DNA of 64,000 nucleotides. Source: an uncultured Pseudomonadota bacterium. GTDB taxonomy: Bacteria; Pseudomonadota; Gammaproteobacteria; Steroidobacterales; Steroidobacteraceae. Under the pieces are notes generated by a model. The model saw only the letters and a list, made by a program, of their open reading frames with translations, had not been told where the DNA came from and did not search any database. Shown piece by piece: positions 1 through 64,000 of the stretch (within the stretch, counting starts at the first letter, position 1; the number at the start of each line of letters is the position of its first letter). The stretch covers positions 186,001 to 250,000 of the forward strand of contig CAIRLC010000019.1 in NCBI GenBank assembly GCA_903879335.1. Reading direction: 5' to 3'. The position numbers and the translations under genes were made by a program.

Positions 1-2348
1 TCCGGACCGAAGTGCTTGGTTTGATGAAGGCGCAAAACGTTAAGAACACGGTCATTGTGCCGGTCGGCGCCAAGGGCGGTTTTGTCTGCCGACGACTCCC
101 TGCCAATCGGGAAGATCAGGCCCGCGAGGTGGTGTCCTGCTATCGCACTTTCATCCATTCATTATTGGATCTGACCGATAATATTGTGGAAGGCCGTGTT
201 GTCCCGCCCCCTAATACGGTTCGGATCGACCCCGACGATTCATATCTCGTCGTTGCTGCCGATAAAGGTACGGCATCTTTTTCGGATGTGGCGAATGCGA
301 TCTCAGAAGAACGCGGCTTCTGGCTCGGTGATGCTTTCGCGTCAGGTGGGTCGGCAGGGTACGACCACAAGAAGATGGCGATTACCTCCCGCGGAGCCTG
401 GGAGTGCGTCAAACGCCATTTCCGCGAGATGGGCATTGACACTCAGAGTCAGGCTTTCTCAGTGGCAGGCATCGGCGATATGTCGGGTGACGTTTTCGGC
501 AACGGCCTGACACGCTCCCCGCACGCACGGCTTGTCGCTGCGTTTAATCACCAGCACATATTCATCGATCCGAGCCCAGATCCAAAACAGGCTTTCGAGG
601 AACGGTGCCGCTTATTTAATCTGCCGCGATCCACATGGGCCGATTACGACGCAAAACTGATATCCAAAGGTGGCTCGATCCAGTCGCGTGCGGCCAAATC
701 GATTTCACTGAGCCTCGAGGCCCGCGCACTCTTAGGCATCGACAGCGAAACTGCATCGCCAAACGATGTCGTTCGGGCAATTTTGAAGCTGAATGTCGAT
801 CTGCTTTGGAACGGTGGCATTGGCACCTACGTGAAAGCGAGCTCGGAGTCACACGGTGCAGTCGGCGACCGTGCGAATGATGCAGTAAGGATTGATGGTC
901 GAGAGTTGCGCTGCAAGGTCGTCGGCGAAGGCGGGACCCTCGGTTTTTCGCAGTTGGGCCGAGTCGAATACGCCCTCTCGGGTGGACGAATCAATACCGA
1001 CTTTATCGACAATTCCGGCGGCGTAAATTGCTCCGACCTTGAGGTCAACATTAAGATTCTGCTGCGCATAGCGGCAGATCAACGCGGACTTAAGCGATCA
1101 TCCCGCAATAAGTTGTTGGCTCAAATGACGGATGAGGTTGCGACGCTCGTTCTACGCAACAACTATCTTCAGACTCAGGCGCTCAGTGTTCTTGAGGCTC
1201 GTTCAGTGGATCGCGCCGGAGAACACCTACACGCGATCAGTGTCTTAGAGCGCGCGGTCGATCTCAGCCGCGCGATTGAATACTTACCGACTGACGCTGC
1301 CGTCGTAGAGCGCGCTTCGCGAGGCCGGGGTCTTACCCGGCCTGAGTTGGCCATCCTGTTGAGCTACTCCAAGATTTGGCTGAACCAGCAGATTGTTGAA
1401 TCCGATGTCCCTGAAGATCCTTATCTATCCAATGAGCTGGAACGTTACTTCCCACCAGAATTGGGACGTCGCTGTCGCGATCTCATGGACGCGCATCCGC
1501 TGCGGCGCGAAATCATTGCTACCGCGACCACGAATAGCGTTATCAATCGCATGGGGCCGGTATTCGTGATCCGCGCGGCCGAGGATACGGGTGCCACGGT
1601 GGGTTCGATTGTGCGCGCCTATGCGATCGCGCGAGAAACCACCGGGATGCGTGATATTTGGGGGGCGATTGAAGGACTCGACAATCGAGTCCCAGCGGCC
1701 ATTCAAGTCGAAATGTCGACCGCGACGACGCGTGCGCTGAAACTGGCAACCCATTGGGTGCTGGCGCACCGGCGCTCTCTCGCCGTGGCTGAGAATGTCG
1801 CAGCACTCCGGCCTAGCCTCACGTCACTGGCTGCGCTTTCTCCGGATTTGCTGTGCGGAAATATTGAGAAGCGGGTCAGTGCGATCCGCGACCGACTGTT
1901 GGGCGCGGGCGTCCCGGAACTCTTGGCCGTGGGTGTGGCTCAACTCGAACTCCTGCCGGGTGCCTTCGACGTCGCCGAACTAGCCGCTGCGCTGAAGCGC
2001 CCACTGGAGACCGTCGCGCGTGTTTATCTCAAGCTCGCGAGTGATTTGGGTCTCGACGAACTCGGAGTCGCCATCGATTCCCTCACCACGCATAGCCACT
2101 GGCAATCGGTCGCCCGCTCTTCTCTACGGGAGGACCTACACCGCTTGCGTCGCGCGTTGACTCAAAAGGTGCTCAGCAGCAAGACCCTAGCGGATCCGGT
2201 TCGACTGACGAGCACTTGGATGGCGTCGAACCAGCGGGGGGTCGAACACTTTCGAGGTATCGCGACCGACATCCAATCGTCCGGCACGATGGATTTCGCA
2301 ACCTTATCGGTCGCACTGCAAGCATTGCGCCGACTTGGCACAGCCTGA
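1..2348 (+). CDS. NAD-specific glutamate dehydrogenase, large class, C-terminal part (5' truncated by window edge)
   Basis: Oxidatively deaminates glutamate to 2-oxoglutarate with NAD in the cytoplasm. The reading frame is open from base 3, so the GTG at 12 is an internal codon and the gene starts outside the window. About 781 residues remain of a family usually near 1,600. Visible family signatures are VPVGAKGGF at the left end, ADKGTASFSD, the segment GFWLGDAFASGGS followed by GYDHKKM, and GIGDMSGDVFGNG. The C-terminal helical domain typical of the large bacterial enzymes follows and the stop is intact. gpmA lies 69 bp downstream with its own candidate promoter, so the two need not be cotranscribed. 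Family assignment is firm; the N-terminal domains cannot be judged. Confidence 0.93.
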   Translation, partial: RTEVLGLMKAQNVKNTVIVPVGAKGGFVCRRLPANREDQAREVVSCYRTFIHSLLDLTDNIVEGRVVPPPNTVRIDPDDSYLVVAADKGTASFSDVANAISEERGFWLGDAFASGGSAGYDHKKMAITSRGAWECVKRHFREMGIDTQSQAFSVAGIGDMSGDVFGNGLTRSPHARLVAAFNHQHIFIDPSPDPKQAFEERCRLFNLPRSTWADYDAKLISKGGSIQSRAAKSISLSLEARALLGIDSETASPNDVVRAILKLNVDLLWNGGIGTYVKASSESHGAVGDRANDAVRIDGRELRCKVVGEGGTLGFSQLGRVEYALSGGRINTDFIDNSGGVNCSDLEVNIKILLRIAADQRGLKRSSRNKLLAQMTDEVATLVLRNNYLQTQALSVLEARSVDRAGEHLHAISVLERAVDLSRAIEYLPTDAAVVERASRGRGLTRPELAILLSYSKIWLNQQIVESDVPEDPYLSNELERYFPPELGRRCRDLMDAHPLRREIIATATTNSVINRMGPVFVIRAAEDTGATVGSIVRAYAIARETTGMRDIWGAIEGLDNRVPAAIQVEMSTATTRALKLATHWVLAHRRSLAVAENVAALRPSLTSLAALSPDLLCGNIEKRVSAIRDRLLGAGVPELLAVGVAQLELLPGAFDVAELAAALKRPLETVARVYLKLASDLGLDELGVAIDSLTTHSHWQSVARSSLREDLHRLRRALTQKVLSSKTLADPVRLTSTWMASNQRGVEHFRGIATDIQSSGTMDFATLSVALQALRRLGTA

Positions 2349-2359
2349 ACACGACAATT

Positions 2360-2388
2360 TTGACTACACGCGCAAGCGCGGCTAACTT
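2360..2388 (+). promoter_or_regulatory. candidate sigma70 promoter for gpmA
   Basis: TTGACT (2360-2365) and TAACTT (2383-2388) are separated by exactly 17 bp, in the short gap before gpmA. The -35 matches 5 of 6 consensus bases but the -10 only about 3 of 6. The spacer contains a small CGCGCAAGCGCG inverted repeat. Prediction by eye only. Confidence 0.35.
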
Positions 2389-2417
2389 GCTGTCGCTTCG
2401 CTACCGGAGATTCGAAC

Positions 2418-3176
2418 GTGGTTGATAAAGCAGGAACACTGGCGTTGGTGCGCCACGGACAGAGTGACTGGAATCTAAAGAATCTGTTCACGGGTTGGAC
2501 AGATGTCGATTTGACGGCGCAAGGACGGGTCGAAGCCGAGGAAGCCGGCCGCCTGCTTGCGGCCGAAGGCATTGATTTTGATAAAGTTTATACGTCTGTG
2601 CTGGTGCGCGCGATCCGTACTGCGAATATCGCCTTGGATGCCATGGATCGACTCTGGCTGCCGGTAGAGCGCGCTTGGCGTTTGAATGAGCGCCACTACG
2701 GCGCGTTGCAGGGGCTCGATAAGGCAGAAACCGTGGCCAAGCATGGGGCGGAACAAGTCAAAATTTGGCGACGGAGTTATGACATTCCGCCGCCGGCATT
2801 GGCGCTCGATGACCCTCGCCACCCACTCGCCGACCGACGCTACCGCGATTTAGATCCATCATTACTGCCAGCAACGGAATCGCTGAAAGACACGCTCGCC
2901 CGCGTAGAACCCCTGTGGAATGACAGCATTGCACCGGCCCTGCGCGCCGGCCGAAATGTCCTTATTTTCGCGCACGGAAACAGCCTACGCGCGATGGTTA
3001 AAATGCTTGATGGCATGAGCGAAGCCGAGATCTTGGAATTCAATATTCCAACCGGTGTACCGATCATTTATGACCTGGCGCCGGATCTGACTTCTCGTGG
3101 GCGACGCTTCTTAGGTGATCCCGCGGCCATTGCAGCGGCGGCCGAAGCTGTCGCGAAACAAACTGAAAAGAAATAA
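2418..3176 (+). CDS. gpmA: 2,3-bisphosphoglycerate-dependent phosphoglycerate mutase
   Basis: Interconverts 3-phosphoglycerate and 2-phosphoglycerate in glycolysis and gluconeogenesis. The protein has 252 residues, the usual size of the cofactor-dependent enzyme. It opens with the phosphohistidine motif [10 protein letters not shown], followed by [12 protein letters not shown], then [11 protein letters not shown], and the second catalytic His in [10 protein letters not shown]. The GTG start is supported by CGGAGA about seven bases upstream. A perfect hairpin follows the stop, facing the convergent ferredoxin gene. Nothing unusual; confidence is high. Confidence 0.95.
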
Positions 3177-3184
3177 GGCCGACG

Positions 3185-3209
3185 GAGCCGGCGGCAACCC
3201 CGCCGGCTC
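3185..3209. terminator. hairpin between convergent gpmA and ferredoxin genes
   Basis: A perfect 10-bp stem (GAGCCGGCGG / CCGCCGGCTC) with a 5-base loop lies between two convergent stop codons. On the plus strand no T-run follows. On the minus strand the flank reads TTATTTCTTTT eight bases on, so termination of the ferredoxin transcript is the better-supported role. Probably works in both directions. Confidence 0.65.
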
Positions 3210-3226
3210 ACACGGTCGTCCGAGCC

Positions 3227-3541
3227 TTATTCGTCCGGGCCAACCGCGATCTTGAGTCCATCGAGGGAGTCCGTGAAGGTCACCTGACAGGACAGGCGCG
3301 AATTGGGCTTGTAGCTGCTCAGTTCGCGCAGCAACTCGGTCTCGTCGCCTTGTGCGGCTGGCAATTTAGCCATCCACGACTCGTCGACGTAAATGTGGCA
3401 GGTTGCGCAAGAGCACATGCCGCCGCAAATCGCGGCCATGTCAAAGTCGCCATCGCGCAACGTTTCCATGACGGAAGTACCCGCCCGCGCAGTGACACGG
3501 TGCTCTTTACCCGATCGATCAACGACTACCATCTCAGCCAT
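3227..3541 (-). CDS. adrenodoxin-type [2Fe-2S] ferredoxin
   Basis: Small soluble electron carrier of 104 residues. The cluster ligands follow the C-x5-C-x2-C...C pattern of adrenodoxin-like ferredoxins: Cys39, Cys45 and Cys48 in CGGMCSCATC, and Cys85 in SRLSCQV. Cys43 is an extra cysteine inside the loop. The ORF track starts 19 codons earlier, but the ATG beginning MAEMVVV aligns with family N-termini. Partners of this type usually serve cytochrome P450 or related oxygenases; none is in the window, and the ferredoxin-NADP reductase at 53 kb is only a possible donor. It lies about 100 bp downstream of the pnuC-kinase pair, so cotranscription is possible but not shown. Confidence 0.88.
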   Translation of the reverse strand: MAEMVVVDRSGKEHRVTARAGTSVMETLRDGDFDMAAICGGMCSCATCHIYVDESWMAKLPAAQGDETELLRELSSYKPNSRLSCQVTFTDSLDGLKIAVGPDE

Positions 3542-3641
3542 GCTGCGCTCTCCCATTCGTGTAGACCTGCCGACCAGAGTCTGGCGCGGCGCGCGCATGG
3601 TAGCCGCCTATCGGGATTTCGACCAGTCGGGCGCGCACATA

Positions 3642-4472
3642 TCAGGCCCCAAGACGCTGGATAAGCGCCGCACGCCGCAATTCGGGCACGGTATGCCACG
3701 CATTGGCGACGTCCAACCATAAGGCATGGACTGAATCGAATAGCATCAGCCACGGGGTGATCTCTGCGACTTCAACCCCCCCATAGGACGCTAGGAGCGC
3801 AGCCGATTGCCGCGCCGACAAATTGTGGTAGCCGATGATGCCAGCGAGCTCAAACAAGGGATCACCGCAACCGGCATATTCCCAATCGATGAACCATAAA
3901 TTCTCGCCATCAAGCACGTTCAAGGCATGCAAATCGTTGTGACAAAAGGCAGGACGCTCCGTGCGCCGGCGGCTTTCGCTGCGCTGAACCGCATCCTGCA
4001 AGAGACGACGCGAAACCGGCCCAGACCCCGCACCCGCAGCCGAGAGATATTCGCGAGCCACTGAATCCGCATCAATAGGACGCAATCCCGCCGGAACCGG
4101 CGAATCATGCAATTCGCGCACGCGACGCGCGAGCCGACTCAGCCCGGCCTCGCTGTCGAATAAATCAGCCGAGGCATTGGCTGCCGGCAACCATTGGCTG
4201 ACCAGGATCCCTAGCACGGGGTCGGCGTAAACCACGGCCGGCGCGAAGCCAAGGGCCGCTGCGGCGGCCTGCGCGTCCCGCTCGCCGACCCGGCTGACCA
4301 ATAAGGCATCATCGCCAGGTCCTGCTAAACGAACCGCCCAATCGACGCCGACAGAGGTGACGCGGATGGTTCGATTGATCGCGCCGCCGCTCACTGTCTC
4401 GCAAGCAATACCGGTGGCCAAGGCTTGGCGGCCGGCGCCAAACGACAGCAAGATTGATTCGATTTCCTTCAA
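3642..4472 (-). CDS. APH/choline kinase-fold phosphotransferase, possibly a vitamin (thiamine or nucleoside) kinase
   Basis: A 276-residue aminoglycoside-phosphotransferase-family kinase. The catalytic loop HNDLHALNVL (His178, Asp180, Asn185) and the metal-binding IDWEYAG (Asp196) are intact. It starts eight bases after the pnuC stop, so the two form an operon. That pairing suggests it phosphorylates the vitamin that PnuC brings in, trapping it inside the cell. ThiK-like thiamine kinase, a choline kinase or a nucleoside kinase are all compatible with the sequence. The assigned start is TTG (no good ATG in frame), with a weak ribosome binding site, so translation probably depends on coupling to pnuC. 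Substrate is inference. Confidence 0.75.
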   Translation of the reverse strand: MKEIESILLSFGAGRQALATGIACETVSGGAINRTIRVTSVGVDWAVRLAGPGDDALLVSRVGERDAQAAAAALGFAPAVVYADPVLGILVSQWLPAANASADLFDSEAGLSRLARRVRELHDSPVPAGLRPIDADSVAREYLSAAGAGSGPVSRRLLQDAVQRSESRRRTERPAFCHNDLHALNVLDGENLWFIDWEYAGCGDPLFELAGIIGYHNLSARQSAALLASYGGVEVAEITPWLMLFDSVHALWLDVANAWHTVPELRRAALIQRLGA

Positions 4473-4479
4473 TTTTCGC

Positions 4480-5076
4480 TCATTTCACCGGATTTGTGGC
4501 CCAACTGCGCCAACCCAGCGCCGCCAAGCCGACATAGAGCACATATAATATAGCTGTCAATGGCAATCCTTGCCTTACGCAAAGCCAAGCAATCACACAA
4601 TCAACGGCGATCCACCAAAGCCAATTTTCTCGACGTTTTTTGGCCTGCAGCCCAGTGGCATAGACGCTGGCCCAAGTGGTCCAAGCATCGATTAAAGGGT
4701 CCGCAGAGTGGGTCTCAACGGACAGCCAATGCGCCGTTAACGCAGCAACGAGCGTCATTGCGCCTAGGGCCCAGAGGTTCATGCGCCAGGAGCCATTCGT
4801 GGGTGCCCGCTCAGCATCGGTACGCCTCCAAGCGAACCATCCGTAGACGGCGACGCTCAGAAAATAGGCCTGCAAAGCCGACTGCATATAAAGATGCGCT
4901 TCTGCGAAAACTCGCAGATAGAGCGCCGTGCTGACAAAAGCAAAAGCCCAGCACCAGCGAGATTCGCGAATGGCAAGAACGACATAAGCGAGCCCAAGGC
5001 ACGCAGCGACGACCTCCAGCGGACTCGCGCTGGCGCAGGTCGTTTGCAGCAGACCGATCATGTCAGTGAGCGTCAC
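4480..5076 (-). CDS. PnuC-family vitamin transporter (nicotinamide riboside or thiamine)
   Basis: Inner-membrane facilitator of the PnuC family. Hydrophobic segments include LGLAYVVLAIRESRWCW, the aromatic stretch YMQSALQAYFLSVAVYGW, and the C-terminal helix ending LYVLYVGLAALGWRSW; the WxxW-type aromatic features are typical. The ORF track starts at 5184, but a GTG at 5076 has GAGG eight bases upstream and gives 198 residues beginning close to the first helix; the ATG at 5124 is the alternative. The downstream kinase favours transport coupled to phosphorylation, as known for PnuC with NrtR/NadR or thiamine kinases. Substrate cannot be read from sequence. The promoter must lie in the short gap or inside the divergent phzF-like gene. 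Confidence 0.82.
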   Translation of the reverse strand: MTLTDMIGLLQTTCASASPLEVVAACLGLAYVVLAIRESRWCWAFAFVSTALYLRVFAEAHLYMQSALQAYFLSVAVYGWFAWRRTDAERAPTNGSWRMNLWALGAMTLVAALTAHWLSVETHSADPLIDAWTTWASVYATGLQAKKRRENWLWWIAVDCVIAWLCVRQGLPLTAILYVLYVGLAALGWRSWATNPVK

Positions 5077-5154
5077 AACCAAAGCCTCGGGGTCCACCCA
5101 GTCATGAGCGGAGGCTGATAGCATAGGAACTTGTTCATCTTGAGGTTGTGCCCC

Positions 5155-6063
5155 ATGAGCCAGCGATCGGTCAAGGTTTATCAAGTCGACGTCTTTACGG
5201 ATACCTTGTTTACAGGTAACCCCGCCGGCGTTGTATTGGGTGCCGAGACGCTGAGCGAGGCCGAAATGCAGGCGCTCGCCCGAGAACTCAACAACTCAGA
5301 TTCAGCCTTCGTCCTACCGCCGGATGGCGATGACCACGAAATCATCCTGCGCTTCTTCACCCCGAAGAGCGAAGTGGGTTTCGTCGGCCATGCAACGGTG
5401 GCAGCCCATGTGGCTCGATTGGCGGCTGGCGTCGGCGGCACGGGGAACCTGCGGCAAAAATCGCGGTCCGGCATCCAGCCCATTACAGTCTCCGGCACAC
5501 CCGAAAATCCGCACGTCGCCGTGACGGTGCCGCCGCCGATGTGCCTGCCGCCCATTACCGCGGAACAGAGAGCCGAACTACTTGATATCTTCGGTATCGA
5601 AACCGCAGCCTTGGATGCGAAATGCCCAATTTTGGTCACCAAGCGCGCCACAACACGCCTGATGATCGGGCTGCGCTCCACCGAATTGCTCGCTTCGCTG
5701 GACCCCGACCTGGAGGCGCTGAAGCGATTCACACCGCACGTCGGCGCAGACGGCTACCTGCTGTTCGTGCGTGACGCGCACGGACCCGGCACTTTTGAAG
5801 CACGACTCTTTTCCCCTGTACTCGGCATTGCCGAGGATCCCGTCAGCGGCAACGCCCACGGCATGCTCGGGGCTTACCTCGTCACACAAGGGCTCCTCTC
5901 CGTGCAGGACGGCAAGGCAACTTTAACCGGGCACCAAGGCTCCAGCATGCAACGCCCGGGTAAAGTGGATATTGAGGTCAGCGTCAGCGACGGCGAACCG
6001 ACCCAGATCGTGATCAGCGGCACCGCACGGGTGGTCTTCACGACTGACATTCTGCTCAGCTAA
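5155..6063 (+). CDS. PhzF-family isomerase/epimerase-like protein
   Basis: Member of the PhzF family (diaminopimelate-epimerase fold, two similar halves); 302 residues, normal size. N-terminal VYQVDVFTDTLFTGNPAGVV, the middle FFTPKSEVGFVGHATV and C-terminal EDPVSGNAHG are family hallmarks. The usual catalytic Glu in the SETAF context is replaced here by Asp (NNSDSAFV), which also occurs in some relatives but may change activity. The ATG at 5155, preceded by GAGG, is preferred to the upstream start in the ORF track. No phenazine genes are nearby, so a biosynthetic role in phenazines is unlikely; the real substrate is unknown. Confidence 0.87.
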   Translation: MSQRSVKVYQVDVFTDTLFTGNPAGVVLGAETLSEAEMQALARELNNSDSAFVLPPDGDDHEIILRFFTPKSEVGFVGHATVAAHVARLAAGVGGTGNLRQKSRSGIQPITVSGTPENPHVAVTVPPPMCLPPITAEQRAELLDIFGIETAALDAKCPILVTKRATTRLMIGLRSTELLASLDPDLEALKRFTPHVGADGYLLFVRDAHGPGTFEARLFSPVLGIAEDPVSGNAHGMLGAYLVTQGLLSVQDGKATLTGHQGSSMQRPGKVDIEVSVSDGEPTQIVISGTARVVFTTDILLS

Positions 6064-6073
6064 GACGGCAGCA

Positions 6074-7318
6074 TTAACGCCGAGCCCGCTCAGGCTCGGC
6101 GAGTTCGCCTTCGAACGCGGCAACCACCGCGGTCGCCACCGAATTACCAATCACATTAGTCGCGCTGCGTCCCATATCAAGGAATTGATCGACCGCGAGA
6201 ATGAGCACTAGCCCTGCTTCCGGTATACCGAAGTGGGCCAGTGTTGCGGCGATCACCACGAGCGATGCCCGCGGCACACCAGCCATCCCTTTGCTCGTCA
6301 CCATCAATAACAACAGCATCGTGATTTGCTGCGAGACAGACAGAGCGATACCGTAAGCCTGCGCAATAAATAGCGTGGCAAAAGTGCAATACATCATCGA
6401 ACCATCGAGATTGAACGAATAACCGAGCGGCAATACAAAACTCGCGATTCGGCCTGAGACTCCAAATCGTTCTAACTGCGATAGCGTCTTCGGATAGGCG
6501 GCTTCCGAACTGGCTGTTGAAAAGGCCAGTAAGACGGGCTCACGGAGTAGCGGGATGAGTTGCAAGATGCGCCGCCCCAACACGACGCTCCCCAACGCCA
6601 GCAGAATTCCCCAGAGCGTAATCAGCGATAGATAAAAGCCACCGACAAAACGTCCATAAGTTGCCAGTACGCCAAAGCCATGCTGAGCGACCACAGCCGT
6701 GATCGCCGCAAACACCGCAATCGGGGCGAATAGCATCACATACGATGTCATCTTCAACATCGCTTGCGCGATATCGTCAAGCACCCCGACCAATCGACTG
6801 ACGCGAGCACCAAGCGACGCCAGTGCAGTGCCTAAAAAACCTGAAAAAATAACGATCTGCAGAATCTCATTATTTGCCATCGCTTCTGCGATCGACTTCG
6901 GCACCAAATGCGTCACAAAGTCTTTGAGTGTCATCGCGGTTGCGTGGACCCCGCTATCGATGCCAGCCTCGGGCAAAGCAAACCCAGCCCCAACGCCGGG
7001 CGCAATCCAGGTCACCATCAAAAGACCGAGCGCCAGAGAGATCAACGACGCGAATAGAAACCATCCAAGCGTCCGTGCCCCGACTCGCCCGAGTTTGGCA
7101 GGCTCGCCCATATGGGCAATACCAACCGTCAGCGTCGATAACACCAAGGGCGCGATGATCATTTTGATGAGTCGCAGGAAAACATCGGTGCCGATTTGGC
7201 AGTACCCCGCAATGAGCTGACGGACAGACTCATCCGGGATGAATGCGTGGATCGATGCGCCTGCAGCAATACCAGCAAGCAGCGCACCTGCGACCACTAA
7301 CGTAAATTTCTTAGCCAT
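6074..7318 (-). CDS. dicarboxylate/amino acid:cation symporter (DAACS family)
   Basis: Sodium- or proton-coupled uptake of dicarboxylates or acidic amino acids across the inner membrane. Family signs include the serine-rich loop TASSEAAYPKT and the following LPLGYSFNLDGSMMY, with about eight hydrophobic segments in 414 residues. The usual SSEAALP is SSEAAYP here. The ATG at 7318 with AGAGGTGAT just upstream is the chosen start; it overlaps the end of the upstream ABC ATPase by eight bases, so the two are translationally coupled. Glutamate uptake would fit the glutamate dehydrogenase nearby, but specificity is not readable. Confidence 0.9.
   Translation of the reverse strand: MAKKFTLVVAGALLAGIAAGASIHAFIPDESVRQLIAGYCQIGTDVFLRLIKMIIAPLVLSTLTVGIAHMGEPAKLGRVGARTLGWFLFASLISLALGLLMVTWIAPGVGAGFALPEAGIDSGVHATAMTLKDFVTHLVPKSIAEAMANNEILQIVIFSGFLGTALASLGARVSRLVGVLDDIAQAMLKMTSYVMLFAPIAVFAAITAVVAQHGFGVLATYGRFVGGFYLSLITLWGILLALGSVVLGRRILQLIPLLREPVLLAFSTASSEAAYPKTLSQLERFGVSGRIASFVLPLGYSFNLDGSMMYCTFATLFIAQAYGIALSVSQQITMLLLLMVTSKGMAGVPRASLVVIAATLAHFGIPEAGLVLILAVDQFLDMGRSATNVIGNSVATAVVAAFEGELAEPERARR
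6078..6101. terminator. hairpin at the convergent phzF-like/symporter junction
   Basis: Perfect 9-bp stem CGCCGAGCC / GGCTCGGCG with a 6-base loop. It overlaps the last codons of the symporter and begins 15 bases after the phzF-like stop. No T-run on either side. Probably terminates the plus-strand transcript. Confidence 0.5.
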
Positions 7319-8837
7319 GATCACCTCTGAGCGCACTCTGGCTGTCAGCGCCACATTTATCAATCACTGCGCGTTCGCGTACGCGCCCGATCCCCTGGCG
7401 AATCTGCAACACTCGCTGGATTTCGGGCACCAGATCTGACGCATGATGCGCAGCGACCAGCAATTGCGTCCCCGCGCGAGCCAGCGCCGACAATAGGCCG
7501 CGGACTTGGAGCCGGAAAGGGGCATCGAGACCCGTCAATGGTTCATCCAGCAACAAGGCTTCCGGCTGGAGTATCAAGGCGCGCGCGAACAGGGCAAGGC
7601 GACGCTGACCATAGGACATTGTGCGCACCGATCCCGTTGGATCACCCGCAAAGCCGACCAGATCAAGAGCTGCGCGAGTGCGCTGCCTTTCGGCGGGCGT
7701 CGCGCGAGTTAACAAGCCGAAACTCAAGCGCTCACCGCTCACCACGAAATCTTCGACGGAGAGATCCTCGAGATATTCCATCTGCAATTCCGGTGAAACG
7801 AAGCCTATACGCCGCCGCCACTCTTCGATGTGCAGACCAATCTCATGTCCGCGCCGTTGAATCCGGCCGCGTGCCGCAAAGGGCAAGAGCCCATAGATGG
7901 CCTGTAGCAACGACGATTTTCCCGAGCCGTTGTCGCCAACGATAGCCCAGTGCTCGCCGGCCTCAATGATCCAATCTAGGTTCTTGATGATCGGCTTGTA
8001 GTCTCGATAAAGCCACGCCCCCTCTAACTCGATGAGCGGCAGTCGCTGCGCGCTCAACGCTGGAAGTGCCGCGCGCGACTGTTGGCCATCTAAGACGAGC
8101 CAGTGCTGCGGCGCCGTTTGCAGGGGGCCGTCGTACGTGATTTGACCCTTGTCCAGTACAAGAGCCCGATCGAAGCACGCTGGAACGTCATCCAGTCGGT
8201 GAGCAGCCAAAACCAATGTCACGCCGCGCTCAGCCAGTCGACACAGTTCCCGGTCGAGTACGCGTCGCGTGCGTGCATCGAGCCCGTTATGCACTTCATC
8301 GAGCAGGACCAGTTGCGGATTCCCGGCCAAGGCACGGGCAATCAAAACGCGCCGCCGTTCGCCGTAGGACAGCGTCAGAAAGCGGCGCCGAGCCAAAGTA
8401 CGCAGCGCAAATCGGGTCATCAGACCACGCACTCGTGCACGTTCGGCCGGCTTGAGACGTTCCACCGGTCGGATCGTGTTGTGTACGCCGGTCCCGATGA
8501 CCCGTTGCACGGTGAAGTTCCAATCATACCGGTAGTATTTGTCTTGCCGCTCCCCCCCGATCAGAGCGACGAGTGGCAGCACGTCTGTCGTGTCCAGCGG
8601 TACGCCACCCCCACTGCAGTAATCGCGACGCTCATCCCCGCCCTCGGTCGGAGTGGGCCAACGTTCGCCTCCCAGGAGTTTTAAGAGCTGCGTTTTACCT
8701 GCGCCATTGGCGCCCAACAAAACCAGCCTAGCGCCCGGCGCGACCGTGAGCGTGAGAGGCCCTAAGACCTGCCGCTCGCCAAGCACGATCCCGGCACGGT
8801 AACAGTCGACTCCGATACCCCTCACACCGCTTGCCAT
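7311..8837 (-). CDS. double ATP-binding-cassette protein, ModF (PhrA)-like
   Basis: A 508-residue protein with two ABC ATPase domains in one chain and no membrane domain. The first Walker A is GANGAGKTQ with signature LSYGERRR; the second is GDNGSGKSS with signature MSYGQRRL and LLLDEPLTGLD. This tandem layout and the YYRYDWNF segment resemble E. coli ModF, a protein of uncertain role encoded next to the molybdate transporter genes. The molybdenum cofactor operon starts only about 1 kb away, on the other strand, which makes a molybdenum-linked role attractive but unproven. It overlaps the upstream MBL gene by 16 bases and the downstream symporter by eight, indicating a three-gene operon. Confidence 0.82.
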   Translation of the reverse strand: MASGVRGIGVDCYRAGIVLGERQVLGPLTLTVAPGARLVLLGANGAGKTQLLKLLGGERWPTPTEGGDERRDYCSGGGVPLDTTDVLPLVALIGGERQDKYYRYDWNFTVQRVIGTGVHNTIRPVERLKPAERARVRGLMTRFALRTLARRRFLTLSYGERRRVLIARALAGNPQLVLLDEVHNGLDARTRRVLDRELCRLAERGVTLVLAAHRLDDVPACFDRALVLDKGQITYDGPLQTAPQHWLVLDGQQSRAALPALSAQRLPLIELEGAWLYRDYKPIIKNLDWIIEAGEHWAIVGDNGSGKSSLLQAIYGLLPFAARGRIQRRGHEIGLHIEEWRRRIGFVSPELQMEYLEDLSVEDFVVSGERLSFGLLTRATPAERQRTRAALDLVGFAGDPTGSVRTMSYGQRRLALFARALILQPEALLLDEPLTGLDAPFRLQVRGLLSALARAGTQLLVAAHHASDLVPEIQRVLQIRQGIGRVRERAVIDKCGADSQSALRGDHG

Positions 8838-9673
8838 GCGTCTTCACCGCACACGACGACCCGCTCTTCAATCTCCAGCTTGACCAAATGCGCTAATAGC
8901 GTGTGTCGCGCCACACCATGCAAAGCGGGAGGCACGTCCGCATAGACGCGCGTCAATAGCGCATCCACGCTCATGCAGCCTGCATCTTGAAGCGCGTTCA
9001 TCACCCGCTGCTCGCGCAAATTCCGATGCGCAACCAGCCGCTCAATCGTGGCGCGAGTGTTCAAGACCACCGGCCCGTGGCCAGGCAAGAATGCCTTGGG
9101 CTCTAGGTCCAGTACGCGCTGTAGGGAATCGAGATACTCGAGCAAGCTGCCGTCGGGATGGACGATCACGGGCGATACGTTGCCAAGGATGTGATCGCCC
9201 GTGCACACCAACCCAGCGTGTGGCAGATGCCAACAGACATGATTCGAGGCATGACCTGGAGTCAAGACCGCGCAGAGGGGCCCAATGTCTGTATCTACCG
9301 AGTCGCCGGCCTCGACCGACCGGGTCGGCTCGAACCCAGCATCTTGGTATAACGTATGCCGCGGGCGGCGCCCGAGCAGTGGCACGCCCAGTCGCCGCGC
9401 CAACTCACCCGCGGCTGGCGAGTGGTCAACATGGGTGTGGGTGACGACGATCGCCTCAACCTGCGTGCCCGCCACCGCGGCTTCGATGGCCTCCACCTGA
9501 CCGTCGATGGCAGGGCCTGGGTCGACGATCACGAGGCGTTGCTGCCCGAAAATATAGGTATTGGTCCCCGGGCCAGTCATCATTCCGCCATTCGCAGCGA
9601 CCAGGCGACGAACCCCCGGCATGAGCTCTACAGGCCGTCCTGGGGTGAAATCAGTCGATTCCGAAGGTGTCAT
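8822..9673 (-). CDS. MBL-fold metallo-hydrolase, LACTB2-like
   Basis: Metallo-beta-lactamase-fold hydrolase of 283 residues. The metal-binding motif is THTHVDHSPAA, with further His in PGHASNHVCWHLP and LPGHGPV, and a C-terminal winged-helix-like region with LLAHLVKLEIEERV. This arrangement matches LACTB2-like proteins, whose eukaryotic member is an endoribonuclease; bacterial substrates are mostly unknown. The ATG at 9673, six bases after CTGGAG, is preferred to the start 53 codons upstream in the ORF track. First gene of the minus-strand operon with the ABC ATPase and symporter. Confidence 0.85.
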   Translation of the reverse strand: MTPSESTDFTPGRPVELMPGVRRLVAANGGMMTGPGTNTYIFGQQRLVIVDPGPAIDGQVEAIEAAVAGTQVEAIVVTHTHVDHSPAAGELARRLGVPLLGRRPRHTLYQDAGFEPTRSVEAGDSVDTDIGPLCAVLTPGHASNHVCWHLPHAGLVCTGDHILGNVSPVIVHPDGSLLEYLDSLQRVLDLEPKAFLPGHGPVVLNTRATIERLVAHRNLREQRVMNALQDAGCMSVDALLTRVYADVPPALHGVARHTLLAHLVKLEIEERVVVCGEDAWQAV

Positions 9674-9817
9674 CAGATACTCCAGCCGGCAGGCGGCAAG
9701 CGATGGTACCGGCCCAGACGCCCGACGGCGACAGCCAATGGGGGGTTTCACCGGTCCCGCGAGGTTATAAGATGGGGGCTCATCGGCCATGTCGGCTGAC
9801 ATTTGAGGACCGCATTC

Positions 9818-10201
9818 ATGATTCGCTTCCATCGCGTCGCCGCATCTCTCGTTTTACTCGGCCTGTCGGCTCCCGCCGTATATGCTGGCTGTGTCGCTCC
9901 CAAGGCTCCTTCGTCGTTTCCGAATGGCGCAACGGCCAGCTTGGTGGAAATGGTAGACGGGCAGAAAGCGGTCAAGCAGTTCCAGGCCGATATGGCCACC
10001 TACCGCAAGTGTGTGGATGAAGAAACGCCACCAGCCCCAACCGGCGCTGCATTGACGGACGAACAGAAGAAGGCACAGGAAGCGCGCGAAAAAGAGCGCC
10101 TCCAGAAGCACAACGACTCTGTAGCCCAAGAACAAGCGGTTGCCGACGAGTTCAATCAGCAGATTCATGCGTTTAAGGAAGCGCAGAAGAAGGACAAGTA
10201 A
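9818..10201 (+). CDS. small secreted hypothetical protein
   Basis: No family recognised. The 127-residue product begins with a signal peptide (basic MIRFHR, hydrophobic core ASLVLLGLS, likely cleavage near VYAG), so it should be periplasmic. The mature part has two cysteines (in AGCVAP and YRKCVDE) and a long charged, Gln/Lys/Glu-rich helix probably forming a coiled coil. The track start is a TTG at 9803, but the ATG at 9818 has GAGG upstream. A TATAAG element at 9766-9771 could be its -10. It ends seven bases before moeA and may be the first gene of the molybdenum cofactor operon, though no link to cofactor synthesis is evident. Confidence 0.75.
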   Translation: MIRFHRVAASLVLLGLSAPAVYAGCVAPKAPSSFPNGATASLVEMVDGQKAVKQFQADMATYRKCVDEETPPAPTGAALTDEQKKAQEAREKERLQKHNDSVAQEQAVADEFNQQIHAFKEAQKKDK

Positions 10202-10208
10202 TCCTTCC

Positions 10209-11396
10209 ATGCTGACTCCAGCCGAAGCGGCCATGGCGATCGACGCGGCCTTAACGTCGATCGCCTCGGAAAACATTGCTCTTGAAAACGCGGCAGGTCG
10301 TGTGCTTGCAGAGTCACTCTCTGCCGAGCGCGATCTGCCGCCGTTTGATCGCGTCGCCATGGATGGCATCGCGATTCGTCATTCTGGCTGGATAGCCGGC
10401 ATTCGCCGTTATACGGTGGACGGAATCATTGGCGCCGGGAGTGAGCCCTTTGCGCTGACGAGTGATGACCACTGTATTGAGGTCATGACCGGCGCAATGA
10501 TGCCGCCGGGTGCCGATACCGTCATCCCGGTCGAGATGATCCAGCTCACGGACGGGTTCGCCATCTTGGGCGAAGAATCCGTGAGCTTGGGCGCCAATAT
10601 CCATTGTCAAGCGAGCGACGGCCTGGCCGGAGACTTGGTTTTGACGGCTGGGACGATGCTCCGGGGGCCTGAACTCGCGATCGCGGCGTCGGTCGGACGC
10701 GCCAGGGTTACCGTCGCGCGCCAACCGAAGCTCGCCATCATCTCCACCGGAGACGAGCTCGTTGGCCCAGATGCCGATTTGAAGCCCTGGCAAATTCGCC
10801 GTTCGAATGCGCACGGTATTGCCGCCTGCTTGCGCTCGCGTGCCTATTCATCGCTGACGGACGTGCACATCGTCGACGACCGACCGCAGCTGACGGCACG
10901 CCTCGGCGCACTGTTAGCCTCGCACGATGTTTTGATCCTCTCCGGTGGGGTATCCGCTGGGCGCTTCGATTACGTGCCTGGTGTGCTCGCTGATCTCGGC
11001 GTCCGGCGGGTATTCCACAAAATTGCCCAGCGCCCCGGCAAGCCACTGTGGTTTGGGGTGAGCGCCGACGGCAAACCGGTCTTCGCCCTTCCAGGCAACC
11101 CCGTCTCTACGCTCGTTTGTCTCGTGCGTTACGTGCTGCCGGCACTGGAACGACTCAGCGGACGCCACACTCGGCCAGTCGCGATGGCAACACTACAAGA
11201 CGGTTGGGCTGGCAATACCGGACTGACAGCCTTTATACCTGTGGTCCGCGCGGGTCCGAACGATCCAGCGGTGCGGCTCCATCAAACGCGCGGATCGGGA
11301 GACTTTATCTCGCTGGTGGGCACCGACGGTTTTGTAGAACTCCCATCTGGCGTCAGGTTGGCCCCCGGCGCGGCGGTTCCGTTCTACAATTGGTGA
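10209..11396 (+). CDS. moeA: molybdopterin molybdenumtransferase MoeA
   Basis: Inserts molybdenum into adenylylated molybdopterin, the last common step of cofactor synthesis. 395 residues, typical size. Signatures are FDRVAMDGIAI near residue 50, GAMMPPGADTVIPVE, ISTGDELVG, the MPT-binding ILSGGVSAGRFDYV and FALPGNPVSTLV, with the C-terminal domain IV region after it. The ATG at 10209 begins MLTPAEA; the ORF track start is upstream inside the preceding gene. It opens a run of Moco genes spaced by a few bases or overlapping. No mogA/moaB-type adenylyltransferase is seen in the window. Confidence 0.95.
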   Translation: MLTPAEAAMAIDAALTSIASENIALENAAGRVLAESLSAERDLPPFDRVAMDGIAIRHSGWIAGIRRYTVDGIIGAGSEPFALTSDDHCIEVMTGAMMPPGADTVIPVEMIQLTDGFAILGEESVSLGANIHCQASDGLAGDLVLTAGTMLRGPELAIAASVGRARVTVARQPKLAIISTGDELVGPDADLKPWQIRRSNAHGIAACLRSRAYSSLTDVHIVDDRPQLTARLGALLASHDVLILSGGVSAGRFDYVPGVLADLGVRRVFHKIAQRPGKPLWFGVSADGKPVFALPGNPVSTLVCLVRYVLPALERLSGRHTRPVAMATLQDGWAGNTGLTAFIPVVRAGPNDPAVRLHQTRGSGDFISLVGTDGFVELPSGVRLAPGAAVPFYNW

Positions 11397-11398
11397 CC

Positions 11399-12439
11399 AT
11401 GAGTGAGATCGTATCCCTGAAAGATCCAACCCGCCCGCTCGACCAGCGCGGCCGGGTCATCCATGACCTGCGCATTTCGGTCATGGACCGCTGCAATTTC
11501 AGGTGCCCCTATTGCATGCCCAAGGATGCGTTCGGCGAGGGCTATCGGTTTTTGTCGTCGGCGGAGCGTTTATCTTTCGCCGAAATCACGCGCTTAGCCG
11601 GACTATTCGTCGCGATTGGTGTCCGCAAGCTGCGCCTGACGGGTGGAGAGCCACTACTGCGAGCAGGCCTACCGGAATTGATCGGGGATCTGGCGGCGCT
11701 GCCGGGCATTGAAGATGTCGCCCTGACCACTAACGGTGTCTTGCTACCACGGCACGCCGCGGATCTGAAAGCTCAAGGGCTCGATCGCGTCACTGTAAGC
11801 CTGGACTCCCTAGATCCTGAGGTTTTCCGGCAGATGTCGGGGGGCTTCGGTTCACCTGCTGAGGTTTTAGCCGGCATCGATGCCGCGCTCGCGGCGGGAC
11901 TCGGTCCGATCAAAGTGAATTGCGTCGTGCAACGTGGGGTGAACGACCACACCGTACTCGACCTGATCGAGCACTTCCGCGGCACGCCCGTGGTGGTACG
12001 CCTGATCGAATATATGGATGTCGGTAACCGGAATCACTGGGACCGCCAACGCGTCGTCACGGCACGGGAGCTGCGCGACGAAATTCACGCGCGTTGGCCG
12101 CTCGTCGCCGTGAAGCCGGCTTATCTGGGTGAAGTGGCTGACCGTTATGCCTATGCTGACGGTCGGGGAGAATTAGGCTTCATTACATCCGTCAGTCAGC
12201 CCTTCTGTGGCGCCTGTTCTCGCGCACGTCTTTCCTCTGAGGGCGTCCTGTACACCTGCCTGTTCGCCAGCCATGGCGTTGACCTGCGCGCACCCATGCG
12301 AGCTGGCGCCTCAAATGATGAGATGCTTGAACGTATCCGGGGGACTTGGTTGGCGCGAAATGATCGCTACAGCGAGATCAGAGCCGACCAACCGATCCCG
12401 GCGGAACGCAAAATTGAGATGTATTACATCGGGGGCTAA
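11399..12439 (+). CDS. moaA: GTP 3',8-cyclase MoaA
   Basis: Radical SAM enzyme that starts molybdopterin synthesis from GTP. The N-terminal cluster ligands are Cys32, Cys36 and Cys39 (CNFRCPYC); the second cluster is [10 protein letters not shown] followed by LYTCLF. The chain ends with the double-glycine tail YYIGG needed for activity. 346 residues. The ATG at 11399 overlaps no coding sequence but follows the moeA stop by two bases; the track start lies far inside moeA in another frame. Its stop overlaps the moaC start (TAATG). Confidence 0.96.
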
Positions 12440-12912
12440 TGAATACGCTGACGCACGTCGACTCGGAAGGTCAGCCCACCATGGTGGATGTTGGCCACAA
12501 GCAGGCGTCGCCGCGAACGGCGATCGCGGAGGCCTGCGTGCGCCTACCGGAGGCTGTCGCCCAGAGTCTCGCGCAAGCTGGCTATGCGACCAAAAAAGGC
12601 CCCGTGTTCGCCACCGCGATCATTGCCGGCACCATGGCCGCCAAGCGCACCCACGATCTGATTCCGTTTTGTCATCCCTTGGGTCTAGAGAAATGTCGCG
12701 TCGACATTGAGGCGCATGGGAATACCGTCGTCATCCGTTGTGAAGTGGGCGTGCATCATAAAACGGGCGTTGAAATGGAGGCGCTGACTGGCGCTACCAT
12801 TGCGGCCCTAACGGTATATGACATGTGCAAGGCACTTTCTCATGACATCGTCATCGAAAACACTCGTCTGATCGAAAAGCGCGGCGGCAAAAGCGACTAC
12901 GGGAATCGCTGA
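12439..12912 (+). CDS. moaC: cyclic pyranopterin monophosphate synthase MoaC
   Basis: Converts the MoaA product into cyclic pyranopterin monophosphate. 157 residues, usual size. Signs are the N-terminal [20 protein letters not shown], and [20 protein letters not shown], and the C-terminal LIEKRGGKS. Its ATG shares a base with the moaA stop and its stop shares a base with the mobA start, so translation is coupled on both sides. Confidence 0.96.
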
Positions 12913-13517
12913 TGGAAACCTCAGCCCCCCTTTGCGGCCTCATCCTTTCGGGCGGCCACAGTAAACGCATGCAGCGCGACAAAGCTGCCTTACTGATCAA
13001 TGGTGAAACACAATTGGCGCGCGGATACCGGCTACTGCAGTCGGTATGCACCGAGGTTTTTATCTCCGTTCGTCGCGACCAGCGGGACGACGCTGAGCGC
13101 AGCCTATATCCACAAATTGTCGACCAACTCGACGATATCGGCCCCGCCGCTGGCATTTTGGCTGCACTCGAAAGCCGCCCGGATCACGCATGGCTCGTCG
13201 TCGCGGTTGATTTGCCATTACTCGACGAAGCGACGCTGGGCAGATTAGTGCAGTCTCGTGATGCAAGCCAACTCGCGACGGCCTATCGCAGCAGCCACGA
13301 CGGATTGCCAGAACCACTCTGTGCGATCTGGGAGCCGACCAGTCGAATCCCTTTAGAGGCATTTGTTATGGGCGGTCGTAGCTGCCCGAGAAAATTTTTA
13401 CTGAATCATCCAGCGCGGCTCATTGAACTTGCCGCGCCCGATGCCCTGGCGAACGTCAATACGCCCGAAGAATTAGCGACTACCCTGGCGATGGCCGGGA
13501 ACCGAGACCCGTCATGA
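12912..13517 (+). CDS. mobA: molybdenum cofactor guanylyltransferase MobA
   Basis: Adds GMP to Mo-molybdopterin, giving the guanine dinucleotide cofactor used by DMSO-reductase-family enzymes such as nitrate reductase and formate dehydrogenase. 201 residues. The nucleotide-binding motif is LILSGGHSKRMQRDKAAL, with the metal-binding VVAVDLPLLD downstream and NVNTPEEL near the end. Presence of mobA implies that the organism has bis-MGD enzymes, none of which is in this window. Overlaps moaD by four bases (ATGA). Confidence 0.92.
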   Translation: METSAPLCGLILSGGHSKRMQRDKAALLINGETQLARGYRLLQSVCTEVFISVRRDQRDDAERSLYPQIVDQLDDIGPAAGILAALESRPDHAWLVVAVDLPLLDEATLGRLVQSRDASQLATAYRSSHDGLPEPLCAIWEPTSRIPLEAFVMGGRSCPRKFLLNHPARLIELAAPDALANVNTPEELATTLAMAGNRDPS

Positions 13518-13756
13518 TTACGATCCGCATCCAGTATTACGCCTTGTTGCGCGAACAAGCGGGTCGGAGTCGAGACACGGTCTCGACTCTCGCGGTCGAT
13601 GCGGCGTCGTTATATGACGAACTGCGAGCGGCGCACCACTTCACGCTCGCTCAATCACAACTGCGAGTCGCCATCGATGGCGAATTTGCTGATTGGACAA
13701 CGCCACTTAAAGACGGCGCCGAGGTGGTTTTCATACCGCCGGTTGCTGGGGGTTAA
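13514..13756 (+). CDS. moaD: molybdopterin synthase sulfur carrier subunit MoaD
   Basis: Ubiquitin-like small subunit of molybdopterin synthase, 80 residues. It ends in the required di-glycine (PPVAGG), which is adenylated by MoeB and then thiocarboxylated. The beta-grasp core is recognisable in YYALLREQAG and IDGEFADWTTPLKDGAEVVF. It lies two bases before the MoaE-MoeB fusion, that is, beside both of its partners. Confidence 0.93.
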   Translation: MITIRIQYYALLREQAGRSRDTVSTLAVDAASLYDELRAAHHFTLAQSQLRVAIDGEFADWTTPLKDGAEVVFIPPVAGG

Positions 13757-13758
13757 TC

Positions 13759-15333
13759 GTGCGCGGATTCGATTTCTCTGATCAGCCGCTTGATCTCCCG
13801 CAATTGCGCGCCACCGTAGAAGATCACACCTGTGGTGGCTATGTCAGCTTCGAGGGTTGGGTCAGAGACCATAACGACGGCCGTCAAGTTGAGCGGCTCG
13901 AGTACGAAGCCTTTGAGGCGCTGGCGGTCAAAGAAGGCGAACGAATTATCGCTGAAGCCATTCAGCGCTTCGGCGTCACGCGGGCCCGCTGCATCCACCG
14001 AGTCGGGCTATTAGAGCTCGGGCATATAGCTGTTTGGGTCGGCGTCAGCGCACCTCACCGCGGCGAAGCCTTTGCGGCTTGCCGCTACATCATTGATGAA
14101 GTCAAACATCGCGTTCCGATATGGAAGAAAGAGTATTACGTCAGCGGTGATTCGGGCTGGGTCAATTGCGAGCGTTGCGCCGCCGCTGCGTTAGACAGCG
14201 ATCATCACCACAGCCATGACGGACATCACCATCACCACTCCAGTGACGGAGAAGAATCGTCAGGTCAGACTCCAAGCAGCGTACCGACTGTTGTTGCGCG
14301 CCACCCCACGGGTCTGGCCTCACCCGATTACTCACGACAGCAAAATCTGAAGGAAATCGGCGCCGAAGGTCAGGCTCGAATTCGCGCGTCTCGAGTGCTC
14401 GTGATTGGCGCAGGCGGCCTTGGCGTGCCGGTCATGTCGTATCTTGTTGGCGCAGGAATCGGCACGCTCGGAATTTTGGATGGCGACGATCTGGATGCCT
14501 CCAATTTGCACCGGCAGACGCTCTATACCCTGCTTGACGTGGGCCGCCCAAAGGCACTGCTGGCCGCCGAACGTCTACGTGCACTCAACCCTGAAGTAGA
14601 CGTCCGTCCGCACACCGAGCATGCATCGCGGTCAAATTTGGCCGCGTTAGCCGGCGGATATGACGTGATCGTGGACTGCACGGACAATTTCAGAGCACGG
14701 TTTCTCATCAACGACGTCGCAGTGTCCTTAGCCAAACCTGCAGTGCTAGCCAGCGTTTATCAGTATGAGGGACAGATCCAAGTTGTCGATGTCGGCAGTG
14801 CGTGTTTGCGCTGCGTTTGGCCCGACGGCACTCGCGATGGCGTCGTCGGCAATTGCTCAGAGGCTGGTGTGCTCGGACCCGTCCCTGGCGTCTTGGGCAG
14901 TCTACAAGCACTGGAAGTCCTCAAAGTCATTCTCGGCATAGACTCGCCGGCGCGCAGCGGCGTGGTGCTTGTCGATTTGCGGAGCCTGGAGACGCAACGG
15001 CTTGCCACCCGTCGCTCCGCAGATTGCCCTACTCACTGCCTAAGCATCGATCAGGCTGACGCCGCGACCGCCCCGGAAATGACGGTGAGTCTTCCGACCG
15101 ATGAATGGATCGTCATTGATGTGCGCGAGTTGAACGAAGTGTCGGCCTTGCCTTTACCCGGGTCGAGCATGCACATTCCGCTGGGACAGCTGCTGGATGA
15201 TCCCCACCAGTTATCGGCAGGACCGCGCTATTTATGCGTCTGCGCTCGAGGCAAGCGTGGATTGACCGCCGCGACCGCGCTGCGCCGCATCGGTTTAGAT
15301 GCGGCGTCTCTGGCTGCGGGCTACCCGGGCTAA
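13759..15333 (+). CDS. MoaE-MoeB-rhodanese fusion protein (molybdopterin synthase large subunit, MoaD-activating enzyme and sulfurtransferase)
   Basis: A 524-residue, three-part protein. Residues 1-140 are MoaE, with the catalytic lysines in HRVPIWKKEYY. Residues about 146-175 form a linker with nine histidines (HHHSHDGHHHHH). Residues about 190-430 are a MoeB/ThiF-type adenylyltransferase with VIGAGGLG, the DLDASNLHRQ element, DCTDNF and zinc cysteines (C349-x2-C352 and the slightly wider C423-x3-C427). Residues about 448-524 are a rhodanese with active-site loop CARGKRG. One chain therefore could activate MoaD, thiocarboxylate it and use it to make molybdopterin. GTG start. Domain calls are firm; substrate channelling and a metal role for the His linker are inference. 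A frameshift explanation is unlikely because the frame is uninterrupted. Confidence 0.93.
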   Translation: MRGFDFSDQPLDLPQLRATVEDHTCGGYVSFEGWVRDHNDGRQVERLEYEAFEALAVKEGERIIAEAIQRFGVTRARCIHRVGLLELGHIAVWVGVSAPHRGEAFAACRYIIDEVKHRVPIWKKEYYVSGDSGWVNCERCAAAALDSDHHHSHDGHHHHHSSDGEESSGQTPSSVPTVVARHPTGLASPDYSRQQNLKEIGAEGQARIRASRVLVIGAGGLGVPVMSYLVGAGIGTLGILDGDDLDASNLHRQTLYTLLDVGRPKALLAAERLRALNPEVDVRPHTEHASRSNLAALAGGYDVIVDCTDNFRARFLINDVAVSLAKPAVLASVYQYEGQIQVVDVGSACLRCVWPDGTRDGVVGNCSEAGVLGPVPGVLGSLQALEVLKVILGIDSPARSGVVLVDLRSLETQRLATRRSADCPTHCLSIDQADAATAPEMTVSLPTDEWIVIDVRELNEVSALPLPGSSMHIPLGQLLDDPHQLSAGPRYLCVCARGKRGLTAATALRRIGLDAASLAAGYPG

Positions 15334-15341
15334 GGCCCAAA

Positions 15342-16622
15342 TCAACCTGCGCGTATTTGGCCGCGCCCGCGGACGACGTACTTGTAACTGGTGAGCTGCT
15401 CAACACCCACCGGGCCGCGGGCATGAAAACGGTCTGTCGAGATACCGATCTCGGCACCCATGCCAAACTCACCGCCATCCGCAAATTGTGTGGAGGCGTT
15501 GTGCAATACGATCGCGCTGTCGACGCCCGCGAGAAAGCGCTCGGCCGTGGAGTCATTCTGCGTCACGATTGATTCGGTATGCGCCGAGCCATATTTGCTG
15601 ATGTGAGCGATCGCGTCATCAACGCCGTCGACGACCTTTGCGGCGATAATGGCGTCGAGGTACTCCGTGTACCAATCGTCCTCTGTAGCAGCGACGACGC
15701 GCGGATCGGCGGCCTGACAGGTCTCGTCCCCACGCACTTCGCAGCCAGCATCCAGGAGGGCTTTAAAGAGCATCGGCAGATGCGTGGCCACGGCGGCACG
15801 ATCCACCAGCAAGGTCTCGGCTGATCCACAGATGCCCGTGCGGCGCAATTTAGCGTTCAGCACAATGTCGCGCGCCATCACTGGATCGGCGTCACGATCG
15901 ACGTAGACATGACAATTGCCGTCAAGATGTCCTATGACGGGAACACGAGCCTCGCGCTGAACGCGTTCGATCAATCCTTTGCCGCCACGCGGCACGATGA
16001 CGTCAACGAAATCAACCATCTCTGCTAGAAGATGTCGAACTGCTTCACGATCGGTCGTTGGAATGCGTTGTATACAACCCGGCGGGAGGCCTGCTGCAGT
16101 GAGTCCAGCGACCAGACAGGCGTGTATCGCCGTGCTGGAGTGAACGCTCTCAGATCCCGGCCTAAGAATCGCGACGTTTCCTGACTTCAAACAAAGACCA
16201 CCGGCATCGGCGGTCACATTTGGGCGACTCTCGTAGATGATCCCGATTACGCCGAGTGGTACGCGCACCCGTTGAATCAGCAAACCATTTGGGCGCGTCC
16301 ACTCCGCAATCACAGTACCGACGGGATCCTCAAGCGCGACGATTTCCTCTAATCCGCGCGCCATCGCTTCAACCCGTCCGGCGTCTAGCTTCAGGCGATC
16401 AATGAGGGCGCCCTTAAGACCACGGGCCTCGGCTGCCGCCAAATCCACAGCGTTCGCTGCCAGTATCGATTCAACCCTCGCGCGCAACTCAGCTGCAGCA
16501 CAGAGCAACGCGCGGTCTTTCACGGCGCGAGGAGTGTTCGCGAGCACGGCAGCCGCATCACAGGCTACTCTGCCCATCTGCTGCATGACAGCGCCGAGGT
16601 CCATTTCATTCACAGTGGTCAT
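15342..16622 (-). CDS. proA: gamma-glutamyl phosphate reductase
   Basis: Second step of proline synthesis: reduces gamma-glutamyl phosphate to glutamate semialdehyde with NADPH. 426 residues, aldehyde-dehydrogenase fold. Family motifs include [42 protein letters not shown] and the catalytic cysteine region [13 protein letters not shown], with [17 protein letters not shown] near the end. Its ATG overlaps the proB stop by four bases. Convergent with the Moco operon; only eight bases separate the stops and only a 4-bp GGGC/GCCC hairpin is visible there. Confidence 0.96.
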
Positions 16623-17773
16623 TCCCGTCCCCGCTGCCCATTCACAACCAGATCGTCGCGATGGATCATTTCATCTCGGCCCACGTAGCTGAGCAGCGCC
16701 TCGATGTCGGAACTGCGTCGACCAGCAATCAGCTTAGCCTCGTCGACCGCATAAGCGACCAGACCACGAGCGATTTCAGCACCGTTGTGTAATACGCTGA
16801 CCGTGTCGCCGCGCCCGAAGTTACCGGAGACGGTCAGCACGCCTGCGGGGAGTAGACTTTTACCTCGTCCGAGCGCGTCGGCAGCACCGTCATCCACCGT
16901 CAGCGTACCGGACGGTTTCAAGGTACCGGCGATCCACTGCTTACGCGTGGCGAGCGGCGTGGTCGAGGGCAAAAACCAACTGCAGCGCTCACCTGTCTCA
17001 ATCGCCGCCAACGGATGTTCCCGATGGCCCGTGGCGATGCACAGACTACAACCAGCCCCGACCGCAATGCGTGCAGCGGCCACTTTAGTCGTCATGCCGC
17101 CCGAGCCGAGTCCAGAGGTCGGCCCTGACGCCATGGCATCAATGCGCTCATCGATCTCCCGGACCTCCGGGATGAACTCAGCGGTCGGGTCTTTGCCCGG
17201 ATCTGCGGTGTACAGACCGTCGATATCGGACAGTAAGACCAGACATTCAGCGCTCGCCATCTGCGCGACGCGCGCAGCCAGGCGGTCGTTATCGCCATAG
17301 CGGATCTCAGCCGTCGCGACCGTGTCGTTTTCATTGATCACGGGGACGGCACCGAGGCCCAGCAAGGTATTGAGCGTTGCGCGCGCGTTCAGGTAGCGCC
17401 GGCGATCCTCAGTATCCTCGAGCGTCAGGAGTACTTGTGCTACCGCAAGGCCCCGCTCTTCGAGGACTTCCTGCCAGACCTTCGCCAACCGAATTTGCCC
17501 AACGGCCGCTGCAGCTTGGCTCTCATCGAGCCGAAGTTTCCCGGGCGCCAAGCCCAATTGACGACGCCCTAAGGCGATCGCACCGGATGACACCACAATG
17601 ACCTGCTGGCCGCGTGTCGTGGCTGCCGCGATATCATCGGCCAAGGTTTCCAGCCACGCTCGATTCAGCCGACCCGAGCGGCCGTCGACCAGCAGCGCTG
17701 ATCCGACCTTCACAACGAGGCGTCGGGCCTCTTTGAGGCGTAGAGCGCGGGCGCGAAACTCTGTCTGGTTCAT
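16619..17773 (-). CDS. proB: glutamate 5-kinase
   Basis: First, feedback-regulated step of proline synthesis, phosphorylating glutamate. 384 residues: an amino-acid kinase domain ([52 protein letters not shown]) and a C-terminal PUA domain (about residues 285-365) of the kind found in E. coli ProB. Translationally coupled to proA. The 209-bp region upstream, shared with the divergent ccoN, holds no clear operator. Confidence 0.96.
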
Positions 17774-17982
17774 GGGTCGGAACGGGTGGCCGAAACAACA
17801 GGACTATACCGTGAACGGCGAGGACTTTCCGAGCCCTGACCGTCGGCGCAGTGTTCTCCCCCGCAAGGAAATTTGACCTGAAACGTCATGCATTGCGTTT
17901 TTTGCGTATGTGTCTGCCGCAATGTGCAGATTAGGCTTCGTTCTAGCAGCACTCACCAACCCACCCGCTGAATGGAACGCCC

Positions 17983-19407
17983 ATGCAACGCGCTGATACT
18001 TACAACGACACCGTCGTCAGACAGTTCGCCCTCATGACGGTCGTCTGGGGCATCGTCGGCATGCTAGTCGGCGTCCTCCTCGCCGCCCAACTGCTTTTCC
18101 CAGCCCTGAATTTTGACACCGCATGGCTGAGTTACGGCCGCTTACGGCCACTGCACACCAACGCTGTCATTTTCGCCTTCGGCGGCAGCGCGCTGTTTGC
18201 AACCTCCTACTACATCGTGCAACGCACTTGCCATACCCGACTATTCGCCGGGGCATTGGCAACGTTCACATTCTGGGGATGGCAAGCCATCATTCTGGCG
18301 GCGGCCATCACCCTGCCGCTGGGGATTACCTCCGGCAAAGAATACGCGGAGCTAGAGTGGCCGATTGATATCGCAATTGCGGTCGTCTGGGTCGCCTACG
18401 CGATCGTTTTCCTGGGCACTCTCGTCAAGCGAAAGGTTAAGCACATTTATGTCGCTAACTGGTTTTTCGCAGCATTCATTATCACGGTAGCCGTACTGCA
18501 TATCGTGAATAGCGCAGAAATTCCGGTTTCGTTATGGAAGTCGTATTCCGTCTATTCCGGTGTTGTCGACGCGATGGTCGAGTGGTGGTACGGCCATAAT
18601 GCCGTTGGCTTCTTTCTGACCGCCGGCTTCCTCGGCATCATGTACTACTTCGTACCGAAGCAGGCCGGTCGACCGGTCTATTCCTATCGGTTGTCAGTGG
18701 TTCACTTCTGGGCCTTGATTTCGGTCTATATGTGGGCCGGTCCACACCACTTGATCTACAGCACGCTGCCTGATTGGGCCCAATCCCTCGGCATGATCTT
18801 CTCCCTGATCCTGATCGCGCCGTCTTGGGGCGGCATGATCAACGGCATCATGACACTCTCCGGCGCGTGGCATAAGTTGCGCACGGACCCGATCCTGAAA
18901 TTTTTGATCGTATCGCTCTCGTTCTATGGCATGTCGACCTTCGAGGGTCCGATGATGTCCATCAAGACCGTCAATGCGCTATCGCACTACACCGACTGGA
19001 CGATCGGGCACGTGCACTCCGGCGCACTCGGTTGGGTGGCCATGGTGACGATCGGTTCGCTCTATGCACTGATTCCCCGCCTGTATGGTCGAACCGAGAT
19101 GTACAGCACGCGCCTGATCGATATCCATTTCTGGACGATGACCATCGGCGTCGTGCTCTACGTCGCCTCGATGTGGATCTCAGGCGTGATGCAGGGTCTG
19201 ATGTGGCGCGCTACAAATGCCGACGGCACCCTCACTTACACGTTCGTCGAAGCGCTGAAGCAGACCTATCCGTTCTATGCGGTCCGCTTGGGCGGTGGCT
19301 TGTTGGTGTTTGCCGGCATGTTCCTCATGGCCTTCAACGTCTGGAAAACGGTCACCGCTGAAAACGCTTCGACTGCGGGCCAACCGGTCCCAGCGCCTTC
19401 GCACTGA
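17983..19407 (+). CDS. ccoN: cbb3-type cytochrome c oxidase subunit I
   Basis: Catalytic heme-copper subunit of the high-affinity cbb3 oxidase, inner membrane, about 12 helices in 474 residues. Heme and copper ligands are visible: His58 in [28 protein letters not shown], and the pair in [13 protein letters not shown]. The start ATG follows TGGA. Preceded by a 209-bp gap with a TTGACC motif but no canonical FNR/FixK box (TTGAT-N4-ATCAA). First gene of a ten-gene cco cluster in which almost all genes touch or overlap. Confidence 0.97.
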
Positions 19408-19441
19408 CCACTCGACGGCACTCTCCTCGGGAAAAAACTTC

Positions 19442-20053
19442 ATGAACCACGAAAAAATCGAGAAGAACGTAGGCCTCTTAGGCGTTCTGACCGCAATTGT
19501 GATCAGCGTTGGCGGCTTAGTAGAAATCGTGCCGCTATATTTCACCGGTCAAGTGGGCGAGGCCGCCCCCGGCATCAAGCCATACACGGCGCTCCAACTT
19601 GAAGGTCGCGACATTTATCTGCGAGAAGGCTGCTACAACTGCCATTCACAGATGATTCGCCCACTACGCGCCGAAACCGAGCGCTACGGTCATTACTCGT
19701 TGGCGGGTGAGTCGGTCTACGACCATCCGTTTCAATTTGGCTCAAAACGTACGGGGCCAGATCTAGCCCGAGTCGGCGGCCGTTATTCTGAAGAATGGCA
19801 TCGGGCACACTTAAACAATCCTCGCGATGTCGTTCCGGAGTCCAACATGCCTGGGTTTCCTTGGCTCGCGACGACTGTCGTGAATGCAGAGGGTACGGCT
19901 GCGAAGATGAAAGCACTGAGAACCGTTGGCGTGCCGTATTCGGATGAAGAGATCGCCGGCGCTCACGATGCAGTCGCCGGTCATACGGAACAAGATGCAC
20001 TGATCGACTACCTCCAGTCGCTGGGCATCGCCTCCAAGACGTGGGGGAAATGA
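19442..20053 (+). CDS. ccoO: cbb3-type cytochrome c oxidase subunit II
   Basis: Membrane-anchored mono-heme cytochrome c that passes electrons to CcoN. 203 residues, with one N-terminal helix ([21 protein letters not shown]) and the heme site CYNCH at Cys64-His68. The track frame opens inside ccoN, but the ATG at 19442 begins MNHEKIEKN as in the family. Sixth-ligand methionines occur in the MPGFPW region. Confidence 0.96.
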
Positions 20054-20055
20054 GC

Positions 20056-20229
20056 ATGAGTTCAACCACCTACGGTTGGGTCGCCGGCATTTCGACCTTG
20101 ATTTCGATGGTCGCCTTCATCGGCGTCGTCGCTTGGAGTTACAACCACCGTCGCGCCGCCGAATATGACCGAGCTGCGCGTATGCCGCTGGAAGAGGATT
20201 CAGACCTCAAGTCGGGAGCACAGTCATGA
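20056..20229 (+). CDS. ccoQ: cbb3 oxidase small subunit CcoQ
   Basis: Small single-helix subunit, 57 residues, that stabilises the complex. One membrane segment (AGISTLISMVAFIGVVAWSY) is followed by a charged tail rich in Arg and acidic residues. The ATG at 20056 has GGGGG eight bases upstream; the ATG at 20050, which overlaps the ccoO stop, is the alternative. Its stop overlaps the ccoP start by four bases. Confidence 0.88.
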   Translation: MSSTTYGWVAGISTLISMVAFIGVVAWSYNHRRAAEYDRAARMPLEEDSDLKSGAQS

Positions 20230-21137
20230 GCGGTTTTTGGAATGTTTGGGTCATGGGACTCGTGACCGCAAACCTCGTCTTCGTCGCGTGGCTACTGTAC
20301 GCAACTTCAACCGGCAAAAAGAGTGACCAGCCGGCCGGACCTGAAACCACTGGGCATACCTGGGATGGAGATCTCAAGGAATACAACAACCCGCTACCGC
20401 GTTGGTGGCTGAACGTATTCTATGCGTCCATCGTCTTCGCACTGCTCTATCTCGCCTTGTTTCCCGGATTTGGTAATTTCAAAGGCTTACTCGCCTGGAC
20501 TTCGTCAGAACAGTGGGCGCATCAACAAGCGGATGCAGACGCGATTGTTGCGCGCGAATTCGCCAAGTTTGACGGCAAATCAGTCGCTGAATTGTCTACG
20601 GATCCGGATGCCATGAGGATCGCAAAAAACCTGTTTGCGGCTAATTGCTCGGCGTGCCACGGTGCCGACGCGCACGGCGGCAAGGGCTACCCGAACCTCG
20701 CAAGCCCAAATCTCACGTGGGGACGCACGCAGGACGCGATTCTGGCAACGATCTCCATGGGCCGACAAGGCGTCATGCCGGCCTGGAAGGCTGCGCTGGG
20801 GGATACCGGCGTTGTTCAAGTCGCGAACTACGTCTACACCCTGTCTGGGCGAACCGCGCCAGATCCTCAGGCGGCAGCGGCCGGCGCCCCGCAGTTCGCC
20901 GCCATTTGCTCGGCCTGTCATGGTTCTGAGGGGCAGGGTAATGCGCTTTTAGGCGCGCCCAACCTCTCGGATGACTATTGGATCTACGGCAGCTCGTTGC
21001 AGACCATTACAGAAACGATTGCGAATGGTCGACAGAATCGAATGCCAGCCTGGGGTGAACTGTTAGGTTCAGAGCGGGTGAAGTTGTTGGCCGCGTATGT
21101 CTACAGCCTTGCGCCACCTCCGGCAGTTGCGAATTAA
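20226..21137 (+). CDS. ccoP: cbb3-type cytochrome c oxidase subunit III
   Basis: Di-heme membrane cytochrome c that receives electrons from soluble cytochrome c. 303 residues with two N-terminal helices (WNVWVMGLVTANLVFVAWLL and the stretch after PRWWLNVFY) and two heme sites CSACHGADAHGG and CSACHGSEGQG, each followed by distal methionines (GVMPAWK, NRMPAWGE). The GTG-free ATG start overlaps ccoQ. Confidence 0.96.
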   Translation: MSGFWNVWVMGLVTANLVFVAWLLYATSTGKKSDQPAGPETTGHTWDGDLKEYNNPLPRWWLNVFYASIVFALLYLALFPGFGNFKGLLAWTSSEQWAHQQADADAIVAREFAKFDGKSVAELSTDPDAMRIAKNLFAANCSACHGADAHGGKGYPNLASPNLTWGRTQDAILATISMGRQGVMPAWKAALGDTGVVQVANYVYTLSGRTAPDPQAAAAGAPQFAAICSACHGSEGQGNALLGAPNLSDDYWIYGSSLQTITETIANGRQNRMPAWGELLGSERVKLLAAYVYSLAPPPAVAN

Positions 21138-21140
21138 CGC

Positions 21141-21434
21141 ATGACTGAGCCCCCGTTTCATCGCGATGAGCCGGCCCGGCGCAGCCTCAGTCGGATCGGC
21201 CGTGATGTGGCAATGGTCCTCTGGCCGTCATTTTTAGCTGCATCTTTTGAGTCAATGATCTTTTTCGCTATTTTCGATCCGGTTTACCTTGGCGAGGGCA
21301 CAGCTCTTGCGGAGCTGATCTCCAACCGCAACGCTGGTTATGCGTTGGGATTCTTTTTCTTCTGGGGTTTCACAACCCTATCGAGTGCACTGACCGTTTA
21401 TCTGGCTCGCACAGAAGATTCCCGCTCAGCGTGA
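21141..21434 (+). CDS. small membrane protein of the cbb3 cluster, function unknown
   Basis: 97 residues with two hydrophobic segments (VLWPSFLAASFESMIFFAIF and ALGFFFFWGFTTLSSALTVYL), between ccoP and ccoG, three bases after the ccoP stop. Similar small proteins lie at this position in some gammaproteobacterial cbb3 loci, as I recall, but no function is known to me. Position and tight spacing suggest a role in oxidase assembly or stability. No cysteine or His cluster that would bind heme or copper is seen. Confidence 0.8.
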   Translation: MTEPPFHRDEPARRSLSRIGRDVAMVLWPSFLAASFESMIFFAIFDPVYLGEGTALAELISNRNAGYALGFFFFWGFTTLSSALTVYLARTEDSRSA

Positions 21435-21449
21435 CGACAGGACCATGCC

Positions 21450-22850
21450 ATGACTTCCTCGGATGAATCGGCTGGAGGCGCTGTGCGTGAGGAAATAATT
21501 TCTTTCTACGCCAAGCACGAAAAGATTCACCCGCGTGAAGTCATTGGCGGCTTTTCAAAATTACGGCGGATTACCGTATTCGCTCTATTAGGAATTTTTT
21601 ATCTGGCGCCTTGGCTCTCGTGGGATGGGCGCCAAGCGGTACTCTTCGATCTACCCGCCCGTAAATTTTATATCTGGGGTTTAGTGCTTTGGCCGCAGGA
21701 TTTCATCTTCCTAACGTGGCTTTTAGTACTCCTCGGCTTAAGTCTTTTTTTCTTTACGGCTCTGGCTGGACGCCTATGGTGCGGCTATGCGTGTCCGCAA
21801 ACGGTGTGGACTGAAGTTTTCGTATGGATTGAGGCATGGATCGAGGGCGATCGCAATAAGCGCATCAAGCTTGACCGCGCCCCTTGGGGATTTGAGAAGA
21901 CGCTGAAGAAATCGACCAAGCAAGCTATTTGGGTCATTTTCGCCCTCTGGACCGGCGTTACCTTCGTTGGGTTTTTCGTACCCGTGATCGATTTGATGCA
22001 CGGCCTTGCCCATCTCGACGTCAACGGTTGGCCACTGTTCTGGATCCTGTTCTACGGTGGAGCAACTTATGCCAACGCCGGGTTTATGCGGGAACAGGTC
22101 TGCAAATACATGTGCCCATACGCGCGCTTTCAAAGCGCAATGTTTGACCGCGATACCTTGATCATCACTTATGACCAAGCCCGTGGAGAACCAAGAGGCG
22201 CACGCAGTCGTCACACCCCGCGGAGTCAAGACACGCTCGGTGATTGCGTAGACTGCACCGTCTGCGTGCAAGTCTGCCCAACCGGCATCGACATACGCCA
22301 AGGGCTGCAATATGAATGCATTGCCTGTGCGGCGTGTATCGATGCGTGTGACACGGTCATGGATAAGGTGGGCTACCCACGAGGCTTGATCCGCTATACC
22401 ACGCAAAATGCGATGGATCGTCAGAAAACCCGCCTCTTGCGCGGACGAACCTTGGTGTATGGCCTATTGCTAGGCCTACTCTTCACGGTTGGAGTTGTGG
22501 GCCTATTGAATCGGAAGACAGCGGATCTTGACGTCATACGGGATCGAAATGCTCTTTACCGCGAAACGGTTACAGATCAGATTGAGAACGTCTACTTACT
22601 GCGCGTTTTGAACAAACAAATGTCGCCACGCACCTTCAGACTCACGGTTGAAGGATTAGAGGGCGCAGTCATTGATGGCGGCGCACCCCGTTGGCTGGTG
22701 GCCGGCGGTGAGGTGTATACGACGGCCATCCGCCTTGAGGCGCCAGCGGCTACGATTCATGGCGGTCATACGGTACGCTTCATTCTGACGGATGACGTGT
22801 CGGGCCAGCGATTGCTGGCCGAAAAGGCACGATTTATCGCCCCGCCTTGA
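21450..22850 (+). CDS. ccoG: cbb3 oxidase accessory ferredoxin CcoG
   Basis: Polyferredoxin-like membrane protein involved in copper reduction/delivery for cbb3 maturation. 466 residues with several helices, an N-terminal CGYACPQTVWTEVF motif, CKYMCPYARFQ, and two ferredoxin-like clusters (CVDCTVCVQVCPTG and CIACAACIDACD), then a C-terminal periplasmic Ig-like domain. ATG at 21450, 15 bases after the small membrane protein gene. Confidence 0.94.
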   Translation: MTSSDESAGGAVREEIISFYAKHEKIHPREVIGGFSKLRRITVFALLGIFYLAPWLSWDGRQAVLFDLPARKFYIWGLVLWPQDFIFLTWLLVLLGLSLFFFTALAGRLWCGYACPQTVWTEVFVWIEAWIEGDRNKRIKLDRAPWGFEKTLKKSTKQAIWVIFALWTGVTFVGFFVPVIDLMHGLAHLDVNGWPLFWILFYGGATYANAGFMREQVCKYMCPYARFQSAMFDRDTLIITYDQARGEPRGARSRHTPRSQDTLGDCVDCTVCVQVCPTGIDIRQGLQYECIACAACIDACDTVMDKVGYPRGLIRYTTQNAMDRQKTRLLRGRTLVYGLLLGLLFTVGVVGLLNRKTADLDVIRDRNALYRETVTDQIENVYLLRVLNKQMSPRTFRLTVEGLEGAVIDGGAPRWLVAGGEVYTTAIRLEAPAATIHGGHTVRFILTDDVSGQRLLAEKARFIAPP

Positions 22851-22857
22851 GGACGCC

Positions 22858-23367
22858 ATGACCGATAACGTGCATTCAGCTTCCCGCCCATGGTTCCGCG
22901 AGCCCATCATGTGGCTGGTCGTTGGAATTCCCGCGCTCACGGTGGTTGCCGGATTGTCGACGGTGATGATCGCCCACCGTCATAGCGACACCCCGGTGGC
23001 AGACGAATTTCGCAAGGAAGGCTTGGCCATACAGCATGATCCGACGCGCGATCTCGCGGCCGCCCGACTGGGGGCCCACGCGAGCGTCGCCGTAAACTCA
23101 ACCGGCTTGACGGTCCATCTGGAGCTGGGTGCGGCAGAGCAACCCCGCGCTCTGGTGGTGTTGTTATCGCACGCCACTCGCGCGGACCTCGACCGTTTGG
23201 TCGCACTCTCCCGAACCGGTGACGGCGAGTACGAGGGCCGTTTTGAAGCGCTAGATTCGGGTCATTGGTATATTGAAATCTCACCCAGCGACAGAGGCTG
23301 GCGTCTCCGTGGAGATTTCAGCGCTCTGCCCGCACAACTGGAGCTCGCGCCCGGTCAAACCCCGTGA
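22858..23367 (+). CDS. ccoH: cbb3 oxidase assembly protein CcoH (FixH)
   Basis: Membrane-anchored assembly factor of 169 residues. One N-terminal helix (MWLVVGIPALTVVAGLSTVMI) is followed by a periplasmic FixH domain with GHWYIEISPSDRGWRLRGDF. The track start lies inside ccoG; the ATG at 22858, seven bases after the ccoG stop, is the natural start. Its stop overlaps the ccoI GTG by four bases. Confidence 0.92.
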   Translation: MTDNVHSASRPWFREPIMWLVVGIPALTVVAGLSTVMIAHRHSDTPVADEFRKEGLAIQHDPTRDLAAARLGAHASVAVNSTGLTVHLELGAAEQPRALVVLLSHATRADLDRLVALSRTGDGEYEGRFEALDSGHWYIEISPSDRGWRLRGDFSALPAQLELAPGQTP

Positions 23368-25793
23368 CAGCAGCGATCAAGTGCTACCACTGCCAAGAAC
23401 TGATCCCGCCTGACCTCTCGCTGACTGCCGAAGTGGCGGGGCGTACGTACGGAGTCTGTTGTTTAGGCTGCAAAGCGGCGGCGGAAATGATTTCCGATGC
23501 CGGTCTTGCTGATTTTTACCGCTTCCGTACTGCTGCAGCACCGCGCCCTGATGAAACCAACGACGATATTTGGTCAACCTACGATCGACCGGAGGTGGCC
23601 GACCCATTGTTGGGGCAGGAGGGCGCATCGTCGGTCGTCAATTTGCTGATTGAAGACACCCGTTGCTCGGCATGCAGTTGGCTCATTGGAGAGCGGCTGC
23701 GCCGTCTTTCGGGGGTCGCTCGCGCCAGCATGAATCCCGCAACAGGCCGGGCGCAGATCGCCTTTGATCGTTCACAGGTGGGATTGGCCACTGTTTTGCG
23801 GTCCATTGCCTCCTTGGGTTACCGACCGCATGTGCTCGGCGCTACCGATACATTAGCCATTGCCACCAAAGAACGGCGCCGGGCGCTCAAGCGATTGGCA
23901 GTTGCAGGCTTTGGCATGATGCAGGTCATGATGATTGCGACCGGGCTTTACGTCGGCGCCCGACAAGGCATTGACCCGATTATTCGCGAATATTTACGCA
24001 TCATCTGCCTGGTCATGACCGCTCCTGTGCTCGTCTATTCGGGACGCCCATTTTTCGAAGGCGCGCTCACCTCCCTGCGCACGCATCATCTGGGGATGGA
24101 CGTACCGGTGGTGATCGGTCTCCTCCTCGCGTTCGCTGCGAGCAGTTGGAATACGCTGACGCATCAGGGCGAGGTCTATTTCGACTCGGTCACAATGTTT
24201 ATCTTTCTGTTGCTACTCGGCCGCTATATCGAGATGGGTGCACGGCATCGTGCAGGTTCGACCTCCGAGGCGCTCATGCGTCTGGTACCGGCAACCGCTT
24301 TGCGCATCCGCGACCAGCGTCGCGAACGCGTGCCGGTTGCGTCACTTGAGACAGGGGATTTGATCATCGTGCCCATCGGCGAGTGTTTCCCCGCTGATGG
24401 GCGGATCACTGATGCCGCCACTGAAGCCGATGAGGCACTGCTCACGGGGGAATCTGAAGCGGTTGCCAAACCGGTGGGTTCAACAGTCGTCGCCGGTTCG
24501 ATGAATGTCGGCGCACCAGTGACGATCGAATTATCGGCGGTCGGTCAGTCGACGGTACTCGCAGGTATCGTCAGGCTCTTGGAGCGGGCGCAAACGGAGC
24601 GGCCCCGGATGGCGCGACTGGCCGATCGTGCAGCGACGTGGTTTGTGACGCGAGTCTTGCTCGGCGCGATGGTCGTAGCGCTCATATGGCTGTGGATTGA
24701 TCCTGCTCGCGCCTTTGAAGCGACGCTATCCGTATTGGTCGTGACGTGCCCATGCGCGCTATCGCTGGCGACGCCGACGGCGGTCACTGCCGCCACCACT
24801 GCGCTGGCGCGTCAAGGGCTCCTGGTGACGCGTGCAGACGCTCTCGAATCGTTAGCCGGCGTGACGCAGGTTGTATTTGATAAGACCGGAACGCTGACCT
24901 TGGGCAAACCGCAGGTGACATCGATACAAGCAGTCTCGGGATCCAAAGAATCGGCGCTGGATTTGGCAGCGTCTCTCGAACAGGGCTCCGAGCATCCACT
25001 CGCCCACGCTTTTGCCGGAATCCGGGTGACCAGCCGCGCCGAGGAAGTCGCCGTGCATCCTGGAGAGGGTGTCGAGGGATGGATCATCGGACAGCGGCTA
25101 CGAATCGGTCGTGAGGCATTCGTCGCAGCGATTGCCGGCCCACGCCCATCGACGGTCGGTGAAGCTTCGGTCTATCTCGGTGGGCCAAGTGGCTGGGTAG
25201 CCGCCTTCCAGATCGGTGACGCCTTACGACCCGAAGCAGCCAGAACCGTCCGCGAATTGCAGCGGCTCGGCCTGAGCGCTCATATCGCCAGTGGCGACCA
25301 GGACGCGGCCGTGATGAGCGTCGCCGCGAAACTGGGTATCACGGATGCCCACGCGCGGTTATTGCCCGCGCAAAAATTAGCCTTCGTGCAAGCACTTGCG
25401 GCACAAGGTCAGCAGGTCTTGGCTGTGGGTGATGGGATCAACGATGCACCGACGCTCGGCGCTGCTGCGGTCTCTGTCGCGCTTGGCAGCGGCTCTGCCC
25501 TCGCGCAAGCGAGTGCTGACATCGTGGCCTTGCGCGGTGATCTGACCACGCTGCCGATGGCGATTGAGATGGCGCGCCGCACGACTCGTGTGGTGCGTCA
25601 AAATTTGCTGTGGGCTACGATTTACAACATCCTCGCGCTACCGATCGCAGCTTTAGGGCTCGTTCCTCCCTGGTTAGCAGCGGTCGGCATGTCATTAAGC
25701 TCGCTATTGGTTGTCCTGAACGCGTTGCGACTGACCTCACTCCGCCCGGCCGGTAGTCGCCCCGCGGCAACCGGCGTAGCCTGTCTCGCATGA
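23364..25793 (+). CDS. ccoI: copper-transporting P-type ATPase CcoI (FixI)
   Basis: Exports copper to the periplasm for insertion into cbb3 oxidase. 809 residues: an N-terminal cysteine-rich region (CYHCQEL and VCCLGCKAA), a heavy-metal-associated domain with CSACSW, then membrane helices, the actuator loop LLTGESEAV, the metal-binding CPCALSLATPTAV, the phosphorylation site DKTGTLT, the SEHPLA nucleotide-binding motif and the hinge GDGINDAPTL. GTG start overlapping ccoH. Its stop overlaps the ccoS start. Confidence 0.95.
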   Translation: MTAAIKCYHCQELIPPDLSLTAEVAGRTYGVCCLGCKAAAEMISDAGLADFYRFRTAAAPRPDETNDDIWSTYDRPEVADPLLGQEGASSVVNLLIEDTRCSACSWLIGERLRRLSGVARASMNPATGRAQIAFDRSQVGLATVLRSIASLGYRPHVLGATDTLAIATKERRRALKRLAVAGFGMMQVMMIATGLYVGARQGIDPIIREYLRIICLVMTAPVLVYSGRPFFEGALTSLRTHHLGMDVPVVIGLLLAFAASSWNTLTHQGEVYFDSVTMFIFLLLLGRYIEMGARHRAGSTSEALMRLVPATALRIRDQRRERVPVASLETGDLIIVPIGECFPADGRITDAATEADEALLTGESEAVAKPVGSTVVAGSMNVGAPVTIELSAVGQSTVLAGIVRLLERAQTERPRMARLADRAATWFVTRVLLGAMVVALIWLWIDPARAFEATLSVLVVTCPCALSLATPTAVTAATTALARQGLLVTRADALESLAGVTQVVFDKTGTLTLGKPQVTSIQAVSGSKESALDLAASLEQGSEHPLAHAFAGIRVTSRAEEVAVHPGEGVEGWIIGQRLRIGREAFVAAIAGPRPSTVGEASVYLGGPSGWVAAFQIGDALRPEAARTVRELQRLGLSAHIASGDQDAAVMSVAAKLGITDAHARLLPAQKLAFVQALAAQGQQVLAVGDGINDAPTLGAAAVSVALGSGSALAQASADIVALRGDLTTLPMAIEMARRTTRVVRQNLLWATIYNILALPIAALGLVPPWLAAVGMSLSSLLVVLNALRLTSLRPAGSRPAATGVACLA

Positions 25794-25969
25794 CGATCCT
25801 TTTCATGCTCATCCCGCTTGGCTTGGTACTGGTGGGATTCGCCATCTGGGCCTTCTTTTGGGCCGTCGGAGACGGGCAGTTTGATGACTTAGAGTCCCCA
25901 GGCTGGTCAGTGGTTATGGATGACCGGGCGCCCGTTGATCCAACTGCCCAAGACCTGGATCCAAGCTGA
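25790..25969 (+). CDS. ccoS: cbb3 oxidase maturation protein CcoS
   Basis: A 59-residue gene too short for the supplied ORF track. It starts with the ATG that overlaps the ccoI stop (ATGA) and its stop overlaps the next start (TGATG). The translation has one helix (LIPLGLVLVGFAIWAFFWAV) followed by GDGQFDDLESPGW, the hallmark of CcoS, which is needed for cofactor insertion into the oxidase. The short acidic tail is variable in the family. Confidence 0.93.
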   Translation: MTILFMLIPLGLVLVGFAIWAFFWAVGDGQFDDLESPGWSVVMDDRAPVDPTAQDLDPS

Positions 25970-26697
25970 TGGAGTGGGCCGATTTAACGACAGCCATACT
26001 GGCTGGCTTAGGCGGCGCTGCGCACTGCGCCGCCATGTGTGGGCCGATGACCTTAGCCCTCGGCACGGCGCCCATCGGTAGCAGCCAAGGTCCCATCAGC
26101 GCCGCACTGCGCTTTAATTTGGGTCGTATTAGCGCTTACACGCTGGCCGCAGCGGCAGCCTCAGGCTTGGCCGGCATGGCTGTGAGCGCGACGGCAATCA
26201 CCGAAGCCACCTTTGTCTTCAGGCTCGTGGCCGCGTCTCTGCTCGGTTTGGTCGGTGTGGGGCTAATGGGCATCCCCGGCTTGATGCATCTGCAAGGCCG
26301 ATTAGCGCCAGCCTGGTCGGTCGTTCGCCGACTGATCACCCCGCTGACTCGGACGATCGCGGCGGCACCTCCGCCAGTTCGCCCATTCCTTTTCGGACTG
26401 CTGTGGCTATTTATGCCCTGTGGACTTGTCTATTCCATGTTGTTAGTGGCGGCAACCCGTCCGTCCATCGGCGAAGCCGCGCTTCTCATGCTTTGCTTTG
26501 GACTTGGGACAACCCCGGCCGTGCTGAGCCTGTCCATCGCTGGCACGCGCCTGACTCAGTGGCTCAACAGCCGTCGAATGCGGCTCATTCTCGGCATTTT
26601 GCTGGTCTTAGCCGCAATCGTCAGCGGCGTGATGGCCACCGTCCACCAGTTTGGCGGCACCGCCATGGGGCACCTCCATCATCACGTGAGTGCATGA
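25969..26697 (+). CDS. SafE/UreH-like membrane protein linked to cbb3 genes
   Basis: Inner-membrane protein of 242 residues with about six helices, of the family usually annotated as sulfite exporter TauE/SafE or DsbD-like transmembrane domain. The N-terminal AAHCAAMCGPM motif and the second-half FLFGLLWLFMPCGLVYSML carry the characteristic Cys-Pro residues, and the chain ends HLHHHVSA. Such genes often follow ccoS, where a role in copper handling or thiol transfer is suspected; the exporter name should not be taken literally. Coupled to ccoS by a TGATG overlap. Confidence 0.8.
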   Translation: MEWADLTTAILAGLGGAAHCAAMCGPMTLALGTAPIGSSQGPISAALRFNLGRISAYTLAAAAASGLAGMAVSATAITEATFVFRLVAASLLGLVGVGLMGIPGLMHLQGRLAPAWSVVRRLITPLTRTIAAAPPPVRPFLFGLLWLFMPCGLVYSMLLVAATRPSIGEAALLMLCFGLGTTPAVLSLSIAGTRLTQWLNSRRMRLILGILLVLAAIVSGVMATVHQFGGTAMGHLHHHVSA

Positions 26698-26816
26698 ACC
26701 TCACGGCTCGCGTTGCCTCGACGAGAGCGAAGACCTACACTCCCACCTATGCGGTTGGCGAACGCTTCAAGCGGCACAACTGAAAATATTGTTCTGAATT
26801 TTTGAGGATCCGAACC

Positions 26817-27137
26817 GTGGGTAGAGAGTACGAACCGGTAGTCGGTAGCTGGTATCGCGATCTCGACGAGGAGGAGTCCTTCTTGGTGCTCTCCGTCGAC
26901 GAAGACGCGGAATTGATCGAAATCCAACACGTCGATGGCGATGTCGAGGAAATTGACCTAGATACTTGGGCTGAACTTGACCTCGATCCGGCAGCAGCGC
27001 CCGAAGGCTGGACTGGCTCGGAAGGCGATGAAGACGATGATGACGACTGGGATGAGGACGAAGACGACGAAGACGATGATTGGGACGATGACGAGGATGA
27101 GGACGAGGACGAAGACGACGACCAGGACGAGTATTAA
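26817..27137 (+). CDS. small protein with extremely acidic C-terminal tail (DUF6763-like)
   Basis: 106 residues. The first 60 form a compact domain (YEPVVGSWYRDLDEEESFLVL, IEIQHVDGDVEEIDLDTW) that I recall from small gammaproteobacterial proteins called DUF6763. From about residue 69 to the end, nearly every residue is Asp or Glu, with a few Trp, the last being Tyr. The GTG at 26817 has GAGG nine bases upstream; the TTG at 26802 in the track is less likely. The GAC/GAT/GAG codon run could be prone to slippage. Function unknown; such tails bind cations or mimic nucleic acid. It sits alone between the oxidase genes and fixL. Confidence 0.82.
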   Translation: MGREYEPVVGSWYRDLDEEESFLVLSVDEDAELIEIQHVDGDVEEIDLDTWAELDLDPAAAPEGWTGSEGDEDDDDDWDEDEDDEDDDWDDDEDEDEDEDDDQDEY

Positions 27138-27151
27138 GGGTTGAATCCGGG

Positions 27152-27170
27152 CGCCCCAGATATTGGGGCG
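27152..27170 (+). promoter_or_regulatory. inverted repeat just upstream of the fixL ribosome binding site
   Basis: CGCCCCA-GATAT-TGGGGCG, a perfect 7-bp stem with a 5-base loop, lies 14 bases after the stop of the acidic protein and three bases before GGAGG of fixL. There is no T-run. It could be a weak terminator/attenuator or an RNA element affecting fixL translation. Confidence 0.45.
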
Positions 27171-27182
27171 ACCGGAGGCACA

Positions 27183-29084
27183 GTGAAGAAAGACGCCGCA
27201 CAACTTCGCGCAAACGCCCACCAAGACCTCGAGGCACTTCTCGATGCAGCGGTAGACGCTGTCATCGTGATCGACCACACGAGCAAGATTCTGACGTTCA
27301 ATCATGCGGCAGAACGCCTGTTTGGCTACAGCCCAGCGGACGTTCTAGGTCACGATATTTCCATGTTGATGCCGGAGCCCTATAAATCGGCCCATGCGGG
27401 CTACGTTGGGGCTTATCTCGAAACCGGTCGCGCTCGAATCATAGGGATCGGCCGAGAAATCACCGCGCGGCGTCGTGATGGCAGCATTTTTCCCGCTGCC
27501 TTGTCGGTCGGGCAAATTCGTGGCGCCGCCACGCCCCGTTTTGTCGGATTCATTCAAGACATCACGACACGAAAAGCTGCAATCGAGGCGCTGCGCTACG
27601 AGCGAGACCGCGCACAAACCTATTTAGATGTCGCCGAAGTCATCCTGCTTGCCCTAGACGAACACGGCTCGATCACGATGATCAACCGTAGAGGCCAAGA
27701 GATCATCGGCTATACGGAAGCCGAACTGGTTGGCTCCGATTGGTTCGAGCTCTGCGTGCCGCAAGAGTCGCGTCAAGAACGCCGCGCGCGCTTTGACGCT
27801 GAACTGCAAGCGATGAGCCCCCTGCAAACCGAGTCACGCTCACAGATTGTCACCAACAGCGGCGAAAGACGATTAATCGCCTGGCGCACCACACTCCTGC
27901 ATGACGGCGATGGGGCGGTGGTCGGGCGACTGGCGTCCGGTGAAGACATTACAGAACAGCATATGGCTGAAGAGGCTCTTCGGCAGAGCGAAGCCTTGCT
28001 GCGTAGCGCGCAAAGCATTGCGAAACTGGGGAATTTCGAGCTTGTCCATCCGACTGGGCCCGTCAAATGGTCGGAAGAGATGTATAGACTGCTCGGCAGC
28101 TCAACCCACGAGGGTCCCCTAGGGGTTGAGGCTTTTGCCCGTCGTTTTGTCCATGTCGACGATCGCGATCATTTTCTTAAGGTATGGCAGCAAGCCTATA
28201 CGGCGCAACAGCGCTTTAATGTCGAATTTCGCATCCAACGAACCGATAACGAAATCCGCTATATCCACTCGCAGGGTGAAGTGGCGCCCCACCCAGATGG
28301 CGTCTTGGTCACCGGCACACTGCATGATGTGACCGATCGCAAACACGCCGAAAATGAGTTGCGGGTCGGCCAAGACCGCCTCACTCACGTCGCCCGACTC
28401 TCGACCATGGGTGAGATGGCCACCGGACTCGCCCACGAGATCAACCAGCCGCTGACGGCGATCGCCACCTACGCGCAAGCCGCCATTCGCTTGATGGACG
28501 CGCCCGGCGGTGCCGATCCGGTAGACCTTCGTGATGCGCTCGTTCAGATCGTGACGCAGTCCTTACGGGCCGGAGAAGTAATCCGGCGCCTACGCGCCTT
28601 CGTGAAAAATCGAACCGCCCACTCTGAACGACTGGAAGTCAATCGACTCGTTGAAGACATTCGAATTCTTGCCGTACCCGATGCTCGGGTGAACGATATG
28701 CGGCTGATCCTGCAACTCGACCCGCTGTCGCCGGTGGTTGCTGGCGATCCAGTGCAATTGCAGCAAGTGCTGCTCAATTTGATTCGCAATGCGATAGATG
28801 CGACATGCGAATCGCCCACGGCCTTGCGAGAATTGACCATCACGACCCGTCCGCTTGGGGATGGCGTTGAGGTTGCGGTCAGTGACCATGCCGGCGGCAT
28901 CTCAGACGCCGTCGCTGAAAACCTATTTAACCCGTTCTACACGACCAAAGAGACGGGTACCGGGTTGGGTTTAGCCATATCACGCTCCATCATTACTGCC
29001 CATAGGGGTAAACTGGGCTATCGCCCAACCCCAGGTGGCGGTACTACTTTCTACTTTACGCTGCCCAAACTCGTCGGAGTGTGA
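27183..29084 (+). CDS. fixL: FixL-like oxygen-sensing histidine kinase with three PAS domains
   Basis: Cytoplasmic sensor kinase of 633 residues from the GTG at 27183 (GGAGG upstream; the track uses a TTG 14 codons earlier). The first PAS domain (about 15-135) matches the FixL heme domain: MPEPYKSAHAGY carries the proximal-ligand His (His71) and IIGIGREI the distal Arg (Arg91), with the same 20-residue spacing as His200/Arg220 of Bradyrhizobium FixL. Two further PAS domains follow (about 140-265 and 270-385). The kinase has phosphoacceptor His418 in LAHEINQP, the N box NLIRNAIDA and G boxes. No transmembrane segment is seen. fixJ follows in the same operon. Oxygen sensing is a strong inference, not shown. 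Confidence 0.88.
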   Translation: MKKDAAQLRANAHQDLEALLDAAVDAVIVIDHTSKILTFNHAAERLFGYSPADVLGHDISMLMPEPYKSAHAGYVGAYLETGRARIIGIGREITARRRDGSIFPAALSVGQIRGAATPRFVGFIQDITTRKAAIEALRYERDRAQTYLDVAEVILLALDEHGSITMINRRGQEIIGYTEAELVGSDWFELCVPQESRQERRARFDAELQAMSPLQTESRSQIVTNSGERRLIAWRTTLLHDGDGAVVGRLASGEDITEQHMAEEALRQSEALLRSAQSIAKLGNFELVHPTGPVKWSEEMYRLLGSSTHEGPLGVEAFARRFVHVDDRDHFLKVWQQAYTAQQRFNVEFRIQRTDNEIRYIHSQGEVAPHPDGVLVTGTLHDVTDRKHAENELRVGQDRLTHVARLSTMGEMATGLAHEINQPLTAIATYAQAAIRLMDAPGGADPVDLRDALVQIVTQSLRAGEVIRRLRAFVKNRTAHSERLEVNRLVEDIRILAVPDARVNDMRLILQLDPLSPVVAGDPVQLQQVLLNLIRNAIDATCESPTALRELTITTRPLGDGVEVAVSDHAGGISDAVAENLFNPFYTTKETGTGLGLAISRSIITAHRGKLGYRPTPGGGTTFYFTLPKLVGV

Positions 29085-29086
29085 CC

Positions 29087-29704
29087 ATGAAAGACAAGCC
29101 ATCTACTGTGTTCGTGGCTGACGATGACGACGCAGTCCGCACCTCCCTGCGGCTGCTGCTGAAGTCAGTGGGTCTACCGGTCGAAACCTTCGCCTCGGCG
29201 CAGGAATTTCTCGACGCCTACGACGCGGATCGCGCCGGATGTCTGGTGCTGGACATTCGCATGCCAGGCATGAGCGGTCTCGAATTACAACAACGCCTGA
29301 ATGAGATGCATGCGATCGTACCCATCGTTTTCATTACCGGTCACGGTGACGTCCCGATGGCCGTTGAAGCCATGCAACATGGCGCGGTTGATTTCATTCA
29401 GAAGCCGTTCCGTGATCAAGATCTGATTGATCGTATCAATCAGGCGCTCGAAAAGGATCGCGAGAACCGCAATGGTCTGCGGGAGCGCGAGTTGATTCGG
29501 CAGCGCATTGGTCATCTCACACCCCGTGAACGGGAGGTCCTCGACCTCGTGACCAAAGGCAAAGCCAACAAGGTCATCGCCGGAGATTTGGATGTGAGCC
29601 AACGCACCGTCGAAATTCACCGCGCGCGGGTCATGGAGAAGATGGGGGCGTCGTCACTCGCGCATCTCGTGCGGATGGTGATTGAGGCAGAGCGTAGCGC
29701 CTGA
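29087..29704 (+). CDS. fixJ: FixJ-family response regulator
   Basis: Receiver domain plus LuxR-type DNA-binding domain, 205 residues. The phosphoacceptor is Asp56 in LVLDIRMPGMSG, with the acidic pocket in VFVADDDDA, the switch Thr in FITGHGD and Lys in IQKPF. The helix-turn-helix contains LTPREREVLDLV and SQRTVEIHRARVMEKM, the latter identical in style to FixJ. ATG at 29087, two bases after the fixL stop. Its expected targets are the cco genes and/or a Crp/Fnr-type fixK, which is not in this window. Confidence 0.92.
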   Translation: MKDKPSTVFVADDDDAVRTSLRLLLKSVGLPVETFASAQEFLDAYDADRAGCLVLDIRMPGMSGLELQQRLNEMHAIVPIVFITGHGDVPMAVEAMQHGAVDFIQKPFRDQDLIDRINQALEKDRENRNGLRERELIRQRIGHLTPREREVLDLVTKGKANKVIAGDLDVSQRTVEIHRARVMEKMGASSLAHLVRMVIEAERSA

Positions 29705-29732
29705 ATTACGCCGGCCTATCTGGGAGTCTGAT

Positions 29733-30773
29733 GTGACCACCCCTGACCGAGCGACCGCTCTTGAAGGCTGGTTTCACGAATGCCAGTCGGCATGGCTCTA
29801 CCGGCAAGTGGCGGCGGCGGAGCGGGACACGACGAAACGAGCGCTATTCGAAGCGCTCGCGGCGGCGGCCGACGAGCAATCCGCGACATGGTCCGGCCAT
29901 CTGCACGATCGCGTACCGCAGTTTAAGCCCAGCACGCGTGCCGTACTGGTCGCGGGCTTGGCCAGGCGCTTTGGGCCCGCTCGACTGAAAGGACCGCTGA
30001 TCGCGCTGAAATTACGCGGCTTATCGGTGTATGGCAGTGCAGCGGCAGGCCATGCGATGCCCACGCGCCTCGAAGAGGTAGGCCTACGCCACCGGGGCTT
30101 CGGCGGCGGGAACTTGCGCGCCGCCATCTTCGGCATCAACGATGGTTTGTTGTCGAACGCGAGCCTGATCTTAGGCGTCGCAGGTGCCGGTGGCGATGAG
30201 CACGCCTTAGTCGCCAGCGGATTAGCCGGACTATTAGCGGGTGCTCTGGCCATGGCTGCAGGGGAATACGTGTCCATGCGCTCGCAACGCGACATGTTCG
30301 AATACCAAATTGGACTGGAACGTGAGGAACTGGCCCAGTATCCAGAGGAAGAAGCCGAAGAGTTAGCGCTGATCTACACCGCTCGCGGAATGGATCCAAC
30401 TCAAGCCCGATTGGTGACGCGCGAGTTAGTTAAAGATCCAGACAAGGCGCTCGACGCACTCGCCCGCGAAGAACTTGGCTTAAATCCTGACGATCTCGGT
30501 TCGCCGTGGGGGGCTGCAGGCTCCTCATTCTTATCTTTTGCGCTCGGGGCCGCGCTGCCGCTCACGGCCTTTCTGGCCCATGCAAACTTACAGGTCACGG
30601 CAATGCTTGCTGCTGGTGGCACGCTCGTCGCGTTATTTATCGTCGGTCTCGCGGTCAGTCTGTTTTCTGGCCGCAGTGCAATCTGGGGCGGCCTGCGCAT
30701 GGTCGCCATCGGTGCCGGCGCCCTCTTGTCCACCTACGTGATCGGTCACTGGTTCAACGTGATCACGACCTAA
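29733..30773 (+). CDS. VIT1/CCC1-family iron/manganese transporter with N-terminal helical (erythrin-like) domain
   Basis: 346 residues from a GTG with GGGAG six bases upstream; the track frame begins inside fixJ. The C-terminal part is a VIT1 transporter: NLRAAIFGINDGLLSN, ALAMAAGEYVSMRSQRD and three C-terminal helices. The first 120 residues are helical and acidic/His-bearing (WFHECQSAWLYRQVA, DEQSATWSGHL), like the ferritin-like domain of erythrin-VIT1 proteins (MbfA type), which export iron under oxidative stress. The ferritin ligands look degenerate. Follows fixJ by 28 bases, possibly in the same transcript. Metal is inferred. Confidence 0.85.
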   Translation: MTTPDRATALEGWFHECQSAWLYRQVAAAERDTTKRALFEALAAAADEQSATWSGHLHDRVPQFKPSTRAVLVAGLARRFGPARLKGPLIALKLRGLSVYGSAAAGHAMPTRLEEVGLRHRGFGGGNLRAAIFGINDGLLSNASLILGVAGAGGDEHALVASGLAGLLAGALAMAAGEYVSMRSQRDMFEYQIGLEREELAQYPEEEAEELALIYTARGMDPTQARLVTRELVKDPDKALDALAREELGLNPDDLGSPWGAAGSSFLSFALGAALPLTAFLAHANLQVTAMLAAGGTLVALFIVGLAVSLFSGRSAIWGGLRMVAIGAGALLSTYVIGHWFNVITT

Positions 30774-30775
30774 GC

Positions 30776-31687
30776 TCAGCTGAGATCCGCGCGGGGATCG
30801 AATGGGAAGCGCGTGGCCATATCCGCATAAAAAGCGCGTGCCTCGTCGCTATCGGCTGGGGGCAGCACCACACGAAAAATCACGTACTGATCGCCGGCGG
30901 GATCGCCAGGCAAGCCTCGACTGCGCAGCCGCATTTTCTGGCCAGCACGCGCGCCAGGAGGCACCTTGAGATCAACCGAGCCCGCGAGCGTAGGCGTCGC
31001 GACCGTGGCACCGAGCGCCGCCTCCCACGGGGCCAACGGCAAGTCGAGCGATACGTCGCGACCATCCAAGCGGAAATAGCGATGTGGCGCGATGACCACC
31101 TCAAGCAGCAGCGAACCCGGACCGGCTGGACCCGGACCACCTTGGCCGGCAAGGCGAATGACCTGCCCGCTCACAACGCCAGCCGGCACGGTCACCCGCA
31201 AGGTGCGTTCTGTGCCATCGGCCCCTCGGAGTCGGACTTCCCGGCTAACGCCGCCGTATGCCTCTTCCAAGCTTAAGTCCAGCCGAGCGCGCACATCATC
31301 GCCACGGGTTCGTGCACGACCTGGCCGCTGTCCGGCGCGTGCAAAACCGCCGCCGTTGTCACCAAAAAGGCTCGAGAAGAAGTCACTGAACCCAGCATCG
31401 GGCCCAGCCTGGCCGTGGCGAAAGCCACCCTGCTGCCAGCCAGGTGGGGGCTGAAACTGTTGCCCACGCCCATACTGACTACCCAACTGATCGTAGGAGG
31501 CGCGTTTCTCGGGATCCTTTAAGACTTCATAGGCTTCCTGAACTTCCTTGAAGCTCGCCTCAGCATTTTTCTCCTTGGAGACATCGGGATGATATTTGCG
31601 CGCCAGTTTGCGATAGGCGCGCTTAATCTCATCGCCGGTTGCCGACCGTGCGACGTCAAGAACTTTGTAGTAGTCGCGATATTCCAT
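30776..31687 (-). CDS. CbpA-like DnaJ-class co-chaperone
   Basis: J-domain protein without the zinc-finger module, 303 residues. The J domain covers residues 1-70 with RDYYKVLDVARSA, the HPD tripeptide in YRKLARKYHPDVS, and ENAEASFKEVQEAYEVL; next a Gly/Gln/Pro linker, then two C-terminal beta domains with SLEEAYGGVSREVRL and HRYFRLDGRDVSLDL. Stimulates DnaK. The ATG at 31687 (MEYRDYY) is preferred to the track start 15 codons upstream. A strong RpoH-type promoter lies 29-57 bases upstream, so heat-shock control is likely. Its stop is two bases from the convergent VIT1 gene stop. Confidence 0.9.
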   Translation of the reverse strand: MEYRDYYKVLDVARSATGDEIKRAYRKLARKYHPDVSKEKNAEASFKEVQEAYEVLKDPEKRASYDQLGSQYGRGQQFQPPPGWQQGGFRHGQAGPDAGFSDFFSSLFGDNGGGFARAGQRPGRARTRGDDVRARLDLSLEEAYGGVSREVRLRGADGTERTLRVTVPAGVVSGQVIRLAGQGGPGPAGPGSLLLEVVIAPHRYFRLDGRDVSLDLPLAPWEAALGATVATPTLAGSVDLKVPPGARAGQKMRLRSRGLPGDPAGDQYVIFRVVLPPADSDEARAFYADMATRFPFDPRADLS

Positions 31688-31715
31688 GGAGCGTGATGTG
31701 CCTAATTGAGACTCT

Positions 31716-31744
31716 TGATGGTGCGTCGACACCGAAATTTCAAG
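31716..31744 (-). promoter_or_regulatory. predicted sigma32 (RpoH) heat-shock promoter for the DnaJ-like gene
   Basis: Read on the minus strand: CTTGAAA (31744-31738), a 14-bp spacer, then CACCATCA (31723-31716). The first element is a perfect match to the sigma32 -35 and the second matches CCCCATnT at six of seven fixed positions; the spacing is within the optimal range. The start codon lies 29 bases downstream of the -10. Confidence 0.65.
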
Positions 31745-31767
31745 GCCAACTCCTTATACTTTAACGG

Positions 31768-33150
31768 TTAGAACTCGACCTGTTGGCCGAACGCTGCAAT
31801 CCCTGCGACGGGAGCACCGAATTCCGCCTGGATCCGATCGCCCAACGCGTTGGCGGCGGCCGGTTCACCGTGGACGAGCCACACAGCCGGCAGTGTTTCA
31901 AATCCGCGGAGCCAGCTGATCAGCGCACCCTGATCCGCGTGTGCCGAAAATCCACCTAAAGTGGCGATCTCAGCCCGGACCGGCACACGTCCACCATCGA
32001 TATAAACGGCCTCCGGACGATCGATCAGGGTTCGACCAAGCGTCCCCTGCGCCTGAAAGCCGGTGAACATGACCGTCGTGTGCGGATTCGGGAGGTGATG
32101 CCGTAAGTGGTGACGAATCCGCCCGCCCTCACACATACCACTGGAGGCGATGATGATCGCGCCACCGGCGACCTGATTCAGCGCCATGGATTCGCTGACC
32201 GAATGTGTAAACCGCACATGACAGCGGCTACCAACATCTTGAACGCGTCGATAAAACTCACGGGTTTTTTCAGGATACAGCTCACTGTGACGACGGGTCA
32301 GCTCGGTCACTTCCGTCCCAAGCGGCGAATCCACGAAAATGTCGAGCGAGGGCAATCGACCCTCGAAGGTCAGACGCTCGAACCAGTAGAGAATCTCCTG
32401 CGTTCGACCGACGGCAAACGCCGGCACAATCAGGTTGCCGTGCTTGGCATTGAGCGTACGCGTGACGATTGCAACCAACTCCTCCAGCGTATCGGGCTGC
32501 GACTTATGTAATCGATCGCCGTACGTGGATTCGAGCAACAGGAGGTCTGCTCGTCGAATCAGCTCGGGTTCGCGCAAAAACGGATGCCCTGCCTGCCCAA
32601 TGTCACCACTAAACACCACGGTTCGCGACGCTGCGCCCTGCCCGAGACTCAGTTCTGTAATCGCAGCTCCCAATATATGTCCGGCCTCATGTAGGCGCAC
32701 CCGGGCGTCCGGCCCCACCCGCTGCCAATCACCGTATCCGACTGGACGAATGAGGCCCAGAACGCCTTCGACATCATCGAGACTGTACAGCGGCACCTCC
32801 GCATGGCGGCCACGCCGTTGATGGCGCTCAAAATCAGAGTGCTGAATCCGCGCGCTGTCTTTCAAAAGTAATTCAGTCAATTCGGCCGTCGCAGTCGTGG
32901 TGTAAATGGGCCCTCGATAGCCTTCGCGCCACAAACGCGGCAACAGGCCGCTATGGTCGATATGGGCATGAGAGAGCACCAACGCATCCAGCGCCGTTGG
33001 ATCAAAGCCAAAACCCGCCCGATTCTGGGCGGACGACTCATGACCGCCTTGGAACATTCCACAATCCAACAGAATTCGCGTCTGTCCGGTCTCAATAAGG
33101 TGCCGAGAGCCTGTGACCGTGCCCGCCGCACCGAGAAAAGTCAGTCGCAT
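31768..33150 (-). CDS. beta-CASP MBL-fold ribonuclease-like protein
   Basis: 460 residues with an MBL core (LTFLGAAGTVTGSRHLIE, LSHAHIDHSGLLPRL, VVFSGDIGQ), a beta-CASP insertion (STYGDRLH, VPAFAVGRTQEILYWF) and a C-terminal RMMBL region (GGFSAHADQGALISWL). Proteins of this YSH1/CPSF-like type act on RNA; the bacterial members are mostly uncharacterised. ATG at 33150 with GGAGGT nine bases upstream. Divergent from the arn operon; ends 80 bases before the DnaJ-like gene, with the RpoH promoter in between. Confidence 0.88.
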   Translation of the reverse strand: MRLTFLGAAGTVTGSRHLIETGQTRILLDCGMFQGGHESSAQNRAGFGFDPTALDALVLSHAHIDHSGLLPRLWREGYRGPIYTTTATAELTELLLKDSARIQHSDFERHQRRGRHAEVPLYSLDDVEGVLGLIRPVGYGDWQRVGPDARVRLHEAGHILGAAITELSLGQGAASRTVVFSGDIGQAGHPFLREPELIRRADLLLLESTYGDRLHKSQPDTLEELVAIVTRTLNAKHGNLIVPAFAVGRTQEILYWFERLTFEGRLPSLDIFVDSPLGTEVTELTRRHSELYPEKTREFYRRVQDVGSRCHVRFTHSVSESMALNQVAGGAIIIASSGMCEGGRIRHHLRHHLPNPHTTVMFTGFQAQGTLGRTLIDRPEAVYIDGGRVPVRAEIATLGGFSAHADQGALISWLRGFETLPAVWLVHGEPAAANALGDRIQAEFGAPVAGIAAFGQQVEF

Positions 33151-33256
33151 CGGGGATTTACCTCCAAAATGAGTGCTGCCGAGTCGTCGTTGGACGGATT
33201 AAGCACACTTCATCGTCCCATGAGCCCAAAGTGTGGCCGGTCGTGCAAGGGGTGGT

Positions 33257-33262
33257 TATGAT
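33257..33262 (+). promoter_or_regulatory. candidate -10 element for the arn operon
   Basis: TATGAT in the 142-bp gap between the divergent ribonuclease gene and arnT, 31 bases before the arnT ATG. No good -35 is present at 17 bp, which would fit an activator-dependent promoter. No convincing PmrA or PhoP box was found. Confidence 0.25.
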
Positions 33263-33292
33263 TAACGTTTATTTTCCTGAGAGTTACGCCAC

Positions 33293-34966
33293 ATGAGCGG
33301 CGAATTGGACCAAGGGCGCCCGGGGCGTGCCTACACGCTCCTGCTGCTCGCCTTTGCTCTGGCGTATCTCGCTTTGCTGGGCGTGCGCCCGCTGTTCAAC
33401 CCAGACGAAGGTCGTTATGTCGATATTCCGACTGAAATGTTGGCGTCGCACGACTTTGTTTTGCCACATCTCAACGGCGTCGCCTATCTGGAGAAACCAC
33501 CGCTGCAGTATTGGCTGAGCGCGGCCACACTCTCGGTCTTCGGCCATAACGAATGGGCGGGGCGCCTCGTTGCCGCCTTAGCGGCCCTGTTGGGCGTCGT
33601 GACCGTCAGGCGCTTAGCGCTACGCCTTTACGGTCCTGAGCGAGCGCGCTTTGCAGCTATCATGACGGCCAGCATGCTGCTCTACGTGCTCATGGGTCAG
33701 CTAACGACCTTGGACATGCTGCTCAGCACGTGGTTGACGATCGCGATTGCCGGGTTCTGTCTGGCGCAAGCAGATCGAGAGCATGCGCCTACAGCCACTC
33801 GTCAATGGATGCTCGTCTGTTGGGCCGCCATGGGCGCTGCGACGCTCACCAAAGGCCTGATCGGTCTGGTTTTGCCGGGTGGCGTGCTGGTTTTATACAC
33901 GTTGCTGCAGCGCGACTGGACGGCGTGGCGCCACTTACATCTCGGTAAGGGCCTCCTGTTATGCGCAGCCATCGTCGTCCCGTGGTTTGTAATGGTCGAA
34001 CGGGCCTATCCAGGCGCTTTTGACTTTTTGATCATTCGTGAACATTTCCAACGTTATCTGACGAAGATGCATGACCGCTACGAACCGTGGTGGTTTTTCA
34101 TCGAGATCATTGCCGCGGGCTCGCTGCCGTGGCTACCGCAGATTGTTTCGGCCTACCTGTACGGATGGCGGGCCCGCGTCGCTCGCGGCCACTTTGATGC
34201 TGATCGCGTATTGTGGGTCGCTGCCGTCTTTATCGTCGCGTTTTACTCGGCTTCAGATTCTAAGCTCGCCCCCTACGTGCTGCCGGTCCTGCCGGCACTC
34301 GCACTGCTCGGTTCGCGGATCGATGCGGCGGGCGAGCGGCTGCTGCCTTGGAATAGCCGTCTGATGATTCTGCTCGGCATCGCCGCACTGATCGCAGCAG
34401 CAGCGGCAGGCCACAGTGAGACGCGCGTGATGCAGGCCTGGCGGATCGCGCAGTTGCGGCCATGGTTCGTGGGGGTTGGACTGCTCTATGTCGCCGGCGG
34501 ACTGAGCAGTTTTTGGGCTGCGAGGCGCGCTCGTTTTGACGCAGCCCGATTACTCATCGCCGCCACAGGCTTCAGCGCCGTGATGGTTTTGGCGACCGGT
34601 GCATTCACGTCTATCGCCACGCTTTATTCGATCAAGCCACTGCTGAGTCGTGTGGGGACGATCGATCCAGAGGGCACGATCTACACCGTCCGCGATTACG
34701 ACTGGACCTTACCCTTTTATGCCGGACATCCGGTCATACCGGTTGTATATACCGGCGAAATGGAGATGGGATTAAACGCCGCTCCATCCCACGGAGTGCG
34801 GTCACTCGATGCCTTTGTACAACTCTGGCGCGAACCGACCGATACGAACCTTAAGCCCATGTACGCACTCGTTCGGCTGGAGGATTTCGATCACTTCAGC
34901 GCGGCCGGGTTGCCTATGCATGAACTCGCGCGTGACTTTGATCACGTCTTCGTCAGCCGATGGTGA
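33293..34966 (+). CDS. arnT: ArnT-like lipid A aminoarabinose transferase (PMT-family glycosyltransferase)
   Basis: Integral membrane glycosyltransferase of 557 residues that moves 4-amino-4-deoxy-L-arabinose from undecaprenyl phosphate to lipid A on the periplasmic side, lowering affinity for polymyxin and cationic peptides. The first periplasmic loop carries the catalytic motif FNPDEGRYVDIPTEML, and about a dozen hydrophobic helices follow, then a C-terminal periplasmic domain. Context fixes the assignment: arnB, arnC, both ArnA halves and arnD follow directly. Here arnT is the first gene, unlike the enterobacterial arnBCADTEF order. Confidence 0.88.
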   Translation: MSGELDQGRPGRAYTLLLLAFALAYLALLGVRPLFNPDEGRYVDIPTEMLASHDFVLPHLNGVAYLEKPPLQYWLSAATLSVFGHNEWAGRLVAALAALLGVVTVRRLALRLYGPERARFAAIMTASMLLYVLMGQLTTLDMLLSTWLTIAIAGFCLAQADREHAPTATRQWMLVCWAAMGAATLTKGLIGLVLPGGVLVLYTLLQRDWTAWRHLHLGKGLLLCAAIVVPWFVMVERAYPGAFDFLIIREHFQRYLTKMHDRYEPWWFFIEIIAAGSLPWLPQIVSAYLYGWRARVARGHFDADRVLWVAAVFIVAFYSASDSKLAPYVLPVLPALALLGSRIDAAGERLLPWNSRLMILLGIAALIAAAAAGHSETRVMQAWRIAQLRPWFVGVGLLYVAGGLSSFWAARRARFDAARLLIAATGFSAVMVLATGAFTSIATLYSIKPLLSRVGTIDPEGTIYTVRDYDWTLPFYAGHPVIPVVYTGEMEMGLNAAPSHGVRSLDAFVQLWREPTDTNLKPMYALVRLEDFDHFSAAGLPMHELARDFDHVFVSRW

Positions 34967-34970
34967 TGCC

Positions 34971-36092
34971 ATGAGCTCAACCTTTTTACCATTCACCCGC
35001 CCGTCCATCGACGATGAAACGATCGCTGATGTCGTCGCAGTACTTAAGGGTGGTTGGATCACCACGGGACCGAGGGTCGCGGCGCTAGAAAAAGCCCTAT
35101 CAGATTACCTCGGTGGTCGGTTCGTGCGCAGCATGACCTCAGCCACCGGCGGCATGGAAATGGCACTCAAGGCCATGGGCGTAGGCCCCGGCGATGAAGT
35201 TGTGGTTCCGGCCATGACTTTTGCCGCTTCGGCCAATGTGGTTGAACGACTAGGTGCCCGAGCTATCTTTGTGGATGTCGAATTGCGCTCCCGCAATGCG
35301 ACCCCCGCGGCTCTTGCGGCGGCGATAACGCCCCGAACGAAAGTCCTCATGCCAGTCCATTTCTCCGGCCTCGCCGTAGACATGGATGGGGTGTTGGAAC
35401 TCGCAACACAGCACCGCTTGCGCGTGTTGGAAGATGCCGCGCATGCCATTGGCACGCGCTATAAGGGACGTCTCATCGGCAGCTTTGGCGACGTGGCTAG
35501 CTTCAGCTTCCATGCAAACAAGAACATGACCTGTATCGAAGGTGGCGCGTTGTCTTACACCGATACAGCGCTGACTACGCCGCTGGAACGCGAGCGATTT
35601 CACGGCATTGCCAAAGATGCGGCGGGCAACATTGATATCGAAACCGCTGGCGGAAAGTTCAATTTGACCGATGTCGCCGCAGCGGTCGGGCTTGGTCAGT
35701 TGCGGCACCTCGAGGGCTTCAACAGGCGTCGAGGCGAACTCGCCGCACGCTATGAAGCTCGCTTATCTCCCTACGTCGAAGCCGACCGCCTCCCGCAGAC
35801 TGGGGACGGGCACAGCTGGCATATGTACCCGCTGTTATTGCCCCTTGCCGAACTGGGCACAACGCGCGATGCGTTCATCGCCGCAATGCGCGAGCGCAAT
35901 ATTGGACTTGGCATCCACTATCCTTGCCTACCCGCGATGAGCCACTACCGCTCGCTCGGCTGGAATCCGGCCGATTTCCCGAACGCGGCACGAATTGGCG
36001 CAGAAACCGTGACTCTGCCACTCTTCCCCGCCATGGCCGACCACGATGTCGACCGTGTCTGCGATGCCCTACTCGAACTTTTGCCGCGTTGA
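34971..36092 (+). CDS. arnB: UDP-4-amino-4-deoxy-L-arabinose aminotransferase
   Basis: PLP-dependent DegT/DnrJ/EryC1-family aminotransferase, 373 residues, converting UDP-4-keto-pentose to UDP-L-Ara4N with glutamate. Visible motifs are GGWITTGPRVAALE, PAMTFAASANVV, the cofactor Asp in EDAAHAIG, and the PLP lysine in FHANKNMT followed by EGGAL. The ATG at 34971, four bases after the arnT stop, is the right start; the track frame opens inside arnT. Confidence 0.92.
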   Translation: MSSTFLPFTRPSIDDETIADVVAVLKGGWITTGPRVAALEKALSDYLGGRFVRSMTSATGGMEMALKAMGVGPGDEVVVPAMTFAASANVVERLGARAIFVDVELRSRNATPAALAAAITPRTKVLMPVHFSGLAVDMDGVLELATQHRLRVLEDAAHAIGTRYKGRLIGSFGDVASFSFHANKNMTCIEGGALSYTDTALTTPLERERFHGIAKDAAGNIDIETAGGKFNLTDVAAAVGLGQLRHLEGFNRRRGELAARYEARLSPYVEADRLPQTGDGHSWHMYPLLLPLAELGTTRDAFIAAMRERNIGLGIHYPCLPAMSHYRSLGWNPADFPNAARIGAETVTLPLFPAMADHDVDRVCDALLELLPR

Positions 36093-36102
36093 GGCCTATC
36101 CC

Positions 36103-37071
36103 GTGACCGCACCTGTCCTGTCTGTCGTCATCCCGGTCTTCAACGAAGAGGCGGTTCTGCCGTCGCTGTTTGATCGCCTGTACCCAGCACTTGATGCGTT
36201 AGATCGTCCTTATGAGGTTGTCTTCGTCAACGACGGCAGCCGTGACAATTCTGTGGCCTTACTGCGCGCGCAGTACCAGCGTCGACCACACGAAACGCGT
36301 GTCGTTCTGCTGCAGGTTAATTTTGGCCAGCATGCGGCAATTTTGGCCGGCTTCGCGCGTTCGCGCGGCGCTTACGTCGTCACCTTAGATGCTGATCTAC
36401 AAAATCCGCCCGAAGAAGTTGGCCGTTTGTTAGAGCAATTGGAAGCCGGCTACGACTACGTCGGCACTTGGCGTGCAAAGCGCCAAGACAATTGGTTCCG
36501 CAAATATGCGTCGCGGGTCGTGAATGTGGTTCGAGCCAAACTCACCGGCATTCGTATGGCGGATCACGGGTGCATGCTGCGTGGCTACGCTCGGCCTGTC
36601 ATCGATGCGATCAATGCCACGCGGGAAAACGTCACTTTCATTCCAGCGCTCGCATCGATTTATTCTGCGCGATCCATCGAGATTGAAGTTCAACACGATG
36701 AGCGAATCGCCGGCACCTCGAAATACTCGCTGCTACGCTTAATCCGACTGACCTTCGACCTGATGACCGGCTTCTCGACCGTGCCGTTGCAGGTGTTTTC
36801 GTTGGTGGGATCGGTGGTCTCTGCGTTGTCAGCGATTTTGGTCGTGTACATGCTCGGACGACGTCTGTTTTTGGGCCCAGAAGTCGACGGAGTCTTCACC
36901 CTGTTCGCCATCGTCTTTTTCTTCCTCGGCATTGCGCTTTTTGGGATCGGACTCTTGGGCGAATACATCGGACGCATCTATCTGCAGGTGCGGCAGCGCC
37001 CGCGCTACTTGATCGGCGCGGTGCTGGGTGAATCCGCGGATGAGCCGCGCGGTTCTCGCCGGGACGAGTGA
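36103..37071 (+). CDS. arnC: undecaprenyl-phosphate 4-deoxy-4-formamido-L-arabinose transferase
   Basis: GT2 glycosyltransferase of 322 residues that transfers formylated Ara4N to undecaprenyl phosphate on the cytoplasmic side. Motifs are SVVIPVFNEEAVLP, VFVNDGSRDNS, TLDADLQNPPEE and the Asp/His of MADHGCMLRGY, followed by two C-terminal membrane helices. GTG at 36103 with GAGG eight bases upstream (overlapping the arnB stop); the track start lies in arnB. Confidence 0.92.
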   Translation: MTAPVLSVVIPVFNEEAVLPSLFDRLYPALDALDRPYEVVFVNDGSRDNSVALLRAQYQRRPHETRVVLLQVNFGQHAAILAGFARSRGAYVVTLDADLQNPPEEVGRLLEQLEAGYDYVGTWRAKRQDNWFRKYASRVVNVVRAKLTGIRMADHGCMLRGYARPVIDAINATRENVTFIPALASIYSARSIEIEVQHDERIAGTSKYSLLRLIRLTFDLMTGFSTVPLQVFSLVGSVVSALSAILVVYMLGRRLFLGPEVDGVFTLFAIVFFFLGIALFGIGLLGEYIGRIYLQVRQRPRYLIGAVLGESADEPRGSRRDE

Positions 37072-38009
37072 TGCGCACCACGGCAATCGTCTTCGCTTAC
37101 TCCGAAGTGGGTGCTCGCGGCCTTCAGACGCTCCTGGAGGCAGGCATTGACGTACGCCTCGTCTTCACCCACGAAGACGACCCAAATGAGCAGCGCTGGT
37201 TCGCCAGTGTGGCGGACGTCGCCCAACGTGCCGGCGTGCGGACCGTGGCCCCAGCCGACCCGGCGACGCCCGAGTGGCTGGCAGAAATTGCCGCCATCGC
37301 GCCCGAGTTCGTGTTCTCGTTCTATTATCGGCGCATGCTGCCGGAGTCGATCCTAGTGCTCGCGCGCCAAGGCGCATTGAACATGCATGGCTCGCTGCTA
37401 CCGAAGTACCGTGGACGCGCGCCAGTGAATTGGGCCGTGCTGAACGGCGAGACCGAAACCGGTGCGAGCCTGCATTACATGGTGGCCAAACCGGATGCCG
37501 GTCCGCTGGTCGATCAAGAATCGGTACCGATTGGCCCTGACGATACCGCCTTTGAGGTGGCTGACCGGGTCGCAAGTGCGGCCGTGACGGTCCTCAAGCG
37601 GGCGTTACCGGGTCTAGTGGCTGGGACGGCGCCGAAAATTCCGCTTGATCTGAGTCAGGGCTCATATTTCGGTGGCCGCAAACCCGCTGACGGGGAGTTA
37701 TCGCTATTTTGGCCGGCCCAGCGCTTCCATAATCTGGTGCGTGCCGTGGCCCCACCGTTCCCGGGCGCGTTTCTGAGGCTCGGTAATGTCATAATTCGGA
37801 TTCATCGGACCCGGCTCCTGCCGCCGGCCGAGGCGACGTGCTCCGGCCCGTTGCTCGAAATCGAGAACGAACGCCTGATTGCGACCTGCGCTGATGGTGG
37901 CCGACTTGAGATCCTTGAGGCAGTGATGGACAACGGCGCCTTTGACACAGCGCGCTTCCGAACGACATTCGGTTGCGCGGCCGTGTACGCCACCCCAAAC
38001 GGGACCTGA
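37071..38009 (+). CDS. arnA: UDP-L-Ara4N formyltransferase (stand-alone ArnA N-terminal domain)
   Basis: 312-residue formyltransferase that N-formylates UDP-Ara4N with 10-formyl-tetrahydrofolate. The formyltransferase signature is MHGSLLPKYRGRAPVNW and the catalytic Asp is in PDAGPLVDQE; the C-terminal part has the OB-like domain (PPFPGAFLRLGN). In E. coli this is the first half of the bifunctional ArnA; here it ends with its own stop 12 bases before the dehydrogenase gene. Start ATG at 37071 shares a base with the arnC stop; a GTG one codon earlier is possible. Confidence 0.9.
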   Translation: MRTTAIVFAYSEVGARGLQTLLEAGIDVRLVFTHEDDPNEQRWFASVADVAQRAGVRTVAPADPATPEWLAEIAAIAPEFVFSFYYRRMLPESILVLARQGALNMHGSLLPKYRGRAPVNWAVLNGETETGASLHYMVAKPDAGPLVDQESVPIGPDDTAFEVADRVASAAVTVLKRALPGLVAGTAPKIPLDLSQGSYFGGRKPADGELSLFWPAQRFHNLVRAVAPPFPGAFLRLGNVIIRIHRTRLLPPAEATCSGPLLEIENERLIATCADGGRLEILEAVMDNGAFDTARFRTTFGCAAVYATPNGT

Positions 38010-38021
38010 GAGTAGAACAAC

Positions 38022-39074
38022 ATGAAAAAAGTATTGATCCTTGGCGTGAACGGCTTCATCGGCCACCACTTGAGCCGTGCCATCCTCGAGCAAACGGATT
38101 GGCAGATTTGGGGTATGGACATGCAGGACGATCGCGTCCGCCACCTCAAGGACAACCCGCGCTTTCACTTTTTTGAAGGCGATATCACGATCAATAAAGA
38201 GTGGGTCGAGTACCACATCCGTAAGTGCGACGTCATTCTTCCCTTGGTTGCGATTGCGACGCCGCAAACCTATGTGCGCGATCCGCTGCGCGTCTTCGAA
38301 TTGGATTTTGAAGCCAACCTGCCGCTGATTCGGCAGTGCGTCAAATACAAGAAGCGCGTCGTTTTCCCGTCCACCTCTGAGGTGTACGGCATGAGCGAAG
38401 AATCGGTGTTCCACCCACACACGTCACCGTTAGTTTGCGGACCGATCGAAAAGCAGCGCTGGATTTACTCCTGCAGCAAGCAGCTTTTGGATCGCGTCAT
38501 TTTCGCTCATGGTCAGCGAGACGGTCTTGATTTCACGTTGATTCGCCCATTTAATTGGGTGGGACCTGGCCTCGATTCGCTGGCGACGGCGAAAGAAGGC
38601 TCAAGCCGCGTAGCCACGCAGTTCCTCGCGCACATTGTCCGCGGCGAAGACATCAAGCTCGTAGACGGCGGCGCGCAGCGTCGCTGTTTCACCCACATCG
38701 ATGATGGTATCGACGCGCTTGTTCGTGTGATTCGCAACGAGGGCGGCATCGCCTCGGGCAAGATCTATAACATCGGCAACCCGGACAACGATCTGTCGAT
38801 TCGCGAATTGGCTGAGCGCATGATCGCCATGGGTCGCCAGCATCCCGCCTATGCCAAGAATGCAGCCAATGTCGGCATCCGTGAAGTCAGCTCCGGCGAG
38901 TTCTACGGCAAAGGCTATCAAGACGTTAAGACTCGCGTGCCTTGGGTGAACAACACCAAAGAAGAGCTGGGCTGGTCACCTAAGGGCTCGATGGATGACA
39001 TCTTGCACGCTGTGTTTGAAGGTTATGCCGCCGAGGTGACGGCTGCCGCGGACCTGTTGGACGACGGTGCCTGA
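38022..39074 (+). CDS. arnA: UDP-glucuronic acid decarboxylase (stand-alone ArnA C-terminal domain)
   Basis: 350-residue short-chain dehydrogenase/epimerase-type enzyme that oxidatively decarboxylates UDP-glucuronate to the 4-keto pentose. Rossmann motif VLILGVNGFIGHHL, the Ser/Thr of FPSTSEVYG, and the YxxxK of RWIYSCSKQLLDRVI are all present, and the sequence is close in style to the E. coli ArnA second half. Two separate genes thus replace the fused ArnA. UDP-glucuronate must be made by a Ugd encoded elsewhere. Confidence 0.92.
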   Translation: MKKVLILGVNGFIGHHLSRAILEQTDWQIWGMDMQDDRVRHLKDNPRFHFFEGDITINKEWVEYHIRKCDVILPLVAIATPQTYVRDPLRVFELDFEANLPLIRQCVKYKKRVVFPSTSEVYGMSEESVFHPHTSPLVCGPIEKQRWIYSCSKQLLDRVIFAHGQRDGLDFTLIRPFNWVGPGLDSLATAKEGSSRVATQFLAHIVRGEDIKLVDGGAQRRCFTHIDDGIDALVRVIRNEGGIASGKIYNIGNPDNDLSIRELAERMIAMGRQHPAYAKNAANVGIREVSSGEFYGKGYQDVKTRVPWVNNTKEELGWSPKGSMDDILHAVFEGYAAEVTAAADLLDDGA

Positions 39075-39080
39075 GCTCCT

Positions 39081-39989
39081 GTGAGAATCGCGCTCAAAGT
39101 TGACGTCGACACGTACCGGGGCACCCAGGAAGGGGTCCCGGCATTGGTCAACGGCTTAGATGCGCGCGGACTCAAAGGCAGCTTTTACTTCAGCTTGGGC
39201 CCAGACCACACCGGTTGGGCCCTTCGGCGGGTGTTTCGTCCGGGCTTCCTGAAAAAAGTACAGCGCACCTCAGTCGTCAGCCATTACGGCATTCGGACTT
39301 TGCTGTACGGCACCTTGCTCCCCGGCCCTCATATCGCCCGCAAGCTCGGCGATGTTCTGCGCTGGACCGGGAGCCGGGGCCATGAGACTGGCATCCACTG
39401 TTACGACCACGTCTACTGGCAGGATAACGTCGCCAACCGCGGCCCCGATTGGACCACGCGTCAGTTCCTGCGGGCCTGCGACGCGTACCGGGCGACCTTT
39501 GGTCTAGCCGCGAAAGCGCACTGCGCGGCCGGTTGGCAATTGAACCCAACCCTGTTTGCGCTCGAAGATGCGGCCGGCTTGGATTACGCCTCCGATACGC
39601 GAGGCACACATCCTTTCCTGCCCGTCATGGGCGCTGTCCGCGCGGGTTGCCCGCAACTGCCCACGACCCTGCCGACCCTCGACGAACTGGTGGGCCTTAA
39701 CGGCCTTACCGTCGATGGAGCGATTGATCAGATCCTGGATCTGACGGATCACCCCAATGCGGCAGGGCTGCATGTCTATACCTTGCATGCGGAATTGGAG
39801 GGACAGCGCTTTCTGGCGCCGTTCCTGCGCCTCGTTGACACCTGGCGAGCGCGTGGTTTCACGGTCGGTACCATGGGCGAGGCCGCCGCCGAGCTCGATC
39901 CGCGCAGCCTACCCCGCCATTCGGTGGTGATGGGCGAACTCGAGGGGCGCAGCGGCCTGCTGGGTCTACAAGCTGAGGCTGTAGCCTAA
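39081..39989 (+). CDS. arnD: 4-deoxy-4-formamido-L-arabinose-phosphoundecaprenol deformylase
   Basis: Polysaccharide-deacetylase-fold enzyme (NodB-like), 302 residues, removing the formyl group after transfer to undecaprenyl phosphate. The N-terminal KVDVDTYRGTQEGVP and the HETGIHCYDHVYWQD region supply metal and catalytic residues, and LHVYTLHAELEG closes the active site. GTG start six bases after the preceding stop. Last arn gene; no arnE/arnF flippase genes follow. Confidence 0.9.
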   Translation: MRIALKVDVDTYRGTQEGVPALVNGLDARGLKGSFYFSLGPDHTGWALRRVFRPGFLKKVQRTSVVSHYGIRTLLYGTLLPGPHIARKLGDVLRWTGSRGHETGIHCYDHVYWQDNVANRGPDWTTRQFLRACDAYRATFGLAAKAHCAAGWQLNPTLFALEDAAGLDYASDTRGTHPFLPVMGAVRAGCPQLPTTLPTLDELVGLNGLTVDGAIDQILDLTDHPNAAGLHVYTLHAELEGQRFLAPFLRLVDTWRARGFTVGTMGEAAAELDPRSLPRHSVVMGELEGRSGLLGLQAEAVA

Positions 39990-40017
39990 AACCAGCGCGA
40001 AGCGCATGCAAAGCGCC

Positions 40018-40036
40018 CTGTACAGGACTTGTATAG
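40018..40036 (+). promoter_or_regulatory. tandem 11-bp repeat resembling a CarH/LitR light-responsive operator
   Basis: CTGTACAG (40018-40025) and TTGTATAG (40029-40036) repeat with an 11-bp period. CarH-type B12 photoreceptor repressors are known to recognise nTnTACAn half-sites at 11-bp spacing; the first copy matches fully and the second at all but one fixed base. The pair lies 67-85 bases upstream of the first photolyase start. A small 5-bp hairpin (40065-40079) lies in the leader. No CarH/LitR gene is in the window. Confidence 0.4.
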
Positions 40037-40102
40037 AGTAAACTCCGAAAAGTCGCGGCTTTGTCCGGCATTCAGCCGGCTTTCAACCGCTGGAGTCCGC
40101 CA

Positions 40103-41686
40103 GTGTCACCCCACGCCTTCACCCATTCTGTCCATCCGGGCGGCCGCCTGCTGCTCGTGCTCGGCGACCAGCTCGATCGGAACTCCCCAATGCTGAACGG
40201 CTTGGATGTCCAGTGCGACACCGTTTTGATGGCTGAGGTCCTCGGCGAGAGTACGCGCGTACTCAGCCATGCCGCCCGCACGGCCTTGGTCTTCTCGGCT
40301 ATGCGCCATTATGCAGACGAGCTCAATCAGCGCGGGCTGCGCGTTGAGTACCTGAAGATCGGCCAGCATCCGCACGAGTCCCTCGAAGCGGCACTGAGAC
40401 AAACCATCAGCGTGCACAAGCCACGTCAGGTTCTCGCGGTCTGGCCGGGCGACCACGGCTTGAAGCAAAGTTTGGATGAGGTCTGCCGAGAGGCTGGCCT
40501 GACTCTCGAATGGCAGCAAGACACGCATTTCCTCTCCACGCTGGACGAGTTCGCTCAGTTCGCGGCTGGCCGGCGCGTCTTGCGCCTCGAGCATTGGTAC
40601 CGACAATTGCGCCGCCGGACCGGCATTTTGATGGAGGGCGACCAGCCTGCCGGCGGTCAGTGGAATTTCGATGCCGACAATCGCAGCGCCTTTGGCCGTG
40701 AGGGACCTGGAGTCCTGGCAGCACCTGCCGCCTTCTCGCCGGACGCCATCACGCGCGAGGTCTTGTCTGACGTGGCAACGCACCTCCCGCAGCTCCCCGG
40801 ATCCTTGGCGCGATTTCAATGGCCGGTGACCCCAGCGGATGCCCAGGTGGCACTGGCCGACTTTGTGCGCGAGCGTTTGCCTTTGTTTGGTCATTACCAG
40901 GATGCGATGTGGCGCGGCGAAGACACCGTCTACCACTCACGCCTTTCTGCCGCGCTTAATCTGAAATTGATCGCGCCGCATACGGTCATCGACGCGGCGG
41001 TCGAGGCGTGGCGCACCGGCCATGCGCCCCTCGCCGCCGTCGAGGGCTTTGTGCGCCAGATTTTGGGTTGGCGAGAATATGTACGCGGGCTGTACTGGCA
41101 GCGGATGCCGGACTATGCCCACGGCAATGCGCTCAATGCCCACGAGCCGTTGCCGGCATTTTATTGGGATGCCAACACCGAATTCGCATGCCTCGCCGAT
41201 ACGATTGGTCGAACATTGCAGACCGGTTATGCCCACCACATCGAACGATTGATGGTCACCGGTTTATTTGCTTTGTTATTAGGCGTCGAGCCGAGCGAGA
41301 TCCACCAGTGGTACCTCGGCATCTACGTGGACGCCTTCGAATGGGTTGAGTTGCCTAACGTGATCGGCATGAGTCAATACGCAGACGGTGGCATCATGGC
41401 GTCGAAGCCATACATTGCCAGCGGCCGTTATATCGAGCGCATGAGTAATCATTGCGACCACTGCCCCAAGCGACCAGCGGAGGCCACCGGACCGCGCGCA
41501 TGTCCGTACACGACCCTCTACTGGGACTTCCTTGACCGTCACCGCGAGCGCTTTGTGAAGCATCCCCGGCTCGGGCAACAGGTCCGCAATTTAGACGCGC
41601 GTCCTGAGGCCGCGCGTGCCGCCATCCGTGACGCCGCAGCAACCCTACGCCTAGCGCTGCGCACTGACAAAGAGACTGTCGTATGA
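40103..41686 (+). CDS. iron-sulfur bacterial cryptochrome/(6-4) photolyase-like protein
   Basis: Photolyase-related protein of 527 residues of the FeS-BCP/CryPro group, whose characterised members repair (6-4) photoproducts with FAD and a [4Fe-4S] cluster. Cys363, Cys451, Cys454 and Cys467 (in FACLADT, CDHC and ACPYTTLYW) have the same spacings (88, 3, 13) as the cluster ligands of Agrobacterium PhrB as I know them. FAD-domain motifs include GWREYVRGLYW and YADGGIMASKPYIASG. The GTG at 40103 (TGGAG upstream) is preferred to the TTG at 40061 in the track. Overlaps the next photolyase gene by four bases. Confidence 0.9.
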   Translation: MSPHAFTHSVHPGGRLLLVLGDQLDRNSPMLNGLDVQCDTVLMAEVLGESTRVLSHAARTALVFSAMRHYADELNQRGLRVEYLKIGQHPHESLEAALRQTISVHKPRQVLAVWPGDHGLKQSLDEVCREAGLTLEWQQDTHFLSTLDEFAQFAAGRRVLRLEHWYRQLRRRTGILMEGDQPAGGQWNFDADNRSAFGREGPGVLAAPAAFSPDAITREVLSDVATHLPQLPGSLARFQWPVTPADAQVALADFVRERLPLFGHYQDAMWRGEDTVYHSRLSAALNLKLIAPHTVIDAAVEAWRTGHAPLAAVEGFVRQILGWREYVRGLYWQRMPDYAHGNALNAHEPLPAFYWDANTEFACLADTIGRTLQTGYAHHIERLMVTGLFALLLGVEPSEIHQWYLGIYVDAFEWVELPNVIGMSQYADGGIMASKPYIASGRYIERMSNHCDHCPKRPAEATGPRACPYTTLYWDFLDRHRERFVKHPRLGQQVRNLDARPEAARAAIRDAAATLRLALRTDKETVV

Positions 41687-43143
41687 GTATCGCTATCGTC
41701 TGGTTCCGCCATGATTTGCGCTTGACTGATCACCCGGCGCTGGAGGCGGCAGTCGCCGCGGGACACACCGTCGTGCCGGTTTACATCGACGCGCCCGAAG
41801 AAGACGCGCCGTGGTCCATCGGCGCAGCGAGCCGTTGGTGGCTACATCGCAGCTTGACGGCGCTGGCTGATGACCTCGCCCGTCGAGGCTCCCGCCTGAT
41901 CATTCGCCGCGGCTCTACGCTCGAGCAATTGCGTGACATTGCAGCGAGCACCGGTGCAACCGAGGTGCATTGGAATCGCCAGTATGAGCCGGCTTCATTG
42001 GCGCGAGATACCGCCGTCAAAGCCGCCTTGCGCGCCGATGGCCTGACGGTCGACAGCCACTGCGGCAATGTTCTGTTCGAACCGTGGACCGTCAAGAGCG
42101 GCGCCGGCACCCCCTTTCGGGTATTTACCCCATTCTGGAAACATTGCCTCACCCGACTGAGCGAAGTTCCCCGCCCAACGCCCGCGCCGCAACAGCTGAA
42201 GGCGCCACCGCAATGGCCGACCACTCTCGAGATCGCGACTCTGAAGTTAGCTCCAAACATCCCGTGGGACAGCGGCTTTGTCGACCTATGGACGCCGGGC
42301 GAAGCCTCTGCCCTCGACCGCCTTGAAGCCTTCCTCGACCAGGATGCAGGTGACTATCGCGAGCAACGGGACCGGCCCGACCTGCCCGCCACCTCGCGGT
42401 TGGCACCCGCGCTCCATTTCGGGGAAATTTCGCCCCGGCAAATACTCGCCGCTGCGCAAAGCGCCGCCTCGCGCGCCTCGGTCACCGAGACAGCCGGCAT
42501 TGACGCCTTCGTCCGAGAAATCGGCTGGCGCGAATTCGCCATTCATATTCTTTTCGCGTTCCCGCACACTACGGAATTGCCGCTGGATGCACGTTTCACC
42601 GCTCTGCCGTGGGCCTCTGACGACGCCATTCTCGACGCCTGGCGTCGTGGACGGACCGGCATTCCATTGGTCGACGCCGGCATGCGCGAACTGTGGCACA
42701 CCGGCTGGATGCATAATCGAGTGCGCATGGTCGTGGCCTCGCTACTGACGAAAAACTTAGGGCAGCACTGGCTACATGGCGCTCGTTGGTTCTATGACAC
42801 GCTCGTCGATGCCGACCTGGCGGCGAATACCCTGGGTTGGCAATGGACGGCGGGTTGCGGCGCGGATGCCGCCCCGTACTATCGGATCTTCAATCCGGCA
42901 CTCCAAGCCGAGCGCTTTGATCCTGATCGGGCCTATATCCGTCGCTGGGTACCAGAAATAGCGGCCTTACCCAACGCATGGATACACAAGCCGTACGATG
43001 CACCTGCTAACGTACTGGCCGCTTCGGGGGTGGTGCTTGAGCGCGACTATCCCCGACCCGTCCTGGACTTAACCACCGGACGGGATCGCGCCTTGGCCGC
43101 CTATGACGCGGTCAAAGCTGCGCGAGTAGAACCTGCGCGCTGA
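41683..43143 (+). CDS. phrB: deoxyribodipyrimidine (CPD) photolyase
   Basis: Light-driven repair of cyclobutane pyrimidine dimers. 486 residues with the N-terminal antenna domain (IVWFRHDLRLTDHPAL, VHWNRQYEPA) and the FAD-binding C-terminal domain (WHTGWMHNRVRMVVAS, DLAANTLGWQWTAGCGADAAPYYRIFNP), which includes the tryptophans used in flavin photoreduction. ATG overlaps the stop of the preceding photolyase. Having two photolyases in one operon covers both main UV lesions. Confidence 0.95.
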   Translation: MSIAIVWFRHDLRLTDHPALEAAVAAGHTVVPVYIDAPEEDAPWSIGAASRWWLHRSLTALADDLARRGSRLIIRRGSTLEQLRDIAASTGATEVHWNRQYEPASLARDTAVKAALRADGLTVDSHCGNVLFEPWTVKSGAGTPFRVFTPFWKHCLTRLSEVPRPTPAPQQLKAPPQWPTTLEIATLKLAPNIPWDSGFVDLWTPGEASALDRLEAFLDQDAGDYREQRDRPDLPATSRLAPALHFGEISPRQILAAAQSAASRASVTETAGIDAFVREIGWREFAIHILFAFPHTTELPLDARFTALPWASDDAILDAWRRGRTGIPLVDAGMRELWHTGWMHNRVRMVVASLLTKNLGQHWLHGARWFYDTLVDADLAANTLGWQWTAGCGADAAPYYRIFNPALQAERFDPDRAYIRRWVPEIAALPNAWIHKPYDAPANVLAASGVVLERDYPRPVLDLTTGRDRALAAYDAVKAARVEPAR

Positions 43144-43158
43144 TTGTCGGAGAAATAC

Positions 43159-44106
43159 GTGTTTGGAAAATCTAGCGGATTCAATCCGCTGCAGTTGGTC
43201 AAAGCGTGGTTTGACACGGACGCTAGTCTCTCGCCTGAGAGCGATCCACGATCCATTGATCTGGGCCGCATCGTGCCGTTTATTGCGATCCATCTCACCT
43301 GTCTATTGGTATTTTGGGTCGGAACCAGCCCGATTGCGCTGCTGACGGCGCTGGGCCTTTACGTACTGCGGATGTTTGCGATCACGGGGTTCTACCACCG
43401 CTATTTCTCGCACCGCGCCTTCCAGACTTCGCGGATCGCCCAATTTATTTTCGCGGCGCTTGGCGCCATGGCCGTACAACGCGGTCCACTGTGGTGGGCT
43501 GCACATCACCGCCACCATCACGCCCACTCGGATCAACCACAAGATGCCCACTCCCCCCGTCAACACGGTTTCTGGTGGAGTCATATGGGGTGGTTTCTGG
43601 CGCGTGGCAACTACCGCACAGAATCAAAGCGCATCCGGGACTTGGAACAATTTCCCGAATTGAGGTGGCTTGATCGCTTTGATATCGCGATGCCCGTGCT
43701 ACTTGCGGTCGGACTCTTCGCTGTTGGCGTCGCACTCCAGCACGACGCGCCTCATCTGCACACCAGTGGCGGACAGCTACTGATTTGGGGCTTTTTTGTC
43801 TCTACGGTTGTTTGCTATCACGCGACTTATACGATCAACTCCCTATCGCATGTCATCGGACGCCGTCGTTATCGCACGCCCGATGACAGCCGCAACAACA
43901 TCTGGTTGGCCCTCCTCACGCTCGGCGAGGGCTGGCATAACAACCATCACCACTATCCGAAATCGGCGCGCCAAGGGTTCTACTGGTGGGAAATCGACGT
44001 GACCTTTTACCTTTTACGTGTCTTAGCGTGGCTCGGCGTGATCTGGGATCTGCAGCTGGTACCCGCTACGGTGCGCGATAGCCGTCGCCTAAACGCGGGA
44101 TCCTAA
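43159..44106 (+). CDS. membrane fatty acid (acyl-CoA/acyl-lipid) desaturase
   Basis: Di-iron membrane desaturase of 315 residues, probably delta-9 type. The three histidine boxes are present: HRYFSHRAF, HHRHHHAHSD and HNNHHHYP. Two pairs of hydrophobic segments flank them. The GTG at 43159 has GGAG six bases upstream; the TTG at 43144 in the track is less likely. Lies within the photolyase operon and touches the next gene by one base (TAATG). Substrate and position of the double bond are not readable. Confidence 0.88.
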   Translation: MFGKSSGFNPLQLVKAWFDTDASLSPESDPRSIDLGRIVPFIAIHLTCLLVFWVGTSPIALLTALGLYVLRMFAITGFYHRYFSHRAFQTSRIAQFIFAALGAMAVQRGPLWWAAHHRHHHAHSDQPQDAHSPRQHGFWWSHMGWFLARGNYRTESKRIRDLEQFPELRWLDRFDIAMPVLLAVGLFAVGVALQHDAPHLHTSGGQLLIWGFFVSTVVCYHATYTINSLSHVIGRRRYRTPDDSRNNIWLALLTLGEGWHNNHHHYPKSARQGFYWWEIDVTFYLLRVLAWLGVIWDLQLVPATVRDSRRLNAGS

Positions 44107-45368
44107 TGACCCAGTCGTCTCGTTCAATCGCGATCATCGGCAGCGGCATTGCTGGACTCACGGTGGCTGAAGGGCTACATCGGCATCGTCCGATCACGGT
44201 CTATGAGTCTGAAGCTTGGATCGGTGGGCACACGCACACGGTGGATGTGCAGGAGGCCGACCGTGTTGTTTCGGTGGATACCGGATTCATCGTCTGCAAC
44301 GAGTGGACCTATCCAAATTTCCTGGCCCTACTCGCCCGTTACGGAATCAACACTCAGAATTCCAACATGAGCTTTGCGGTCTCGGACGAATGCACGGGCC
44401 TTGAATACAACGGTACGAATCTCAATACCTTATTCGCGCAGCGCCGCAATGTGTTTTCGCCTGGATTTCTCGGAATGATTGCCGACATCCTGCGATTTAA
44501 CCGAGCGGCACCCGCGTTACTTGAAGAACCAGGACCAGGCCCAACGCTCGGCGAATGGCTGTCCCAACACCGGTATGGGCGCCGCTTCCTGGAGCACTAC
44601 ATCGTTCCGATGGGTCGATCCATCTGGTCCGCACAGAAGGATGCGCTGCTGGGATTTCCAGCAAGATTCTTCGTCGATTTTTTCCAGCGCCATGGCTTTT
44701 TGAATATAGACAATCGCCCCGTTTGGCAGGTCGTGCCGGGCGGCTCATCACGCTATGTCGAAATCATCACGGCGGCCTTCCGCGATCGAATCCGCACCTC
44801 GACGCCCATCCAATCGATCACGCGCCACGCAGACGGTGTCACCGTGGTCTTGGGCGACGGCACAGCCGTACAGCATGATGCTGTTGTGATCGCCACGCAT
44901 GCAGACTCTGCCCTCAAATTACTGGGGGACGCTTCCGCCGAGGAACGAGCTTTACTCGGTGCTTTCCCTTTTGAGCCCAATGACGTGGTTCTGCACACGG
45001 ACCAGCGATTGCTCCCCACCGTCCCTCTGGCGCGTGCGGCTTGGAACTTTCAGATTCGGGCGGATCGGGATACTGGCTGCTCGCTGACCTATGACATGAA
45101 CGTGCTGCAATCCCTCAACAGTGCTCAACGGTACTTGGTGTCGCTCAATCTCACCGATCGCATTGATCCGGCGAAGATATTGGGTCGCTGGAATTACGCG
45201 CATCCGGTTTACACACCAGCAGCCGTGGCTGCACAAGCGCGACATACAGAAATTAGCGGCCAGCGAAACACCTACTACGCCGGGGCCTACTGGCGGTATG
45301 GATTCCATGAAGATGGGGTCGTCAGCGGTTTAAGCGTGCTCGATCAGCTCGGCATCCCGCGAGCCTGA
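44106..45368 (+). CDS. flavin amine-oxidase-like oxidoreductase (FAD/NAD(P)-binding)
   Basis: 420 residues with an N-terminal dinucleotide-binding motif IAIIGSGIAGLTVAEGL, the conserved SVDTGFIVCNEWTYPN that follows it in this group, and GGSSRYVE in the middle. Members typically sit next to DUF1365 and Cfa-type genes, as here, and take part in modified fatty acid formation. In Rhodobacter, related genes belong to the singlet-oxygen (RpoE-ChrR) response, as I recall. The exact reaction is uncertain: desaturation of a methylated acyl chain is one possibility. Confidence 0.82.
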   Translation: MTQSSRSIAIIGSGIAGLTVAEGLHRHRPITVYESEAWIGGHTHTVDVQEADRVVSVDTGFIVCNEWTYPNFLALLARYGINTQNSNMSFAVSDECTGLEYNGTNLNTLFAQRRNVFSPGFLGMIADILRFNRAAPALLEEPGPGPTLGEWLSQHRYGRRFLEHYIVPMGRSIWSAQKDALLGFPARFFVDFFQRHGFLNIDNRPVWQVVPGGSSRYVEIITAAFRDRIRTSTPIQSITRHADGVTVVLGDGTAVQHDAVVIATHADSALKLLGDASAEERALLGAFPFEPNDVVLHTDQRLLPTVPLARAAWNFQIRADRDTGCSLTYDMNVLQSLNSAQRYLVSLNLTDRIDPAKILGRWNYAHPVYTPAAVAAQARHTEISGQRNTYYAGAYWRYGFHEDGVVSGLSVLDQLGIPRA

Positions 45369-45369
45369 C

Positions 45370-46113
45370 GTGCGCAGTTGCCTGTACATCGGCACCGTAC
45401 AGCACCAGCGTTATGCGCCGAAACGTAATCGCTTTCGGTACCGCTTGATGTACGCCCACCTCGACTTAGACGAGTTGGGTTCCGTGTTCGCGAACCGATG
45501 GCTCTGGTCGACGCGGCGGTGGGCACCGATCCAATTCCGCCGAAGCGACTATCTCGCCCCTACGGATCAACCGCTTAAAACGGTCGCCCTAGACGCCATC
45601 GAATCGGCCTTGGGGCGTCGGCCGAGCGGCGCCGTGCGGCTGCTTGGACATCTGCGACACTTTGGCTATTGCTTTAACCCCGTGACCTTCTATTACGCCT
45701 ATGAAGGGGAACGACTCGACGCCATCTTGGCCGAGATCACCAATACCCCTTGGGGTGAACGGCATCGATACGTGCTCGACCTGGCGCAAGCTGAACGCTC
45801 GGGGGAAACCTCGGTGTTTCGCTTCGCGAAAGACTTTCACGTGTCTCCATTCTTGCCGATGGATATCAACTACGAATGGCGTTTTAGTGAACCTGGCAAC
45901 ACGCTCTTTGTGCACATGATCGACCGACAGGATGAAGATCTCGTATTCGATGCCACGCTTGCTCTCAAACGTCGCAGCATCAGCGCCCAAGAACTGGCCA
46001 TCGCTTTACTGTTATTCCCGTTCATGACGCTGAAAGTTATCTTTTTGATTCACTGGCAGGCTTTGCGCCTGTTAGTAAAGCGCACCCCGTTCTACAACCA
46101 CCCGGATCTGTGA
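45370..46113 (+). CDS. DUF1365 family protein
   Basis: 247-residue protein recognisable by LYIGTVQHQRYAPKRNRF at the start, HLRHFGYCFNPVTFYYAY in the middle and the KDFHVSPFLPMD stretch. A hydrophobic segment lies near the C-terminus (IALLLFPFMTLKVIFLIHW). No biochemical role is established that I know; it almost always occurs between the flavin oxidoreductase and Cfa-type methyltransferase, so it likely shares their lipid pathway. GTG start one base after the previous stop. Confidence 0.88.
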   Translation: MRSCLYIGTVQHQRYAPKRNRFRYRLMYAHLDLDELGSVFANRWLWSTRRWAPIQFRRSDYLAPTDQPLKTVALDAIESALGRRPSGAVRLLGHLRHFGYCFNPVTFYYAYEGERLDAILAEITNTPWGERHRYVLDLAQAERSGETSVFRFAKDFHVSPFLPMDINYEWRFSEPGNTLFVHMIDRQDEDLVFDATLALKRRSISAQELAIALLLFPFMTLKVIFLIHWQALRLLVKRTPFYNHPDL

Positions 46114-46114
46114 C

Positions 46115-47386
46115 ATGAGTCAGACGATCATCCCCACATCTCGCCCCAGCAGTACCGAAAGAGCGCCGCCATTCACGGCCTTGGCCCGCCGCACGCTGAC
46201 CGCGCGTTTGGCACGCTTGACGGACGGTTGCCTGAAGATCGCCAGTTCCGATGGATCGCTCTCGTTCGGACAAGCAACACATGACCTTCCCATCGTCGAA
46301 ATCGCGGTTCATTCCGAGCGTTTTTGGGGGGCAGTTGCGTTCGGCGGATCGGTCGGAGCGGGTGAAAGCTACATCGCAGGTGATTGGCAGGTTAACGATC
46401 TCACTGCCCTGATCCGTTTGATGACTCGCAATGCCAGCGTACTTGACGATCTTGAAGGCGGTTTGGCACAAATCGTCGAACCCGCGCGGCGTCTCCTGCA
46501 TTGGTTCAATCGCAATAGTCTGACCGGCAGTCGTCGCAACATCGCCGCCCATTACGATCTCGGTAATGCTTTTTTTGAACGCATGTTGGACCCGACGATG
46601 GCCTATTCGAGTGGGATATACCCCTCCGAAACGGCAACTCTTCATGACGCCCAACTGCACAAGTTCGACACCATTTGTCGAAAGTTAGCGTTGTCACCGG
46701 GGGATCGGCTGCTTGAGATCGGGACTGGATGGGGTGGCCTCGCCATTCATGCCGCCAAACACTATGGCGCTCAGGTCACCACCACGACGATATCGCGCGA
46801 GCAATTCGAATACGCCCAAGAGGCGGTCGCTCGGGCAGGCGTCACCGATCGCGTCACGCTGCTGTTTGAGGACTACAGGGCGCTCACCGGCACCTTCGAT
46901 AAATTGGTGTCGATTGAAATGATTGAAGCGGTCGGGCATCAGTTCTTAGACACGTACCTCGGGACTTGCGCTCGTCGTCTAGCCCCGCACGGGATGATGC
47001 TATTGCAGGCGATTACCTTGCAGGACCAGTCGTACGCCGCGGCTCTCAAGCAGGTCGACTTTATTCAACGCTTTGTTTTTCCGGGTAGTTTCATTCCCTC
47101 CATCGGAGCGATCACAAGCTCGATCACCCGCGCGACCGACTTCAAGGTCTTCCATTTGGAAGATATCGGACCGCATTACGCCCGAACACTGGCCGACTGG
47201 CGTCACAACGTGTTTGCGGACACGGATGCTATCCGCGGCTTAGGCTATTCCGACGAGTTCCTGCGCCTATGGGAGTTTTATCTCTGCTACTGCGAAGGCG
47301 GATTTATGGAACGACACATCGGCGACGTTCAGATGCTCCTCACAAAACCTCGCTGCACCCGCGCGCCGCTGTTGGTGATGGCGTGA
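46115..47386 (+). CDS. cyclopropane-fatty-acyl-phospholipid synthase-family methyltransferase
   Basis: SAM-dependent enzyme of 423 residues that modifies double bonds of membrane phospholipid acyl chains. Signs are DPTMAYSSGIYPS, the SAM site LLEIGTGWGGLAIHAA, SREQFEYAQE and MIEAVGHQF, and FVFPGSFIPS. The chain is close to E. coli Cfa in length, but the setting (flavin oxidoreductase, DUF1365, photolyases) is that of paralogues making methylated or furan fatty acids rather than the general stress Cfa. Product is therefore uncertain. Confidence 0.88.
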   Translation: MSQTIIPTSRPSSTERAPPFTALARRTLTARLARLTDGCLKIASSDGSLSFGQATHDLPIVEIAVHSERFWGAVAFGGSVGAGESYIAGDWQVNDLTALIRLMTRNASVLDDLEGGLAQIVEPARRLLHWFNRNSLTGSRRNIAAHYDLGNAFFERMLDPTMAYSSGIYPSETATLHDAQLHKFDTICRKLALSPGDRLLEIGTGWGGLAIHAAKHYGAQVTTTTISREQFEYAQEAVARAGVTDRVTLLFEDYRALTGTFDKLVSIEMIEAVGHQFLDTYLGTCARRLAPHGMMLLQAITLQDQSYAAALKQVDFIQRFVFPGSFIPSIGAITSSITRATDFKVFHLEDIGPHYARTLADWRHNVFADTDAIRGLGYSDEFLRLWEFYLCYCEGGFMERHIGDVQMLLTKPRCTRAPLLVMA

Positions 47387-48816
47387 TGGATCAGTCGCTG
47401 CGTGAGGCCTTGCTCAGTCGAGTTGGCCCCAGTGGACTTCTGGAAGGACCAGACCTGGATCGCTACACGACCGACCATCGTCGTCTTTACCGCGGTCAGG
47501 CGAGGTTTGTCGTGCGCCCGAGCAACACTGCCGAAGTCGCCGCTGTCGTCGAACTGTGCGCCACTCAGGGCATTGCCATGGTGCCCCATGGCGGCAATAC
47601 ATCCTACTGTGGTGGCGCAACCCCCGATGAGTCTGGTCTACAGGTCGTGATTAGCCTCGAGCGATTACATCGTATCCGAGCGATTGATGCTGTCGGCGGT
47701 ACCTTGGTGGTCGAGGCCGGTTGCACGTTACGGGCCGTGCGCGAGGCAGCGGCATCTGTCGGCCGGCACTTCCCGCTGTCTCTCGGCTCCGAAGGCACTT
47801 GCCAGATAGGAGGCAACCTGTCGACCAACGCTGGCGGCACTCAAGTGCTTCGGCATGGAATGATCAGAGACTTGGTATTAGGTTTAGAAGTGGTGCTTCC
47901 AGATGGTCGGGTGTTAAATCAATTGCGTCAATTGCGCAAAGACAACACCGGCTATGACCTAAAGCAACTCTTTATCGGCGCAGAGGGGACCCTCGGAATC
48001 ATCACTGCAGCGGCGTTGCGGATCGGTACGGCCCCACGAGATGCCTTGACGGCATTGGTGGGTGTCGAGAGTCTCGAGGCGACGCTCGCGTTACTGGGCC
48101 GCGTACGCGAAGCCTTTGGAGATCTGGTCGAGACCTTCGAATACATGCCCGAGTCGGCGGTGACTCTCGCGCTCAAGCATTTCCCGCAATTAAAAAACCC
48201 GTTTGACACGGCGCATCCAGCCATCGTGTTGGTTGAAATTCCCTTGCCAGCCGCATTGAGTGGTCTGCATGAGTCGTTCGCACACTTAATGGCTGCAGAA
48301 ATTGAAGCCGGACGCGTCCGCGACGCGGTTGTAGCTCACTCCCTCAGCCAAGCTGATTCCTTTTGGTTCCTGCGCGAAAATATTCCAGCCGCCCAAACGC
48401 GGGAAGGCGCATCGCTCAAACACGATGTCTCCTTACCGCTGGATCGCCTCGCCGAATTTGAACAGCGCGGACTTAGAATCATCGCGGATTTGATCCCGGG
48501 CGGTCGCAGCATTGGCTATGGCCATGCCGGCGACGGCAATCTTCACTTCAACGTAAGTCCAGCTCTGGGCATCGAGAAAAACTCAGCCTTAGAGGCTGCT
48601 TTTCTCGGCCACAAAGAGTCGCTCATGCGCGCACTCCATGACTTAGTCGCAGAACTTGGCGGTAGTTTCAGCGCAGAACATGGCATCGGACGTCTCAAAG
48701 TCGATGAGTTGGCGCGGTATGAGGATCCTGTTGCGCTGGATCTGATGACCCGAATCAAACAGGTCTTAGATCCAAATCGTCTGATGAATCCTGGCAAAGT
48801 GGTGCTGCCAAAATGA
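47386..48816 (+). CDS. FAD-linked oxidase (D-lactate/D-2-hydroxyglutarate dehydrogenase family)
   Basis: 476 residues with a PCMH-type FAD-binding domain (VVRPSNTAEVAAVVELC, PHGGNTSYCGGATPD, GSEGTCQIGGNLSTNAGG, FIGAEGTLGIIT) and an FAD-oxidase C-terminal domain ending SAEHGIGRLKVDEL and NPGKVVLP. Oxidises a D-2-hydroxy acid, probably passing electrons to the respiratory chain. The ATG at 47386 shares a base with the Cfa-type stop. Its place in the photolyase operon is unexpected; substrate unknown. Confidence 0.87.
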   Translation: MDQSLREALLSRVGPSGLLEGPDLDRYTTDHRRLYRGQARFVVRPSNTAEVAAVVELCATQGIAMVPHGGNTSYCGGATPDESGLQVVISLERLHRIRAIDAVGGTLVVEAGCTLRAVREAAASVGRHFPLSLGSEGTCQIGGNLSTNAGGTQVLRHGMIRDLVLGLEVVLPDGRVLNQLRQLRKDNTGYDLKQLFIGAEGTLGIITAAALRIGTAPRDALTALVGVESLEATLALLGRVREAFGDLVETFEYMPESAVTLALKHFPQLKNPFDTAHPAIVLVEIPLPAALSGLHESFAHLMAAEIEAGRVRDAVVAHSLSQADSFWFLRENIPAAQTREGASLKHDVSLPLDRLAEFEQRGLRIIADLIPGGRSIGYGHAGDGNLHFNVSPALGIEKNSALEAAFLGHKESLMRALHDLVAELGGSFSAEHGIGRLKVDELARYEDPVALDLMTRIKQVLDPNRLMNPGKVVLPK

Positions 48817-49388
48817 CCAGTCGCCGACCGCCGGTGGCTCCTATTACGACAGCGCGCTTGGTCCTGCGCCGGTTTCAGGCGGGTGATCTGGAACAATTAC
48901 GGCGAATTGTAGATGACCCCTCCGTAAAAGCCTTCTCGCCGGATGAACCTCGCGCAATAGCTGCCGCGGAACATGCGGAGCGCGGAGGCCGCAATCGACA
49001 CCCCGCTGACTTTGAATTTGCCATCGTCGTCCGTCGCACTGGTCGTGTAGCCGGGGCCTGTGAGCTCGTCATAGGACCACGCCGTTCCGGTGAAATCGGC
49101 TACTTGCTGGGCCGCCGGCATTGGGGACACGGCTACGCAACAGAGGCCGTACAGGCATTGGTTTCTTTCGGCTTTGACGGCCTGTCTCTCAATCGCTTGC
49201 ATGCCATAGTCTCTCTAGACAATGCGCGCTCACGCCGCGTACTCGAGAAGGTCGGTTTTTGCTGGGACGCGCTATTACGGCGACCTGCACGCACCGCCGG
49301 GCGCGCCCTGGATGCAGAACGGTACGTCCGCGACTTTGATATGCCGGTAATCCCACCTTGCCGTAACCGCCGTATCGGCCGATCATGA
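48813..49388 (+). CDS. GNAT N-acetyltransferase, RimJ/RimL-like
   Basis: 191-residue acetyltransferase beginning with the RimJ-type ITTARLVLRRFQAGDLEQL. Acetyl-CoA binding is at GYLLGRRHWGHGYATEAV and the C-terminal part has LHAIVSLDNARSRRVLEKVGF. Overlaps the preceding gene by four bases, making it the last clear member of the photolyase operon. Target unknown. Confidence 0.87.
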   Translation: MTSRRPPVAPITTARLVLRRFQAGDLEQLRRIVDDPSVKAFSPDEPRAIAAAEHAERGGRNRHPADFEFAIVVRRTGRVAGACELVIGPRRSGEIGYLLGRRHWGHGYATEAVQALVSFGFDGLSLNRLHAIVSLDNARSRRVLEKVGFCWDALLRRPARTAGRALDAERYVRDFDMPVIPPCRNRRIGRS

Positions 49389-49416
49389 CGGGTATCGCCA
49401 TCGGGATGAACCCAAC

Positions 49417-52134
49417 GTGTCAGTGATTTTACGGCGCTCTGCATTGGCAGCCGGCGTTCTAGCGGCGCTCTATGGATCAGCGGGCACCTTCGGTGTCCAG
49501 GCGCTGCTCAAACAAAATTTGATCGCGTATGCCCAGCAGCACGGCCACACCGTAGAGGTAGGCAGGATCCGCAGCAACCCCTTCACGTTGACCGTGGAGA
49601 TCACGGCGCTGCAGTTTATAAATGGCTCGCATGAGCCCGACGTGTCGATCGCTCGTATCCGCCTCGATCTGAATTGGCGCACGCTTGTACGGCGCAGACT
49701 GTCCATCAATTCCATCGACATCTTGATTGATCGCCTGAAAGCCGTACGACGAGCGGACGGAAGCGTTGACCTACTGGAATTGATTCCCGTGGCCGATCCA
49801 AAGGCACCATGGCCGTACGTGGCGATTCAGCAGGGCACTGTGATCGCCCACGACCTCGTCGTGCAGGATCCATCCGCCGGGGCCGGTGCGCAACTGCACC
49901 TCAACGAGGCCAAGCTTTCAGTTCAGAATTTTTCGACTGCGGACCCGAGTAGCGCTTGGTCGGCATCCTTCGTCAGCGACCGAGGCGAGGCGGCGACTAT
50001 CGTTTCGACCTGGGTACTCGAGCCGATGGGGCTGACCAGCACTATTCATCTCTCGCAGCTTGATCTGGCGCGTCTCGGCCCTGAGTGGGTTGCACTGGTG
50101 CCGGCAATCAAGGGTCGAGTCAATGTGGATGGTGCGGTTCGCTGGGTGACCGGCAAGCCATCAGCGTTAAGCGTCCGGGTAGACCGTGTCGCGGGTTCTG
50201 ATACCGATATCGCATTGTCTGCGGACGCTGCAATCACGCTCTCGATACCGAGCTGGACGGTTTCAGCGCTGACTTTTGACCGCGCGACCCAAGTTGTATC
50301 GGTGGACGGCATCCACCTCAGCGGTCCACAAGGACACCTCCTGCATACCAGCCTTGGTTGGAGCAGCGTGCAACCCCATGCCTCGCTATCGCCGTTCACG
50401 GTTCGACTCGGAAGTATCGGCATCACGGATGGCGCCCTCGATGTCGAGGATAGAACTCATGAGCAGCCTGCTCATACTCGACTCTCTAACCTGAATGTCC
50501 AAGTGGGCCCGGAAAAGGAACAGCGGCGGCAGCTGAGCGTTTCGTCGACGGTTGGAACTTCAGGCCAGGTAGAAGCAAACGGTCTTATCGGAACTGACGG
50601 CCGCAGCGCCGAACTGGCCCTTACCGCTTCACGACTGTCGGTGACCGACCTGTCAGCCTACCTGCAGCCGCTGATTGCGCTTCGGATCAAGTCCGGCTTC
50701 ATGTCGGGCTCGGGTCATGCCACCTATGACGGCGACAACTTTCACTATGTCGGCAATGCGGGGTTAGATGAAGTCCGCACCATGGATCTAAGTCGTGAGC
50801 GAGACCTCATCGGCATCGACCATATGCAAGCAGAAGGTGTTGACGTCCATTGGCCTCAATTGTCCATCCACATGCATACGGTGGATGCTGACGGACCCTA
50901 TGCCGACGTGCGCTTCGGTCAGGATGGACACTCGAATCTCAGCAGCCTGATTCCCAAGCCGAAAATCGGCAGCTCACGCACGCCACTGGCCTTAACGATC
51001 GATACGACGCGTGTTAAAAACGGACGCCTATTCTTGGCCGATGAATCACAAGGAATGGCTTTTGAAACCAGCATTGCTGATCTGCAAGGTCAGATTGACG
51101 GCCTCTCATCCGATCCTACAACTCGGGCACATATCGCGTTTACCGGACACGTGGATCGCTATGCTCCCGCCTCGATCGAAGGGGATGCCAACTTAATCGG
51201 TGACCCTATCGCGGCCGACGTCCATGTACATTTTGAAAATCTAGAACTGACGGGGCTGTCGCCCTATTCAGGTCGCTATGCGGGCTATCAAATACGCAAA
51301 GGCAAAGCGACTGCAGACCTGAATTACCGCGTCGCCAATCACCACGTCGATGCCACCCATCACGTTCGTCTCAAGCAATTCGAACTCGGCGCCCGGGTTG
51401 AGGGCGAGCCGGGGCTTGGAATCCCGTTGGGCTTAGTCGTGGCGTTACTGAAAGATCGGGATGGCAATATTGATCTGGATGTACCGCTCACTGGTACGTT
51501 CAGCGACCCTAATTTCAATGTTGGACGCTTGACGAAAAAAGTGATTGGCAATTTGTTTAGCAAAATTGTCATGTCGCCGTTTGCGACTCTAGGTGCTCTA
51601 TTCGGCGCCGGCGAAGAAATTTCAACAATCGATTTTGCGTCCGGTTCAGCACGGGTAGACGATACCGCCCGTTCCCGCCTCACCACACTCGCCCATGCGA
51701 TGGCGGCACGGCCGGGTGTCAGCTTAGAAGTGCCCATTGTCGTCACGCCCGTAGATGCAACTGCGCTTGCTTCGCAGCGTTACCAAGAGATCGTGCTCAC
51801 GCGAGCTCGAGAGCGGCTCGGCGACGCCGAAGACAGCACGTTATGGGCACGGCTCAGTGAGTCCCCTGAGCAGCACAAAGCGGTGCTACTGGCTGCCCTC
51901 GGCAGTGATATTCGAGACGCGTCGCTCGATATCGCTCAATTGGATGCGCTGGTTCACCAGCAGACGACCCCCAGCGCCGACGACCTCGAGCAATTAGCGT
52001 CCACGCGTGCGCAAGCCATTCAGGCCGTACTGCTCGACGGGACGAACATAGACCCAGGCCGAGTGTTTCTGGTTCGGGGCTTCAAAACCGATGCGACGGC
52101 GACAACTGTCCATCTGAAGCTCGCATTGCGCTGA
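49417..52134 (+). CDS. DUF748/AsmA-like envelope protein
   Basis: 905-residue protein with one N-terminal membrane helix (ALAAGVLAALYGSAGTFGVQ) and a long, beta-rich repetitive periplasmic part. The beginning (VEVGRIRSNPFTLTVEI, RIRLDLNWRTLVRR) and the late IDLDVPLTGTFSDPNF are typical of DUF748 proteins, relatives of AsmA/YhdP-type proteins now linked to phospholipid transport and outer-membrane homeostasis. GTG start 28 bases after the acetyltransferase, so it could be read through from the photolyase operon. The C-terminal 200 residues are charged and helical. Confidence 0.85.
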   Translation: MSVILRRSALAAGVLAALYGSAGTFGVQALLKQNLIAYAQQHGHTVEVGRIRSNPFTLTVEITALQFINGSHEPDVSIARIRLDLNWRTLVRRRLSINSIDILIDRLKAVRRADGSVDLLELIPVADPKAPWPYVAIQQGTVIAHDLVVQDPSAGAGAQLHLNEAKLSVQNFSTADPSSAWSASFVSDRGEAATIVSTWVLEPMGLTSTIHLSQLDLARLGPEWVALVPAIKGRVNVDGAVRWVTGKPSALSVRVDRVAGSDTDIALSADAAITLSIPSWTVSALTFDRATQVVSVDGIHLSGPQGHLLHTSLGWSSVQPHASLSPFTVRLGSIGITDGALDVEDRTHEQPAHTRLSNLNVQVGPEKEQRRQLSVSSTVGTSGQVEANGLIGTDGRSAELALTASRLSVTDLSAYLQPLIALRIKSGFMSGSGHATYDGDNFHYVGNAGLDEVRTMDLSRERDLIGIDHMQAEGVDVHWPQLSIHMHTVDADGPYADVRFGQDGHSNLSSLIPKPKIGSSRTPLALTIDTTRVKNGRLFLADESQGMAFETSIADLQGQIDGLSSDPTTRAHIAFTGHVDRYAPASIEGDANLIGDPIAADVHVHFENLELTGLSPYSGRYAGYQIRKGKATADLNYRVANHHVDATHHVRLKQFELGARVEGEPGLGIPLGLVVALLKDRDGNIDLDVPLTGTFSDPNFNVGRLTKKVIGNLFSKIVMSPFATLGALFGAGEEISTIDFASGSARVDDTARSRLTTLAHAMAARPGVSLEVPIVVTPVDATALASQRYQEIVLTRARERLGDAEDSTLWARLSESPEQHKAVLLAALGSDIRDASLDIAQLDALVHQQTTPSADDLEQLASTRAQAIQAVLLDGTNIDPGRVFLVRGFKTDATATTVHLKLALR

Positions 52135-52144
52135 CGGGCAAGGC

Positions 52145-53008
52145 TCAGGCGCGGACGCGAAGGAGGCCCTCTTGCGCGGTACTTGCCACCAACACGCCAT
52201 CTTTTGAATAGATAGACCCCCGGCAGAACCCTCGAGCGCCCGCCGCGCTCGGGCTATCAATCACGTAGAGCAACCAGTCATCGACGCGGCATTCCCGATG
52301 AAACCACATGGCGTGATCGATACTCGCCACTTGTAATTGCATCAGAGAAATTCCGTGCGGCTGAATGGCCGCACCGAGAAAATTGTAGTCCGAGACGTAC
52401 GCCAACAAGCTGCGATGTAACCAAGCATCGGCAGATGGCACTCGATCGACCGCACGAAACCAAAATTGCTTTGAGGGTTCTGACGGTGGCGGATCAATCA
52501 AATTGACGTCCTGGATCGGTCTGAATTCAAACGGTCGGTTACTGCTCGCGAAAAACCGCTGAATCCGTTCTGGCAGCATTTTGAGTCGAGGGTCGTCCTC
52601 GGCTGAGTAGGTGCGAAGCGTCTCAGGTGCCGGCACAGCCGGCATCGTGGCCGCATGCTCAAAGCCAGGCTCGGCGATGTGAAAAGAAGCGGCCAGGCGG
52701 AATATCTGCTCACCGTGCTGGATGGCCGTGACGTTACGAGTCGAAAAACTGTGTCCGTCTCGACTGCGATCCACCTCGTACACAATCGGTGCATCGACAT
52801 CGCCGCGGCGCAAGAAATACGCATGCAACGAATGACAATCGCGCTGGGCACCGTCAATCGTTTTGTAGGCAGCGACCAGCGCTTGACCGAGCACTTGCCC
52901 ACCGAACACTTGAGGGCTCCCAATATCGCGGCTCTCCCCGCGAAACAGGTTCACTTCGAGCGTTTCAAGCTCAAGTACCTTCAATAAATCGGTCAGGCGT
53001 ACGTCCAC
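52145..53008 (-). CDS. tesB: acyl-CoA thioesterase II
   Basis: Double hot-dog thioesterase of 287 residues hydrolysing acyl-CoA. Starts VDVRLTDLLKVLELETLEVN from a GTG two bases after the upstream stop, which gives the usual TesB length; the track start 28 codons upstream lies inside the neighbour. Motifs are FGGQVLGQALVAA, HSLHAYFLRRGD, and the catalytic-region ASIDHAMWFHRECRVDDWLLY. Cotranscribed with the ferredoxin-NADP reductase. Confidence 0.93.
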   Translation of the reverse strand: MDVRLTDLLKVLELETLEVNLFRGESRDIGSPQVFGGQVLGQALVAAYKTIDGAQRDCHSLHAYFLRRGDVDAPIVYEVDRSRDGHSFSTRNVTAIQHGEQIFRLAASFHIAEPGFEHAATMPAVPAPETLRTYSAEDDPRLKMLPERIQRFFASSNRPFEFRPIQDVNLIDPPPSEPSKQFWFRAVDRVPSADAWLHRSLLAYVSDYNFLGAAIQPHGISLMQLQVASIDHAMWFHRECRVDDWLLYVIDSPSAAGARGFCRGSIYSKDGVLVASTAQEGLLRVRA

Positions 53009-53010
53009 GA

Positions 53011-54048
53011 TCAGCCAACACCCAGGCGCTTTTGCATCGCGGGACTGGTCGTCGTGTACTGCAAGAACTGCTTCTTCTCCGGATAGAGCCAACCCTGCAC
53101 ACCGAAGGCTGCGAGCGCGGCTTCATGGAAACCCGACAGAATCAGTTTCTTTTTGCCGGGATAGGTATTGATGTCGCCCACCGCGAAGATACCCGGCTCG
53201 CTGGTCTGGAACTTTTCCGTATCGACCTTCAATGCCTTCTTTTCGAGCTCAAGACCCCATTCCGCAATGGGTCCGAGCTTTGGATGTAATCCGTAGAACG
53301 CGAACGCGTGGTCACATTTCACCTGAACCAACTCACCGTCTGGCTTCTTGATGCGAGCGCCCTTGAGCGCAAGACCATCAACGTCCAAGCCTTCGACCAG
53401 ACCCTCATGGAATGCCAATTTGCCCTCGGCCTCCATTTCCCGCATTCGTGCAACAGACGATGGCGCAGCGCGGAAATCAGCGCGGCGATGGACCAAGGTG
53501 ACAGACGCGGCCTTGCCAGTGAAATCTAAAGCCCAGTCGAGCGCCGAATCACCACCGCCGAGTACCAACAGGTTCTGACCGTAATACTGCTGTGCGTCAC
53601 GAACACGATAGTGCACGTGGCGGCCTTCCAGTTCGTCTGCGCCCGGAGCCACTAGGCGCCGCGGCTGGAATGAGCCGACACCACCAGCGATGATCACGGC
53701 GCCGGCATCAAAGACTGTTCCTGCCGAAGTGGTCACGGTAAAACGCCTGCCGTCGGTTTGACGCTGCACGCCGGTGACCTCCTCGCCGAGGTGCCATTCA
53801 GCCCCAAAGGGCTTTATTTGCTGCAATAAGCGATCAACCAGTTCCTGGGCGCCACAGACGGGTAGCGCTGGGATGTCATAAATCGGCTTCTCGGGATACA
53901 ACTCCGTGCATTGCCCGCCCGGCGCCTTCAATGAATCGATCAGGTGAGCCTTGATACCCAACAGGCCCAACTCAAAGACCTGAAAGAGACCGCAAGGGCC
54001 TGCGCCGACGATCACCACTTCAGTTTGGATCGGATTTTGATCTGACAT
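53011..54048 (-). CDS. ferredoxin/flavodoxin-NADP reductase, thioredoxin-reductase-like type
   Basis: 345-residue flavoprotein that exchanges electrons between NADPH and ferredoxin. FAD motif VVIVGAGPCGLFQVFEL, NADP motif LVLGGGDSALDWAL and the late GIFAVGDINTYPGKKKL are present. The CxxC of true thioredoxin reductases is absent, which separates it from TrxB and fits the YumC-type FNR. It could serve the 2Fe-2S ferredoxin at 3.2 kb, but that is speculation. Confidence 0.9.
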   Translation of the reverse strand: MSDQNPIQTEVVIVGAGPCGLFQVFELGLLGIKAHLIDSLKAPGGQCTELYPEKPIYDIPALPVCGAQELVDRLLQQIKPFGAEWHLGEEVTGVQRQTDGRRFTVTTSAGTVFDAGAVIIAGGVGSFQPRRLVAPGADELEGRHVHYRVRDAQQYYGQNLLVLGGGDSALDWALDFTGKAASVTLVHRRADFRAAPSSVARMREMEAEGKLAFHEGLVEGLDVDGLALKGARIKKPDGELVQVKCDHAFAFYGLHPKLGPIAEWGLELEKKALKVDTEKFQTSEPGIFAVGDINTYPGKKKLILSGFHEAALAAFGVQGWLYPEKKQFLQYTTTSPAMQKRLGVG

Positions 54049-54226
54049 GACTGGTCTACCTGCCGAAGACTCGGGCTGTGCAATGGCAATACTCCATATT
54101 ACCGCAATGCACCATGGGCGGGGCCGGGTGGTAGGATCCGGACATGCGCCTCAACCGCCCAAGCTCCCGAGCTGTACAGTCTGGGAATCGGCCTGCGGAC
54201 CGAGTCACCGAGGCCGCTAAGTCCCT

Positions 54227-54778
54227 ATGAATGTTCGTCAGCGGATTTTGGATCACGCGCGCCATACGCACCTGTCGCACGGGACTCTGGTCTATCTACG
54301 TCCGCTGCGGGAGTCAGACTTCAAATACGCCCAACAGTACTTTCACGCGCTCTCCGCACGATCCCGGTATATGCGGTTTATGGTGCCGACCAAGTTGCTC
54401 TCTCAGGCGACGATCCAAGCGCTGCGGACGGCGATGAGCGCGCCTGACTGCGGTGTCAGCATCGCCATTGTCGACCATGGCCCTCCCATCGGAGAGGAAC
54501 CTATCGGTGGCGCGCGAATCGTGCCCACACGGCGTCGGGGTACCTGTGAGTTTGCATTATCCGTGGTGGACGTATGGCAAGGCCGCGGCGCCGGTCATGT
54601 GCTTTTAAAAGAAGTGATCCACCTGGCCCGCACGCGCGGCTATCACCGCGTGGAGGGGCAGGTCTTGACCGCGAATACTCGGATGCTGTCGGTCGCACGA
54701 CGGTTGCGCTTCGCAGCGCGCCTCAATGCCGAAGATCCTGCTGTGACCACTGTATCGCGCGTAATCTATTCTTTATGA
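54227..54778 (+). CDS. GNAT N-acetyltransferase
   Basis: 183 residues. N-terminal YLRPLRESDFKYAQQYFHALS and RSRYMRF match the acetyltransferase domain seen at the end of Pat-type protein acetylases, with acetyl-CoA binding at VVDVWQGRGAGHVLLKEVI. Stands alone without the CoA-ligase-like part of Pat. Its stop overlaps the MATE transporter start (ATGA), so the two are coupled. Target unknown; possibly the transported compound. Confidence 0.85.
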   Translation: MNVRQRILDHARHTHLSHGTLVYLRPLRESDFKYAQQYFHALSARSRYMRFMVPTKLLSQATIQALRTAMSAPDCGVSIAIVDHGPPIGEEPIGGARIVPTRRRGTCEFALSVVDVWQGRGAGHVLLKEVIHLARTRGYHRVEGQVLTANTRMLSVARRLRFAARLNAEDPAVTTVSRVIYSL

Positions 54779-56187
54779 ACAACGACCATCCGTCCTTATT
54801 ACCCGCCCAGCGGATTGATGCCAACGGCCAGGCCCACGTCGATCCGCGCGCCATCATCGCGCTCGCCGGGCCACTGATGATCAACAGCGCCATTCAAGCT
54901 GCCCTTAATCTTACGGACACGTGGTTCGTAGGACGTATTTCGACGACGGCTGTGGCAGCCATGGCTGCCATTTATTGGGTTGTTCTGTGCGCCATTCTGC
55001 TGCTGGGCGGTATCGGTATGGCAGTCCAGACTTTCGCGGCACAAGCCCATGGCGGTGGCCGTCGAGCCCGTGCGGCTCAGGCCGGATGGTCTGGACTTTA
55101 TGCAGGCGTGTTGAGCATTCCAGTATTCGTCGCGATTGGCTTTCTCGGCGGCCCGCTTTTGGATCTGCTGCACGTGGACACGGAGGTCCGTAGCCTTGCG
55201 CTCGCGTATTGGTGGCCCAGACTCGTTGTGGGTGGACCATTGGGATTGTTGGTGTGGGCCCTCACCGGCTTTTTCAACGGGATCAGCCGAACTCGGGTCA
55301 CCCTCGTGGTTACCGCCGCGATGGCGCTCGCAAACATTCCTTTCAACCAGTGGTTCATTTTTTCGCTGCACCTAGGCATCGCCGGTTCGGCATGGGGCAC
55401 GGTAGCGGCGGAAGTTGTCGGCCTTGGCTTTGCGCTGTCGTCATTCCTGTCAGAACCGATGCGCCGCGATTACCGCACCAGCCGCACCTGGCGCCGACCG
55501 ATGCTCCGCCGTCAGTTTGTTGAGGGACTCCCGATGGGCCTCAGCACGACCGCAGACCTCGTCGGTTTAGCGTTGTTCCAGTTAATGTTAGTGACGGCGA
55601 GCAGTATCGCCGGGGCGACCACGCAGATTGTGATGATGCTGACCTCGATCGCGTTCATGCCGGGCATCGGTATCGCACTGGCCGGGACAACCCTGGTCGG
55701 GCAATCGATTGGGATGGGCGAATTGGGCTGGGCACGACGGCTGGGGAATTGGATCATCATGGCCTGTGCCGTATTTATGGGCGGTATCGGTCTGGTGCTG
55801 GGGCTTATCGGGCCGTGGCTACTGCCGTGGTTCGTCAACGCCGACGATGCGTCAGCGGACGCGGTCGTGCGCTTAGGCATCCCCATCTTGTGGCTCGCTG
55901 CCGCCTATCAAACCTTCGACGGCATGAATATCGGTGCGAGTTTCTGTCTACGCGGCGCGTCGGATGCGCGAGTGCCGGCTTTGATCGTGGCCGGCCTCAG
56001 TTGGCTGTTTTTTGTACCAGCCGCCTATCTAACGGTTTTCGCGCCAGGCCAAGGATGGTTTGGGGGCCTGCCCGGCCTCGGGTACGGCGCAATCGGCGGC
56101 TGGATTGTCTCCGTGGCCTATGTGGTTCTGCTCGGCAGTAGCCTGACTTGGCGTTGGCGCTCCGAGGCCTGGCGCGCGCACCACTGA
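54775..56187 (+). CDS. MATE-family efflux transporter
   Basis: 470-residue cation-coupled exporter with about 12 helices. Family features include PLMINSAIQAALNLTDTWFVGR near the start, GGIGMAVQTFAAQAHGGG and the start of the second half GLSTTADLVGLALFQLML. The ATG at 54775 is coupled to the acetyltransferase gene; the track frame starts inside that gene. A perfect 10-bp hairpin follows. Confidence 0.92.
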   Translation: MNNDHPSLLPAQRIDANGQAHVDPRAIIALAGPLMINSAIQAALNLTDTWFVGRISTTAVAAMAAIYWVVLCAILLLGGIGMAVQTFAAQAHGGGRRARAAQAGWSGLYAGVLSIPVFVAIGFLGGPLLDLLHVDTEVRSLALAYWWPRLVVGGPLGLLVWALTGFFNGISRTRVTLVVTAAMALANIPFNQWFIFSLHLGIAGSAWGTVAAEVVGLGFALSSFLSEPMRRDYRTSRTWRRPMLRRQFVEGLPMGLSTTADLVGLALFQLMLVTASSIAGATTQIVMMLTSIAFMPGIGIALAGTTLVGQSIGMGELGWARRLGNWIIMACAVFMGGIGLVLGLIGPWLLPWFVNADDASADAVVRLGIPILWLAAAYQTFDGMNIGASFCLRGASDARVPALIVAGLSWLFFVPAAYLTVFAPGQGWFGGLPGLGYGAIGGWIVSVAYVVLLGSSLTWRWRSEAWRAHH

Positions 56188-56196
56188 GAGAGTGAC

Positions 56197-56220
56197 CGGT
56201 CGAGCGCGATCGCTCGACCG
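56197..56220. terminator. hairpin between MATE gene and convergent SUMF1-like gene
   Basis: CGGTCGAGCG-CGAT-CGCTCGACCG, a perfect 10-bp stem with a 4-base loop, lies nine bases after the MATE stop and eight before the convergent stop. No T-run on either side. Confidence 0.6.
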
Positions 56221-56228
56221 TAATGGAC

Positions 56229-57209
56229 TCAGTTCATCTCACGGACCAGCCGGAAGCCAAGATCAGCCTGACGCAAAGCCTCTGCCTCGGCCTCTCGCGC
56301 GGCCGCACGTGCATGCGAAGGCCGCGATGCAAACGAACCGCCACGGACCACCCTCAATTCGCACCCGCCGGCCCAAACCCACGGTCGTGCGTCATCGGGT
56401 CGCCCCGCATTACTGGCGGTATAGCAGTCCTCGGTCCATTCCCGGACGTTGCCAATCAAGTCATAAAGATCGAATGCATTAGGCCGATAACTGGCTACAG
56501 GAGCCGTATAGGTGCGCCCATCCACACAACGGGCGTACGGTCCGGCCAAGGCGAGATCATGGACTGCGCCGGCGTCGTAGACGTTCGCATAATCACAGGC
56601 CAACGACTGCAGGCTGGCTTCATCGGAATCTAATTCGCTGAAAAATCTCGCTGTCGAGGTCCCTCCTCGCGCCGCATATTCCCATTCAACTTCAGACGGG
56701 AGGCGGTAGGTGTGACCCACCTGTTTCGTGAGCCACGCGGCATAGGCTTTAGCGTCGGCGAAATTAACGCAGACGACCGGTTCATTCTCCGATTGCGCGT
56801 CACCAAAGCCCGGGTCTTGCCAAGAGCGCTCCGGGAAGCGTTGCCAGCCACCGTCGCTCGGAACCCGACAATCGCCAGCAATTTGATACTGAGTCGCCTC
56901 GATGAATGCACGAAATTGCGCCACCGTGATTTCAGTGCGCGTCATCGCAAAAGGATGCGCAATCGTCACCGAGAGCGCGGGGGTTTCGCCGGTTTGCGCG
57001 TTCGCCTCACGCTCGCCAACGGGGGAGCCGAAGTGAAAAGTGCCCGCCGGAACGACAACGATTTCCGGGCAGTCGACACACTCGCGCGCCGTTTGCGGGC
57101 CTGGCTGGGCAGCGACTTGTGGCGCTGCCGGCGGCGCCACTGGCGTCGCTGCATAGGCTGCAGTGACGCTCAACAACAGCACAAGGCTCAGTACGTTTTT
57201 CCATGCCAT
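56229..57209 (-). CDS. periplasmic SUMF1-fold protein lacking the formylglycine-enzyme cysteines (copy 2)
   Basis: 326 residues with a signal peptide (VLSLVLLLSVTAAYA) and a single FGE-sulfatase (SUMF1) domain: CPEIVVVPAGTFHFGS, MTRTEITVAQFRAFIEAT, YRLPSEVEWEYAARGG, DLIGNVREWTEDCY and VVRGGSFASR. The cysteine pair that true formylglycine-generating enzymes carry after RGGSF is missing (ASRPSHARA), so conversion of sulfatase cysteine is unlikely; a structural, binding or regulatory role is more plausible. No sulfatase is nearby. Second of two tandem paralogues following htrA. The start MAWKN at 57209 is preferred to the track start. Confidence 0.88.
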   Translation of the reverse strand: MAWKNVLSLVLLLSVTAAYAATPVAPPAAPQVAAQPGPQTARECVDCPEIVVVPAGTFHFGSPVGEREANAQTGETPALSVTIAHPFAMTRTEITVAQFRAFIEATQYQIAGDCRVPSDGGWQRFPERSWQDPGFGDAQSENEPVVCVNFADAKAYAAWLTKQVGHTYRLPSEVEWEYAARGGTSTARFFSELDSDEASLQSLACDYANVYDAGAVHDLALAGPYARCVDGRTYTAPVASYRPNAFDLYDLIGNVREWTEDCYTASNAGRPDDARPWVWAGGCELRVVRGGSFASRPSHARAAAREAEAEALRQADLGFRLVREMN

Positions 57210-57210
57210 A

Positions 57211-58158
57211 TCAGCGGCCCTCCCCACGACCATCTAAATCGAGAGCCACCCGCATGCCGATCGTCTGAGCACGAAATGCGCCGTCTGTCGCCGTGCGGTA
57301 GGCACTGCGGGTCTCCTGCGCCGATGAGGCCCAACTACCGCCGCGCACCACATGGCGGCGGCACCCGCCGTTCCAAAACCATGACCGACCATCTTTAGGC
57401 CGACCCACATAACTATCGGTAAAACAGTCATCAACCCACTCAGCGACATTACCGATGAGGTCATAGATGCCAAAGGCATTCGGACGCAGTGCGCCCACAG
57501 GCGCTATATCGGCATAGCCGTCACGGCAGCGGGTCGGCTCCCACCCCAACGCGTAATGTTCTCGCGCGCTTAAATCGTAAGTGTTGGCGAAATCACAGCC
57601 ATCCGACGGGACATCACCCCAAGGCCAGGGCGACACAGAACCCGCACGGGCCGAGTATTCCCACTCGGCCTCTGATGGAAGGCGGTACGGCTTACCCGTT
57701 TTTTTTGCGAGCCACTGCACGTAAGCGCGCGCGTCAAACCAACTCAGGCAAGACGCCGGGTGATCGTCCGCCGTCGTGTCCTCCCGCGAATCGTCCGCCA
57801 ACGGCGTATGTTCCGCAGAAAATCTCGACTGTTCCTCGTTCCAGACGACGCAATCACCTTTCTGCTCGTACCCGGTTTCGGCGATAAAGATTCGAAACTC
57901 ACGCCGCGTCACTTCAGTCCGGCCTAGCGCAAATGCTCGCGATATCCGCACGACCGTCGATTGCGACTCAGCGCGTGTATCCCCTTGGGCCGGTGCGCCT
58001 GGCGTGCCCATCACAAAGGTACCGGCGGGGACACGTTGCATCTCAGGGCAATCTGGACAATCCCGGAACGGAGCGTTGACGTCCGCCGCCATAGCCACAG
58101 GCGTCAATAACAACAAGAAAAGTGCAGCGAGCGCTGTGCGCAGTGAAGCGATAGTCAC
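57211..58158 (-). CDS. periplasmic SUMF1-fold protein lacking the formylglycine-enzyme cysteines (copy 1)
   Basis: 315 residues with signal peptide (TALAALFLLLLTPVAMAA) and one SUMF1 domain: CPDCPEMQRVPAGTFVMG, LGRTEVTRREFRIFIAET, YRLPSEAEWEYSARAG, DLIGNVAEWVDDCF and VVRGGSWASSAQ. Like its neighbour it lacks the catalytic cysteines. The GTG at 58158 has GAGG, overlapping the htrA stop, just upstream; the track start lies deep inside htrA. The order htrA - copy 1 - copy 2 with 1-8 base gaps indicates one operon. Confidence 0.88.
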   Translation of the reverse strand: MTIASLRTALAALFLLLLTPVAMAADVNAPFRDCPDCPEMQRVPAGTFVMGTPGAPAQGDTRAESQSTVVRISRAFALGRTEVTRREFRIFIAETGYEQKGDCVVWNEEQSRFSAEHTPLADDSREDTTADDHPASCLSWFDARAYVQWLAKKTGKPYRLPSEAEWEYSARAGSVSPWPWGDVPSDGCDFANTYDLSAREHYALGWEPTRCRDGYADIAPVGALRPNAFGIYDLIGNVAEWVDDCFTDSYVGRPKDGRSWFWNGGCRRHVVRGGSWASSAQETRSAYRTATDGAFRAQTIGMRVALDLDGRGEGR

Positions 58159-58165
58159 GGAAACC

Positions 58166-59623
58166 TCAATTACCGATACGGATCGGAATAAAGATGTTGG
58201 ATCCTTGTCGATTAACGAGCAAGGCGATCGATCGTTTGGAGCCGATAATTTGTGCTTCCAACTCAGCAATGCTGGCGATTTTCTTGCCGTTCGCACCGAT
58301 AATGATGTCGCCAACATGTACTTCGGCCTCACGGGCTGCACCGTCGACTTGCTCAACAAATAGTCCAGCATCTATCCCATTCCGCCGTTCGCTCGGCCTC
58401 AAGGGATGAACAGAAAGACCGAGTTTTGCACCGGCGCTTGCCTTAGGGGCTGAGTCGTCGACGCGTGCGATCTTGCCTTCCTTGAGTTCCGCAATCTCGC
58501 ACATCACGTGCACCACAGAGCGGTTACGCCAGACCTCAAGATCAGCACGGGAACCGGGCTTCAGTTGCGAGATCACCGACGACAATTGGCCGGACCGCTC
58601 AATGGCTTGGCCATTCACGGCGACGATGACGTCGCCGGCCGTGATACCGGCCCGTTTTGCCGGTCCATCGTTTTCCACCTGACTGATGAGCGCTCCGCGT
58701 GGACGATCCAAACCAAAGGAATCAGCCAGTTGCTGCCCCACATCTTGCACCAGCACGCCAACGCGACCGCGTTGTACGCGACCGGTCTTCACCAACTGAT
58801 CTTTCACCGCAATAGCAATATCAATCGGAATGGCAAAAGAAATGCCCATAAAGCCACCGGTGCGGCTGTAGATCTGCGAATTGATGCCAACCACTTCGCC
58901 GGCCATATTGAACAAAGGCCCGCCAGAGTTACCTGGATTCACGGCGGCATCCGTCTGGATAAACGGCGTGTACTGGCCATCGGGTAAAGACCGTGAGGTA
59001 GCACTGACAATCCCAGCGGTCACGCTGTTATCGAAACCAAACGGAGAACCAATCGCGACGACCCATTCACCGGGACGCAGTTTGGAGGGCTCACCGAATT
59101 TCACCGTGGGCAAATCACGACCATCGATCTTCAGCACTGCGATATCCGTGCGCGCATCAACGCCAATGACCTTTGCTTTGAACTCGCGCCGGTCCGTCAG
59201 GCGCACGGTCACGTCTGTGGCGTCAGCCACCACATGTGCATTGGTCAAAATTGCGCCGTCCGCGGAAACAATAAATCCGGATCCTTCACCGCGTGCCACG
59301 GGATTATCTTCGTGAGCTTGCCCCCCAAATTTTTTCAGAAAATCGTGCAATGGATCATTTGGGCCGGAATCCTCTGCACTGGTCTTTTCCACGGTTGTCA
59401 CGTTGACGACCGCCGGACCGTAGGCCGCCACCAGTTCCGTGAAATCAGGCAGCCCTTTCACGAGCACGGCGGCACTACCCGGACTCAAGCCCTGATTGGA
59501 ACTGGCGGGCGCGGTCGCGACGCGGGGTCCCTGACCGCCACACCCGCACAGGATCGCCAGCGCCACAGCCGTTGCAGCGTAATAACGTCGGGCTGGGATG
59601 GATCGTTCAAAAGGCACGTTCAT
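58166..59623 (-). CDS. DegP/HtrA-type periplasmic serine protease
   Basis: 485-residue protease/chaperone of the envelope. The catalytic triad is His130 (LTNAHVV), Asp160 (DARTDIAVLK) and Ser233 (NPGNSGGP). Two PDZ domains follow (about 290-370 and 400-480). The N-terminal segment AVALAILCGCGG contains an LCGC lipobox-like sequence, so it may be a lipoprotein rather than freely periplasmic. CGGAG lies very close to the ATG and would better suit the GTG two codons on. A sigmaE-like promoter is upstream. Two SUMF1-fold genes follow in the operon. Confidence 0.93.
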   Translation of the reverse strand: MNVPFERSIPARRYYAATAVALAILCGCGGQGPRVATAPASSNQGLSPGSAAVLVKGLPDFTELVAAYGPAVVNVTTVEKTSAEDSGPNDPLHDFLKKFGGQAHEDNPVARGEGSGFIVSADGAILTNAHVVADATDVTVRLTDRREFKAKVIGVDARTDIAVLKIDGRDLPTVKFGEPSKLRPGEWVVAIGSPFGFDNSVTAGIVSATSRSLPDGQYTPFIQTDAAVNPGNSGGPLFNMAGEVVGINSQIYSRTGGFMGISFAIPIDIAIAVKDQLVKTGRVQRGRVGVLVQDVGQQLADSFGLDRPRGALISQVENDGPAKRAGITAGDVIVAVNGQAIERSGQLSSVISQLKPGSRADLEVWRNRSVVHVMCEIAELKEGKIARVDDSAPKASAGAKLGLSVHPLRPSERRNGIDAGLFVEQVDGAAREAEVHVGDIIIGANGKKIASIAELEAQIIGSKRSIALLVNRQGSNIFIPIRIGN

Positions 59624-59654
59624 ACTCCGCTTTAGGTTGACCGGTGACCGCAGT

Positions 59655-59683
59655 TCCGACTCGTGGCTAAACCGGACAGTTCC
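59655..59683 (-). promoter_or_regulatory. predicted sigmaE (RpoE)-type promoter for htrA
   Basis: On the minus strand, GGAACTG (59683-59677), 16 bp, then GTCGGA (59660-59655). This fits the RpoE pattern GGAACTT-N15-17-gTCnnA with one mismatch in the -35. The -10 lies about 32 bases before the htrA ATG. htrA/degP is a classical envelope-stress target, which supports the call. Confidence 0.45.
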
Positions 59684-59736
59684 TCATTTCATCGCACGTA
59701 GCCGCACACTCCGCCGCACCGCTACACTCTGCCCCT

Positions 59737-61164
59737 ATGATAACCGCCATCGCGCCTCGACTCGCTGCCTTCCTGATCGCCACCTGCACCGGTAGCGCCG
59801 CCTTGGCCCTGACGAACACCCTGCCTCCCCGTCTGCTACAGGTCATGGCGACGGAGGGTGTCGCCGCTCAGCAAGTCAGTATCTTGGTCCGGGATGCCAA
59901 GAGCGGCGAAAGTGTTTTAGAGCTCAATCCGGCAACGCCGCGCAGTCCTGCGTCGACGATGAAGGTTCTGACGACTTGGTCGGCATTGGAAGCGCTTGGA
60001 CCGAACCATCATTGGCACACGCGCGCCTACGCCACAGGTCCGATTGTCAATGGTCGACTCACCGGCGATTTGGTGATCGTCGGCGGTGGCGACCCAGGTC
60101 TGACCGCCGAGCACTGGTGGCGGCTGGTGCGACAAATCCGCTCCACAGGACTGCGGCGCATCGACGGCGACCTGGTGCTCGACCGTTCGCTGTACAAGAC
60201 GCAGGCCGATGATCCTGACGAGTTTGACGGGAAGGGATACCGGACCTATAACGTTCTGCCGGACGCCCTGCTGGTCAATTTGCAGTCCGCAGAGTTTCAC
60301 GTACTTGCTGACGATGGCGATACGCAGGTCATGATTGACCCGGCGCCAGCAAACTTACGAATCGATAACCACGTCAAAGCGGTCTCCCAAGGGTGTCCAA
60401 ATGGCGGCAAGGTGCTTCGATTCACGACCATCGACGCCGACCCATTGCATGTCAGCCTCGATGGCAGTGTCGGCCCGACCTGCCCGGCGTACGCTCAACG
60501 CTCCATCATGACGGCGCCCGAATATGCCTTCGGTACGTTTGTTACGTTTTGGCGCTCCCTAGGTGGGCACTTTGAGGGGTCCCTACGACTCGCGACACGG
60601 CCTGACAAGGCGTCACTGCTCGCCGATTTGGAATCGGACAGTCTTGCCGAAGTGGTACGCAATACCAACAAGTGGAGCTCCAACGCGATGGCGCGGATGC
60701 TCCTCCTCAGTCTGGCTTCCGATCGATTTGGCAGTCCGATTGGTGCGAGCGATGGTGAGCGCGCATTGACCGACTTTTTGGCGTCGCGCGGCATGACCTT
60801 CCCTGAACTCGTTGTCGATAACGGATCAGGGTTGTCTCGACTCGCCCGCCTCTCGGCCGAATCCATGTCGACCGTGCTGGGCGCGGCCTATCACGGTCGC
60901 TACTTTCCGGAATTTGTGGGCTCACTACCCATCGGCGGCCAAGACGGGACATTGCGTAAACGGTTTGTCGATTTGGCGCCCGAAGCGCGTATCCGGATGA
61001 AGACGGGCCATTTAGCCGGCGTCGCCGCCATCGCCGGTTACGCCTCAACACGGTCTGGACGTGCACTCACCGTCGTCGTTATCGTGAATGCTGCCGGCGC
61101 TGAAGCCGGACGGGGTGACGCCATCATTGATACGGTCGTTCGTTGGGCCCTTGAGCGCACGTGA
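59737..61164 (+). CDS. dacB: D-alanyl-D-alanine carboxypeptidase/endopeptidase (PBP4 type)
   Basis: Periplasmic penicillin-binding protein, 475 residues, trimming peptidoglycan peptides. A signal peptide (LAAFLIATCTGSAALA) is followed by the SxxK motif STMK (Ser73, Lys76), SSNAMAR as the SxN box and KTGHLAGVAAI as the KTG box, with the large inserted domain of class C PBPs between the first two. No ribosome binding site is seen before the ATG; TACACT ends eight bases upstream, so the message might be leaderless. Divergent from htrA. Confidence 0.93.
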   Translation: MITAIAPRLAAFLIATCTGSAALALTNTLPPRLLQVMATEGVAAQQVSILVRDAKSGESVLELNPATPRSPASTMKVLTTWSALEALGPNHHWHTRAYATGPIVNGRLTGDLVIVGGGDPGLTAEHWWRLVRQIRSTGLRRIDGDLVLDRSLYKTQADDPDEFDGKGYRTYNVLPDALLVNLQSAEFHVLADDGDTQVMIDPAPANLRIDNHVKAVSQGCPNGGKVLRFTTIDADPLHVSLDGSVGPTCPAYAQRSIMTAPEYAFGTFVTFWRSLGGHFEGSLRLATRPDKASLLADLESDSLAEVVRNTNKWSSNAMARMLLLSLASDRFGSPIGASDGERALTDFLASRGMTFPELVVDNGSGLSRLARLSAESMSTVLGAAYHGRYFPEFVGSLPIGGQDGTLRKRFVDLAPEARIRMKTGHLAGVAAIAGYASTRSGRALTVVVIVNAAGAEAGRGDAIIDTVVRWALERT

Positions 61165-61191
61165 CGCGGCGACGAGAAAACCGTCGCCGCG
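61165..61191. terminator. hairpin at the convergent dacB/actP junction
   Basis: CGCGGCGACG-AGAAAAC-CGTCGCCGCG, a perfect 10-bp stem with a 7-base loop, starts directly after the dacB stop codon. No T-run on either side. Confidence 0.6.
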
Positions 61192-61207
61192 CCAAGTCAC
61201 CGGATAC

Positions 61208-63118
61208 TCAATGACGGGTTGGCCTCGAGACGCGGATGCCCGTGATCTGTCTTGCGTAAACCTCGTCCCACATCTGAGCGGCACGCTTATCTCGCGTGAA
61301 AAGCGAGAACAAGATTACCGCCAGGAAACCGAGCGGTATTGACACGACGCCTGGATTTTTCAGTTCAAACAGCGGCTTTTCAAGCCCGATAAACGAGGTC
61401 TCCTGACCCTCAACCTTCGCCATGTCGTCGGTCGCTTTCCTGACCGCTTTATCAAGAGCGGCACTTGCTTGTGTGGCTTTAGCGATAGCCGCCGCGTTGC
61501 CTGAGGCGATGGATGCGGCAATATCGGCACGTTTCTGCGATTCCGCATCCAAGATCTTATGGGCAGCAGCTCGCACTAATTTGGGGTAGGTCAGATTCGG
61601 GGATACCAGCGTTAACCCGACGGCAGTCACCGTACCCACGATCATGCCGGCGACTACACCTTGCGTATTGCAGCGTTTCCAGTAGAGCGTCAGCAAAACA
61701 CAGGGGAAATTGGCGCTGGCCGCTACGGCAAAGGCAAGCGCGACCAACGAAGCCACGTTCTGACCCTTGGCTGCAATACCAATCACAATTGCCGTCGTAC
61801 CCACCAATACCGTGGCGACACGTGCCGCATTGATCTGTTGCTGGGCGCTAACCTGTTCTCCGCTCCGCACAACGCCGACCCATAAGTCGTGGGCCATCGC
61901 CGATGCTGCTGCCAACACCAGCCCAGCCACCACCGCGACGATTGTCGCGAACGCAACGGCCGAGACAAAGGCCAGCATAAAGTTGCCCCACAGCGAGTCC
62001 GGGCCACCGCCAATGTATTGCGCTAGCAACGGCCCGGCCATGTTGCCGCCCGCATCGACGCTGGCGATCGTGGCGGGGCCCACCAAGTGAGCGGCACCAA
62101 ACCCCAAAAACAGGGTCAAGACATAAAATCCACCAATAATGGCCATCGCCCAAACCACCGATTTGCGCGCATCTTGCGCGGTCGGCACGGTGAAAAAGCG
62201 CATCAAAATATGTGGCATACCGGCAGTGCCGAAGACCAGCGCCAAGCTCAGCGAAATCTGGTCAATGGGGGCTTTGAGATAAAGGCCCGGCTCCAGGAAG
62301 CGCTGGCCGAGTTCGGCGGCTGACATCGCCTTCGCGGGATCTCCCAGCAATTTGGCAACTTGAGCCTGAACCCTCGCATCACCAACGATATCAGCGAGGA
62401 AGGCCGGCAACGAAAACCCGTAGGGGGTCCAGACCAGCATCACGATCGCCAAGGATGCAATGACCAATAAAATCGCTTTGACGATCTGCACCCAGGTCGT
62501 GGCTACCATGCCGCCAAATAAAACGTAGACCAGCATAAGGACGCCGACCGCGATGACCGAAACATCGTAGTCGATGCCGATCAAGGTCTTGACTAGCACT
62601 CCGCCGCCCACCATTTGCGCCGTCAGATAAAAAGTCGACACCGTGATAACGGACAAGGCGCCAACGACGCGCATTTTCTTTGGGTCGTTGCGATAGGCCA
62701 AGATATCGGCGAGCGTGTACTTACCGATGTTCCGGCAGGGCTCTGCGATCAATAGCAACACGGTGATGTAAGCCACAAGCCAACCGACGGAGTACATAAA
62801 TCCATCGTAGCCATATTGGGAAATTAGACCGGCAATGCCCAAGAACGACGCGGCCGACAGATAATCTCCAGCAATAGCCCAGCCATTCTGCAGTCCTGTA
62901 ATCCCACCACCTGCCGTATAGAAGTCGGAGGCGGAGTGCACTTTTCGCGCAGCCACCACCGTGATGTACATCGTGAGCAAGATGACTGTGGCGAACACAC
63001 CGAAGGTCAACCAGCGGTAATGGCCCGTTGCAGCATCGTCGGCATAAACGCTAACGGGGATCATCAAGGCAACGAACGCGGATACCAAGGCCGCGAATAG
63101 AGTTTTTTGATCTTTCAT
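61208..63118 (-). CDS. actP: cation/acetate symporter ActP
   Basis: Sodium:solute symporter family carrier for acetate, 636 residues against about 550 in E. coli. N-terminal signal-like helix, then SASDFYTAGGGITGLQNGWAIAGDYLSAASFLGI, typical of ActP. An extra stretch of about 85 residues (roughly 506-590), rich in Ala and Lys and predicted helical, lies between the last helices. The start MKDQKT at 63118 follows the yjcH stop by four bases. With acs divergently placed, it forms an acetate uptake and activation locus. Confidence 0.93.
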   Translation of the reverse strand: MKDQKTLFAALVSAFVALMIPVSVYADDAATGHYRWLTFGVFATVILLTMYITVVAARKVHSASDFYTAGGGITGLQNGWAIAGDYLSAASFLGIAGLISQYGYDGFMYSVGWLVAYITVLLLIAEPCRNIGKYTLADILAYRNDPKKMRVVGALSVITVSTFYLTAQMVGGGVLVKTLIGIDYDVSVIAVGVLMLVYVLFGGMVATTWVQIVKAILLVIASLAIVMLVWTPYGFSLPAFLADIVGDARVQAQVAKLLGDPAKAMSAAELGQRFLEPGLYLKAPIDQISLSLALVFGTAGMPHILMRFFTVPTAQDARKSVVWAMAIIGGFYVLTLFLGFGAAHLVGPATIASVDAGGNMAGPLLAQYIGGGPDSLWGNFMLAFVSAVAFATIVAVVAGLVLAAASAMAHDLWVGVVRSGEQVSAQQQINAARVATVLVGTTAIVIGIAAKGQNVASLVALAFAVAASANFPCVLLTLYWKRCNTQGVVAGMIVGTVTAVGLTLVSPNLTYPKLVRAAAHKILDAESQKRADIAASIASGNAAAIAKATQASAALDKAVRKATDDMAKVEGQETSFIGLEKPLFELKNPGVVSIPLGFLAVILFSLFTRDKRAAQMWDEVYARQITGIRVSRPTRH

Positions 63119-63122
63119 CGGC

Positions 63123-63443
63123 TTAGGCCTCTGTCTGCGTGGATACATCAGCCACGATTTCTGCGGCTAAGCGATCGAAATCTCGATTAGCAATTCGGGA
63201 GTAGTAGAACGCCACCACCCATGCGATCACGAATTCGCTGAGCGCGAAGAGTAGCCCGACGTTCACGACACCCCAGACCCGGACGCGGAAGATTTCTTGG
63301 AAATACGCCGCGCCGATCGGCAATGCGAAGTAATAGGCCACAGAGAACGCCATCAGCCCCCACAGAAAACGGGTCTTGCGGCGCGCTAAGACCTGGAACC
63401 GCGGATCAGCGATCACGATCGCCCAATCGATAGAATTAGACAT
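63123..63443 (-). CDS. yjcH: DUF485 membrane protein YjcH
   Basis: 106-residue protein with two helices (FLWGLMAFSVAYYFALPIGAAYF and VNVGLLFALSEFVIAWVVAFYYS), the standard companion of ActP. G-rich sequence (GAGGGGGGG) precedes the ATG and provides the ribosome binding site. First gene of the yjcH-actP operon. Probably modulates or stabilises the symporter; its mechanism is not known to me. Confidence 0.92.
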   Translation of the reverse strand: MSNSIDWAIVIADPRFQVLARRKTRFLWGLMAFSVAYYFALPIGAAYFQEIFRVRVWGVVNVGLLFALSEFVIAWVVAFYYSRIANRDFDRLAAEIVADVSTQTEA

Positions 63444-63750
63444 AACCCCCCCCTCACCATCCCCAAATCATACGGCGCCGGGTTGCAAAGACTCGGCATT
63501 CATCCGGCTTGGCAGTTAAGCAGATTCGAGTGCCCAGCGGGAAGCCCTGCACGCGACGACCGCCGTGCTCTGACCAGAGACTCATCAATGGATCTAGGAC
63601 CTCACGCGCCATCTAGGCAAAGGGATTGTTATGCGGCCGTCGTCAGGGACATCCGATCCCCACAAAACCCTACATTTACGCCAAACTAGCGTCTCAAAGC
63701 CTCTAATTCGGCACTCATAAGTGCCGCTCGATGTAGAAAAGGAACATGCG
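63444..63750. promoter_or_regulatory. 307-bp divergent control region between yjcH-actP and acs
   Basis: The only gap over 300 bp. It holds no convincing gene (the plus-strand ORF at 63483-63689 has no family features or ribosome binding site). A TATGAT element on the minus strand (63472-63467) could be the -10 of yjcH. A perfect inverted repeat lies near acs. No clear CRP site (TGTGA-N6-TCACA) or sigma54 element was found. Confidence 0.5.
63709..63726 (+). promoter_or_regulatory. perfect inverted repeat in the acs leader
   Basis: CGGCACT-CATA-AGTGCCG: a 7-bp perfect stem with a 4-base loop, 24 bases upstream of the acs ATG and before its AGGAA ribosome binding site. Could be a protein operator or an RNA hairpin in the 5' leader. 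Confidence 0.5.
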
Positions 63751-64000
63751 ATGAGTCACGTCTATCCAGTCCCCACTGATTTCGCAGCGGTCGCCAAGGT
63801 CAATCGCGCGCGATATCAGGCGGATTACCACCGCTCCATGACCGATCCGCTCGCCTATTGGGCGGAAGTTGGTCAAGTGGTCGATTGGATGCGTCCGTTC
63901 ACCGAGGTGAAGGACGTTTCGTACGACGTCTCGGACTTCAGAATCCGTTGGTTTGGTGATGGCCAATTGAACGTATCGGCGAATTGCCTTGATCGTCACC
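63751..64000 (+). CDS. acs: acetyl-CoA synthetase, N-terminal part (3' truncated by window edge)
   Basis: The frame from the ATG at 63751 stays open to the window end (83 codons) and is therefore missing from the ORF track. The translation reads like the Acs N-terminus: YQADYHRSMTDPLAYWAEVG, then VSDFRIRWFGDGQLNVSANC followed by LDRH. AGGAA precedes the start. Activates acetate with ATP and CoA; pairs with the divergent actP. The catalytic AMP-binding motifs lie beyond the window. Confidence 0.92.
   Translation, partial: MSHVYPVPTDFAAVAKVNRARYQADYHRSMTDPLAYWAEVGQVVDWMRPFTEVKDVSYDVSDFRIRWFGDGQLNVSANCLDRH

Follow-up and report, generated by a model that had tools for sequence, protein, structure and literature searches.

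Nine consecutive genes (40103-52134) on the forward strand of a 64,000-nucleotide stretch of Steroidobacteraceae DNA, here called the window, probably form one operon that would be read as a single transcript. In the explanation that we favour, and that we consider reasonably probable as a whole, this operon answers strong light through a CarH/LitR-type repressor and combines photorepair of DNA with the formation of furan lipids. The predicted operator and genes are as follows.

40019..40035, + strand: predicted CarH/LitR-type operator, TGTACAGGACTTGTATA, with two TGTAYA half-sites 11 bp apart
40103..41686, + strand: gene 1, FeS-BCP photolyase of the PhrB/CryB type, predicted (6-4) photolyase (PF04244, 229 bits)
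41683..43143, + strand: gene 2, predicted class III CPD photolyase of the PhrA type (PF00875/PF03441)
43144..44106, + strand: gene 3, membrane acyl desaturase of the SCD/delta-9 type with three His boxes (PF00487)
44106..45368, + strand: gene 4, UfaD-type flavin desaturase (PF01593)
45370..46113, + strand: gene 5, UfaO-type (DUF1365) furan-forming oxygenase (PF07103, 265 bits, whole protein)
46115..47386, + strand: gene 6, UfaM-type SAM-dependent acyl methyltransferase (PF02353, CMAS domain)
47383..48816, + strand: gene 7, D-2-hydroxyglutarate-dehydrogenase-like (D2HGDH-like) FAD flavoprotein, start GTG 47383 or ATG 47386 (PF01565 and PF02913)
48813..49388, + strand: gene 8, GNAT acetyltransferase (Acetyltransf_3; PF13302, 104 bits)
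49417..52134, + strand: gene 9, DUF748/AsmA-like protein, probably the last operon gene (PF05359, 544 bits)

Organization and conservation of the gene string

An earlier note on this DNA had described eight same-strand genes at 40103-49388 in a tight string, and all eight ORFs were confirmed, each with a strong Pfam match. The tightness holds, but the range of 1-15 bases given for the gaps does not, as the actual junctions range between an overlap of 4 bases and a gap of 1 base. Specifically, genes 1 and 2 overlap by 4 bases, genes 2 and 3 abut with no gap, genes 3 and 4 overlap by 1 base, a single base separates genes 4 and 5 as well as genes 5 and 6, genes 6 and 7 overlap by 1-4 bases, and genes 7 and 8 overlap by 4 bases. 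The gene 7 start in the ORF table, 47269, is too far upstream; 47383/47386 is used instead, with which the orthologue in genome G007 agrees. Genes 1-8 stand as described, but the end of the unit at 49388 is probably wrong because the DUF748 gene starts 28 bases beyond gene 8. No sigma-70-like promoter was detected, and terminator-like matches in this region occur no more often in the real sequence than in shuffled ones.

Both the gene identities and their order can be read directly from the DNA, and the grouping recurs among relatives. The order ufaD-ufaO-methyltransferase is present in 29 of the 30 family loci examined (regions up to 20 kb), the exception being G043. Of the 30 regions, counts of those that also include further members are: the desaturase (22), the FAD oxidase (20), the CPD photolyase (18), GNAT (12), DUF748 (8) and the FeS photolyase (5). 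The grouping exceeds chance, and one genome from a different genus (G054) carries all eight genes in identical order. Comparison of genes 1-7 with G007 gives dN of 0.11-0.25 against near-saturated dS, and these genes are therefore under purifying selection. The host is a freshwater bacterium with a genome of 3.14 Mb that is 97% complete.

Predicted enzymes of photorepair and furan lipid formation

The best solved structures for gene 1 are CryB (3zxs) and PhrB (4dja). All four cysteines of the 4Fe-4S cluster, whose positions in PhrB were taken from PMC3204975, align with CryB, as expected for an FeS-BCP protein. Gene 2 scores 471 bits against 4u63, 367-388 against plant cryptochromes and 288 against the E. 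coli class I enzyme; by these scores PhrA and the plant cryptochromes are closer relatives of gene 2 than the class I enzyme is, which points to class III. For gene 3, the closest solved structures are stearoyl-CoA desaturases. A search of the genome found no FabA, yet five other desaturase-family genes are present, and gene 3 was rejected as the sole source of unsaturated chains. The earlier note had treated the desaturase as an unusual addition, but the arrangement desaturase-ufaD-ufaO-ufaM is widespread, occurring in Verrucomicrobia and at least partly in Planctomycetes, Sumerlaeota and many Gammaproteobacteria.

The ufaD-ufaO-ufaM genes of R. palustris (RPA2571-2570-2569) have been shown experimentally to make furan fatty acids (PMC7380195). 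As judged from homologues and gene order, genes 4-6 are predicted relatives of UfaD, UfaO and UfaM in this same working order, and furan fatty acids are their likely product. This match supports the furan fatty acids that the earlier note had raised as a possibility, and the gene identities bear out its claim that two photolyases share an operon with acyl-chain modification. Gene 4 is 43% identical to an Azospirillum protein encoded in a chrR/ufaO context and 45% identical to a Pseudoalteromonas protein, and it adjoins gene 5 with 1 base between them, as in a Ufa cluster. The AlphaFold2 model of gene 5 has a pLDDT of 93. When its fold was compared with the PDB, no structure matched significantly: the best E was 0.0046, for fatty-acid-binding-like and nitrobindin-like barrels (TM about 0.35-0.4), and no cofactor was therefore inferred.

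Gene 6 carries the CMAS domain and its relatives are annotated as the cyclopropane synthase family, which would fit an ordinary cyclopropane fatty acid synthase in a cluster that merely hardens the membrane. We give this reading only the slightest chance, since gene 6 scores 272.7 bits, below the 400-bit Cfa equivalog cut-off, and its clade is separate from Cfa in the methyltransferase tree. Moreover, at the bicarbonate ligands of Cfa (Glu239, His266 and Tyr317; PMC11387697), Glu and Tyr are kept but His266 is replaced by Gln. Within the UfaM-type clade, 87 of 88 rows have Gln at this position, the last one being unscorable or misaligned, and the other methyltransferases beside ufaO have Gln there too, whereas all 45 rows outside the clade have His, including the genome's own Cfa (L133), which has all bicarbonate ligands intact. 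Gene 6 is accordingly predicted to be a UfaM-type enzyme distinct from cyclopropane synthases. A further reading takes genes 6 and 7 as a Bfa/Tms-like pair, which would form a methylene fatty acid and then, by FAD-dependent reduction, a mid-chain methyl-branched saturated fatty acid. The two genes overlap, and the bfa arrangement likewise places a Cfa-like gene next to one for an FAD oxidase (PMC7791843, PMC5660069). This reading is nevertheless highly improbable, because, among the proteins with which it was compared, gene 7 comes nearest to D-2-hydroxyglutarate dehydrogenase (418 bits against 3pm9 and 281 bits against human D2HGDH) and keeps the family motifs GHAGDGNLHFN and SAEHGIG. In addition, among the loci compared, gene 7 is linked to the cluster only within genomes of this family, whereas the methyltransferase accompanies UfaD/UfaO throughout. 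The name D-2-hydroxyacid-type oxidase, given to gene 7 previously, is thus correct, and its link to lipid remodelling is putative and unproved.

A predicted CarH-type operator and its candidate repressor

The predicted operator is a tandem repeat, TGTACA-N5-TGTATA, located 67 bases ahead of the gene 1 start codon. It matches at 12 of 12 positions. When the 150-nt upstream region was dinucleotide-shuffled 2000 times, no shuffle did as well, and the orthologous position in G007 matches at 11 of 12. With at most one mismatch allowed, the whole genome of 3.14 Mb contains the motif only 10 times, once ahead of a CarH-like MerR gene. At the promoters of orthologues of this MerR gene, 14 of 17 score at least 11/12 at a spacer of 5, whereas no other spacer between 0 and 15 reaches this score in more than 4, these 17 being related sequences and hence not fully independent. 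The half-site spacing of the Pseudomonas type, N12, was rejected: the half-sites before the operon stand at N5, and the MerR promoters show no enrichment of N12. Another operator site lies between the photolyase and the desaturase in G011. In most other family genomes no operator was found near the cluster, so that only three loci show the link. The published CarH operator consists of tandem 11-bp repeats, nnnnTnnACAn (PMC9304148), and the predicted operator has this tandem 11-bp arrangement, with only one half-site a perfect TnnACA.

The CarH-like MerR gene resides on contig C7, outside the window, and Thermus CarH is the best solved structure for its product. PF13411 and PF02607 match above their cut-offs and PF02310 matches below its own, which suggests a MerR domain with both cobalamin domains, the architecture of CarH and class I LitR. 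Among Trp131, His132, Glu141, His142 and His177, which we take to be the cobalamin contacts in Thermus CarH numbering, the residues aligned with Trp131, His132, Glu141 and His177 are kept. The equivalent of His142, the residue after Glu141, is Arg in nearly all of the MerR orthologues, and AdoCbl binding by the protein is therefore uncertain. The operon is predicted to be under light derepression by a B12-type repressor of this kind, as opposed to sigmaE-ChrR or a LOV-coupled LitR. The CarH/LitR-type operator at its promoter lends weight to the link with light or singlet oxygen drawn in the earlier note.

In the dark, the contig C7 repressor, probably loaded with AdoCbl, would sit on the 40019-40035 repeat as well as on the promoter of its own gene. 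Light would break the cobalamin bond and release the repressor, permitting expression of the operon. The two photolyases would repair (6-4) and CPD lesions, and the desaturase would provide cis-monounsaturated acyl chains in the membrane. UfaM would methylate the acyl double bond, UfaD would add a second one, and UfaO would complete a methyl furan ring by inserting oxygen taken from O2. The end product would be a phospholipid-bound methyl furan that scavenges singlet oxygen and peroxide. The D2HGDH-like flavoprotein, GNAT and DUF748 might be accessory, with the flavoprotein probably oxidizing a D-2-hydroxyacid and DUF748 perhaps helping lipid transport.

Alternatively, an ECF sigma factor rather than a CarH-type light repressor might induce the same furan-lipid and photolyase operon, in response to singlet oxygen or to oxidative stress in general. 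Homologous operons in Pseudoalteromonas adjoin rpoE-chrR, Azospirillum ufaD-ufaO lies near chrR and a sigma-factor gene, and the sigmaE-ChrR regulon counts furan-fatty-acid genes among its core (PMC6852236). However, the 97%-complete genome yielded no ChrR match (TIGR02451), neither of its two Cupin_7 matches is a ChrR or lies beside a sigma factor gene, and the 320 nt ahead of gene 1 hold no TGATC box and carry the conserved CarH-type operator instead. Control by sigmaE-ChrR was rejected on these grounds, and we regard ECF induction as unlikely. It is very unlikely that synteny alone holds the genes together and that they belong to several independent transcripts with unrelated signals. Some relatives do have a broken block, as where a chalcone-isomerase-like gene separates the photolyase from the desaturase, and single members drop out here and there, but stop and start codons overlap at most junctions, no internal promoter-like match was found within the operon, and gene order is kept across genera.

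Relation to known systems

The combination had been presented as new, a claim that is weakened because there are earlier cases of photolyase-ufaDOM operons accompanied by a light or singlet-oxygen regulator, namely with rpoE-chrR or MerR in Pseudoalteromonas and Aeromonas and as a light-induced operon in Pseudomonas (PMC9758184). A literature search for DUF1365 and photolyase in one paper returned none; the Pseudomonas paper has such a cluster, with DUF1365 unnamed. What is apparently new is the gene set together with a predicted CarH-type switch, whose 11-bp repeat also precedes the genome's own MerR gene. We tentatively propose, with somewhat less than even confidence, that a class I (AdoCbl) CarH directly controls a photorepair and furan-lipid operon in place of the sigmaE-ChrR and LOV/LitR switches, and that His266 to Gln turns the cyclopropane-synthase fold into the methyl-alkene-forming UfaM. 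If true, B12/CarH would be a third independent wiring of photolyase and furan fatty acid output, next to sigmaE-ChrR and LOV-LitR. This would argue that such output is central to light protection even where a bacterium is not known to be phototrophic. Two predictions can be tested, an operator for the purified MerR protein and one active-site residue by which UfaM would differ from cyclopropane synthases.

The Ufa pathway of R. sphaeroides and R. palustris (Lemke et al. 2020, PMC7380195) shares the three enzyme families and, in R. palustris, the D-O-M order. In contrast, the present operon adds two photolyases, a desaturase, the D2HGDH-like flavoprotein, GNAT and DUF748, and no ChrR was detected in the genome. 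The Pseudoalteromonas operon (L142) reads rpoE-chrR-phrB-NTF2-SDR-ufaD-ufaO-ufaM-DUF2878-CHI-DUF3833, and Aeromonas has the MerR version (L143). Both resemble the present operon in that photolyase and ufaD-ufaO-ufaM genes are closely packed into a single operon next to a photo-oxidative regulator, but they have a single photolyase, lack the desaturase and the D2HGDH-like gene, and carry the regulator gene inside the operon.

The phrB-ufaM region under the Pseudomonas class II LitR proteins PplR/PmlR likewise has a light-regulated photolyase, an FAD oxidoreductase and UfaM, with a MerR/LitR repressor and TGTACA-type half-sites (PMC9758184), regulation being predicted in the present case. That LitR retains a single B12 domain, is LOV-switched and uses half-sites 12 bases apart (18-bp repeat), whereas the repressor here has both B12 domains and an 11-bp repeat; an SDR gene takes the place of the desaturase in Pseudomonas (PMC9758184). 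The CarH proteins of Thermus, Bacillus megaterium and myxobacteria share the domain architecture, most cobalamin-contact residues and an 11-bp tandem direct-repeat operator, own promoter included (PMC9304148). To date, CarH has been described chiefly at carotenoid genes. Its known targets are of this kind (PMC9304148), whereas the targets predicted here are furan-lipid and photolyase genes, and the His142 equivalent is Arg.

Gene content of the operon and its surroundings

The eight genes that an earlier note placed in one operon are real and have the boundaries proposed there. Their tight packing was also confirmed, and they lie even closer together than the gap sizes in that note indicated. 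Gene identities were assigned by Pfam and PDB searches.

Features of the region (window positions)
33293-39989: arnT/arnB/arnC/arnA-like cluster for L-Ara4N modification of lipid A, immediately before the operon
40019-40035: predicted operator of the CarH/LitR type, TGTACAGGACTTGTATA
40103-49388, plus strand: genes 1 to 8, in order FeS-BCP photolyase (four of four cluster cysteines present), class III CPD photolyase, SCD-type desaturase, UfaD-type flavoprotein of the amine-oxidase family, DUF1365 (UfaO family) protein (45370-46113), CMAS methyltransferase, D2HGDH-like flavoprotein, GNAT
49417-52134, plus strand: gene 9, DUF748
56229-59623, minus strand: two adjoining FGE-sulfatase-like (PF03781) genes and an HtrA/DegP-like protease gene

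Because the DUF748 gene lies 28 bases beyond gene 8 and accompanies the cluster in 8 of 30 loci from the window's own family, the operon probably comprises nine genes. All genes in the 40-52 kb stretch are on one strand, and a convergent acyl-CoA thioesterase gene lies downstream. The arn-like cluster is syntenic with one relative (G007) and partially with another (G002). The source genome (G000; 3.14 Mb, 97% complete; window at C19:186001-250000) has a metagenome-assembled gammaproteobacterium (L032) as its closest named relative. It contains six desaturase-family genes and no FabA match over the cut-off, which suggests oxygen-dependent unsaturated fatty acid synthesis.

Putative furan fatty acid genes

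Methyl furan chains arise from cis-vaccenoyl chains through the action of UfaM, UfaD and UfaO, the last of which is a DUF1365 protein; the R. palustris genes RPA2571-2570-2569 (ufaD, ufaO, ufaM) are sufficient for furan formation (Lemke et al., PMC7380195). The window has the same gene order. Among homologues used for comparison, those at a plasmid locus of Azospirillum, where chrR and a sigma-factor gene are close by, share 43% identity with the window's UfaD and 36% with its UfaO.

In E. coli Cfa, His266 is a bicarbonate ligand (PMC11387697). In a tree of 133 methyltransferases, ufaO-linked proteins of several phyla cluster apart from Cfa, and 87 of the 88 rows in this group carry Gln at that position; the one exception is a fragment from Azospirillum whose alignment does not cover this site. 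To our knowledge this signature has not been described, although our search was not exhaustive. The tree and the Gln set gene 6 apart from Cfa, and G000 has a separate Cfa gene (L133) with all ligands present. Genes 4 to 6 are best read as a putative furan pathway because of the Ufa families and their order, the separation of the methyltransferase from Cfa, and this separate Cfa.

The AlphaFold2 model of UfaO (pLDDT 93) is beta-rich and barrel-like. Fatty-acid-binding and nitrobindin-type barrels resemble it weakly and below significance; as no PDB match is confident, it may represent a new fold for an oxygenase.

Elsewhere in G000 (C2; L135:1363-3245, minus strand), a DUF1295 gene is followed by the genome's third CMAS methyltransferase, homologues of which occur near ufaD-ufaO-ufaM in many phyla. 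In Shinella, a DUF1295-CMAS pair adjoins rpoE-chrR. Since its identity to UfaM (~25%) resembles that of R. palustris FufM (26%), this enzyme possibly performs the dimethyl-furan step.

A predicted CarH-type operator

The predicted operator lies 67 bases upstream of gene 1 and has two TGTAYA half-sites 11 bp apart. This is the register of the CarH operator (nnnnTnnACAn; PMC9304148); class II LitR of Pseudomonas uses a different one, of 18 bp. The site is kept in G007 (TGTACAGGTCTTGTGTA), and in another relative (G011) an operator-type site lies between photolyase and desaturase. It was not found near most other family clusters.

A MerR protein of G000, encoded on contig C7, has Thermus CarH as its best solved relative and has both B12 domains; it carries Arg at the position corresponding to His142 of Thermus CarH. 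Its promoter carries CGTATAGTATGTGTACA. The spacer-5 pattern occurs at 11/12 or better in 14 of 17 MerR-orthologue promoters, and every other spacer from 0 to 15 in at most four. Ten places in G000 match the operator pattern with at most one mismatch; two of them, one at the operon and one at the MerR gene, lie directly upstream of a gene start in the correct orientation, and several others fall within genes. Another of the ten, a perfect spacer-5 TGTAYA repeat (G000:C22:28138-28154), precedes a FecR-like gene by about 190 bases and reflects either chance or an additional CarH target. ChrR was not found in G000.

Proposed light response and known versions of the module

In the dark, the repressor would occupy the operon promoter; light would release it, permitting expression, and the photolyases would repair DNA using that same light. 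The desaturase would supply cis-monounsaturated chains, and furan chains would act as membrane scavengers of singlet oxygen and peroxides. We infer how the operator leads to a response to light, that AdoCbl is bound, that a furan is produced, and what genes 3 and 7-9 do. Weak points of the model are the Arg in place of His142, the lack of the operator near the majority of the family's other clusters, and the use of homologues, not authenticated Ufa proteins, for comparison.

When window proteins were searched against the fetched loci, the desaturase-ufaD-ufaO-methyltransferase block proved widespread, and the photolyase and FAD oxidase/GNAT/DUF748 additions were characteristic of the window's own family. 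In relatives a chalcone-isomerase-like gene lies between photolyase and desaturase/ufaD, at L115:6826-7365 (PF16036) and in comparable positions in G037, G050, G031, G001 and G012; the family also occurs near the operon end in Pseudoalteromonas and Aeromonas and is absent from the window.

Annotated plasmid records hold the better-known version of the module: rpoE-chrR-phrB-NTF2-SDR-ufaD-ufaO-ufaM-DUF2878-CHI-DUF3833 in Pseudoalteromonas (L142) and a MerR version in Aeromonas (L143). Light induces phrB and ufaM in Pseudomonas (PMC9758184), and blue light induces a Cfa-annotated gene and photolyase-family genes in Vibrio cholerae, where the regulators are ChrR-sigmaE and MerR (PMC5241685). The photolyase-furan module is already known; new here are its combination of two photolyases with a D2HGDH-like gene and its predicted control by a class I CarH.
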